Positions 1 to 35,093 of a stretch of 35,093 nucleotides of DNA are shown here, piece after piece; position 1 is the first letter of the stretch, and each line of letters starts with the position of its first letter. A program made the translations under genes and the position numbers. The notes beneath the pieces are model-generated. The model had not been told where the DNA came from and did not search any database. It saw only the letters and a list, made by a program, of their open reading frames with translations. The DNA is from Planctomycetota bacterium (lineage in GTDB: Bacteria; Planctomycetota; Phycisphaerae; Phycisphaerales; SM1A02), in NCBI GenBank assembly GCA_014381555.1, contig JACNLO010000050.1:1-35093 (forward strand). The letters run 5' to 3'.

Positions 1-72
1 GCGATAGCTGGATTCGAACCAGCGACCTAGGGCTTATGAATCCCTCGCTCTAACCGACTGAGCTATATCGCC
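1..72 (-). tRNA. tRNA with CAU anticodon (probably elongator tRNA-Met), 3' end cut by window edge
   Basis: Read on the minus strand, positions 72 to 1 fold as a cloverleaf: acceptor GGCGATA, D stem GCTC/GAGC, anticodon stem AGGGA/GCCCT with loop TTCATAA (anticodon CAT), and T arm GCTGG-TTCGAAT-CCAGC followed by TATCGC. The last acceptor base, discriminator and any CCA lie outside the window. The inner anticodon-stem pair is an A-G mismatch. A CAU anticodon can belong to elongator Met, initiator Met or lysidine-modified Ile2. The 5' G would pair normally with an expected C, which argues against an initiator. Met and Ile2 cannot be separated with certainty by eye. Confidence 0.93.
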
Positions 73-83
73 ATTGACGTGTC

Positions 84-89
84 ATTATA
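84..89 (-). promoter_or_regulatory. -10 box of the tRNA gene
   Basis: The minus strand carries a perfect TATAAT whose downstream end is 11 bases before the tRNA 5' end, so transcription would begin about 4 bases before the mature tRNA. No convincing -35 box is visible 16-18 bases upstream. This suggests the tRNA has its own promoter rather than relying on read-through from pyrG. Confidence 0.5.
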
Positions 90-135
90 TCAAAAGCGTA
101 GCATATGAAGCGTTTTTTAGAAATGACGTAGGAGT

Positions 136-1953
136 TTAAACGTTAGTGGCAGCGTTGTTGCCACTAAGCCATCGAGCGTCGATTCCTTCGGGATGTTTTT
201 CACCAGTACGGTGCGTTATGGCTGCAGCGACTAATCCCATAAACATGGGTTGAGGTCGAAGCGGACGACTCGTCAGTTCTGGGTGGAATTGTCCGGCAAC
301 AAAGTAGGGATGTACGTCACTTGAAAGTTCAAGCACTTGCATGATTTGGTGTTCTGGGTGATGCCCACTGAAAATGAGCCCTGCTTTGGTGAGTTGGTCG
401 ATGTACTTTGGTTCAACTTCGTAGCGGTGTCGGAACCGTTCACGGACGCTGGTGCTTTCGAAAAGTTGATTTGCAAAACTTTCGGGGGTGATTTCAACAT
501 CTTGACCACCTAGTCGCATTGTGCCACCTAGACCTTCAATTTCTTTTTGATCTGGTAGTTCGGCGATGACAGGGTGAGCACAATTGACGTCAAACTCGGC
601 TGAGTTTGCTCCATCAAGTTGCATGACGTTTCTTGCAAACTCTACAACCGCCATTTGGAATCCAAGGCAAATGCCAAGAAATGGAATGCCGTGCTCACGA
701 GCCCATTTTACGCTTGCTAGTTTGCCTTCGATGCCTCGTTCGCCAAAACCGCCGGGGACGATGACTGCGTCAAGGTCAGCGACTTCAAGTTTTGAGTCAG
801 CGTTTTCGGCAGTAAAGTTAGTGACGTCGAGCCATTTTATATTTACATTTGCAGAAAGATGGGTGGATGCGTGTTCAATCGCTTTGTCAATCGAAGCGTA
901 CGCATCACGAATCGATGTGTATTTACCAAGAATGCCAATGTTTATGTTGTATTTTCGCTCAGATGCGATTGCAGTTGTGTAAGCATTCCAAGCAGAGCGC
1001 GCCCTGTCTTCAGCAATGGCGTCTACTCGGTTGTGAAGTTTTAGTTGAGATAGAATTTGTCTGTCTAATCCATCGCTTCGCATTGCATCTGGAATAGTGT
1101 AAATGGAAGCGCGGTCGTGCATCGAAAAGACGCATTCTTTTGGAACGTTTGAGAACATGGAAATTTTTTGGATGACCGTGTCCGTAACGGGAAGTTCAGC
1201 GCGGCAAGCAACTAAGTGTGGCTGGATGCCTGTTTCCATGAGCCGCTTAATTCCGAGTTGTGCTGGCTTTGATTTTTGTTCGCCAAGTATCGCTGGTTCC
1301 ACGATGTACGTAAGCGCCACAAAACATGTTGACTCGGGACCTTCTTCGTAGGCAAGTTCCCGTAGAGCTTCAATGTAAAAACCATTTTCGTAATCGCCGA
1401 CTGTTCCGCCAACTTCAACAAAAACAACATCCGCTTGTTTGCCATTTTTGCCGCCTTCAATAGCGAGTTGGCGAAGACGACGTTTTACTTCGCCAGTAAC
1501 GTGTGGAATCATCTGTACGTCACGCCCAAGATATCCGCCCGCTCGTTCGCGGGTTAAAATTTCAGTATAGATTTGCCCAGCGGTTGTGAAATTTGAGTGA
1601 GATAGATTTTGATCGAGGATGCGCTCGTAGGTGCCAAGATCCATGTCTGTCTCGGTTCCATCGTCAAGAACAAAGACCTCGCCGTGGCGAAAAGGGTTTA
1701 AAGTCCCTGAATCGATATTTAGGTACCCCTCAAGTTTTACTGGAGTGACAGTAAGGCCCTTGTCTTGGAGTAATTTGGCAAGCGAGGAACTGAAAATACC
1801 CTTGCCAAGACCAGACATAACAGTTCCAAGAACCACTACATAGCGGGTATGACCTTGTTTATAGCCATCGGGGATTGGAGAATAGAATTCTGTGGCGTCG
1901 ACGGATTTGCCAAATTGGCTCAAAAACGTTTCGTTGGAATCTTGGGTGGGCAT
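136..1953 (-). CDS. pyrG: CTP synthase (glutamine-hydrolysing), divergent amidoligase domain
   Basis: Makes CTP from UTP, ATP and glutamine in the cytoplasm. The 605-residue product has a non-conserved N-terminus of about 35 residues. It is followed by the synthetase domain (P-loop region VMSGLGKG, then HGEVFV, TDMDLGTYERI and FVEVGGTVGD) and a C-terminal class I glutamine amidotransferase domain (PGGFGERG, nucleophile Cys in GICLGFQ, His-Glu in GQFHPE). The metal-binding Asp in TDxDLG and Glu in VEVGGTVGD are kept. The usual KLDPYxNVDPGTM segment reads KLEGYLNIDSGTL, so this is a divergent branch. The frame stays open 46 codons further upstream through palindromic repeats. I chose the ATG at 1953 because a good promoter ends just before it and the upstream codons are repeat DNA. 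The neighbour kdsB is divergent. Confidence 0.93.
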   Translation of the reverse strand: MPTQDSNETFLSQFGKSVDATEFYSPIPDGYKQGHTRYVVVLGTVMSGLGKGIFSSSLAKLLQDKGLTVTPVKLEGYLNIDSGTLNPFRHGEVFVLDDGTETDMDLGTYERILDQNLSHSNFTTAGQIYTEILTRERAGGYLGRDVQMIPHVTGEVKRRLRQLAIEGGKNGKQADVVFVEVGGTVGDYENGFYIEALRELAYEEGPESTCFVALTYIVEPAILGEQKSKPAQLGIKRLMETGIQPHLVACRAELPVTDTVIQKISMFSNVPKECVFSMHDRASIYTIPDAMRSDGLDRQILSQLKLHNRVDAIAEDRARSAWNAYTTAIASERKYNINIGILGKYTSIRDAYASIDKAIEHASTHLSANVNIKWLDVTNFTAENADSKLEVADLDAVIVPGGFGERGIEGKLASVKWAREHGIPFLGICLGFQMAVVEFARNVMQLDGANSAEFDVNCAHPVIAELPDQKEIEGLGGTMRLGGQDVEITPESFANQLFESTSVRERFRHRYEVEPKYIDQLTKAGLIFSGHHPEHQIMQVLELSSDVHPYFVAGQFHPELTSRPLRPQPMFMGLVAAAITHRTGEKHPEGIDARWLSGNNAATNV

Positions 1954-1958
1954 ACGAG

Positions 1959-1987
1959 ATTGTAGCACGTAGTGTACTTGGCACCAA
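1959..1987 (-). promoter_or_regulatory. Promoter of pyrG, leaderless type
   Basis: On the minus strand TTGGTG (1982-1987) is followed by a 17-base spacer and TACAAT (1959-1964). Only five bases separate the -10 box from the ATG at 1953, so transcription would start at or within a base or two of the start codon. No Shine-Dalgarno sequence is seen. Confidence 0.6.
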
Positions 1988-2018
1988 GTATGTAATGCTA
2001 TTTTATCTACGGTCAAAT

Positions 2019-2045
2019 GGGGACAGTCCCCCGGGGACAGTCCCC
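2019..2045. repeat. Tandem pair of GGGGACAGTCCCC palindromes, direct orientation
   Basis: Two copies of the 13-base near-palindrome GGGGAC-A-GTCCCC lie head to tail, at 2019-2031 and 2033-2045, separated by one C. Each copy can form a 6-bp G/C-rich hairpin. They sit upstream of the pyrG promoter. The form resembles dispersed REP-type elements, but no RAYT transposase gene is in the window. Confidence 0.85.
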
Positions 2046-2095
2046 ATGCGAATCGTTGATTCTGTTGCGAATACCCAGAAAAAGTGGGCATTATT

Positions 2096-2122
2096 GGGGA
2101 CAGTCCCCTGGGGACTGTCCCC
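2096..2122. repeat. Inverted pair of GGGGACAGTCCCC palindromes
   Basis: GGGGACAGTCCCC (2096-2108), one T, then its reverse complement GGGGACTGTCCCC (2110-2122). It is the same family as the pair at 2019-2045, 50 bases away, but in opposed orientation. It lies immediately upstream of the kdsB -10 region. Confidence 0.85.
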
Positions 2123-2139
2123 CTTGTTGTCCCCCTTGT
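2116..2139. repeat. Perfect 12-base tandem duplication
   Basis: TGTCCCCCTTGT occurs twice in direct tandem, at 2116-2127 and 2128-2139. The first copy starts inside the palindrome at 2110-2122 and the second ends with the first base of the kdsB -10 box. It may be a slippage product of repeat insertion. It occupies the place where a -35 box would be expected. Confidence 0.75.
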
Positions 2140-2144
2140 AGAAT
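2139..2144 (+). promoter_or_regulatory. -10 box of kdsB, leaderless type
   Basis: TAGAAT ends six bases before the kdsB ATG, the same geometry as at def, ispH and other genes of this window. No recognisable -35 box lies 16-18 bases upstream, because that stretch is repeat DNA. Confidence 0.4.
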
Positions 2145-2150
2145 GATGAG

Positions 2151-2858
2151 ATGAGCAAGAAGGTAGTTGCAGTTATTCCTGCGAGGATTGATTCGTCGAG
2201 GTTTCCGGCAAAAATGATTGCGGATGAAACGGGCAAGCCACTGATTCAGTATGCTTGGGAGGTTGCAAATGCAGCCAAAACTGTCTCGGATGTGTTCATT
2301 GCAACCGATTCGGATGATATTGCCGAAGTGTGCAGAACATTTGGCGCAGTAGTCATCATGACCGGAGAACACCCAAATGGAACTAGCCGAATTGCGGAGG
2401 CGGTGCAGAATTTGGAGTGTGATGTGGTAGTCAACATGCAGGGCGATGAGCCTGAACTCGACCCAGCTGTCATTGATGCAACAGTTGAGGCTCTTGGCGA
2501 AAATGTGATGGCAACAGCTGCTTGCTCGTTGCAGGAGGAAGAGTTTGCTAATGAGAATGTCGTCAAGGCGATTGTAGAAAATGGTCTTGCTGTTGATTTT
2601 ACGAGGGAAGCAATCGAAGGTTCACTTCGGCATATCGGTTTGTATGTGTACCAGCCGGAGTTCTTGCAGACCTATGTTGGCATGCAACCAACTCAGAACG
2701 AAATTACTCGGCGCCTTGAACAAATGCGTGCAATTGATAACGGATTTCAAATTGCTGTAGCGATGGTAGAACCACAACCCGGTGGAATAGATACTCGGGA
2801 TCAATATGACGACTTTGTTGCACGTATGAGGGTCTGGTACGGACCTGGTACACCTTAA
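2151..2858 (+). CDS. kdsB: 3-deoxy-manno-octulosonate cytidylyltransferase (CMP-Kdo synthetase)
   Basis: Activates Kdo with CTP for lipopolysaccharide core synthesis. The 235-residue protein has the nucleotidyltransferase N-terminus (IPARIDSSRFPAK, residues 9-21), ATDSDDI (51-57), HPNGTSRIAEA (74-84), VVNMQGDEP (93-101), the HIGLYVY strand near 161 and PGGIDTRDQYDD near the C-terminus. Family members are usually about 245-250 residues; the segment before HIGLY is shorter than usual. The last eight or nine residues (VWYGPGTP) and the stop codon are encoded by a dispersed repeat at 2830-2856, so the original C-terminus after DDFVARM appears to have been replaced. Its presence implies a Kdo-type LPS. 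It is divergent from pyrG and convergent with the TPR gene. Confidence 0.93.
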   Translation: MSKKVVAVIPARIDSSRFPAKMIADETGKPLIQYAWEVANAAKTVSDVFIATDSDDIAEVCRTFGAVVIMTGEHPNGTSRIAEAVQNLECDVVVNMQGDEPELDPAVIDATVEALGENVMATAACSLQEEEFANENVVKAIVENGLAVDFTREAIEGSLRHIGLYVYQPEFLQTYVGMQPTQNEITRRLEQMRAIDNGFQIAVAMVEPQPGGIDTRDQYDDFVARMRVWYGPGTP

Positions 2859-2891
2859 AGGTTTAAGGTGTACCAGGTCCGTACCAGACCC
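2830..2891. repeat. Perfect inverted repeat, 30-base arms with 2-base centre
   Basis: The left arm (2830-2859) and right arm (2862-2891) are exact reverse complements around a GG centre. Each arm contains a 27-base unit starting GGGTCTGGTACGGACC and ending GGTACACCTT. The left arm encodes the C-terminus and stop codon of kdsB. A transcript through either strand would form a very stable hairpin between the convergent kdsB and TPR genes, so it could act in 3'-end formation. No T-run follows, so it is not a classical intrinsic terminator. Confidence 0.9.
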
Positions 2892-2918
2892 AAGGTGTAC
2901 CAGGTCCGTACCAGACCC
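2892..2918 (-). repeat. Third copy of the 27-base kdsB-end repeat
   Basis: An exact third copy of the 27-base unit follows the right arm of the inverted repeat head to tail, in the minus orientation, and ends three bases before the stop codon of the TPR gene. Three identical copies in 89 bases indicate a recent or gene-converted dispersed element. Confidence 0.85.
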
Positions 2919-2921
2919 CGT

Positions 2922-4373
2922 TTAGTCGAGTTCTTTGACGAGTTCGTCGAGGTTGCGTCTACACTCGCGGATGTCGCGGTAGGAAATGTCTTTTCGAGCA
3001 ATACCTGAGCAGATATCCATTGCCTCTCTTGCTAAATCGATATTACTATCTGCCTTTGCTTTTTTGGCAAGGGCTTGCATGAGGTCATACCGGAGTGACA
3101 ACTCGGTTTCGTTATCTCCACCGGCAAGTGCTTTAATAGATTCTTTGAACTCGCCAACTGCTTCAGCAAACCATCCCTCGGAAGCAAAACAGCGTCCAAG
3201 TTCCTGCCCAGCTCGAACACGCAGACGTGGTTCATCCTTTGCTTTCTGGAAACATTCCATTGCTAGATTCATGTCTCCGTCAATTATGGCAAGTTCACCA
3301 AGTTGATATCGAATCTTACGATCAGTTGGATATTTCACAGCGCGTTCTTGGTATTCCTTTTTTTGGAATTCCTGCAATTCTTTGCGATTTTCTTCAAGTC
3401 GTTCCAAGAGCTCTTGATTTGGTTCTCGACCAAGTTGCGATTCGATCTGCTTAATTCGTTTTAAGCCCATCATTATTTTTATGTCGGCGGCTTCCATACG
3501 GAAACGATATTGTTTGGTTGTTTTGTACCCCTTCATCAAAACTTGGAAAGCTAATTTTATTGAATCTGATGTATCTTGTTTTTTTAATAATTTTACGTAA
3601 GAAGAGATTGCTTCTGGCGAAGATGGGTCATCTTCAAACTCTTTCTTTGCTCGAGCAAGCACCCGATCTGCGCTGCCTCCTGCTCCTGCAAGAGATTCGT
3701 CTTCCTCAAGTTCCCGCTGCTTGTCCATATCCTTGACCAAGTTACGAAAGCCGCCTTCTTCACCCATAGTTTCATAGCCGCCCTCAGTCATCGCACGTTC
3801 TGCAGCGAGCTCATTCAGCTCTCGTTCCAGAGTAGAATCATCTGGCTTCATTTGCAGTGCAGCTTGCCCAACTTTGATCGCTTGGTTCCACGCTTCAGTG
3901 GATTTAAATAATTCCATCAAACTCTTAAGTTCTTTATGCGTTAAAACTTTTCCGCCTCGTTGTGACATTGAGAGAACGACATCTGCCATTTCAGAACCAA
4001 AAGTATTTTGACCAGCTTCCACTGCAGCGGAAATACTTTTTATGCCATGTTTTGGATTTGTTATATCGTGCCACCATTCAAAAAGAGCGGCAACAAACTT
4101 GTCAATATTAGTAGGACCCTCGACTTGTTTAATTTGCTTACTTGTGGCTGGGTCACCGCCACGATTGTAATACGTTGAGGCAATCTGTAGTACCTCGTTA
4201 TGGATCTCGGTATCCCGAGGGTCAAGTTTGAAACCACTCGCAAAAAAAGCGAAAGCGGAGATGTAGTTATGGCTCTCAGCCATTTGCCGAGCTCGTTCAA
4301 ACCAAGCGTTCGCCTTTTCAGGGTCTGGTATAAAAACGTCGGTTGATTCTGATTTTTTTCCAAATAGTGCCAT
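2922..4373 (-). CDS. Tetratricopeptide-repeat protein, function unknown
   Basis: A 483-residue protein without signal peptide or membrane segment, so probably cytoplasmic. TPR-like helical pairs are visible near residues 21-55 (AWFERARQMAESHNYISAFAFFASG), about 160-195 and 355-410 (YQLGELAIIDGDMNLAMECFQKA). Residues about 305-345 (RIKQIESQLG...ELQEFQKKEYQERA) look like a charged coiled coil. TPR proteins act as assembly scaffolds, but the partner cannot be inferred here. The gene stands alone, convergent with kdsB across the repeat cluster and divergent from def, with which it shares a 72-base intergenic region. I do not recognise a named family. Confidence 0.8.
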   Translation of the reverse strand: MALFGKKSESTDVFIPDPEKANAWFERARQMAESHNYISAFAFFASGFKLDPRDTEIHNEVLQIASTYYNRGGDPATSKQIKQVEGPTNIDKFVAALFEWWHDITNPKHGIKSISAAVEAGQNTFGSEMADVVLSMSQRGGKVLTHKELKSLMELFKSTEAWNQAIKVGQAALQMKPDDSTLERELNELAAERAMTEGGYETMGEEGGFRNLVKDMDKQRELEEDESLAGAGGSADRVLARAKKEFEDDPSSPEAISSYVKLLKKQDTSDSIKLAFQVLMKGYKTTKQYRFRMEAADIKIMMGLKRIKQIESQLGREPNQELLERLEENRKELQEFQKKEYQERAVKYPTDRKIRYQLGELAIIDGDMNLAMECFQKAKDEPRLRVRAGQELGRCFASEGWFAEAVGEFKESIKALAGGDNETELSLRYDLMQALAKKAKADSNIDLAREAMDICSGIARKDISYRDIRECRRNLDELVKELD

Positions 4374-4410
4374 AAATGTATGGTCCCCAAAGGGTATGTT
4401 GTATTCTACA

Positions 4411-4439
4411 TTGGGTCAATACCTTCTGTGGGGTAGAAT
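4411..4439 (+). promoter_or_regulatory. Promoter of the def-fmt operon, leaderless type
   Basis: TTGGGT (4411-4416), a 17-base spacer and TAGAAT (4434-4439), with six bases to the def ATG at 4446. Transcription should begin at or next to the start codon. No Shine-Dalgarno sequence is present. Confidence 0.6.
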
Positions 4440-4445
4440 GTACAT

Positions 4446-4970
4446 ATGCCAGTTGATCCTCAATCTTTGTCCCTTCATATTTACCCTTCGGCCACTCTTC
4501 TCCATAGCGCTCAAGAGGTGGATCCTTCTGATCCAAATGTTCAGGCAGTTGGGCAGCGGATGATAGAAATGATGTTTGAGCATAGTGGCGTGGGGCTTGC
4601 CGCTCCGCAAGTTGGGCTATCTTGGCGTGTTTTCGTGACTCGGGACTCAAGCTCGGAAGAGGACGAAATTAAGGGCTGTGTGTGGATAAATCCTCGGCTT
4701 GAAGTAATCTGTGATGAGCTGGAAGTGGATGAAGAGGGGTGCCTGAGCTTACCAGAGATTCGCGCTGACATTCGTAGGCCCTCTGGCATCCGTATTTCTG
4801 GCTTTGATTGCAATGGAAAGCCACAGGAGATGACGAGTAATGATTTTATGGCGAGAGTTTGGCAACACGAAAACGACCACCTTGACGGAATACTGATTCT
4901 CGACAAGATGTCGGCGATGGGGCGCTTGGTGAATCGCAGATTGATTCGTAACCTTGAGCGAGCACAATGA
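4446..4970 (+). CDS. def: Peptide deformylase
   Basis: Removes the formyl group from the N-terminal Met of nascent proteins. The 174-residue protein has all three family motifs: GVGLAAPQVG (48-57), EEGCLSLPE (96-104, metal-binding Cys99) and QHENDHLDG (140-148, the HExxH metal site). The length is normal. It is the first gene of a plus-strand run and overlaps fmt by four bases (ATGA), the common bacterial def-fmt pairing. This fits translational coupling of formylation and deformylation. Confidence 0.97.
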   Translation: MPVDPQSLSLHIYPSATLLHSAQEVDPSDPNVQAVGQRMIEMMFEHSGVGLAAPQVGLSWRVFVTRDSSSEEDEIKGCVWINPRLEVICDELEVDEEGCLSLPEIRADIRRPSGIRISGFDCNGKPQEMTSNDFMARVWQHENDHLDGILILDKMSAMGRLVNRRLIRNLERAQ

Positions 4971-5866
4971 GAATTCTTTTTTTAGGTTCTGGTGAGTTTG
5001 GATTGCCCACTTTGCAGAAACTTGCGACCTCGCATGAAGTTGTCGGAGTTATTACATCGCTGGATAAAACTGCAGGACGAAACCGGAAAACAACACCGAC
5101 ACCAATTGGATCATGGGCATCCGAGAATGGGCTAAATGTCTTTAAAACTGATGATGTGAACGAACCAATGATTCTTGAGTCTGTTGCAGATATGCAATTA
5201 GATGCAATGGTTGTTATTGCATTTGGTCAAAAACTATCACAAGAGTTAATAATTAAACAACGAACAATGAACTTGCATGCTTCGCTTCTGCCAAGATGGC
5301 GTGGAGCGTCCCCGATAAATGCAGCAGTAATGCATGGCGATGCATGTTCTGGAGTGAGCGTGATAACTTTGGCAGAAAAAATGGATGCGGGGCTTGTGCT
5401 TGGGCAGGTTTCAACCGAAATTGGCGATGCGGAAACAGCAGGGGAGTTGCACGACCGGCTCTCACATCTAGGAGCACAATTGTTGCTAGAGGTTCTTGCA
5501 GGAGATTCGTCTGGCGTTATACAAGACGAATCTCTCGTAACATACGCACCTAAACTTTCTCGTAGCGATGCAATTGTAGACTTGTCGAAAGATTCTAAAA
5601 CAGTTGCAAATACTATCCGTGGATTGTCCCCATGGCCTGGCTGCCATTTGAATATTTCTGGAGTTGATTGCAAGATTCTCAACGCGATTGCCAAAGAGAG
5701 TAGTGGAACCATCGGTGAAGTATTAGCTGATGGCACAGTCGCAACTGGAACAGGAAGCATTGAGATTTTGAGTATGAAACCAGCAGGTAGCAAAGCGATG
5801 TCATGGAAAGACTTTTGTAATGGAAGAGACATTTCTGTTGGTGACATGTGCAAGGCGCAACCATGA
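4967..5866 (+). CDS. fmt: Methionyl-tRNA formyltransferase
   Basis: Formylates initiator Met-tRNA using 10-formyltetrahydrofolate. The 299-residue protein has the Rossmann-type N-terminus MRILFLGSGEFG, the DKTAGRNRK loop (33-41, the counterpart of the family's KPAGRG loop) and the catalytic block NLHASLLPRWRGASPI (102-117). Its C-terminal beta-barrel domain (from about 205) contains GLSPWPG. It is slightly shorter than the E. coli enzyme (about 315). It starts inside the def stop (ATGA) and ends with an ATGA overlap with the next gene. Confidence 0.96.
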   Translation: MRILFLGSGEFGLPTLQKLATSHEVVGVITSLDKTAGRNRKTTPTPIGSWASENGLNVFKTDDVNEPMILESVADMQLDAMVVIAFGQKLSQELIIKQRTMNLHASLLPRWRGASPINAAVMHGDACSGVSVITLAEKMDAGLVLGQVSTEIGDAETAGELHDRLSHLGAQLLLEVLAGDSSGVIQDESLVTYAPKLSRSDAIVDLSKDSKTVANTIRGLSPWPGCHLNISGVDCKILNAIAKESSGTIGEVLADGTVATGTGSIEILSMKPAGSKAMSWKDFCNGRDISVGDMCKAQP

Positions 5867-6390
5867 GTGTTAAATCAATGGCTTTAACCTTGTGGGATGT
5901 GATTAAATCGACAGAGTTTAAGGTGGCTAAGCCAAAAGTGGATGGGCTAAAAAAACCTAGACCAATTCAAGCAAAGTATGACGCGATTGTTGAAACAATG
6001 AAAGAGACATATGGATTTCGCATACGAAAATGGCGAAATTCGATGAGCGGATGCGCATGGGAACTTAAAGACAAGCAAGGGAATATTTCACGCATGGTTG
6101 AATCGCCATACCCAAAAGGCCCGATGAGCTGTGCAATTTTTTTACATGAAGTCGGGCATCATGCAATTGGATTCCATGTCTATAAGCCACGATGCCTTGA
6201 AGAATACAAAGCGTGGGAATGGTCAATTAATGCAATGATTGCAAACGATGTACGCTTAACTGACAATGTTTTGAAGCGGCGAGACAACTCGCTTAGTTAC
6301 GCAGTAGCAAAAGCCCTCCGCCGAGGTCTTAAAAATGTCCCGATTGAACTAGAGCCATATATACCAGAACATATGAAAAGAGTTCCGTGA
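5863..6390 (+). CDS. Small HExxH-motif putative metallopeptidase, uncharacterised
   Basis: A 175-residue protein that I cannot assign to a named family. Residues 95-100 are HEVGHH, matching the zinc-metallopeptidase HExxH motif, preceded by the hydrophobic stretch SCAIFL. Acidic residues E113, E114 and E119 in RCLEEYKAWEW, 14-20 residues downstream, could supply a third metal ligand. There is no signal peptide or membrane helix, so it is probably cytoplasmic. I chose the ATG at 5863 because it overlaps the fmt stop as ATGA; an in-frame start 15 bases earlier lies deeper in fmt. It overlaps queA by four bases. Translational coupling to def and fmt suggests a housekeeping role, but that is inference. 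Confidence 0.8.
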   Translation: MSVKSMALTLWDVIKSTEFKVAKPKVDGLKKPRPIQAKYDAIVETMKETYGFRIRKWRNSMSGCAWELKDKQGNISRMVESPYPKGPMSCAIFLHEVGHHAIGFHVYKPRCLEEYKAWEWSINAMIANDVRLTDNVLKRRDNSLSYAVAKALRRGLKNVPIELEPYIPEHMKRVP

Positions 6391-7448
6391 CAGTAGAGCT
6401 GACAATCGCAGATCTCGAATACGATTTGCCTCAAGAGCGAATTGCAACTCAGCCCGTAAGCCCACGTTCTTCTGCGAAATTATTAGTTGTTCATAAAAAT
6501 TCGTTTGAAGATTGTTGCATGACAGATTTTCCAGATTTGCTTCCGGAAAATGCTTTGCTCGTCGCAAATGAAACAGCAGTTCTTCCAGCAAGATTTACGA
6601 CAGTTCGCAAAGATTCTGGAGGTAAGGTCGAAGGATTATTTCTTGAGGAACATTCGCAAGGTTGGTGTGTGATGCTCAAGAGTAATGGTAAGTTGCGCTC
6701 TGGAATTATGCTAGAACTTTCAAATGGGATGGATCTTACGCTGCTTGAACGAAATGGAGCGAATTGGATTTGTGCATGTTCCAGTAGCCATTCACCTCAA
6801 GATATTCTTGTAGAAGTCGGAACGACTCCGATTCCTCCTTACATCCTTAGAGCTCGAGGTGAGGAACATGTTCCAGATGCCGTAGACAGGGAGCACTACC
6901 AAACACTCTTCGCGAAGCACGAGCAGTGTGAATCGGTAGCTGCCCCAACAGCTGGACTACATTTTGATGAATCGCTTCTTTCAAAGATGTCTAGTCTTGG
7001 AATTGAACAGGTGTACGTCACATTACATGTCGGTGCAGGGACCTTCAAAGGGATTGAAACTCAAGAAATTAAGAATCATGTCATGCACCACGAAAGGTGG
7101 GCAGTTTCTCAGAAAACACTCAATGCTATTGGACAAGCGAAGAAGGACAACCGCCCAATAATTGCCGTTGGGACGACAACTGTTCGGACCCTCGAATCTC
7201 TGCCACCCCTGGAATCTTGGCCAATTGATGGTGGACTCTCTGGTTCTACAGATTTAATGATTGCCCCTCCCTATGATTTTCGTCTTGTCGATGGAATGCT
7301 GACGAATTTTCATTTGCCCAAATCAACGTTGCTTACACTCGTTGCCGCCAAAATCGGCATTGAGCAACTTCATGCTGCTTACAAAAAAGCAATCGCTTCT
7401 GAATATCGTTTTTACAGTTACGGAGATGCCATGTTTATCCTTCCGTAA
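6387..7448 (+). CDS. queA: S-adenosylmethionine:tRNA ribosyltransferase-isomerase
   Basis: Transfers and isomerises the ribosyl part of SAM to make epoxyqueuosine at the wobble base of GUN-anticodon tRNAs. The 353-residue protein has the family's N-terminal DLEYDLPQERIATQPVSPR, then IPPYI, APTAGLHF, VYVTLHVGAGTF, GTTTVRTLES and the C-terminal TNFHLPKSTLLTLV. The length is typical. It starts with GTG overlapping the stop of the preceding gene (GTGA). The start of murE follows within a few tens of bases. Confidence 0.96.
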   Translation: MTVELTIADLEYDLPQERIATQPVSPRSSAKLLVVHKNSFEDCCMTDFPDLLPENALLVANETAVLPARFTTVRKDSGGKVEGLFLEEHSQGWCVMLKSNGKLRSGIMLELSNGMDLTLLERNGANWICACSSSHSPQDILVEVGTTPIPPYILRARGEEHVPDAVDREHYQTLFAKHEQCESVAAPTAGLHFDESLLSKMSSLGIEQVYVTLHVGAGTFKGIETQEIKNHVMHHERWAVSQKTLNAIGQAKKDNRPIIAVGTTTVRTLESLPPLESWPIDGGLSGSTDLMIAPPYDFRLVDGMLTNFHLPKSTLLTLVAAKIGIEQLHAAYKKAIASEYRFYSYGDAMFILP

Positions 7449-7481
7449 ACAGGCAAAGTGATGTATCCTGTTGGGGCAAGG

Positions 7482-8966
7482 ATGCACACGATAGAAACGC
7501 TACTACAAGGGCTTGATGCACGGATGCAGTTCAACACGAACGCATTGGTGACGGATGTCGTGCAACACTCCGATAGAGTGACCCAAGGTTCAATATTTAT
7601 TGCCAGAAGCGGGGTTCGAAGAGATGGTGCTGCGTTTATCGATGATGCGATTAACAAAGGAGCTGTTGCAATCCTTTGCACTCCGGAAGTAGCTACTACA
7701 CTTGAGCATCGCAACATTACTATTATTGAAACGTGCGACCCTTGCAAAGTTGGTGCGATTATTGCAGAGCGCTTTCATGGGAACCCCTCTAGTAAACTTA
7801 AGCTAGTTGGAGTGACTGGAACCAATGGGAAAACCACTGTTTCATGGTTAGTGCAACACATTTTAAATGAAACTGGAATGAAGTGCGGGATGCTTGGGAC
7901 TATCGTGTGCGATGATGGTCTAGCAGAAGAACAGTCGTCACTTACAACACCTAGTTTTTGTGATGTTGGAAAAATACTTCACGCAATGGTTGACAATGGA
8001 TGCAAAGCAGCAGTCATGGAATGTTCAAGCCACGCTCTTGACCAAGGACGCGTAGCAGCACTTGATTTTGATATTGGTGTGTTCACAAATTTATCTGGTG
8101 ACCATCTTGATTATCATGGCTCTGTAGATTCATACTTGCAATCGAAAATGAAATTGTTTGATTGTATTTCTCAATGTGCTGTTATCAATATGGATGACCC
8201 AGCTAGTTGGTCTGTTGCAGACCGTACTACTGCAGAGGTTATTTCCTGTAGGACAGAGAGCGATGCAGCTACTTCATGGGTAGAAATTATCGACGAGAAG
8301 CTTGATGGCTCACTTATCCGGTTGCATGGAGTGTGGGGTGTGGTTGAGGCGAAGCTTCCATTGCTCGGAAGACATAATGCAACAAACGCATTGCAAGCAA
8401 CTGTGGTAGCACACGCACTTGGTATTGAGATTTCACAAATTGCAATGGCGATTTCAAGTGCTCAGTCTCCTCCTGGACGCCTTGAGCGTGTTCAAGAAAT
8501 TGGATCAACCGTATTCGTTGATTTTGCACATACTGATGATGCCCTTGAAAAAATGCTTTGGTCTGTTCGGGATTTGCTGCCCGAAGGTGGGAAGTTGCAC
8601 ATAGTCTTTGGCTGTGGCGGTGATCGAGATCGCTCAAAACGACCTCGTATGGGCTGTGTTGCTTCCACTGTTGGAGATGTTGCTTACGCTACAAGTGATA
8701 ATCCACGTAGTGAAGATCCAGAAGACATTCTTGATGAAGTGCTGATTGGAGTACCTTTAGACCGTCGCTCCTTAGTTCATCGAATTGCTGATCGAAAAGT
8801 AGCAATCCAGACTGCCATTGCAGCAGCTGCGGAATGCGATGTGGTTGTCATTGCAGGAAAGGGTCATGAGAAAAACCAAATATTGAGTGACAAAGTGATT
8901 CCATTTGATGATGTTAAAATTGCACAGGAAGCAATTCGACACAGAAAAATGAGCGGGAAGTCGTGA
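7482..8966 (+). CDS. murE: UDP-N-acetylmuramoyl-L-alanyl-D-glutamate-2,6-diaminopimelate ligase
   Basis: Adds the third residue to the peptidoglycan stem peptide. The ~494-residue Mur ligase has the N-terminal uridine-binding domain, P-loop GVTGTNGKTT, TNLSGDHLDYHG and KMKLF (carbamylated Lys position), GRHNATNALQA and, near residue 410, DNPRSEDP, the motif typical of meso-diaminopimelate-adding enzymes. The start is uncertain: in-frame GTG at 7458, ATG at 7461 and ATG at 7482 are possible. I chose 7482 because MHTIETLLQGL lines up with the usual family N-terminus. It overlaps murF by four bases (GTGA). Confidence 0.95.
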   Translation: MHTIETLLQGLDARMQFNTNALVTDVVQHSDRVTQGSIFIARSGVRRDGAAFIDDAINKGAVAILCTPEVATTLEHRNITIIETCDPCKVGAIIAERFHGNPSSKLKLVGVTGTNGKTTVSWLVQHILNETGMKCGMLGTIVCDDGLAEEQSSLTTPSFCDVGKILHAMVDNGCKAAVMECSSHALDQGRVAALDFDIGVFTNLSGDHLDYHGSVDSYLQSKMKLFDCISQCAVINMDDPASWSVADRTTAEVISCRTESDAATSWVEIIDEKLDGSLIRLHGVWGVVEAKLPLLGRHNATNALQATVVAHALGIEISQIAMAISSAQSPPGRLERVQEIGSTVFVDFAHTDDALEKMLWSVRDLLPEGGKLHIVFGCGGDRDRSKRPRMGCVASTVGDVAYATSDNPRSEDPEDILDEVLIGVPLDRRSLVHRIADRKVAIQTAIAAAAECDVVVIAGKGHEKNQILSDKVIPFDDVKIAQEAIRHRKMSGKS

Positions 8967-10294
8967 CTTTTTCAACTGAGCAACTTGCACGTTACGTTCA
9001 GGGGTCGTTGCAAGGAGACTCAAATGTGCAATGCAATGGTGCTTCGATTGATTCAAGAAGTTGCGAAATTGGGAATGTTTTCTTTGCCTTGGAAGGAGAA
9101 CATGCTGATGGGCATCAATTTGTCAAACAAGCATTTGAAGCGGGTTGTGCAGTTGTTGTTGCAGAGCGTGAGATAGAAGTGGGAGCCCCAGTCGTTCTCG
9201 TTGAAAATGCTCGGAGTGCGTTGTTTGAACTTGCTTTGCAAAGGCGCAAAGAACTTTCCGTTACGAAAGTTATCTCGGTAACAGGTTCAGTTGGTAAAAC
9301 TACGACAAAAAATTTAATCGCATCCTTGCTCGGTGAACATGTTGTAGCTTCCAAAAAAAGTTTTAATAATGATTTGGGTGTTCCATTGACAATTCTTGAT
9401 GCCGAGCATGCCGAGTTTCTAGTTGCTGAAGTTGGAGCAAATGATGTTGGGGAGATTGAGCCACTTGCTAATTTAGTGCAACCAGATATTGCGGTATTGA
9501 CTGCAATTGGACTAGCACATTTAGAAGGCTTTGGTGATTATGAAACAGTTTTAACTGAGAAAGTTAAATTGCTCCAAGCGTTGCCTCCAGATGGTGTTGC
9601 CATAGTGCCAGAGAGTATTGATTTGTCATCCTTTTCTATTGCTGCTTCAATTTGCACGGTTGGAACTTCTCCTGAAGCAGACGTGCAGATTGAGATTGGA
9701 ACAAACGATTTGGGGTATGCCACGCTTCGAATTGGAAATGATGAAGTGGTACTTTCAATCCTTGGAAAACACAATGCGATGAATGCTGCCCTCGCTCTTG
9801 TAGCTGTTGGATATGCACGCCCAGAATGTCAGCGGAGACATTTGATGCAAGAAATTTCTTGTGTGGAAGCCCCGTCAGGTCGCTTGCAAATTCATGAGTG
9901 CAATGGTATTACTTTTCTTGATGATTCATACAACGCGAATCCCACCTCGATGCAAAGTGCCTTAGAACTTTTTGGAGAGATATTGTGCGGGCGCAAGGTC
10001 CTTATTCTTGGAGATATGCTAGAACTTGGTGAACATTCGTATGCTGAACACCAGACTCTTAGCGCAAGTATCAACACTGCTCAAGCAGATGTAGTCATTC
10101 TTGTTGGGGATTACATGAAAATTCCTTCTCGCTCTGTGGCTTCTATCTACGAACCTGAAGCATCTGCAGAAGCGATGGTAAGAATCGCTGGTTTGCTTGA
10201 TGTAGGAGATACGGTTTTAATAAAAGGGTCGCGAGGATTGAAACTAGAAAGAATTATTGAAATGAAACGGCAAACAAAAGTTTCTAGTAGTTAG
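8963..10294 (+). CDS. murF: UDP-N-acetylmuramoyl-tripeptide-D-alanyl-D-alanine ligase
   Basis: Adds D-Ala-D-Ala to complete the UDP-MurNAc pentapeptide. The 443-residue Mur ligase has the N-terminal DSRSCEIGNVFFALEGEHADGH block, P-loop VTGSVGKTTTK, KSFNNDLGVPLT, NDVGEI, GKHNAMNAALA, and DDSYNANPTSM with GDMLELGEHS in the C-terminal domain. The length is normal. The GTG start overlaps the murE stop; mraY begins 19 bases after the end. The order murE-murF-mraY is the ancestral dcw order. Confidence 0.97.
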   Translation: MTFSTEQLARYVQGSLQGDSNVQCNGASIDSRSCEIGNVFFALEGEHADGHQFVKQAFEAGCAVVVAEREIEVGAPVVLVENARSALFELALQRRKELSVTKVISVTGSVGKTTTKNLIASLLGEHVVASKKSFNNDLGVPLTILDAEHAEFLVAEVGANDVGEIEPLANLVQPDIAVLTAIGLAHLEGFGDYETVLTEKVKLLQALPPDGVAIVPESIDLSSFSIAASICTVGTSPEADVQIEIGTNDLGYATLRIGNDEVVLSILGKHNAMNAALALVAVGYARPECQRRHLMQEISCVEAPSGRLQIHECNGITFLDDSYNANPTSMQSALELFGEILCGRKVLILGDMLELGEHSYAEHQTLSASINTAQADVVILVGDYMKIPSRSVASIYEPEASAEAMVRIAGLLDVGDTVLIKGSRGLKLERIIEMKRQTKVSSS

Positions 10295-10313
10295 CCGACG
10301 ATAGACATTACAC

Positions 10314-11483
10314 ATGCTGTATAACTTATTGCAATACATGGACGAGTGGCTCGACAGTGCCGGGCTGTATTCATTTCTTCAAGTTCTCTATCAACGTGAG
10401 TTCCGAGCATTCACCGCTGTTGTTGTTGCATTTTTTATAGTTATTCTTTTTGGCAAGCCACTCATCCGGCTTTTAATAAAATGGAAAATTGGGGATCACG
10501 CTAATTTCGATCATGCTGAATTAGATGCGCTTATGAAAAGTAAGGAAAATACCCCAACAATGGGCGGGGTGTTAATAATTGGCTCAGTCTTAGTGACAAC
10601 ATTCCTCTTTGCAGATCTCTTTAATCAATATATCCGCTTGCTCATGATGGCAATTGCTATGTTCGCTGTATTAGGCGGTGTCGATGATTATCTAAAATTG
10701 GTTGCGGGGCATAGAAAGCCAGGTTCTAGAGATGGGTTATACCGTTGGGAGAAGTTGCTGTTTCAGTTTGGTATTGGAGTTGTTGTAGCATTTATGGCGT
10801 GGAAATACGCTGGTGTCAGTGAAGCGGCTCGTTCATTAACGCTTCCATTTATGAGGACGTATGTTCCTGGGACCGAAGCACTAATTATTTCTCCCAAGGT
10901 CATAGTTCTTGGTGCTAGCTCATTTATTGTCTTTGCAATTTTTATGGTGATGCTGATGTCAAATGCTGTAAACATTACAGACGGACTTGATGGTTTGGCT
11001 CCTGGAACGGTAATGATTGCTAGTTTTGCGATGATGGTGTTATGTTTTATTTCAGGTTCTCCAGACCTTGCTGGTTATCTGCTTCTTCCATATATTGAAG
11101 GGGCGGCTGAAATGATGGTGGTTGCGGGGGCGGCGGCGGGAGCTTGTTTGGGATTTTTGTGGTTTAATTGCCATCCAGCGCAAGTCTTTATGGGTGATAC
11201 TGGTTCAATGCCTCTTGGAGGGTTACTTGCAACAATTGCAGTTATTATTCGTCAAGAATTTTTACTACTTATAATTGGTGGAATTTTTATTATCGAGATT
11301 GGGAGTAGTTTTTTGCAGATTTACTACTCAAAGTTCACATGTGGAAAACGCATCTTCAAATGCGCTCCGATTCACCACCATTACCATCGAAAGGGTTGGT
11401 CAGAATCACAAGTCGTCACTCGGTTTTGGGTTATCTCGGTAATCCTCGCGATGATCGCCCTAGTCACAATTAAAATGCGTTGA
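10314..11483 (+). CDS. mraY: Phospho-N-acetylmuramoyl-pentapeptide-transferase
   Basis: Integral membrane enzyme that transfers phospho-MurNAc-pentapeptide to undecaprenyl phosphate, giving lipid I. The 389-residue protein has about ten hydrophobic helices and the family signatures TPTMGG, VDDYLKL, NITDGLDGLAPG, FMGDTGSMPLGG and the cytoplasmic APIHHHYHRKGW. Family members are usually about 360; the extra length is mostly an N-terminal segment and a loop near residue 180. It is the last gene of the plus-strand run and is convergent with the pseudouridine synthase gene, six bases away. The usual followers murD, ftsW and murG are not here. Confidence 0.97.
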   Translation: MLYNLLQYMDEWLDSAGLYSFLQVLYQREFRAFTAVVVAFFIVILFGKPLIRLLIKWKIGDHANFDHAELDALMKSKENTPTMGGVLIIGSVLVTTFLFADLFNQYIRLLMMAIAMFAVLGGVDDYLKLVAGHRKPGSRDGLYRWEKLLFQFGIGVVVAFMAWKYAGVSEAARSLTLPFMRTYVPGTEALIISPKVIVLGASSFIVFAIFMVMLMSNAVNITDGLDGLAPGTVMIASFAMMVLCFISGSPDLAGYLLLPYIEGAAEMMVVAGAAAGACLGFLWFNCHPAQVFMGDTGSMPLGGLLATIAVIIRQEFLLLIIGGIFIIEIGSSFLQIYYSKFTCGKRIFKCAPIHHHYHRKGWSESQVVTRFWVISVILAMIALVTIKMR

Positions 11484-11489
11484 AAGACT

Positions 11490-12638
11490 TCATTTGATTG
11501 CTTGATCAAGGTCGATGATTGCATCTGGAAGTTTCGGTGCTTTTTTGAACCGATGTTTCCTGAGCATCGTGATAAGAGTAGCCATATCGCCATGTACTGG
11601 TGCGGTGAATTCGGTTTGCTCAGTTGTAATTGGGTGGGAGATTGCAAGAAACGCAGCATGTAAAGCTTGTCGTTGAATGACGTGTTGAGTACGAGGCAGA
11701 TCAAATGCAATACCTCGTGGAACAATGTCTGAAACTTTTAAGTGCTTCCCACCATAGATGTCATCACCAACAATTGGGTAGCCAAGATGCTGAAGGTGCA
11801 AGCGTATTTGATGAGTGCGACCCGTTTTTAAATCCAGTTCTAGCAATGTATATCCATCGTAAATTTCGCGAACATGAAAAACAGTAACCGATGGCTTTCC
11901 AGTTTCGTCCCATCGGACTGCATACCCATCTCGTTTGGTGGGGTGTTTGCCAAGAGGAACATCAATACTGTCTGTCAGAGGTTCGACTTCGCCATGCACA
12001 ACAGCGAGATATCGTTTTCTAGTTTTTCTTTGTTCAAATTGTTTGCTAAGTCTCCAATGAGCGGTGTCCGTTTTTGCAGCAATCATGACACCAGTAGTGT
12101 GGCGGTCAAGTCGATGCACAATTCCTGGACGAGCAAATTCTTCACCGACAGTTGAGAGTGAGCCGTCACTTTCATGTTGGAAATGCCATGCTAATGCATT
12201 GACAATAGTTCCAGATTTGTTTGATCGAGCAGGGTGAACGATAATGTCATCATCCTTGTTTATCACGACAAGATCCTTGTCCTCAAAAATAATTTTAAGT
12301 GGAATGTGCTCAGCTGGGATATCGGTTGAAGGTGGTGGTGGCAAGATGATATTGACAATATCGCCTTTGTGTAATTTTGTTGAACCCTTTGGAAAGGAAT
12401 TATTTATAGTGACGGATTTCTCTTCGATCAAACGTTTAATGCTTGTCCTAGACAAGAATGGAATACGAGTCGCAAGATAACTATCCAAACGTCGGTTTAG
12501 ATTTTTTGAAATCGTGAAGGTTGCTTCGATAGATGATTCGTCTTCGCCACGTTGTTCGTATGCGCGAAACAATGCGTCAGTATCGATATTGCCTCCGCCA
12601 TCTAAAAACTTTTTTGACCGATTACTCGGTAAACGCAT
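11490..12638 (-). CDS. RluD/RluC-type 23S rRNA pseudouridine synthase
   Basis: Converts specific uridines in large-subunit rRNA to pseudouridine. The 382-residue protein has a ~45-residue N-terminal extension, an S4 RNA-binding domain (about 47-105; RRLDSYLATRIPFLSRTSIKRLI) and the RsuA/RluD catalytic domain with GIVHRLDRHTTG (172-183, catalytic Asp178). KTGRTHQIRLHLQHLGYPIVGD lies later in that domain. The exact target site (RluD against RluC class) cannot be fixed by eye. It follows the YfgM-like gene by two bases in the same direction, suggesting an operon. Confidence 0.92.
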   Translation of the reverse strand: MRLPSNRSKKFLDGGGNIDTDALFRAYEQRGEDESSIEATFTISKNLNRRLDSYLATRIPFLSRTSIKRLIEEKSVTINNSFPKGSTKLHKGDIVNIILPPPPSTDIPAEHIPLKIIFEDKDLVVINKDDDIIVHPARSNKSGTIVNALAWHFQHESDGSLSTVGEEFARPGIVHRLDRHTTGVMIAAKTDTAHWRLSKQFEQRKTRKRYLAVVHGEVEPLTDSIDVPLGKHPTKRDGYAVRWDETGKPSVTVFHVREIYDGYTLLELDLKTGRTHQIRLHLQHLGYPIVGDDIYGGKHLKVSDIVPRGIAFDLPRTQHVIQRQALHAAFLAISHPITTEQTEFTAPVHGDMATLITMLRKHRFKKAPKLPDAIIDLDQAIK

Positions 12639-12640
12639 CG

Positions 12641-13393
12641 TTACTGACCAGTTTCAGAAAGATCGGTCAACTCATCAATCGATGGATTAATTGGTGCTGA
12701 TTCTCGCTCTTCTGATAGTTTATTCCATGCAGCTACTTCGGCATCCGTTGGGAGAATTACTGCTTCGGTTAAGCTCTCAAGTGAGTCTATTCGAGTTTGT
12801 GCTTGGGAAGCAAGTGCTGGGTATTGTTGACCAGATCGAGTGACCACGGTTTCATAGAAACCGCGAGCAGAATCGATATCGCCTTTAGATTCAGAAACTG
12901 ATGCACGTCCATGAAGCCCACTGATTGTAAGAAGAGTATGTCCAGGGGATTTGTCATCTTCTGCAACAACCAGAGCATAGAGCGCGTCGGCTTTTTCTAG
13001 ATAAAATGTTCTATCCTCTTCAGAGAGCTCTGTTGAAAAGTCGTCGTCACTGCCTAGAGTTTGACCAGTTGTTACTGATCGCATGTATCCATCAGCTGCG
13101 CTGAGTAAACCAAGTTGTTTAAGGGAATCAATTTCACTGTATGTTTGAGCGACGTCCTCTAATGATGCTGGCAAACCAGATTGCCCAGCTTCTATGTAAG
13201 CGATCCATGCTTCTACTCTATGTGCGACCTTACCAGCTTTGTAGTTGTTGTAAAACATAAAAGCTGAAAGAACGATTAAGATGATGAACAGATAACTTGG
13301 TCCCTTGGTTTTAAGCCAATAAACGAAATCCTCGTTTACTTTGCTCTCAGAGAGATCAGCGGTTTGAATATCTTTTAATCTGTCGCGGTCCAT
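12641..13393 (-). CDS. YfgM-like membrane-anchored TPR protein
   Basis: A 250-residue protein with a short charged cytoplasmic N-terminus, one transmembrane helix at about residues 34-52 (YLFIILIVLSAFMFYNNY) and an extracytoplasmic helical part. The ladder includes EKADALYALVVAEDD, LHGRASVSESKGDIDSARGFYETVV and YPALASQAQTRIDSLES. The layout matches TPR_21/YfgM-type proteins, which in E. coli associate with the Sec translocon chaperone network; that role is not shown here. It has a promoter and a Shine-Dalgarno sequence (AAGGAA about 8 bases before ATG) and is co-directional with the pseudouridine synthase gene. Confidence 0.75.
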   Translation of the reverse strand: MDRDRLKDIQTADLSESKVNEDFVYWLKTKGPSYLFIILIVLSAFMFYNNYKAGKVAHRVEAWIAYIEAGQSGLPASLEDVAQTYSEIDSLKQLGLLSAADGYMRSVTTGQTLGSDDDFSTELSEEDRTFYLEKADALYALVVAEDDKSPGHTLLTISGLHGRASVSESKGDIDSARGFYETVVTRSGQQYPALASQAQTRIDSLESLTEAVILPTDAEVAAWNKLSEERESAPINPSIDELTDLSETGQ

Positions 13394-13420
13394 ACGTGTA
13401 TTCCTTGTAAAGAATTTCGT

Positions 13421-13449
13421 ATTCTAGCCCATAGCGAGCAATCTAGCAA
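13421..13449 (-). promoter_or_regulatory. Promoter of the YfgM-like gene
   Basis: On the minus strand TTGCTA (13444-13449), a 17-base spacer and TAGAAT (13421-13426). The start codon is 27 bases past the -10 box and is preceded by AAGGA, so this is a conventional leadered transcript, in contrast to several other genes of the window. Confidence 0.6.
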
Positions 13450-13479
13450 ATTGTTGCGGTTTAGTTGTGATTTACAAGA

Positions 13480-14439
13480 TTATTTCAGATGAAGTCGGTC
13501 AGCAGCGTTTTGGAGTTGTTCCAAGCAGGCAGAAAGATAACGAGGATCACCTTCTGATTGCATGAAAGCAGGTGCAGTTGCAGCAAGGAGAAGTCGTCGA
13601 ATATCAACAAAATCGTTGTAATCATCATCAACCCGCATGCCTAGGGACTTTCTCGCTACCGCCATTGCGTGTACTGGCTTCGTTGTTTTGAGCCTGCTCT
13701 TGTACCCCCATAGTTGGCGTTCTAGATACACGGCATCTTCAACCCAATGTCCAGCATGTACTTCTGCAAGATCGATGAGTGACACCTTGGCGTCTGGCTT
13801 TTCGCTTCTACACATTGCATTAGCGAAATGAAGATCGCCGTGGAGCCATTGGTCAATTCGCCTGCTTCGCCATCGTTCAAGGATTATTTTTAGTTTTTTT
13901 GAGAGAAGAGAATGTGCTTTTTTCCATTTTGATTCGTCCTTGATGTGATTCTCTCGTACACTCATTTTAGCTGTTTTCAAAAGTACATCCCAATCTTCTC
14001 GACGTCCTTCTTGATCAATTGGAAACTCACTCGCTGAGTTCGTGAACCGCGCAGCTGCGTTAGCAATTCGATCGATATTAGAAATCTCCCAATGTTTCCC
14101 AAGTGGGCCGATAGGAAAGCGCTCTATGACCATCCATGCAAGGTCATACCCATTGAGTTCCTTTCCGCTTGCGAACAATCTAGGTGCAACCCCGTCTGCA
14201 TTTTGCATACAACGAGTCCAACGAAGTTCGCGCTCAATGACTGGCAATTTGACAACTACCTCGGTTGATTCATCATTCTTATCATTCCATGTTGCAAAGC
14301 CAGTTGCAGCACCACTCCTTTGCCAATCGGTTCTGAACCAATGTATATCCTGAATTTGATTTTGTGTTTGTTTGGTGAGTACTGGTTCTAAAGAACTAGC
14401 AAGTGACGATGGAATCATGCTCTTGGCAGATTCTATCAC
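13480..14439 (-). CDS. APH-fold phosphotransferase of unknown substrate
   Basis: A 319-residue protein of the aminoglycoside-phosphotransferase/choline-kinase fold. A lysine (VVVKLP, about K64) fits the ATP-binding position. The catalytic loop is WLHGDLHFANAM (198-209) and the metal-binding Asp lies in SLIDLAEVHAGHWVEDAVYLE (220-240). The Asp is followed by Leu-Ala rather than the common Phe-Asp. The substrate could be a small alcohol, sugar or amino alcohol; nothing points to antibiotic resistance. The GTG start at 14439 has AAGGA nine bases upstream; an in-frame ATG seven codons later is an alternative. It is divergent from the HAD gene and transcribed alone. Confidence 0.78.
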   Translation of the reverse strand: MIESAKSMIPSSLASSLEPVLTKQTQNQIQDIHWFRTDWQRSGAATGFATWNDKNDESTEVVVKLPVIERELRWTRCMQNADGVAPRLFASGKELNGYDLAWMVIERFPIGPLGKHWEISNIDRIANAAARFTNSASEFPIDQEGRREDWDVLLKTAKMSVRENHIKDESKWKKAHSLLSKKLKIILERWRSRRIDQWLHGDLHFANAMCRSEKPDAKVSLIDLAEVHAGHWVEDAVYLERQLWGYKSRLKTTKPVHAMAVARKSLGMRVDDDYNDFVDIRRLLLAATAPAFMQSEGDPRYLSACLEQLQNAADRLHLK

Positions 14440-14517
14440 TCTTGCTTTTCCTTTAAATCTCGCACAACTAAAGGGTAGTATGAAACAGGATAAGAATCAA
14501 GTCAATTGATTAGGGGG

Positions 14518-14546
14518 TTGCTCAAATCGCCTTTTGAACATAGGTT
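14518..14546 (+). promoter_or_regulatory. Promoter of the HAD hydrolase gene, leaderless type
   Basis: TTGCTC (14518-14523), a 17-base spacer and TAGGTT (14541-14546), then six bases to the GTG at 14553. A G-rich stretch (ACGGGG) between the -10 box and GTG could also serve as a weak ribosome site if transcription starts further upstream. Confidence 0.45.
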
Positions 14547-14552
14547 ACGGGG

Positions 14553-15428
14553 GTGATAACCTCAGAATGGGATGTATTAGTCTTGGATTTGGATGGCACG
14601 CTCTTGTGTAAAGCGGGCGAGGTTTCCGAGCAGAATCTTCATGCACTTGATGAAGTTCGTGATAATGGGATAGAAATCGTGGTTGCAACCGGCAGATGTT
14701 TTGCAGAATGCAAACATATTCTTGACAGGATAAATCACTTTGGAGTTTGCATTACAGCGGGGGGTTCTCAACTCACAGATGCAGAGGGGAACGGAATTGC
14801 TCGGAATGTTGTTGCCCAAAACATTGTTGAATTAGTTACTTCAAATGTTTTACAGAGTGGTCATCGTTGTTTGCTATTAAAAGATGCAACGGTCTGTGAC
14901 GCTCAGTATGTCCTCGTTGGAGACGCGCCATTGCATCATGCCTCAACGTGGTGGTTTGAAACTTTAGGAATTTCCTTGCTTGAAGTTGACACGATAGAAG
15001 AAGATCCATGGCCCGAGCATACTCTGCGTGTTGGCGCGGTAGCACTTGAAGAGCACTTGCTACCAATTGCACTACATTTAGAAAACGAACTAGAAGGAAA
15101 GGCAAAATTACAGCATTGGTCTGCGGTAACATGTTCTGAAGCAACTGGATCATCGACGCATCTACTTGAAGTATTTGGGTATAGCGTGAACAAATGGTCA
15201 ATGCTAGAAAAACATCTTGGCAATGAGTTTGATCGGACGCGTATTGCTGCAATTGGAGATGGTCTAAATGATATTGAATTATTAAAAGAAGTTGGGCTTT
15301 CAATTGTTATGGAGAATGCGAATGACGATGTTCAACTATACGCTGATGTATTGACGGGCCACCATGATAATCATGGGTTCTCAGAAGCAATGCGCCGCTG
15401 GATAATTCCAGGACAAGGTCAAACATGA
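14553..15428 (+). CDS. HAD-superfamily hydrolase, Cof type
   Basis: A 291-residue phosphatase-like protein. Motif I is LDLDGTLL (11-18, nucleophile Asp12 and acid Asp14), motif II is VVATGR, and motif IV is AIGDGLNDIELL near residue 235, with a type II cap between. Cof-type enzymes act on sugar phosphates, flavin or pyridoxal phosphates; the substrate cannot be chosen here. It starts with GTG and overlaps the following 1068-residue gene by ATGA, so the two are probably translated together and may share a pathway. Confidence 0.88.
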   Translation: MITSEWDVLVLDLDGTLLCKAGEVSEQNLHALDEVRDNGIEIVVATGRCFAECKHILDRINHFGVCITAGGSQLTDAEGNGIARNVVAQNIVELVTSNVLQSGHRCLLLKDATVCDAQYVLVGDAPLHHASTWWFETLGISLLEVDTIEEDPWPEHTLRVGAVALEEHLLPIALHLENELEGKAKLQHWSAVTCSEATGSSTHLLEVFGYSVNKWSMLEKHLGNEFDRTRIAAIGDGLNDIELLKEVGLSIVMENANDDVQLYADVLTGHHDNHGFSEAMRRWIIPGQGQT

Positions 15429-18400
15429 CAAACCTTCCATCAACGCAAACACTTTTGGAATCTGTGTGGACGATACCTTCTATATTTGAAGGTCTCCATG
15501 AATGCAATCCATCATGGAATGTGTACTCTTCTAAATGTGAACCTTTCTGGCATGATGCTTCAACATTAAATTCATGTTCACATGTGTATGTTGCATCAAG
15601 AGGGATTACTTTGGCTTGCGAAGAAGGGAAACCTGCTGTTGTTTTCGTACCCAATCGCCAGCTTACAGCTGCGATTAAGTATGCGAGCAGCGTTACGCTT
15701 CAGGCTCCATTGGTGCTCGTTGTTGAAGACCACCCCATCCTTGCTCCGCAGTTGCGACCACGCGAGGTCGCAAAACGAGCAGGTCTTTGCGTTGTGGAGC
15801 CATGCACGCCATCTGAAGTTAAATATTGTGCCGCTTCTGCAGTTAAATTGTCTTCTTCAACATCTGCACCTGTTGTGCTTATTACTCATCACAGTTTATT
15901 AGGTGCTTCAGCGACCCTTGACAGGTCTGAACGAGACCAATCTCATATTTCTCGCATGGCTTCAGAGTCAATTAGTCCAATTCGACTAGGCAGAAAATTA
16001 GAACTTAATAGGCAGCGAACTTTGCCAAGCCCAGGAGAAAAAATATCTGTTGGTTTTGTAACAGTTGGTATGTCAGATTCAGCTCTAAGATATCTAGTAA
16101 GCGAGTTGCAACTACTCGGTCGAGTTCCAATGCTCAACATTCGACTGATCCACCCACTTGATATTGTTCCTGTAGAACGAATGTTGTCTCGATGTCGTCA
16201 CGTTGTGGTTCTTGAACCTCGACCAGGGGAAGTTGAAAGTGAAATTATTTCAATTTCACAATCAATGCTGCGAGAAGGTAGGGAAGTTGCAGCAATTTGG
16301 GGCAAGGAATTGCCTGCACTTGATCCGGAGTTAGACCCAGTTAAAGTTCCAACAGATTCACTTCATCCATCGATAGTTGCTCGTCTTACTCAACATCTTT
16401 TGCATGACGCAAAACCATCTGCTCATGTGAGTGCGCAATTGATACAGCCACTTCCTGATTTACATATTTCGTCAACTCGAAGAACTTCTTTTGGAACTAG
16501 TGCAGCATTGCAATTATTACGTGACTCGTCACTTCGAGTTTTAGATGGAATGAAAAGTACGCATTCATTTGTGATTGACGGGGAACACTATGGCGATAGC
16601 ATCGATGAACTTGTGTATATTGAAACTTGGGGAGAAAGCACCTTTATCGCTGATGGAGCAGATGTTGTACGTGATGCAAGAGAAAAGCAGCAAACACGAA
16701 TTCTGCTCGTTTGGAGAAGTGATGAAACAGGCAATACACTTTCGATGATTATTGACTCACTCGCCTTTGCAAAAGGAGATGGGCAGAACAACGTCGTTGA
16801 GGTATCGCTCGATAATGGTGAAGATTTAGATTTAGCAATCGAAAATGCAAGTAAGAGAAAAGCGGTATCAATAATTATCGTTCGTGATGGAGCCGAACCA
16901 CAATTTGATGTTGAAAAACTTGCAGAGTCTGCAAGAGATATTGATCGCCGTGGTTTTCGTCCTCAGCATGCAATTGTAATTCCGATAGAGCAAATGGCAG
17001 CGGTTCGAATTGAACCAATTGAGCCCTGGCTTCCAAGAGCCGGAACGCCCGCTATGCCACTTGAATCTACTATTAGTGCTCGATGGTTGAAGCCTCAATA
17101 TCGTAGATGGCGAATCTCGCTTCGTCCAATCCTAGAACGCGTGGAAGTTACAAGAAGTAAACCTCCTGTGCGTGTTGTAGCTAAAACCATGCAACGTCTA
17201 ACCCCTCCTCAACCAATCCATGCTTTAGCATCAAATTGGAGAGTTCATATCGCAGGATATCGAGGCGACCAACCTGGCGTAGTAGGAAAAGTTCTCATGG
17301 AGGCAGGATCTCAGATGGGTTATGAAATCTGCTCCCAAAGCAATAACATATTTGTTGGTGCTGGGAGAAAAGCGTGGTCGCAAATTTTGTTCACAAGAAA
17401 GCAATCTAAAGAATCTTTTCGTCCTCTGGTCGCTGCAATTCCTTGGGGAGAAGCAGATGTATTACTTGGTTGGGATAGAGAAGAAGTATTACGGTGTTTA
17501 GATCCAAATGGTCCATTGCAGATTGGCTCGCCAGAGCGAACTCACGTTATGGTTAATACAGACCCACTTGAAAGACAAGGACCTCTTATAGATGTAGAGG
17601 GTGTTCCTGCAATCATAGATATTGGTACCATTGGAAAGACATGTAAAACTGACACAGCGGTTCTCAAAAGTTTTGCTTCGCTAGCAAGATATAGGTTTCA
17701 TAACGAACGCTTGGGCGATCTTATTCAACTTGGCATGGCATTCCAACTAGGTTTTATTCCTGTAACCGTTGATGCGATGAATGTTGCAATTGCAAAAATT
17801 GAACAAGAGGGCTACTCGAGGAGCAGCGAGGCCTTTGATTTTGGGAGAAGAGTTGCATTAGACCCAGAATCTGCATGGCAACCTATCAAAGAAGAGTTTC
17901 AAGTTGACTTGTCAAGATTGATAAAACGCTCAGTGAGGGATTGTTACAAACTAGGAAAACGTGGAATAGCAAAAGCAGAAATAATGCAGCGGTTAATTCG
18001 TCAATCTAAGCAGTCTTTGCCAGGTCTTATGGAATCCCAAGAAGGTCGTCAAGCAATGGTCGACCTAGTAAATGGTATTCGAAGGTGTATGCTTTGGGGT
18101 GGGGAAGAAACTGCAAGTAAGTTTATGAACTCCTTGTGTAAACTCTATGAAGTTGACAGACCAGAAACGGGGAGGCAGTTGACTAGGAAAGCAATTCTTC
18201 CTCTTGCTGAAGCGATGCTTATTAGAGAGCCAATTTATCTTGCTCGGCTAGCTAGGAGCCCAGAGATTCTCCGCAGAATTAAGAATCGTTTGAACGTGCG
18301 CCATTCTAGAGGTGACATTTTAAAGAGGCGTTTTCTGTCTCGTTTTCGACTACGTTTATGGAGTTGGTCATTACAAATCGATATGAGAACAAGTGACTGG

Positions 18401-18631
18401 TCTTCAGTTCTAGTGACATGGATTGGTGCTTTGGTTCCAAAACATTGGCGTGGGCATCGCCGTGACCGAGGCGTGCGTGAGGCAATCCTGCATGCTCTTT
18501 CTCAGGCAACTTTAGAATCAGAAAATTACTATCAGTGGGTCGATAGGTTTGAAAAGTTGCACCAATTGGCTTTGAACGACACACTGCAGAATATTTCGCT
18601 CGTTGAACTTAAGAAGATTCTTCGAGGGTAA
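15425..18631 (+). CDS. Degenerate relative of fused indolepyruvate:ferredoxin oxidoreductase (IorA-IorB type)
   Basis: A 1068-residue protein with no close match I can name. Domains in order: residues 50-165 resemble the second half of the pyrimidine-binding domain of IorA (APLVLVVEDHPILAPQLRPREVAKRAG...VVEP). Residues 205-300 resemble its transketolase-C-like domain (VGFVTVGMSDSALRYLVSEL...VVVLEPRPGEVE). Residues 353-490 look like a remnant of the TPP domain (NVVEVSLDNGEDLDLAIENA...SIIIVRDG). Residues 605-810 resemble the gamma/IorB domain (VHIAGYRGDQPGVVGK; LGMAFQLGFIPVTVDAMNVAIA; AFDFGRRVALDPE), and 815-1068 a helical, Arg-rich C-terminus. The N-terminal GYPGTP motif, the TPP GDG motif and the Cys clusters for iron-sulfur centres are not visible, so ordinary oxidoreductase activity is doubtful. 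It is coupled to the HAD gene and its 3' end overlaps rlmN by 23 bases on the other strand. Confidence 0.6.
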   Translation: MTNLPSTQTLLESVWTIPSIFEGLHECNPSWNVYSSKCEPFWHDASTLNSCSHVYVASRGITLACEEGKPAVVFVPNRQLTAAIKYASSVTLQAPLVLVVEDHPILAPQLRPREVAKRAGLCVVEPCTPSEVKYCAASAVKLSSSTSAPVVLITHHSLLGASATLDRSERDQSHISRMASESISPIRLGRKLELNRQRTLPSPGEKISVGFVTVGMSDSALRYLVSELQLLGRVPMLNIRLIHPLDIVPVERMLSRCRHVVVLEPRPGEVESEIISISQSMLREGREVAAIWGKELPALDPELDPVKVPTDSLHPSIVARLTQHLLHDAKPSAHVSAQLIQPLPDLHISSTRRTSFGTSAALQLLRDSSLRVLDGMKSTHSFVIDGEHYGDSIDELVYIETWGESTFIADGADVVRDAREKQQTRILLVWRSDETGNTLSMIIDSLAFAKGDGQNNVVEVSLDNGEDLDLAIENASKRKAVSIIIVRDGAEPQFDVEKLAESARDIDRRGFRPQHAIVIPIEQMAAVRIEPIEPWLPRAGTPAMPLESTISARWLKPQYRRWRISLRPILERVEVTRSKPPVRVVAKTMQRLTPPQPIHALASNWRVHIAGYRGDQPGVVGKVLMEAGSQMGYEICSQSNNIFVGAGRKAWSQILFTRKQSKESFRPLVAAIPWGEADVLLGWDREEVLRCLDPNGPLQIGSPERTHVMVNTDPLERQGPLIDVEGVPAIIDIGTIGKTCKTDTAVLKSFASLARYRFHNERLGDLIQLGMAFQLGFIPVTVDAMNVAIAKIEQEGYSRSSEAFDFGRRVALDPESAWQPIKEEFQVDLSRLIKRSVRDCYKLGKRGIAKAEIMQRLIRQSKQSLPGLMESQEGRQAMVDLVNGIRRCMLWGGEETASKFMNSLCKLYEVDRPETGRQLTRKAILPLAEAMLIREPIYLARLARSPEILRRIKNRLNVRHSRGDILKRRFLSRFRLRLWSWSLQIDMRTSDWSSVLVTWIGALVPKHWRGHRRDRGVREAILHALSQATLESENYYQWVDRFEKLHQLALNDTLQNISLVELKKILRG

Positions 18632-19655
18632 TGTGCTGTTGCTCTCTTCTTAACTGACCACACGCTGCAGAGATATCACGACCTCTGCTCGCTCGAATGT
18701 GCGAGTTTACGCCACCTTTTTCAAGCGTTTCTTGGAAACGACGAACTTGTGCATTTTCTGGGCGTTTGAAATCAAGCCCAGGAACCTCGTTATACCGAAT
18801 GAGATTTACGTTACAGCGTAATGTCTTACATAAATCTGCAAGTTCCTTTGCTTGGGCACTGCGATCATTTACGCCTCCGAGCAAAAGATATTCAATCGTT
18901 ATTTCCCTGCCTGTAGCATCGAAATATGTACTGCATGATTTTAGAATGTCTTCTATCGAGGCAAACTTTGCCCAAGGTATTAATTGTTTACGCAACGTAT
19001 CAGTCGGTGCATGAAGACTAAGAGCCAATGTTACAGGTAGGTCAAATTTTGTAAGACGCTCGATAGCAGTGGGTAGCCCGACAGTTGAAACAGTAATTTT
19101 TCTTGCTCCGATTCCGAGCCCCCATGGAGCGTTCAATATTCTAATTGCACGCGTGACTGCATCGTAGTTTGCTAACGGCTCTCCCATTCCCATAAAAACA
19201 ATGTTTGTTATTTGATCAGCTCCTAGGCGAATAACTTGTTCGACAATTTGTCCTACCTCAAGGTTTCCTTCAAGCCCATCTAGTCCAGAAGCGCAAAATG
19301 TGCATCCCACTGGGCACCCAACTTGGCTTGAGACACATGCAGTACAGCGAGATTTGGAAGGAATCATGACGCATTCTGTTTGTTTATTCTCTTCGTCCCA
19401 TGCAAGTAGTATTTTTTTAGTCCCATCAGACGCGTGTTTAGTTGTGACAACGTTTGAATCTCGAAAATATAATCTTTGCTCAAGTTGTTCACGGTATTCT
19501 TTTCGGATGTTACTCATCTGATCAACCGATTCAACGTTTTTATCATACGTCCAGTTTAAGATTTGTTTGCAAGCATATTCTGGCATGCCTAAGTCTGCAA
19601 CAATAGCTTCGACATCTCTTGGAAATAACTCAAGGGCATGTGTTTTTGAAGTCAA
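18609..19655 (-). CDS. rlmN: 23S rRNA (adenine-2503-C2)-methyltransferase
   Basis: Radical-SAM enzyme that methylates A2503 of 23S rRNA and A37 of some tRNAs. The 348-residue protein has the cluster motif CPVGCTFCAS (Cys114, 118, 121), GMGEPLANYD, STVGLP, LSLHAPTD, and the C-terminal SRGRDISAACGQL that carries the second catalytic Cys. The start is TTG, overlapping the ispH stop as TTGA; no ATG is available near the expected N-terminus. It is co-directional with ispH. Its 3' end overlaps the convergent 1068-residue gene by 23 bases. Confidence 0.96.
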   Translation of the reverse strand: MTSKTHALELFPRDVEAIVADLGMPEYACKQILNWTYDKNVESVDQMSNIRKEYREQLEQRLYFRDSNVVTTKHASDGTKKILLAWDEENKQTECVMIPSKSRCTACVSSQVGCPVGCTFCASGLDGLEGNLEVGQIVEQVIRLGADQITNIVFMGMGEPLANYDAVTRAIRILNAPWGLGIGARKITVSTVGLPTAIERLTKFDLPVTLALSLHAPTDTLRKQLIPWAKFASIEDILKSCSTYFDATGREITIEYLLLGGVNDRSAQAKELADLCKTLRCNVNLIRYNEVPGLDFKRPENAQVRRFQETLEKGGVNSHIRASRGRDISAACGQLRREQQHITLEESS

Positions 19656-20623
19656 CTTTTTTGCCCCTTCACTGTAATCTCAATGTGTTGCAAAAAATTA
19701 GTTAGTGAACTTGGCATGGAAAATGACATGCCTTCATCGACGTTGGATTCTTCGACAAGTTCACCTCCATAATTATCAACAAGATGACGAACAATTTCTA
19801 CAACAAGATGTTCTGGAGCACTTGCTCCAGCTGTAATCAAAATATCGTTTATCCCTTGAAGCCACTTAGGATTAATTTTTGACACATCGTCTACGAGATA
19901 GGAAGGAGTTCCGGCAGTTTTTGCAATTTCTGTAAGTCTAAGAGAGTTTGAACTATTTTTACTGCCAACAACGAGCACGAGATTTGCCTTAGGGGCCTCC
20001 ATGCGAACGGATATTTGTCGATTTGTCGTTGCGTAACAAATATCATCTGTTGGGGGAGAATGTATTTCAGGGAAGTGTTCTTGCAATGCTCGAATGATTA
20101 TTTCAGCATCATCAGTACTAAGAGTTGTCTGAGTGACATAGGCAAGTTTTGTTGAGTCAATAATATCCAATTCTGGAATATCATCAACGGTTTCGACAAT
20201 CTGTATTGCGTGGGGTGCCTCGCCTTGTGTGCCCATAACTTCTTGGTGATTCTTGTGACCAATTAGCAAAATTTGCCAACCTCTTTTGGCATATCGAATT
20301 GCTTCTGCGTGAACCTTTGTTACAAGTGGGCAAGTTGCATCGATGCATGTTAGATTTCTATTTCTTGCAGTTTTTTTGATTAATGGGCTAACGCCGTGTG
20401 CACTAAAAACAATGACAGATCCTGAGGGGATTTCTTCTATATCTTCCACAAAAATTGCGCCTCTCTGGCGCAAACGCTCAACAACATGTTTGTTATGAAC
20501 AATTTCGTGGTAGACATAAATCTTTTCATTCTCATCTGTCACATCAAGTATTTGATCTACGATATCAACAGCCATGCGAACGCCAGCGCAGAAGCCACGT
20601 GGATTTGATAACTTAATTCGCAT
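19652..20623 (-). CDS. ispH: 4-hydroxy-3-methylbut-2-enyl diphosphate reductase
   Basis: Last step of the MEP isoprenoid pathway, giving IPP and DMAPP. The 323-residue iron-sulfur protein has its three conserved cysteines in PRGFCAGV (Cys12), DATCPLV (about 96) and ICYATTNRQ (about 195). EIVHNKHVV, the SAHG segment, IGHKNHQEV and GSKNSSNSLRL are also present. The length is normal. The ATG lies six bases after a TACAAT -10 box, suggesting a leaderless message. It ends with a TTGA overlap with rlmN. Confidence 0.97.
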   Translation of the reverse strand: MRIKLSNPRGFCAGVRMAVDIVDQILDVTDENEKIYVYHEIVHNKHVVERLRQRGAIFVEDIEEIPSGSVIVFSAHGVSPLIKKTARNRNLTCIDATCPLVTKVHAEAIRYAKRGWQILLIGHKNHQEVMGTQGEAPHAIQIVETVDDIPELDIIDSTKLAYVTQTTLSTDDAEIIIRALQEHFPEIHSPPTDDICYATTNRQISVRMEAPKANLVLVVGSKNSSNSLRLTEIAKTAGTPSYLVDDVSKINPKWLQGINDILITAGASAPEHLVVEIVRHLVDNYGGELVEESNVDEGMSFSMPSSLTNFLQHIEITVKGQKS

Positions 20624-20890
20624 TTAGGTATTGTACTGTGGTGTCTTTGTTTACGTCTTTGTAGTTTTGTTAACTTTATCTCTTCGCGCCTCAGCAGGTT
20701 ATAAGGAACGTTACATTTGGTTTATACAATTGGGTTTTGCGTCAAACGACTTCTGTGCACAAAAACCGCTCCAACAAAAAATTATTCTTATCTCTGAGTA
20801 TCAGTGTCTCAGTGGCAAAAAAATGGAAGAGACGCCACACAGCCGCTCCGCGGCAAAAAAAGATTCCGGTGAAAAAATTGGTTATCGAAA
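20624..20890. other. Intergenic region between prolyl oligopeptidase and ispH genes
   Basis: A 267-base stretch, the longest gap in the window. It holds the ispH -10 box at its left end, A-rich runs, and a short GCCGC-TCC-GCGGC hairpin near 20840-20855 that is not followed by a T-run on the minus strand. Small open frames cross it on the plus strand, but they run into the antisense of the peptidase gene and lack a ribosome site or recognisable product. I see no tRNA or known ncRNA. Confidence 0.5.
20630..20635 (-). promoter_or_regulatory. -10 box of ispH, leaderless type
   Basis: TACAAT on the minus strand, six bases before the ispH ATG at 20623. The best -35 candidate 18 bases upstream (AAGACG) is weak. 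The spacing repeats that seen at def and kdsB. Confidence 0.45.
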
Positions 20891-22975
20891 TCACATCCCA
20901 AGTGACTGCCAAAGAAAAGCATAGACATCAGCAGCTTCTTCGATGCGTAGAGTCGTTGGTTTTCCTGCACCGTGTCCAGCACGAGTTTCTATTCGGATGA
21001 GTGCTGGGTTGTCGCAAGACTGAGCATATTGAAGTGCTGCGGCAAACTTAAAACTGTGCGCAGGGACTACACGGTCGTCAGTGTCACCAGTTGTAACTAA
21101 CGTTGGTGGATAGCATGTCCCTTCCCGTACGTTGTGGTAAGGAGAATATTCAAGTAAATATTTAAACATTTCTGGTTCTTTAGGGTCGCCATAATCACTT
21201 GTCCAAGCCCAACCTACTGTAAAAAGAGGGAATCGAATCATATCTAACACCCCAACAGCGGGAAGGCATGCACCGAATAATTCTGGGCGTTGCGTCATGC
21301 AAGCACCAACAAGCAAGCCGCCATTGCTTCCGCCTTGTATTGCAAGTTTGTTTGAATTTGTCCACCCGTTTTCGATAAGCCATTCGCTACAGGCAATAAA
21401 ATCATCGAAACATTGTTGTTTGTTTTCAAGCATTCCGCCTTCGTGCCACTTGCGTCCATATTCACTTCCACCTCGAATATTTCCAACTGCATAAATTCCT
21501 CCCATTTTAATCCAAGTGGCTCTTGAAGCAGAGAAGTGTGGCAGTATGGGAATGTCAAATCCTCCGTATCCATACAGAAGAACTGGATTGTTCCCTTCAA
21601 GCTCGGTGTCTTTATGGGAAACAATAAACAGAGGGACTTGTTCATTATCTGTGCTGGTTATGAACTTTCTCTGAACGACAATATCAGAGAGGTCTATTGG
21701 AAAAGTAGTCTGCCAAAAGAGTTCTGTTTGACCAGATATCAAATCAAGTGTGTAAATGGTTGGTGGCTGGTTGTAACTTGAGTATGACCAGAAGACCGTT
21801 GTGTCCTCGTTGTCTCCGCTGAACCCTGAAGCAGTTCCGATTCCTGGCATTTTTACACTGTAGAGTTCTGTGCCATCTAACGAATGAACAGTTTCTTTTG
21901 TAGATGCATCTTCGAGCCAAGTTGCAGTAATTCTACCGCCGACTATATCTGCACTACGAAGGATGTTTTTTTGCTCCGGGATTACATCCTTCCATGATTC
22001 CTTCTTATGATTGAATGTGACAGAAACAATTTTTCCTTTTGGAGCTTGATAGTCAGTCTTAAACCAAAGTGTATTCCCAATTCCTCCTATCAAATCATAA
22101 GATGCTACAAATTTTGTTATGCACCATCTAAGTTCTTTTTCATCTGGACCTTTGACGAGAAACGCATTGTTCGAAGATGTGCCTTCGTTGACGGATATGA
22201 CTAACCATCCACCATCTTTCGTGACGCTCGCTCCATAAAATCGGTTTGGGTGTTCGGGGTCAGACCATACAAGTTGGTCCTCGGACTGTTCTGTACCAAT
22301 TTTGTGAAACCAAAGTTCAGCACCATCGGTAGTTGCAATGTGCCCATCGCTATCACTGTGAGGGTATCTAGAGTAGTAATACCCACTTTCATCAGGTAGC
22401 CAAGATGGCGAGTCGTTTTTAATGTCCTTCATTATCTCAGGAAGCATCTTGCCTGTTGTTAAATTCTTTGCGTGCCATGTCGCCCAATCAGAACCAGCAT
22501 CAGAAATGCCCCATACTAGGTAAGAGCCATTTGGACTTGGGGAATATGTGGAAAGAGCTTTCGTGCCGTCTTCCGAAAATGTATTTGGGTCAAGCAAAAC
22601 TTCATCGATAGTCGTTGATGAGTTCCCAGTATAAACAACGCTATGGTTTTGAAGCCCAGTGTTGCGTGATTGGAACCATCGTTCTCCTCGATGAAATGGT
22701 TGTCCTTGTTTTGGATAATTCCATGCTTTCGTGAGCTCTTCTCGGATGGACGGGAGGATTTCAATAGAGTTTAGGTACTGCCGAGTGACTTTATTTTCTT
22801 CTGTAACCCAATCTCGAACTCTCTCGCTTTCTCTCACATCATCTTCGAGCCAACGGTATGGGTCTTGCACCTCAATGCCATGCATTGTTTGGATGACATT
22901 TTCTCGTAAAGTTTCAGGATACGAAATGGTGGGAGTATCAAGAGCAATGCAAAGTATCAAACATGATCCAATCAA
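20891..22975 (-). CDS. Prolyl oligopeptidase (family S9A)
   Basis: Serine peptidase that cleaves short peptides after proline. The 694-residue protein has an N-terminal beta-propeller (about 75-450, opening with IQDPYRWLEDD-like EVQDPYRWLEDD at 35-46) and a C-terminal alpha/beta-hydrolase domain. The catalytic residues are Ser550 in GGSNGG, Asp634 in DTDDRVVP and His668 in AGHGAGKP. LYGYGGF and NIRGGSEYG are also present. The hydrophobic start (IGSCLILCIAL) could be a short signal peptide, but it lacks basic residues. No ATG is available: the start is TTG, with AGGAGGGG (22985-22992) nine bases upstream, inside the end of map. It is probably co-transcribed with map and the hut genes, consistent with peptide and amino-acid use. 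Confidence 0.93.
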   Translation of the reverse strand: MIGSCLILCIALDTPTISYPETLRENVIQTMHGIEVQDPYRWLEDDVRESERVRDWVTEENKVTRQYLNSIEILPSIREELTKAWNYPKQGQPFHRGERWFQSRNTGLQNHSVVYTGNSSTTIDEVLLDPNTFSEDGTKALSTYSPSPNGSYLVWGISDAGSDWATWHAKNLTTGKMLPEIMKDIKNDSPSWLPDESGYYYSRYPHSDSDGHIATTDGAELWFHKIGTEQSEDQLVWSDPEHPNRFYGASVTKDGGWLVISVNEGTSSNNAFLVKGPDEKELRWCITKFVASYDLIGGIGNTLWFKTDYQAPKGKIVSVTFNHKKESWKDVIPEQKNILRSADIVGGRITATWLEDASTKETVHSLDGTELYSVKMPGIGTASGFSGDNEDTTVFWSYSSYNQPPTIYTLDLISGQTELFWQTTFPIDLSDIVVQRKFITSTDNEQVPLFIVSHKDTELEGNNPVLLYGYGGFDIPILPHFSASRATWIKMGGIYAVGNIRGGSEYGRKWHEGGMLENKQQCFDDFIACSEWLIENGWTNSNKLAIQGGSNGGLLVGACMTQRPELFGACLPAVGVLDMIRFPLFTVGWAWTSDYGDPKEPEMFKYLLEYSPYHNVREGTCYPPTLVTTGDTDDRVVPAHSFKFAAALQYAQSCDNPALIRIETRAGHGAGKPTTLRIEEAADVYAFLWQSLGM

Positions 22976-22979
22976 AATA

Positions 22980-23807
22980 TTAATCCCCTCCTACAATTGC
23001 TGGAAGATCTTGTAATCCTTCAGTCAAATCAATTGGTCCTTCATCGCCAATAAGAACATCTGCTTCATAGTGAACGCTTATTGAATGATCAGCAGAAAAA
23101 ATAGGCCATGATCCTCGTTTATTTTCAATTTGAGAAGATCCGACGCTGAGCATCGGCTCAACTGCGATGAGCATTCCACTCTCAAAAGTTCGCCAAGCAT
23201 CGGGCCACTCTGCAGGGTGAGAAGGAACAACGTTAGAAACAAAAGGCGGTGCGTGCAAGGTTTTTCCATACCCATGACCGCCTAGCCCTCTGATTAAGTG
23301 AAACCCATATTGTTTTTCTGCGACCTCTTGAACAGCTTTTGCAAAGTCCATCAAAGGGCGTCGTGGTTGCATTGCCGCAATCCCTGCAGCTAATGAATCT
23401 TTACCTGCTTGCATCAATCGCAGGTTCTCATCACTTGCGTATTCGATTGCCCATGTCCACGCTGCATCTCCTATCCACCCTTTGTGCAAAACTCCAATGT
23501 CAATAGAAATGATATCGCCTGGTTGAAGCGGAGCAAGAGACATTGTGTGTGTGCCGTGGACAACGCAGTCATTCACAGAAATACAAGAATGGCTTGGAAA
23601 TGGAGGTTGTCCGGGAATTCGATATTTTAGAAATGCACTCTTGCACTTAAGTTTATGGAGTGTGTTGGCAACAAAGGTGTCGATTTCTGGGAGGGTAATT
23701 CCTGAACGCAAATAATCCGTTAATTTTCGGTGAACATCTACGACAAGTTCGGCAGAACATTTTGCTGCTTGGGCATCTTTCTCCTGAAGGAGTGGGATAG
23801 TTTTCAT
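22980..23807 (-). CDS. map: Type I methionine aminopeptidase-like protein with altered metal ligand
   Basis: A 275-residue pita-bread-fold peptidase. The substrate and metal residues are readable: His84 (VVHGTH), Asp103 (SIDIG), Asp114 (WIGDAAW), His178 (GGHGYG), His185 (TLHAPP) and Glu217 (AVEPM). The last ligand, normally Glu in a QFEHT segment, reads SADHS, so an Asp (240) takes its place. The ATG at 23807 overlaps the hutI stop as ATGA and has GAGGAAG upstream. The frame extends further upstream inside hutI, but those codons have no family resemblance. Location in a hut/peptidase operon suggests a peptide-degrading role rather than the housekeeping enzyme; that is inference. Confidence 0.88.
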   Translation of the reverse strand: MKTIPLLQEKDAQAAKCSAELVVDVHRKLTDYLRSGITLPEIDTFVANTLHKLKCKSAFLKYRIPGQPPFPSHSCISVNDCVVHGTHTMSLAPLQPGDIISIDIGVLHKGWIGDAAWTWAIEYASDENLRLMQAGKDSLAAGIAAMQPRRPLMDFAKAVQEVAEKQYGFHLIRGLGGHGYGKTLHAPPFVSNVVPSHPAEWPDAWRTFESGMLIAVEPMLSVGSSQIENKRGSWPIFSADHSISVHYEADVLIGDEGPIDLTEGLQDLPAIVGGD

Positions 23808-25075
23808 GCGTCTTCCTCGAAGTCCATCTCTCCATCTGTTAGCAAGTGAACAATCTCTCCACGAATAGATACAAAAAGTGGACTTCCAGAGGCGATATGC
23901 CAAGCAAGTTCTCGTTCATCGGTGCAATCGAGAAGTTGTATGTCAGCTTGTTTTCCTACTTCGAGAGTCCCAACGCGATTTTGAAGCCCAAGAGCATACG
24001 CGGGGTTAATAGTTGACGCTGTGATTGCTTCTGCTGGAGTTAGCCCTAGTCGTCGACAAGCAAGTGAAATTGCAAAGGGCATTGACGGGCTTGGTGCAGA
24101 GCCTGGATTGTAATTTGAGGCAATTGCAACTGCGCATCCAAGGTCGATAATTTCCCTGCCACGTGCGTATGTGTTATTCAAACAAAATCCGCTTGCTGGG
24201 AGTAGCACGCCAATCGTATCGCTCGATGCCAAATGCTTGAGTTCTTCATCAGTTGATGTTTCAAGATGGTCGACACTAACTGCGCCCATGTCTACCGCTC
24301 TGGTAAGCATGCCCAGAGGATTAAATTGGTCAACATGAGCTCTGATTGGACAGCCCAATTCAATCGCTTTTTCGAAGAGCGAAGTTGTTTGCTCAACCGA
24401 CCACGCCCCTTGTTCGCAGTACGCATCGCATGTGATGCCTGGGAATTCTTGTGCAACGGCTGGTAACATTTCATTAATAACCATGTCAGCAAATTGTTCT
24501 TGATCTGGGTCAATAGCGTGTGCTCCAAGAAAAGTTCCAGCAATGATTTGAGGAACAGCTTGAGAAGCATCGTGTATTGCTCGAAGCATTTTTAACTCAT
24601 CTTTAGTAGTAAGACCGTACCCACTTTTTATTTCAAGGGTGGTTGTTCCAAGCGATGCCATCAAGCCAACACGTTCAAGAAGATCTGAAGCCAGAATATC
24701 TTGAGATGTGTCGCGAACAGCACGGACGGTCGACATTATTCCGCCACCTTGTTTAAGAATATCAAGGTAGGAAACTCCGCGAAGACCCATTTCAAATTCA
24801 TCCAGGCGATTTCCCGCCCAGCATGCATGGGTGTGGCAATCAACGAATGTTGGCATTATAACTCTGCCATTTGCATCAATAACGGGTAATTCTTCACTCT
24901 CATCAATGAGACTGTTGTCAGGTACACCTTCACCGACATGTTGAATTAACCCATCTCGAACGAGAAGGTGTCCAATTTCTATGATGCCAAGATCGTTCAT
25001 TTCTTTGCGTCGTCGTGGAGTATTGCCACCAGAGAGAGTGAGGATTCTTGCGTTGATTATTATAAAACTAGTCAA
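23804..25075 (-). CDS. hutI: Imidazolonepropionase
   Basis: Third step of histidine degradation: opens 4-imidazolone-5-propanoate to N-formiminoglutamate. The amidohydrolase-fold protein (about 423 residues from this start) has the metal-site motif [12 protein letters not shown], then [43 protein letters not shown] and [16 protein letters not shown]. The start is uncertain. I chose the TTG at 25075, which overlaps the hutU stop (TTGACTAG) and gives the usual N-terminus; an ATG at 25105 would add ten residues and overlap hutU by 38 bases. It is followed by map with an ATGA overlap. Confidence 0.95.
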
Positions 25076-26750
25076 GAGGAGTTGCCTGTATTGGTATTTT
25101 AACATGGTGCTCGGTCGCGCACGATATTGCTTCAGAGTACCCAGCATCGACATGACGGAAAATCCCCATCATCGGATCGTTGGTGAGTACTCGCTTTAGA
25201 CGTGCGCCGCTTTCGGGGGTACCGTCGGCAACGATGACTTGGCCAGCGTGTTGAGAATAGCCGATACCTACTCCACCGCCGTGGTGAAAACTTACCCAGC
25301 TTGCACCACTTGCAATGTTTAATGCAAAGTTAATGAGTGGCCAATCACTTACAGCATCAGTGCCATCGAGCATGCCTTCCGTTTCACGGTTAGGGCTTGC
25401 AACGCTACCACAATCAAGATGGTCTCTGCCAATAACTATTGGTGCAGAAACTTCGCCGTTCTTAACGAGTTCGTTAAACGCAAGCCCCGCTTTATCACGC
25501 TCGCCTAGACCAAGCCAGCAAATTCGACATGGTAAGCCTTGGAACGCAACGCGCTCTTGTGCCATTTTTATCCAGCGCTTGAGAGATTCGTCTTCTGGAA
25601 ATAAATCAAGGATGACTTCGTCGGTTTTTTTAATGTCTTCGGGATTGCCAGAAAGAGCGCACCAACGGAAAGGCCCACGACCTCGGCAGAATTGAGGCCG
25701 AATATACGCTGGAACAAAGCCCGGAAAATCAAAAGCATTTTCGACACCTCTCTCATAAGCACGTTGACGTAAATTGTTGCCGTAGTCAAACGTCTTTGCG
25801 CCTTGCTCCATAAACCAGAGCATAAGTTTGACGTGTGTTGACATGGTTTTAGTTGATAGATCAACGTACTTTTCTGGATTGGTTAACCGAAGTTCATCTG
25901 CAACTTCTCTTGACAAGCCAGTTGGGTAGTAACCAACGAGCGGGTCATGTGCGGAAGTTTGATCTGTCAAAATTTCTGGAACGATCCTACGTTCTTGTAA
26001 TCTCAAGAGTAAGTCTACGATGTTGCCAAGGTATCCAATCGAAAGAGGTTCTTTATTTGTGGTTGCTTCAACAGCGCGATCGATTGCTTTATCGATGTCT
26101 TCAATAATTTCATCAAGGTATCGGTCGTGCACACGTTTTTCTAATCGTTCTATGCAGACATCAGCAATTAGGCAGGTCCCATCATTCATAGTGACAGCAA
26201 GTGGCTGCGCGCCGCCCATGCCACCGCACCCGCCGGTAACAGAAAGTGTTCCAGCTAGCGTTCCGCCAAAATGTTGTCGAGCGCATTCAGCAAACGTTTC
26301 GTATGTTCCTTGAAGTATTCCCTGAGTGCCGATGTAAATCCAAGAACCCGCAGTCATCTGTCCATACATCATGAGGTCACGAGCTTCCAAATCATCGAAC
26401 AAATCTTGGGTTGCCCAGTGTGGAACTAAGTTGCTGTTTGCAATAATGACTCGAGGAGAATCAACAGTCGTTGTGGCTATACCAACTGGCTTACCAGACT
26501 GCACAAGTAAAGTTTCGTCTGGCTCAATCGATTTTAGTGATGCGATGATTGCGTCGAACGATTCCCAATTGCGAGCGGCTTTTCCTCGTCCACCGTAAAC
26601 AACCAACTCGTCTGGGCGTTCTGCAACCTCTGGATCTAGATTGTTCATCAACATTCTCATGGCTGCTTCTGCTTGCCACGATTTACAAGTGAGCTTCGTT
26701 CCCCTTGGGGCGCGGATAGTGCGTTTTTCGTGTGTTAGTGGGGGTGCCAT
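25068..26750 (-). CDS. hutU: Urocanate hydratase
   Basis: Second step of histidine degradation, converting urocanate to imidazolonepropionate with bound NAD. The 560-residue protein has the typical N-terminus ([33 protein letters not shown] region), [45 protein letters not shown] and the nucleotide-binding [13 protein letters not shown] (173-185). The length is normal. I used the ATG at 26750 because the sequence from [10 protein letters not shown] matches the family; 16 upstream in-frame codons do not. It is the first gene of the minus-strand hutU-hutI-map-peptidase run. Confidence 0.97.
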
Positions 26751-26832
26751 AATTCTACCGATGGTATCCGCTAACTGTATTCTTTGCACGCTGTACAATC
26801 CAATATGGCACTAGAAATAAGGAGAAGTACCA

Positions 26833-27642
26833 ATGGCAATGCAAACAGAAATTACTATGGAACCAATCACAGCAGGTACTTTTTGCTGGAATGAACTGGC
26901 AGTGCGTGATACTGAAAAAGCAGGAGCTTTTTATACTGAGTTGTTTGGGTGGACAACCGATACGTCTGAGGATGGTCCAATGCCTTACACAGTATTCAAA
27001 ATGGGTGAACATGCAGTTGGTGGCATGATTCAGATGGACTCAAATTGGCCAGAAGATGTACCACCTCATTGGGGCTGTTACATTTCAACTGATGATGTCG
27101 ATGCAACGGCTGCTCGTGCAACTGAACTAGGTGGAGCACTCTGCTGCGAACCACAAGAAGCTGGAGATGAAGGGCGTTTTGCAGTTGTGACCGACCCAAC
27201 CGGCGCAGTCGTGAGCGTGTTCAAAGGTGGTGATGGTAAAAACCCGAAAGGGCATGGATCCTTTTGTTGGAATGAATTATTGACTAATGATATGGATGTA
27301 TGCAGTGCTTTTTATTCAGAACTCTTCGGTTGGAAAGCCGAGGCAAGTCACACCAGCGAAGAACCTTACACGGTGTTTATGAACGGAGAACTTTGGGCAG
27401 GTGGCATGATGAAGATGCAATGGGAAGGACAGCCTGCTTGGCTTGGCTACATAAGTGTTGCAAGTGTCGATGAGACAACCGCGAAAGCAGCTGAACTTGG
27501 TGCAACGATAATCTGCGAACCTGCAGACATTCCTGGAATCGGTAGGTTTTCTGTGTTTACAGATGCAGTTGGAGCAGCAATAGCTGTATTTACCGGACTT
27601 TCTGAGTGTTGTAGCGACTCGAGTTGTTGTTCTGGCGATTAA
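26833..27642 (+). CDS. Two-domain VOC (glyoxalase/bleomycin-resistance fold) protein
   Basis: A 269-residue protein made of two tandem VOC domains, about 9-130 and 137-258. Each opens with FCWNEL, followed by FYTELFGW or FYSELFGW and PYTVF, and closes near VFKGG or VFTG. The family includes metal-dependent lyases, dioxygenases and binding proteins. The substrate is unknown, and the usual His/Glu metal ligands are not obvious in either half. The last eleven residues form a Cys/Ser-rich tail (CCSDSSCCSGD) that could bind metal. A clear Shine-Dalgarno sequence (AAGGAG, 26819-26824) precedes the ATG. It is divergent from hutU. Confidence 0.85.
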   Translation: MAMQTEITMEPITAGTFCWNELAVRDTEKAGAFYTELFGWTTDTSEDGPMPYTVFKMGEHAVGGMIQMDSNWPEDVPPHWGCYISTDDVDATAARATELGGALCCEPQEAGDEGRFAVVTDPTGAVVSVFKGGDGKNPKGHGSFCWNELLTNDMDVCSAFYSELFGWKAEASHTSEEPYTVFMNGELWAGGMMKMQWEGQPAWLGYISVASVDETTAKAAELGATIICEPADIPGIGRFSVFTDAVGAAIAVFTGLSECCSDSSCCSGD

Positions 27643-27657
27643 ATGGCAACTTATATC

Positions 27658-27685
27658 TTGCGTTTTTATTCTAATCAGACATACT
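27658..27685 (+). promoter_or_regulatory. Possible promoter of the secreted FG-GAP protein gene
   Basis: TTGCGT (27658-27663), a 16-base spacer and CATACT (27680-27685), eight bases before the ATG at 27694. No Shine-Dalgarno sequence is seen, so the message may be leaderless or nearly so. Confidence 0.35.
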
Positions 27686-27693
27686 GGTCGTAG

Positions 27694-29478
27694 ATGATTT
27701 TTTTGACCAAACAAGTTTGCCTTGTTTTTATACTATGTAATGTCAGTTTCGCTAGCGTGCCATTTGAGACACTGCGTCAATACCAAACTGGGTTGTACTC
27801 TACAGGAATTTTTCCGGCTGATTTTGACGGAGATGGAGATATTGATTTAGCTGTTTCAAACAGAGGAACTAACAATGTTTCTATTTTGTACAACAATGGA
27901 AATGGCGTTTATGAAACTAGGATTAATTTTCCAACAGGTGAAGTTCCTAGATATGTCCATGGTGGGGATTTTGATAGCGACGGCGATATTGATCTTTGTA
28001 CCCCTGATTACATCGGAATGACTGAGACGGTGCTACTCAATGACGGCAATGGTGCATTTACTATTGGTGGGCAATATGAAATAGAAACGCCAGCTTTTTC
28101 ATGGGTTGATGATATTGATGGTGACGGTCATCTTGATATTCTCATCACAAATTGGGATGGTGCTGCAGATGTACCAAGTCAATCTCCCGCTCAGTTTACT
28201 CCTCTCTTAAATAATGGCGACGGTACGTTTGTGTTTGGCCCATCTTCAGTGATTGGCAAACAACCTCGTTGTGGTGCTTCGGCGGATCTTAATGGCGATG
28301 GAATCAAAGATGCGGTAATAGCAAATTATTGGTCGAGTTCACTTTCTGTGGTTATGGGCCTAGGCAAAAGGCAATGGGCAGATGAAGTATCTATTGAACT
28401 AAGTGGTCATCCTCGATATCTTGTATTAGAGGATTTGGATAAGGATGGTACGGTAGACATTGCTGCTGTGGACAAGGGCGAAGACAATCTGTGGATTTTT
28501 CATAATGATGGACAAGCGAATTTTACACTTGTTGAAACGTTAAATACGAACGCTACTCCGCATTCTATTGATGCTACTGACATGAATCATGACGGTGCTA
28601 TAGACTTAGTAGTTTCCCATGTTGGCTCAGGGCAACAGTTATTGTTTTTTAATGATGGTGATGGCTTCTTCCCTGATTCACAAACAGTTATTCTAACTGC
28701 GGGCCCTGCAGAAATTAAAATCGCGGATGTAAACAATGATGGTGATTATGATCTTGTGTCTGCGAATGTAAACTGGGAAGAGCGTGGAGCAAGCGTTATC
28801 ATGCAAGGTTCTTGTGATGATTTAGTAGCAGATTGCAACAGCAATGGTATAGAAGATATTTGTGAATTGCCAGATTGTAATTTAAATGGGATTCCTGATG
28901 ATTGCGACATTTCTCTAGGTAACTCCCTAGACTTTGATGGGGATAGTGTGCCAGATGAATGTCAAGTTGATTGCAACGATAATTTAATTCCTGATACCTA
29001 TGAAATCTCGCAGGGACTGGTGACTGATTGTAATGAAAATGAGATTCCCGATGATTGCGATTGGGTTGTTCTTGGAGATTGCGATGAAGATGGCATTCTC
29101 GATGGGTGTGAAGAAGATATAAATGAAGACTGGGTGCCAGATGATTGCCAATGCAACGCAGACTTTTCTAATGATGGGGTAGTCGGCGTGCAGGATGTAA
29201 TTGCTTTGATTTCAGCATGGGGTGAAAATCCAATTCCTCATGGCGATCCAGTTGATGAGGATCTAAATGTAGATAATGTTGTTGATGTAGAAGATTTACT
29301 AATACTTATTATTTCTTGGGGCGAGTGTTCTGTGTATACCTTGCCTGATGTATTAGGTGCTTGTTGTTTGCAAATGCAACAGTGCTCTGAATTGCATGAA
29401 GTAGGATGCTATGTTAGGAACGGAGTGTATTTTGGGGACAATACATCATGTGGACTCGTTGATTGCGCTGCACCTTAA
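27694..29478 (+). CDS. Secreted FG-GAP beta-propeller protein with Cys/Asn-rich repeats, dockerin-like pair and Cys tail
   Basis: A 594-residue exported protein of unknown role. Residues 1-20 form a signal peptide (cleavage likely after NVSFA). Seven FG-GAP/VCBS calcium motifs follow, at 43, 92, 139, 198, 247, 296 and 345 (for example DFDGDGDID, DLNGDGIKD), enough for a seven-bladed propeller. Residues 374-487 repeat the pattern DCNxNxIPDDCD. Residues 490-510 (DFSNDGVVGVQDVIALISAWG) and 523-543 form a dockerin-like EF-hand pair. The tail (555-594) has the pattern CC-C-C-C-C that follows GA. This combination is typical of Phycisphaerae exported proteins, which suggests cell-surface adhesion or complex assembly. 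It is convergent with hutH, overlapping by four bases. Confidence 0.88.
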   Translation: MIFLTKQVCLVFILCNVSFASVPFETLRQYQTGLYSTGIFPADFDGDGDIDLAVSNRGTNNVSILYNNGNGVYETRINFPTGEVPRYVHGGDFDSDGDIDLCTPDYIGMTETVLLNDGNGAFTIGGQYEIETPAFSWVDDIDGDGHLDILITNWDGAADVPSQSPAQFTPLLNNGDGTFVFGPSSVIGKQPRCGASADLNGDGIKDAVIANYWSSSLSVVMGLGKRQWADEVSIELSGHPRYLVLEDLDKDGTVDIAAVDKGEDNLWIFHNDGQANFTLVETLNTNATPHSIDATDMNHDGAIDLVVSHVGSGQQLLFFNDGDGFFPDSQTVILTAGPAEIKIADVNNDGDYDLVSANVNWEERGASVIMQGSCDDLVADCNSNGIEDICELPDCNLNGIPDDCDISLGNSLDFDGDSVPDECQVDCNDNLIPDTYEISQGLVTDCNENEIPDDCDWVVLGDCDEDGILDGCEEDINEDWVPDDCQCNADFSNDGVVGVQDVIALISAWGENPIPHGDPVDEDLNVDNVVDVEDLLILIISWGECSVYTLPDVLGACCLQMQQCSELHEVGCYVRNGVYFGDNTSCGLVDCAAP

Positions 29479-30971
29479 TGTAGCAATTGCTCAATAGCAG
29501 CAATGTCTTCTGAAGGTGATCTGTCGCAATTCCGTTCTGGAACAACCTCGCGGATTTTAGAATATAAATGTTCGACTGCATCGCCACTTTTAAGAGGACG
29601 GTGATAGTCAAGAGCATCGCACCCAACTAGTAATTCAATAGCAATGACACTCCGGCACAGGTTGATAGACCGGCGAAGCATCAATGCAGAAGTTGCGCCC
29701 ATGGAGTTGTAATCTTCGATTCCTCCAGAAGTAGAAATATTGGAGACACTTGCTGGCATGGATAAGGTTCGCAATTCTGCGCAGCATGCTGCAGCAGTGT
29801 ATTGAACAATCATAAGTCCGCTTTCTAATCCCGGGTCGCATGCGCAAAAGGCGGGTAAATTATTGTGTATACAACGACCAGATAAAATCCATTCAATACG
29901 CCTTTCAGCAATTCCTGCAATGTGGCAGAGTGCAATGCGTAATTCATCCATGGCAATTGCAAGTGGCATTCCGTGGAAGTTGCCTCCGGAAATAATCGCA
30001 TTGTCCTTAGGAAAGACTAAAGGGTTATCAGTGACAGCACCAAGTTCAGCAGAAACAACACCAGTTACTCTTGCGATAGCTTCTATCGCTGCACCGAGAA
30101 CTTGAGGAGAGCATCGGAAACTGTACGGGTCTTGTACCCGTTGATCATCTTCTTGATGCGATGTAAGTATTGTTGAATTAACTAAGTGAGCTCGAAGAGT
30201 ACTCGCAACAGTCTGCTGTCCACTTTGAATTCGTGCTGCATGTAGCCGTTGGTCGAGGAAAGTATTAGTGGCTTTTGCCGTATCAATAGACATCGCAGTT
30301 GCGAGTACTGCAACTTCGCAAAGAACCGCAATATCTGCTAATCCAAGGGTTGCAATAGATGTCATCAGGTGAGTGCCGTTGATGAGTGCAAGCCCCTCCT
30401 TCTCAATGGGTACTATTGGAGTAATTCCAGCTGCAGCCATCGCTGCTTTGCCAGGCATTTCTTTTTCACCAAGGACGGCATTTCCCTCGCCACAGAGCAC
30501 AAGAGCAAGATGTGCAAGTGGAGCAAGGTCGCCAGAAGCACCAACTGACCCTCTTGATGGAATGACTGGTGTGACACCTGCATTAATCATTTCTACGATG
30601 CATTGAGCGACTTCTGGTCGAACTCCACTGTGTCCTCGACATAGATTTGCTGTGAGCAAAATCATCATCCCACGAACAATTTCACCTTCAAGAGGTTCAC
30701 CAACACCAGCAGCGTGTGAGCGTAGCAGGTTCATTTGAAGGTCTACAAGTTTATTATTATCGATTCGAGTAGTTGATAAAGCCCCGAATCCAGTGTTTAT
30801 TCCGTAGGTTGCATCATTTGTTGAGGTTACTTGAGCAACTGTAGCTCTCGCGGCTTCCATGAGTTCAATTGCAAGTGGGCTAATTTCTACTTTCACACCA
30901 TTTCGAGCTACTCCAACAACTTGTGGTCCTGAAAGGGGTCCACCATCTAAAACCAGTGTTTCTTGATTCAT
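29475..30971 (-). CDS. hutH: Histidine ammonia-lyase
   Basis: First step of histidine degradation, giving urocanate and ammonia. The 498-residue protein has the Ala-Ser-Gly triad (145-147) in GSVGASGDLAPLAH that forms the MIO cofactor. YGINTGFG with the catalytic Tyr near 56, NLLRSHAAGVGEP, GNFHG and EDYNSMG are also present. The length is normal. It is separated from hutU and hutI by two plus-strand genes and is read in the same direction as them, but it needs its own promoter. Its stop overlaps the end of the convergent secreted-protein gene. Confidence 0.97.
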   Translation of the reverse strand: MNQETLVLDGGPLSGPQVVGVARNGVKVEISPLAIELMEAARATVAQVTSTNDATYGINTGFGALSTTRIDNNKLVDLQMNLLRSHAAGVGEPLEGEIVRGMMILLTANLCRGHSGVRPEVAQCIVEMINAGVTPVIPSRGSVGASGDLAPLAHLALVLCGEGNAVLGEKEMPGKAAMAAAGITPIVPIEKEGLALINGTHLMTSIATLGLADIAVLCEVAVLATAMSIDTAKATNTFLDQRLHAARIQSGQQTVASTLRAHLVNSTILTSHQEDDQRVQDPYSFRCSPQVLGAAIEAIARVTGVVSAELGAVTDNPLVFPKDNAIISGGNFHGMPLAIAMDELRIALCHIAGIAERRIEWILSGRCIHNNLPAFCACDPGLESGLMIVQYTAAACCAELRTLSMPASVSNISTSGGIEDYNSMGATSALMLRRSINLCRSVIAIELLVGCDALDYHRPLKSGDAVEHLYSKIREVVPERNCDRSPSEDIAAIEQLLH

Positions 30972-30977
30972 CCTTAC

Positions 30978-30983
30978 ATCTTA
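30978..30983 (-). promoter_or_regulatory. Possible -10 box of hutH
   Basis: TAAGAT on the minus strand, six bases before the hutH ATG at 30971. No good -35 box. The intervening GTAAGG is too close to the start for normal ribosome-site spacing, so the leaderless reading is preferred. Confidence 0.3.
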
Positions 30984-31026
30984 CAACGCAGGGATACCTC
31001 GCGGGGCACTAGCCCTAGTCAGCGAG

Positions 31027-31032
31027 TATTAT
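31027..31032 (+). promoter_or_regulatory. -10 box of the membrane protein gene, leaderless type
   Basis: TATTAT lies six bases before the ATG at 31039, with no Shine-Dalgarno sequence. The -35 region is weak. This placement favours 31039 over the in-frame GTG at 31033 as the start. Confidence 0.4.
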
Positions 31033-31038
31033 GTGCCG

Positions 31039-31863
31039 ATGGACACATGGATTCGAAGCATAATCGTACTATTGGCAACTGGATTTGTCGGGTTTTTTGG
31101 GGCTTGGCAAGCATCGGCCTTGGTTTCTGCCAGAGGTGTTTTTGGTCCTACAATCTTCCAATCATTCTCGCCAGTTTCTTCGATGTTTGCAGTGTCACTG
31201 ACGATTGGAGTTGCATCTATAGTCGCTGGTTTTGTAGCAAAATGTACTACTGCAACAACAGGGATGTTTATTCTAGGTTTTTCACTGTTTGCCATGGCTA
31301 TGAAACTTGAAGGGATGCAAGAACTTGTCATGAGCAACGGTAATTTCAATGTCCTTGTTCTTGAGGCGGCATTTATCAGTGCTCTTGTCTTGTTAGGAAC
31401 TCTTGTTGTGTTCGCGATGGGTGGACCATTGAAATGCGTGAGCAAGCCCACGGAAGAAGACAATATGGCTAAGCAACTTGGAATAGCGTTCTGTATTTCG
31501 CTTGTAATTTTGCCAGTAATTTGGCTTTTTGCAACTACACCCGCAAAAGGTCAAGTGCTAGGAGCATCTGCAGTTGGCGGAATTCTTATTGCCTTTTTGT
31601 CAAGGCAGCTCCTCAGTTCGATGCAACCAATCATCTTGTTTGCTCTGCCAATCGCTTGTGGTGGGCTTGGGTACATCATCGGATTGCTACTTAGTGATAC
31701 AAGTCCTGCTTCTTTTGCTCAGCAAAAAATTTCATCCCTTCTATTCCCAATGCCAATTGAATATGCCGCTGGCATTATTATTGGGCTTGCTTTAGGTCTT
31801 GGTTGGACTTCCTCTCATGATGAAAATACGGTGCCCGAAATAGACAAAAAAGTTGCTCCGTAG
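31039..31863 (+). CDS. Polytopic membrane protein of unknown function
   Basis: A protein of about 274 residues with roughly eight hydrophobic helices and short loops. They include IIVLLATGFVGFFGAW near the N-terminus, MFAVSLTIGVASIVAGFVA, a pair near 105-165, and PIILFALPIACGGLGYIIGLLL. A charged C-terminal tail (SSHDENTVPEIDKK) follows. I recognise no transporter signature. It lies 18 bases before the acyl-CoA-ligase-like operon in the same direction, so it might be co-transcribed and could move a substrate of that pathway, but nothing in its sequence shows this. It is divergent from hutH. Confidence 0.75.
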   Translation: MDTWIRSIIVLLATGFVGFFGAWQASALVSARGVFGPTIFQSFSPVSSMFAVSLTIGVASIVAGFVAKCTTATTGMFILGFSLFAMAMKLEGMQELVMSNGNFNVLVLEAAFISALVLLGTLVVFAMGGPLKCVSKPTEEDNMAKQLGIAFCISLVILPVIWLFATTPAKGQVLGASAVGGILIAFLSRQLLSSMQPIILFALPIACGGLGYIIGLLLSDTSPASFAQQKISSLLFPMPIEYAAGIIIGLALGLGWTSSHDENTVPEIDKKVAP

Positions 31864-31881
31864 GGGTATCATGCACGCTCT

Positions 31882-33360
31882 ATGGCACGATTACATGAAT
31901 ACCAAGGTAAGCAACTTTTAGAAGCCTCAGGGCTTTCAATTCCTCGCGGTAAAGTTGCAAGAACACCAGAACAGGTCTTTGAAATTGCAGAAGAACTTGG
32001 CGGCAACGTCGTAGTTAAAGTCCAAGCATGGGTAACGGGTCGCAAGGCACTTGGTGGTGTTGCTCTTGTGCACTCTGCTCAAGAAGCAAAAGATGCTGCT
32101 GAAAAAATGTTTCATTTGCAATTCGGCAACTTCCCCGTTGAAGAACTACTTGTCGAAGAATTACTCGACATTAAAGATGAATTTTTTGTTTCGTTAACGA
32201 TTGACGACGCAAATCAAGCGCCGCTTCTTTTACTAGATTGCCAAGGGGGTAGCGGTATCGAAGATAGAGCGGACACCGTTGCAAGAATACCTGTCAAAGC
32301 AGATGGTGAAATTTCAAAAGAAACATTACTTGAAGTTACAAAAGACGAAGCCGTTGTCGATGCTATTGTAAAAATTGTTTTGGCAGCGCGAACAAATGAA
32401 GCACGCTCCATGGAAGTTAATCCGCTTGTTCGGTTAACAGATGGCTCAATCGTAGCCGCTGATTGCAGAGTGACCATCGACGATTACGCTGTCTTCAGAC
32501 ATGATGATTTAGGCATTGACATCGCTCGCGAACTTGACCACCCACCAACAAAACTTGAACAACTTGCGTATGAAATTGAACAAGAAGATCACCGAGGCAC
32601 GTTTTACTTTGCAAAATTACCTACGGATGGTTGGGAAGATACAAATGGGTTAATTGCGTTCCATGGGGCTGGCGGTGGCGGATCGATGATGTCGATGGAC
32701 GCAGTTTCAAACGAGGGCTTTACCCTTGCGAACTTTACTGATACTAGCGGCAATCCTTCAGTTGCAAAGGTCTATCAGGCGGCACGCATAATTTTATCTC
32801 AGCCTAATCTAAGTGGTTACTTTGGGAGTGGGTCTGGAGTCGCTTCACAAGAACAGTATCACTCAGCGTACGGTCTTGCAAAAGCATTCATCGAAATGAA
32901 GATGGAAGTACCCGCAGTCATTCGCTTGGGCGGAAACAGTGAAGACAGAGCAGTTGATATTTTAGAGGATTCATGTCAGCATCTTCCCTCACAAGTCCGT
33001 GGGTTCAAGAAAGATGACACCCCCGGAAAGTGCGCAGAAATTTTTGCGAAATTGGTTGAAGAAACGAATGCAACGAACGAGTCAATGACCAGACACGTAC
33101 CCGATTTTGTTGGAAGTGAAAACGCTTCAAGTTTCCCAATCAAGTACGGCGCACTTTGGATTGACAATGTCCCACCGGAAGTGGCAGAAATAGTTGTGCG
33201 CGAGAGTAATGGTCTCCTAACTATTGGTGATTCCGGTCAACCAGAACCAACTGAAGATATTACAGATAAAGACAGCGATTTAATCGCTTGCGAAATTGAA
33301 TGTTTACGAGCAGGGCACAATGTTGTCTTTGTAGATATGCCTGTGAAAGGACTTGATTAA
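31882..33360 (+). CDS. Succinyl-CoA-synthetase beta-like subunit; probable citryl-CoA synthetase large subunit
   Basis: A 492-residue ATP-grasp acyl-CoA ligase subunit. The N-terminus ARLHEYQGKQLLEASGL matches SucC. VVVKVQAWVTGRKALGGV is the ATP-grasp lobe, MEVNPLVRLTDG the metal-binding region and AFHGAGGGGSMMSMD the start of the CoA-ligase domain, with VPAVIRLGGN following. It is about 100 residues longer than SucC; the extra C-terminal part (from about 400) has no obvious motif. Gene order with an alpha-like subunit and a citrate-synthase-fold lyase points to citryl-CoA synthetase rather than the TCA-cycle succinyl enzyme. Malate-CoA ligase or a plain succinyl-CoA synthetase remain possible. 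It overlaps the next gene as TAATG. Confidence 0.85.
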   Translation: MARLHEYQGKQLLEASGLSIPRGKVARTPEQVFEIAEELGGNVVVKVQAWVTGRKALGGVALVHSAQEAKDAAEKMFHLQFGNFPVEELLVEELLDIKDEFFVSLTIDDANQAPLLLLDCQGGSGIEDRADTVARIPVKADGEISKETLLEVTKDEAVVDAIVKIVLAARTNEARSMEVNPLVRLTDGSIVAADCRVTIDDYAVFRHDDLGIDIARELDHPPTKLEQLAYEIEQEDHRGTFYFAKLPTDGWEDTNGLIAFHGAGGGGSMMSMDAVSNEGFTLANFTDTSGNPSVAKVYQAARIILSQPNLSGYFGSGSGVASQEQYHSAYGLAKAFIEMKMEVPAVIRLGGNSEDRAVDILEDSCQHLPSQVRGFKKDDTPGKCAEIFAKLVEETNATNESMTRHVPDFVGSENASSFPIKYGALWIDNVPPEVAEIVVRESNGLLTIGDSGQPEPTEDITDKDSDLIACEIECLRAGHNVVFVDMPVKGLD

Positions 33361-34298
33361 TGGCAGTCATTATTGATCAAAATAAACGTGTCATGGTGCA
33401 GGGCATCACTGGTCGTGAGGGAAGGGCACGAACTCGGCTTATGAAGGAGTTTGGTACTAACATTGTCGGCGGTTGCACTCCCGGAAAGGGCGGGCAAGAA
33501 GTTGAAGGCATCCCAGTACACGACACGGTTTCTGAAGTTATTAAATCTTCCGGTGGCGTTATCGATATCTCCGTTGTCTTTGTTCCAGCACGACTTGTGA
33601 AACACGCCGCAATTGAAGCAATTGACGCTGGCGTGAAACTTGTTGTACTTGTTCCAGACCGCGTTCCTGTTTGGGATGCAATGGCAATTGCAGCAAGAGC
33701 AAAAGAAGCAGGTGCAAACTTTGTTGGCCCAAACACTCTTGGCATTATTAGCCCAGGAAAAGCAGTCCTTGGAATGATTGGCGGTAAGGCAGAGTCAGCC
33801 CGTCAATGGTTCACGCCCCCGAAAGCTCCCGAAAGTAATGGTACGACGCTTGGAGTTATTTCGCGATCTGGTGGCATGACGAGTTCTTGTGGGTATTACC
33901 TTGCACAAGCGGGTTTTGGTTTAAGCACACTCTGTCATGTTGGTGGTGATAGTGTTATTGGATTACCAATTCCTGACGTAGCACTGATGATGCAAGATGA
34001 TGACGAGACTGATGGCATAGTTATCTTTGGAGAAATTGGCGGAAGCCAAGAAGAGCGATTAGCAAAACACATGAAGGATGGAAGAATTACAAAACCCGTG
34101 ATTGCATATATAGGAGGCAAGGCAGCCAAAGAGGGCACACGCTTTAGTCATGCTGGTGCAATTATCGAAGGTGGTCGTGGAACTCACGATGGCAAGGTGA
34201 AAGCAATTACAGAGGCAGGTGGTGTTGTAGTTGATGCCTTTGGCGAATTACCCAAAGCCGCCCTTGCAACATTTCAATTAGAGAGGACAAACGCATGA
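33360..34298 (+). CDS. Succinyl-CoA-synthetase alpha-like subunit; probable citryl-CoA synthetase small subunit
   Basis: A 312-residue CoA-binding ligase subunit. It has [22 protein letters not shown] (CoA-binding Rossmann start), [45 protein letters not shown] and the phosphohistidine motif RFSHAGAII (His264). It pairs with the preceding beta-like subunit, starting in its stop codon (TAATG), and overlaps the next gene by ATGA. In the Hydrogenobacter route such a heterodimer makes citryl-CoA from citrate, ATP and CoA. The substrate here is inferred from the third gene, not from a residue that I can read. Confidence 0.85.
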
Positions 34299-35062
34299 GT
34301 GAACCGTGGAAGACCGCAATCACCGAAATCGAGCCAAATGCGGTTCGAGTTCGCGGGTACGACATCGCTGACTTAATGGGAAACTGTTCTTTTGGTCAGA
34401 TGGTCTATCTCATTCTCCGCGGTGAAATGCCAGATGAACCAACTGGTAAGTTGATGGAAGCAATTATTGTTTCAAGTATTGATCACGGCGCAACACCTCC
34501 ATCAGTGCTTGCAGCAAGGACCGTTGCATCAACTGGTGCAACTCTGAGCGCGTCTGTTGCTGCAGGCATCATGTCAATCAATAAACACCACGGCGGTGCA
34601 ATTACAAATTGTGCAAAACAATTACGTGAAATTATCGCAAAAGCAGATGGCGGAGATTTGCATTTTGCCGCGGAAACATGTCTTGCAGAATGGAAAAAAT
34701 CTGGTGTTCGTATGAGTGGCTTCGGTCATCGCATACACTCTGCTGACCCCCGAACCAAACGCCTTATGGATTTAGCTGAAGATGCAAACGTTTGCGGAAA
34801 GTATATTGAAGCAGCACGCGCGGTTGCGCAGGTCTTTGCTGATGCTGGGAAGAGATTGCCAATTAATGTTGATGGTGCAATTGCTGCACTTCTAGCCGAC
34901 CTTGGCTTTGAACCAGAAGTCATGAATGGTTTATTCATGATTGCAAGAACTCCAGGATTAGTCGCGCACGTGCGCGAAGAACAAACCCGCATGAAACCGA
35001 TGCGTAAAATCATCCCCGGAAATCACGAATACGATGGTCCTTCGGAAAGAAAACTCAAATGA
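34295..35062 (+). CDS. Short citrate-synthase-fold protein, probable citryl-CoA lyase
   Basis: A 255-residue protein, far shorter than citrate synthase (about 370-430) but matching the size of stand-alone citryl-CoA lyases and the C-terminal part of ATP-citrate lyase. The citrate-synthase catalytic positions can be aligned: His98 or 99 in NKHHGGAI, His145 in FGHRIHSADPR, Asp193 in INVDGAIAALL, and ARTPGLVAHVREEQ for the usual ARTxGWxAH segment. With the two upstream subunits it would split citryl-CoA to acetyl-CoA and oxaloacetate, or run in reverse. It is joined by ATGA overlaps to the genes on both sides. Confidence 0.82.
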   Translation: MSEPWKTAITEIEPNAVRVRGYDIADLMGNCSFGQMVYLILRGEMPDEPTGKLMEAIIVSSIDHGATPPSVLAARTVASTGATLSASVAAGIMSINKHHGGAITNCAKQLREIIAKADGGDLHFAAETCLAEWKKSGVRMSGFGHRIHSADPRTKRLMDLAEDANVCGKYIEAARAVAQVFADAGKRLPINVDGAIAALLADLGFEPEVMNGLFMIARTPGLVAHVREEQTRMKPMRKIIPGNHEYDGPSERKLK

Positions 35063-35093
35063 CATACACAACAAACGATATCGCAGAACTCTT
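35059..35093 (+). CDS. Start of a further operon gene, cut by window end
   Basis: An ATG overlaps the stop of the citryl-CoA-lyase-like gene (ATGA) and opens a frame beginning MTYTTNDIAEL that runs off the window. Eleven codons are too few to name a product. The overlap, identical in form to those inside the operon, suggests a fourth translationally coupled member. Confidence 0.6.
   Translation, partial: MTYTTNDIAEL

Follow-up and report, generated by a model that had tools for sequence, protein, structure and literature searches.

Genes for a divergent succinyl-CoA-synthetase-type ligase and a citryl-CoA-lyase-family protein in a planctomycete: a predicted system for ATP-dependent homocitrate cleavage

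Results

Gene content of the locus

The window, by which we mean the whole 35,093-nucleotide stretch analysed here, is an entire contig (C7) of a Planctomycetota genome (G000), and its sequence stops at 35093 inside an apparent operon with the following features:

31033..31863, + strand: membrane protein, 276 aa; opens the apparent operon and ends 18 nt 5' of the beta gene
31882..33360, + strand: succinyl-CoA synthetase (SCS)-type beta subunit, 492 aa (ATP-grasp, PF08442); predicted homocitryl-CoA synthetase large subunit
33076..33357, + strand: C-terminal extension of beta, about residues 399-492 (~100 residues), found in 36/36 betas
33360..34298, + strand: SCS-type alpha subunit, 312 aa, phosphohistidine H264 (PF02629, PF00549, PF13607)
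34295..35062, + strand: citryl-CoA-lyase (CCL) family protein, 255 aa (NF004869); predicted homocitryl-CoA lyase
35059..35093, + strand: start of an HD-domain protein, the fourth gene (F2), with its ATG at 35059; ends with the contig

The original prediction described a SucC-like, a SucD-like (H264) and a citrate-synthase-fold protein encoded by overlapping genes with a fourth gene entering, and the ORFs, junctions and protein families bear this out. The three ORFs overlap within 31882-35062 through TAATG (beta/alpha) and ATGA (alpha/CCL) junctions. Neither Pfam nor NCBIfam gave a match for the membrane protein at E 0.01, and a homolog of it is found 5' of beta in 11 other loci (L040, L043, L044, L045, L046, L047, L049, L056, L063, L109 and L112). 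The 11 codons of the fourth gene, MTYTTNDIAEL, resemble the start (MTYGTEQITEL) of the HD protein of L040, which matches PF01966 HD with 32 bits (cut-off 22). No HD protein turned up when this genome was searched at the protein level, as expected if the contig break splits the gene. A hutH gene adjoins the operon.

The ligase is a divergent SCS-type enzyme

Beta matches PF08442 (E 1.7e-31) and alpha PF02629 (E 1.2e-23), with all three alpha families over their Pfam cut-offs. Both subunits miss the curated SucC and SucD cut-offs (188.6 versus 370 for beta, 258 versus 336 for alpha), and the same genome encodes a canonical SucC (512 bits, cut-off 370) and SucD (414, cut-off 336), which rules out the window pair as its sole SucCD copy. 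It also encodes two full citrate synthases (385 and 400 aa), so that the separate sucCD and gltA genes that the original prediction proposed to look for are both present. Judged by these scores, the window ligase is a second SCS-type enzyme, divergent and distinct from the canonical SucC/SucD. Its proposed membership in the CcsA/CcsB family did not hold: beta scores 160 bits to SucC 3ufx versus 90 to the CcsA/CcsB chain 6hxq_B, and alpha scores 249 bits to SucD 2yv2 versus 162 to 6hxq_A.

The C-terminal extension of beta, which had been singled out as unusual, is real, being present in all 36 aligned betas, and is predicted to form a small alpha/beta element (block pLDDT 79-93). Structure models were used at fold level only (beta, mean pLDDT 81.7 and pTM 0.60; CCL, mean pLDDT 68.7). 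Foldseek placed SCS beta chains at the top and ATP-citrate lyase (ACL) chains next; this whole-chain search, with SCS and ACL chains among the 50 matches listed, did not identify the extension. The loop FGSGSGVA[SN]QEQ is likewise present in 36/36 aligned betas, and the window beta has GSGSGVASQEQ where AclB (6hxj) has, in the alignment, GGAIANFT, a loop with a citrate-binding role. Beta residues 255-308 pass PF16114 Citrate_bind (28.9 bits, cut-off 26.8). In alpha, the H264 loop reads FSHAGA in 38/38 aligned sequences (FSHAGAI in 37, FSHAGAM in L114).

The third protein is a relative of citryl-CoA lyase

The third protein matches PF00285 (E 1.2e-40) and scores over the cut-off of the NCBIfam citryl-CoA lyase subfamily NF004869 (272 bits versus 212), as well as those of NF004866 (259.7, cut-off 245) and NF004868 (197.4, cut-off 193), and fails the equivalog NF004864 (228 versus 261). 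Its best PDB match, by both sequence and fold, is 6hxp, the Hydrogenobacter thermophilus CCL (42% identity). This confirms it as a true CCL relative. A citrate or methylcitrate synthase identity was rejected, since the best synthase model gives 93.7 versus 332 and the protein has 255 aa versus the 385 and 400 aa of the genome's own synthases; grouping with methylcitrate synthases, named in the original prediction as one of two possible refutations, did not occur. H99, H145 and D193, presumably catalytic as in citrate synthase, are invariant in 10/10 aligned sequences, that of the window among them. Full-length or nearly full-length CCL orthologs were found in 31 of the 101 genomes searched, this genome counted.

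The system shares its three-part logic with CcsA/CcsB plus Ccl of H. thermophilus, which likewise combines an SCS-type ligase carrying a phosphohistidine loop with the lyase that is the nearest solved structure. It differs in a ligase closer to SucC/SucD, in the beta extension conserved among orthologs and in a context of homoaconitase, homoisocitrate-dehydrogenase-like and PrpD genes. The alpha and CCL chains, separate in the window, are fused in 10/38 loci, giving the subunit architecture of ATP-citrate lyase (AclA + AclB), from which the window proteins differ by being unfused and by the beta loop. On the tree, the fusion requires two changes, one of them forced by starred branches. It looks independent of ATP-citrate lyase, because the halves of the L114 fusion protein match SucD and CCL models respectively, and AclA is a lower-scoring match than SucD for the window alpha and than CCL for the window CCL. 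An early greedy gene call had also suggested fusions for L043 and L056, which a frame-by-frame check removed.

Partner genes: homoaconitase, dehydrogenase and PrpD

In relatives, the genes past CCL encode, in order, the HD protein, a homoaconitase, a homoisocitrate-dehydrogenase-like protein and an MmgE/PrpD protein. Homoaconitase lies in the same stretch as CCL in 17/31 loci (30 relatives plus the window). In this genome, homoaconitase (C61), dehydrogenase (C18) and PrpD are spread over contigs C61 and C18; in G062 and G075 homoaconitase and CCL lie on different contigs, and in G043 homoaconitase is absent from the 17.5 kb read around the CCL locus. The C61 protein passes the homoaconitase model TIGR00139 (722 bits, cut-off 530). 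The best model for the C18 dehydrogenase is the homoisocitrate dehydrogenase AksF2 at 328 bits, under the cut-off of 540, and for this reason we call it homoisocitrate-dehydrogenase-like only; it has Ile in place of the Asn of the S-x-N motif of the isocitrate dehydrogenases 6lky and 1tyo. No other PF00330 or PF00180 protein was found in this genome.

Relatives of MmgE/PrpD with PDB structures differ in their substrates and include an IDS epimerase, a cis-aconitate decarboxylase and a 2-methylcitrate dehydratase. One paper describes the yeast and Aspergillus fumigatus homoaconitases as interconverting only homoaconitate and homoisocitrate, a separate dehydratase being needed (PMC3556520). Because some homoaconitases do only this half, PrpD would fit as the extra dehydratase, supplying the homoaconitate/homocitrate half-step. 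The argument is not general, because the methanogen homoaconitase is said to catalyse both hydrolyase reactions (a title cited in PMC3556520).

Citrate lyase takes the place of the ligase and lyase

Among 80 named loci with homoaconitase, the ligase/CCL genes occur in 12, CitDE and/or CitF of citrate lyase in 21, and both in none. At least five named loci duplicate loci of the genome set (L111=G035, L113=G015, L122=G082, L124=G013, L164=G081), so the two sets are not additive. In these 21 loci, CitDEF thus sits next to the homoaconitase genes where other loci have the ligase and CCL, and its families (PF03328, PF04223, PF06857) are unlike theirs; the two kinds of loci occupy separate regions of the homoaconitase tree, which leaves out L185 and L188 (<700 bits). 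Citrate lyase turns over without consuming ATP and yields acetate. In swapped operons, CitE of L155 scores 293 versus a curated cut-off of 443, and CitF of L132 scores 500.2 versus 501.45. Ligase/CCL and CitDEF are both known as cleavage enzymes; for CCS/CCL, this is also described in PMC5441870. Their mutually exclusive occurrence beside homoaconitase points to cleavage of one tricarboxylate.

Lysine and 2-oxoadipate neighbours

Candidates were drawn from a same-strand neighbour list rich in spurious ORFs and used only as a source, each then being tested. The homoaconitase family occurs in two lysine-biosynthesis clusters. In L174, whose homoaconitase sits on a long branch of the tree, the homoaconitase/dehydrogenase pair adjoins a homocitrate synthase (TIGR02146, 472 bits versus 414). 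In the LysW-LysX-LysY-LysZ-LysK cluster of G081, a CCL-like gene lies just 5' of HD-homoaconitase-dehydrogenase-PrpD, with no ligase beside it and no homocitrate synthase within the 19 kb read. L181 holds a homocitrate synthase plus ligase/CCL genes. A general tie to LysW lysine biosynthesis was rejected: LysX is over its cut-off in 11/101 genomes, among them only 3 of the 31 with a CCL ortholog (G086, G095 and G097), and none over the cut-off was found in this genome.

Other neighbours are catabolic. A piperidine-6-carboxylate dehydrogenase (728 bits, cut-off 730) lies directly 3' of the dehydrogenase in L080/L122, which are one contig; saccharopine-dehydrogenase-domain genes (Pfam) occur in L125, L180 and also L122, their proteins giving no NCBIfam match at 1e-20; glutaryl-CoA dehydrogenase occurs in L168 and L169 (L169 tested), and the tryptophanase family in at least five loci. 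Among the 80 named loci, the counts are one for ALDH7, two for saccharopine-type genes (missing L122), two for glutaryl-CoA dehydrogenase and one for tryptophanase. Co-occurrence of piperidine-6-carboxylate dehydrogenase was discarded as a marker, the gene being present (>=690 bits) in 29/31 genomes with the module (in G019 split over two contigs) versus 54/61 family genomes with or without it; no high-scoring copy was found in this genome or in G034.

Discussion

Cleavage chemistry on a citrate-type tricarboxylate is well supported by these data. We infer, at slightly better than even odds (about 0.55), that the substrate is homocitrate and that the direction is cleavage (homocitrate + ATP + CoA to acetyl-CoA + 2-oxoglutarate), the alpha-aminoadipate route running backwards. 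The SucCD-like pair would form a CoA thioester of the tricarboxylate via the phosphohistidine, and the CCL-like protein would cleave this thioester in a retro-Claisen reaction, giving acetyl-CoA plus a 2-keto acid, which for homocitrate is 2-oxoglutarate. The homoisocitrate-dehydrogenase-like protein, homoaconitase and PrpD would supply homocitrate from 2-oxoadipate and CO2, so that 2-oxoadipate from amino-acid breakdown could be used. Homocitrate is favoured over citrate because the genes that follow in relatives encode these three partners, because the homoaconitase passes TIGR00139 and the dehydrogenase's best model is a homoisocitrate dehydrogenase, and because the same homoaconitase/dehydrogenase pair occurs in a LysW cluster and beside a homocitrate synthase (L174). 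Catabolic use is favoured by the catabolic neighbours of some loci (piperidine-6-carboxylate dehydrogenase, saccharopine-type proteins, glutaryl-CoA dehydrogenase, tryptophanase and hutH). The alpha-aminoadipate lysine pathway (Lys4, homoisocitrate dehydrogenase) shares the homoaconitase; here, a lyase/ligase pair replaces homocitrate synthase, LysX is lacking at its cut-off and the route is predicted to run in reverse. Several observations argue against homocitrate cleavage: the genes do not form a single operon in every genome, only a few loci have lysine-catabolic neighbours, L181 has a homocitrate synthase alongside ligase/CCL, and the reversed route spends ATP and reductant. It also counts against this reading, in which the 2-oxoadipate would come from amino-acid breakdown, that no high-scoring piperidine-6-carboxylate dehydrogenase was found in this genome.

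The main rival is cleavage of citrate, with the partners acting on C6 acids (2-oxoglutarate + CO2 to isocitrate to citrate to acetyl-CoA + oxaloacetate). It agrees with a lyase that shares 42% identity with a bona fide citryl-CoA lyase and scores over the subfamily cut-off, with the Citrate_bind match of beta and with citrate lyase being the partner swapped in; moreover, as the sole PF00330 and PF00180 proteins found, homoaconitase and dehydrogenase could serve the TCA cycle. We nevertheless consider it unlikely: TIGR00139 identifies the aconitase-family protein as a homoaconitase, and its relatives lie in lysine-biosynthesis clusters, the dehydrogenase scores highest as homoisocitrate dehydrogenase and lacks the Asn of S-x-N, and the beta loop is unlike that of Chlorobium AclB as aligned. 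Aconitases do both half-reactions, which would make PrpD superfluous. ATP-driven citrate cleavage, as originally predicted, is partly supported: the third protein is a CCL relative and the ligase an additional SCS-type enzyme of divergent sequence, but CcsAB membership of the ligase is not supported; the alternative offered with it, adaptation to another 3-hydroxyacyl-CoA (here homocitryl-CoA), is favoured by the relatives' partner genes, not proven.

We find it distinctly improbable that the system is biosynthetic, CCL joining acetyl-CoA and 2-oxoglutarate to homocitryl-CoA and the ligase, reversed, keeping the thioester as ATP, to give 2-oxoadipate for lysine or another product. The coupling of a CCL-like gene to lysine biosynthesis in G081, where no homocitrate synthase was seen in the stretch read, suggests this opposite direction there; the scarcity of LysX over its cut-off among genomes with CCL orthologs, with none in this one, the homocitrate synthase of L181 and the alternative partner CitDEF, a cleavage enzyme, speak against it. 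A tricarboxylate or 3-hydroxyacid that is neither citrate nor homocitrate, such as a 2-alkyl citrate, would accord with a beta loop unlike both SucC and AclB chains as aligned, with the sub-threshold CitE (L155) and CitF (L132) and with the varied substrates of MmgE/PrpD relatives; the homoaconitase equivalog score and lysine-cluster links point instead to a C7 acid, and such a substrate seems very improbable to us.

Our searches of open-licence PMC papers gave no report of homocitrate cleavage. If homocitrate is the substrate, this cleavage step would offer an alternative end for amino-acid carbon reaching 2-oxoadipate. It would also mean that annotation can mislead, since the curated models closest to these genes are citryl-CoA lyase and succinyl-CoA ligase, names that could be read as a sign of a reductive TCA cycle. 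With somewhat less than an even chance, the loci encode an undescribed pathway from 2-oxoadipate + CO2 through homoisocitrate, homoaconitate and homocitrate to 2-oxoglutarate and either acetyl-CoA or acetate. Two solutions would have arisen for the final step, an ATP-dependent homocitryl-CoA synthetase/lyase and a CitDEF-type homocitrate lyase. Evolution of citrate synthase from CCL is a standing proposal, and by analogy, still within this reading, the CCL relative of G081, one planctomycete lineage, with no adjoining ligase, may have turned homocitrate synthase in its LysW operon. The lyase swap and the apparently independent AclA-like alpha-CCL fusion make the origin of ATP-citrate lyase testable by comparison.

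The ligase type is found in Phycisphaerae-type planctomycetes and in some MAGs labelled Verrucomicrobia and Acidobacteria. MAGs carrying the CitDEF type bear the labels of seven phyla, and for five of these no ligase-type locus was seen here: Neomarinimicrobiota/Fidelibacterota, Ignavibacteriota, Bacteroidota, Chloroflexota and Gemmatimonadota.

Gene content of the operon and of its genome

The window is one full contig (C7) of a 2.0-Mb assembly, G000, that is 97.7% complete. The original prediction of a SucC-like, a SucD-like and a citrate-synthase-fold protein at its end was borne out, as to family, by Pfam and NCBIfam.

Features at the end of the window (SCS, succinyl-CoA synthetase; CCL, citryl-CoA lyase)
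25071-26810, minus strand: urocanase-like ORF, named by eye, further upstream
29475-30971, minus strand: histidine ammonia-lyase (HutH), upstream of the operon
preceding beta, plus strand: membrane protein, 276 aa (ORF call)
31882-33360, plus strand: beta, 492 aa, SCS beta family
33360-34298, plus strand: alpha, 312 aa, SCS alpha family
34295-35062, plus strand: CCL-like protein, 255 aa, citryl-CoA-lyase family
35059-35093, plus strand: fourth gene, first 11 codons only, the HD protein by the match of its start to relatives

Among solved structures, Hydrogenobacter thermophilus CCL (6hxp; 42% identity, CCL model mean pLDDT 68.7) is closest to the lyase both by sequence and by predicted fold, and H99, H145 and D193 are invariant in the 10 sequences aligned. 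Membership of the ligase in the CcsA/CcsB of H. thermophilus, as proposed, was not supported: beta and alpha match SucC and SucD better, but both fall far under the curated SucC/SucD cut-offs. The FSHAGA loop of alpha is present in all 38 aligned alphas. The C-terminal extension noticed in beta is real, its ~95 residues (about 399-492) being found in 36/36 betas aligned and predicted in a structure model to form a small alpha/beta element.

Canonical SucC (512 bits, cut-off 370) and SucD (414 bits, cut-off 336) are encoded separately in G000, which rules out the beta-alpha pair as its sole SucCD. G000 also carries two citrate synthases above TIGR01800 (489.6 and 422.1 bits, cut-off 421.3), and methylcitrate synthase was rejected as an identity for the CCL-like protein. 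A second MmgE/PrpD-family protein lies at G000:C5:76038-76748; this contig also encodes one of the two citrate synthases, possibly representing a methylcitrate cycle.

A conserved neighborhood with homoaconitase

CCL orthologs of full or nearly full length were found in 31 of the 101 genomes searched, G000 included, and the window protein is 62-77% identical to the 30 others; one further copy, in G026, is truncated. Within the window's genus, the ortholog occurs in 1/13 genomes. Neighborhoods read in the 30 relatives show, whole or in part, the order (membrane protein)-beta-alpha-CCL-(GNAT)-HD protein-(other genes)-homoaconitase-isocitrate/isopropylmalate-dehydrogenase family-MmgE/PrpD. Homoaconitase lies in the same stretch as CCL in 17/31 loci, and contig ends interrupt many of the other 14; it sits on a different contig in G062 and G075 and is absent from the 17.5 kb read around CCL in the single-contig genome G043.

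In G000, the 3.4-kb contig C61 carries homoaconitase (TIGR00139, 722 bits, cut-off 530), and the 6.2-kb contig C18 carries both the dehydrogenase and PrpD. The dehydrogenase has homoisocitrate dehydrogenase as its top model, at 328 bits, under that model's cut-off of 540, and aligned to 6lky and 1tyo it has Ile where the isocitrate-dehydrogenase S-x-N has Asn. PrpD scores above the PF03972 cut-off and far under curated PrpD models. Homoaconitase and the dehydrogenase are the sole PF00330 and PF00180 matches found in G000. No PF00180 match was found in 11 of its 12 congeners; the exception, G012, has homoaconitase and the dehydrogenase, and no CCL ortholog was found in its 88% complete assembly. 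A high-scoring aconitase (540 bits or more), presumably AcnA, occurs in 10/12 congeners, with partial ones in G008 and G012. The lack of another PF00330 match in G000 may reflect an assembly gap or replacement.

Two unrelated lyases in the same place

Named genome contigs were scanned with the homoaconitase alignment, and the best 80 of 582 matches were taken. Labels among these 80 include Planctomycetota, Verrucomicrobia, Acidobacteria, Neomarinimicrobiota, Ignavibacteria, Zixibacteria, Calditrichota, Gemmatimonadota, Bacteroidetes, Chloroflexi and others, and the HD protein, dehydrogenase and PrpD are in view in 53, 45 and 41, respectively. Ligase/CCL genes occur in 12 of the 80, CitDE and/or CitF of the unrelated citrate lyase in 21, and both in none; the other 47, many on short contigs, have neither type in view, two of them (L148 and L164) having a divergent CCL. 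CitF of L132 matches PF04223 (458 bits) slightly under the TIGR01584 cut-off, and CitE of L155 matches PF03328, with a fused ACP domain, under the TIGR01588 cut-off. In a quick homoaconitase tree (SH-aLRT support only, midpoint root for drawing only), the root separates 19 of 20 ligase/CCL rows from every one of the 21 CitDEF rows, with which the remaining ligase/CCL row, L053, is placed. Two unrelated lyases thus occupy the same place, and it is chiefly on this ground that the gene set is read as cleaving a citrate-type acid.

Substrate and direction

We favor homocitrate, cleaved at the expense of ATP, over citrate as this acid; the neighbor links are few and mixed, two being biosynthetic and the rest catabolic. 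In G081, read as L079/L164 on one contig, the core comes after five lysine genes, each above its curated cut-off: lysW, lysX, ArgC-type LysY, [LysW]-aminoadipate kinase and [LysW]-lysine hydrolase.

Contiguous lysine cluster of a planctomycete
L079 (G081:C16), 4076-14229: lysW-lysX-lysY-lysZ-lysK-CCLlike-HD-homoaconitase-dehydrogenase-PrpD

Neither ligase nor homocitrate synthase was found within the 19 kb read, and the divergent CCL-like gene, standing where homocitrate synthase would be expected, is possibly a CCL-derived homocitrate synthase. L148 (6883-13400) is a second locus with a divergent CCL ahead of HD-homoaconitase-dehydrogenase-PrpD, with neither Lys nor ligase genes found in view. 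In L174, a long branch of unsure place in the tree, homoaconitase and the dehydrogenase are upstream of homocitrate synthase (472 bits, cut-off 414).

Piperidine-6-carboxylate dehydrogenase (728 bits, cut-off 730) immediately follows the dehydrogenase in L080/L122 (one contig), with a saccharopine-dehydrogenase-domain gene some kilobases off; a saccharopine-domain gene lies between HD and homoaconitase in L125 and L180. Glutaryl-CoA dehydrogenase is downstream of PrpD in L168 and L169 (L169 best PDB 2eba, 461 bits). A tryptophanase-family gene in the same direction lies between HD and homoaconitase or the preceding gene in L050, L055, L064, L094 and L125 (L050 and L125 being the tested members). 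hutH adjoins the window operon, and a HutH homolog stands beside the operon in nine other loci (L040, L043, L044, L047, L049, L056, L063, L109 and L112).

Less probably, the gene set runs biosynthetically. Several points weigh against cleavage: it would consume both ATP and reductant, the search of G000 found no piperidine-6-carboxylate dehydrogenase with a high score, L181 has homocitrate synthase beside its ligase/CCL genes, and there is the G081 lysine cluster with its divergent CCL-like gene. However, LysX exceeds its cut-off in only 3/31 module genomes. Because LysX is rare and because CitDEF and ATP-dependent ligase plus lyase cleave in known cases, we prefer cleavage over synthesis. An excerpt of PMC5441870 describes CCS/CCL as a cleavage system. 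No report of homocitryl-CoA, homocitrate lyase or homocitrate cleavage, or of CCL together with homoaconitase or PrpD, was found in the open-licence papers searched.

In homocitrate cleavage, PrpD could take the place of aconitase at the homocitrate/homoaconitate step. According to an excerpt of PMC3556520, yeast and Aspergillus fumigatus homoaconitases interconvert only homoaconitate and homoisocitrate, homoaconitate being made from homocitrate by aconitases; against such a role for PrpD, a title in its reference list states that the methanogen homoaconitase does both reactions.

Variation within the module

Of 82 HD proteins aligned (an example from a relative is L040:6020-6604), 52 match LLxDxGK, and 51 of these read LLAD[VCI]GK, in which Ala replaces the His of the HD pair; with this His replaced, the protein may be no ordinary phosphohydrolase. 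Among the 38 loci showing both alpha and CCL, the two are joined in a single reading frame in 10; L059 and L124, which are among these, are one and the same contig. On the tree, the fusion takes two changes, one of them forced by starred branches. The fused protein has an AclA-like architecture, but its parts are nearer SucD and CCL. At L125:1132-2409, a gene resembling butyryl-CoA:acetate CoA-transferase (257.7 bits, cut-off 674.8) separates beta from the fused alpha-CCL.
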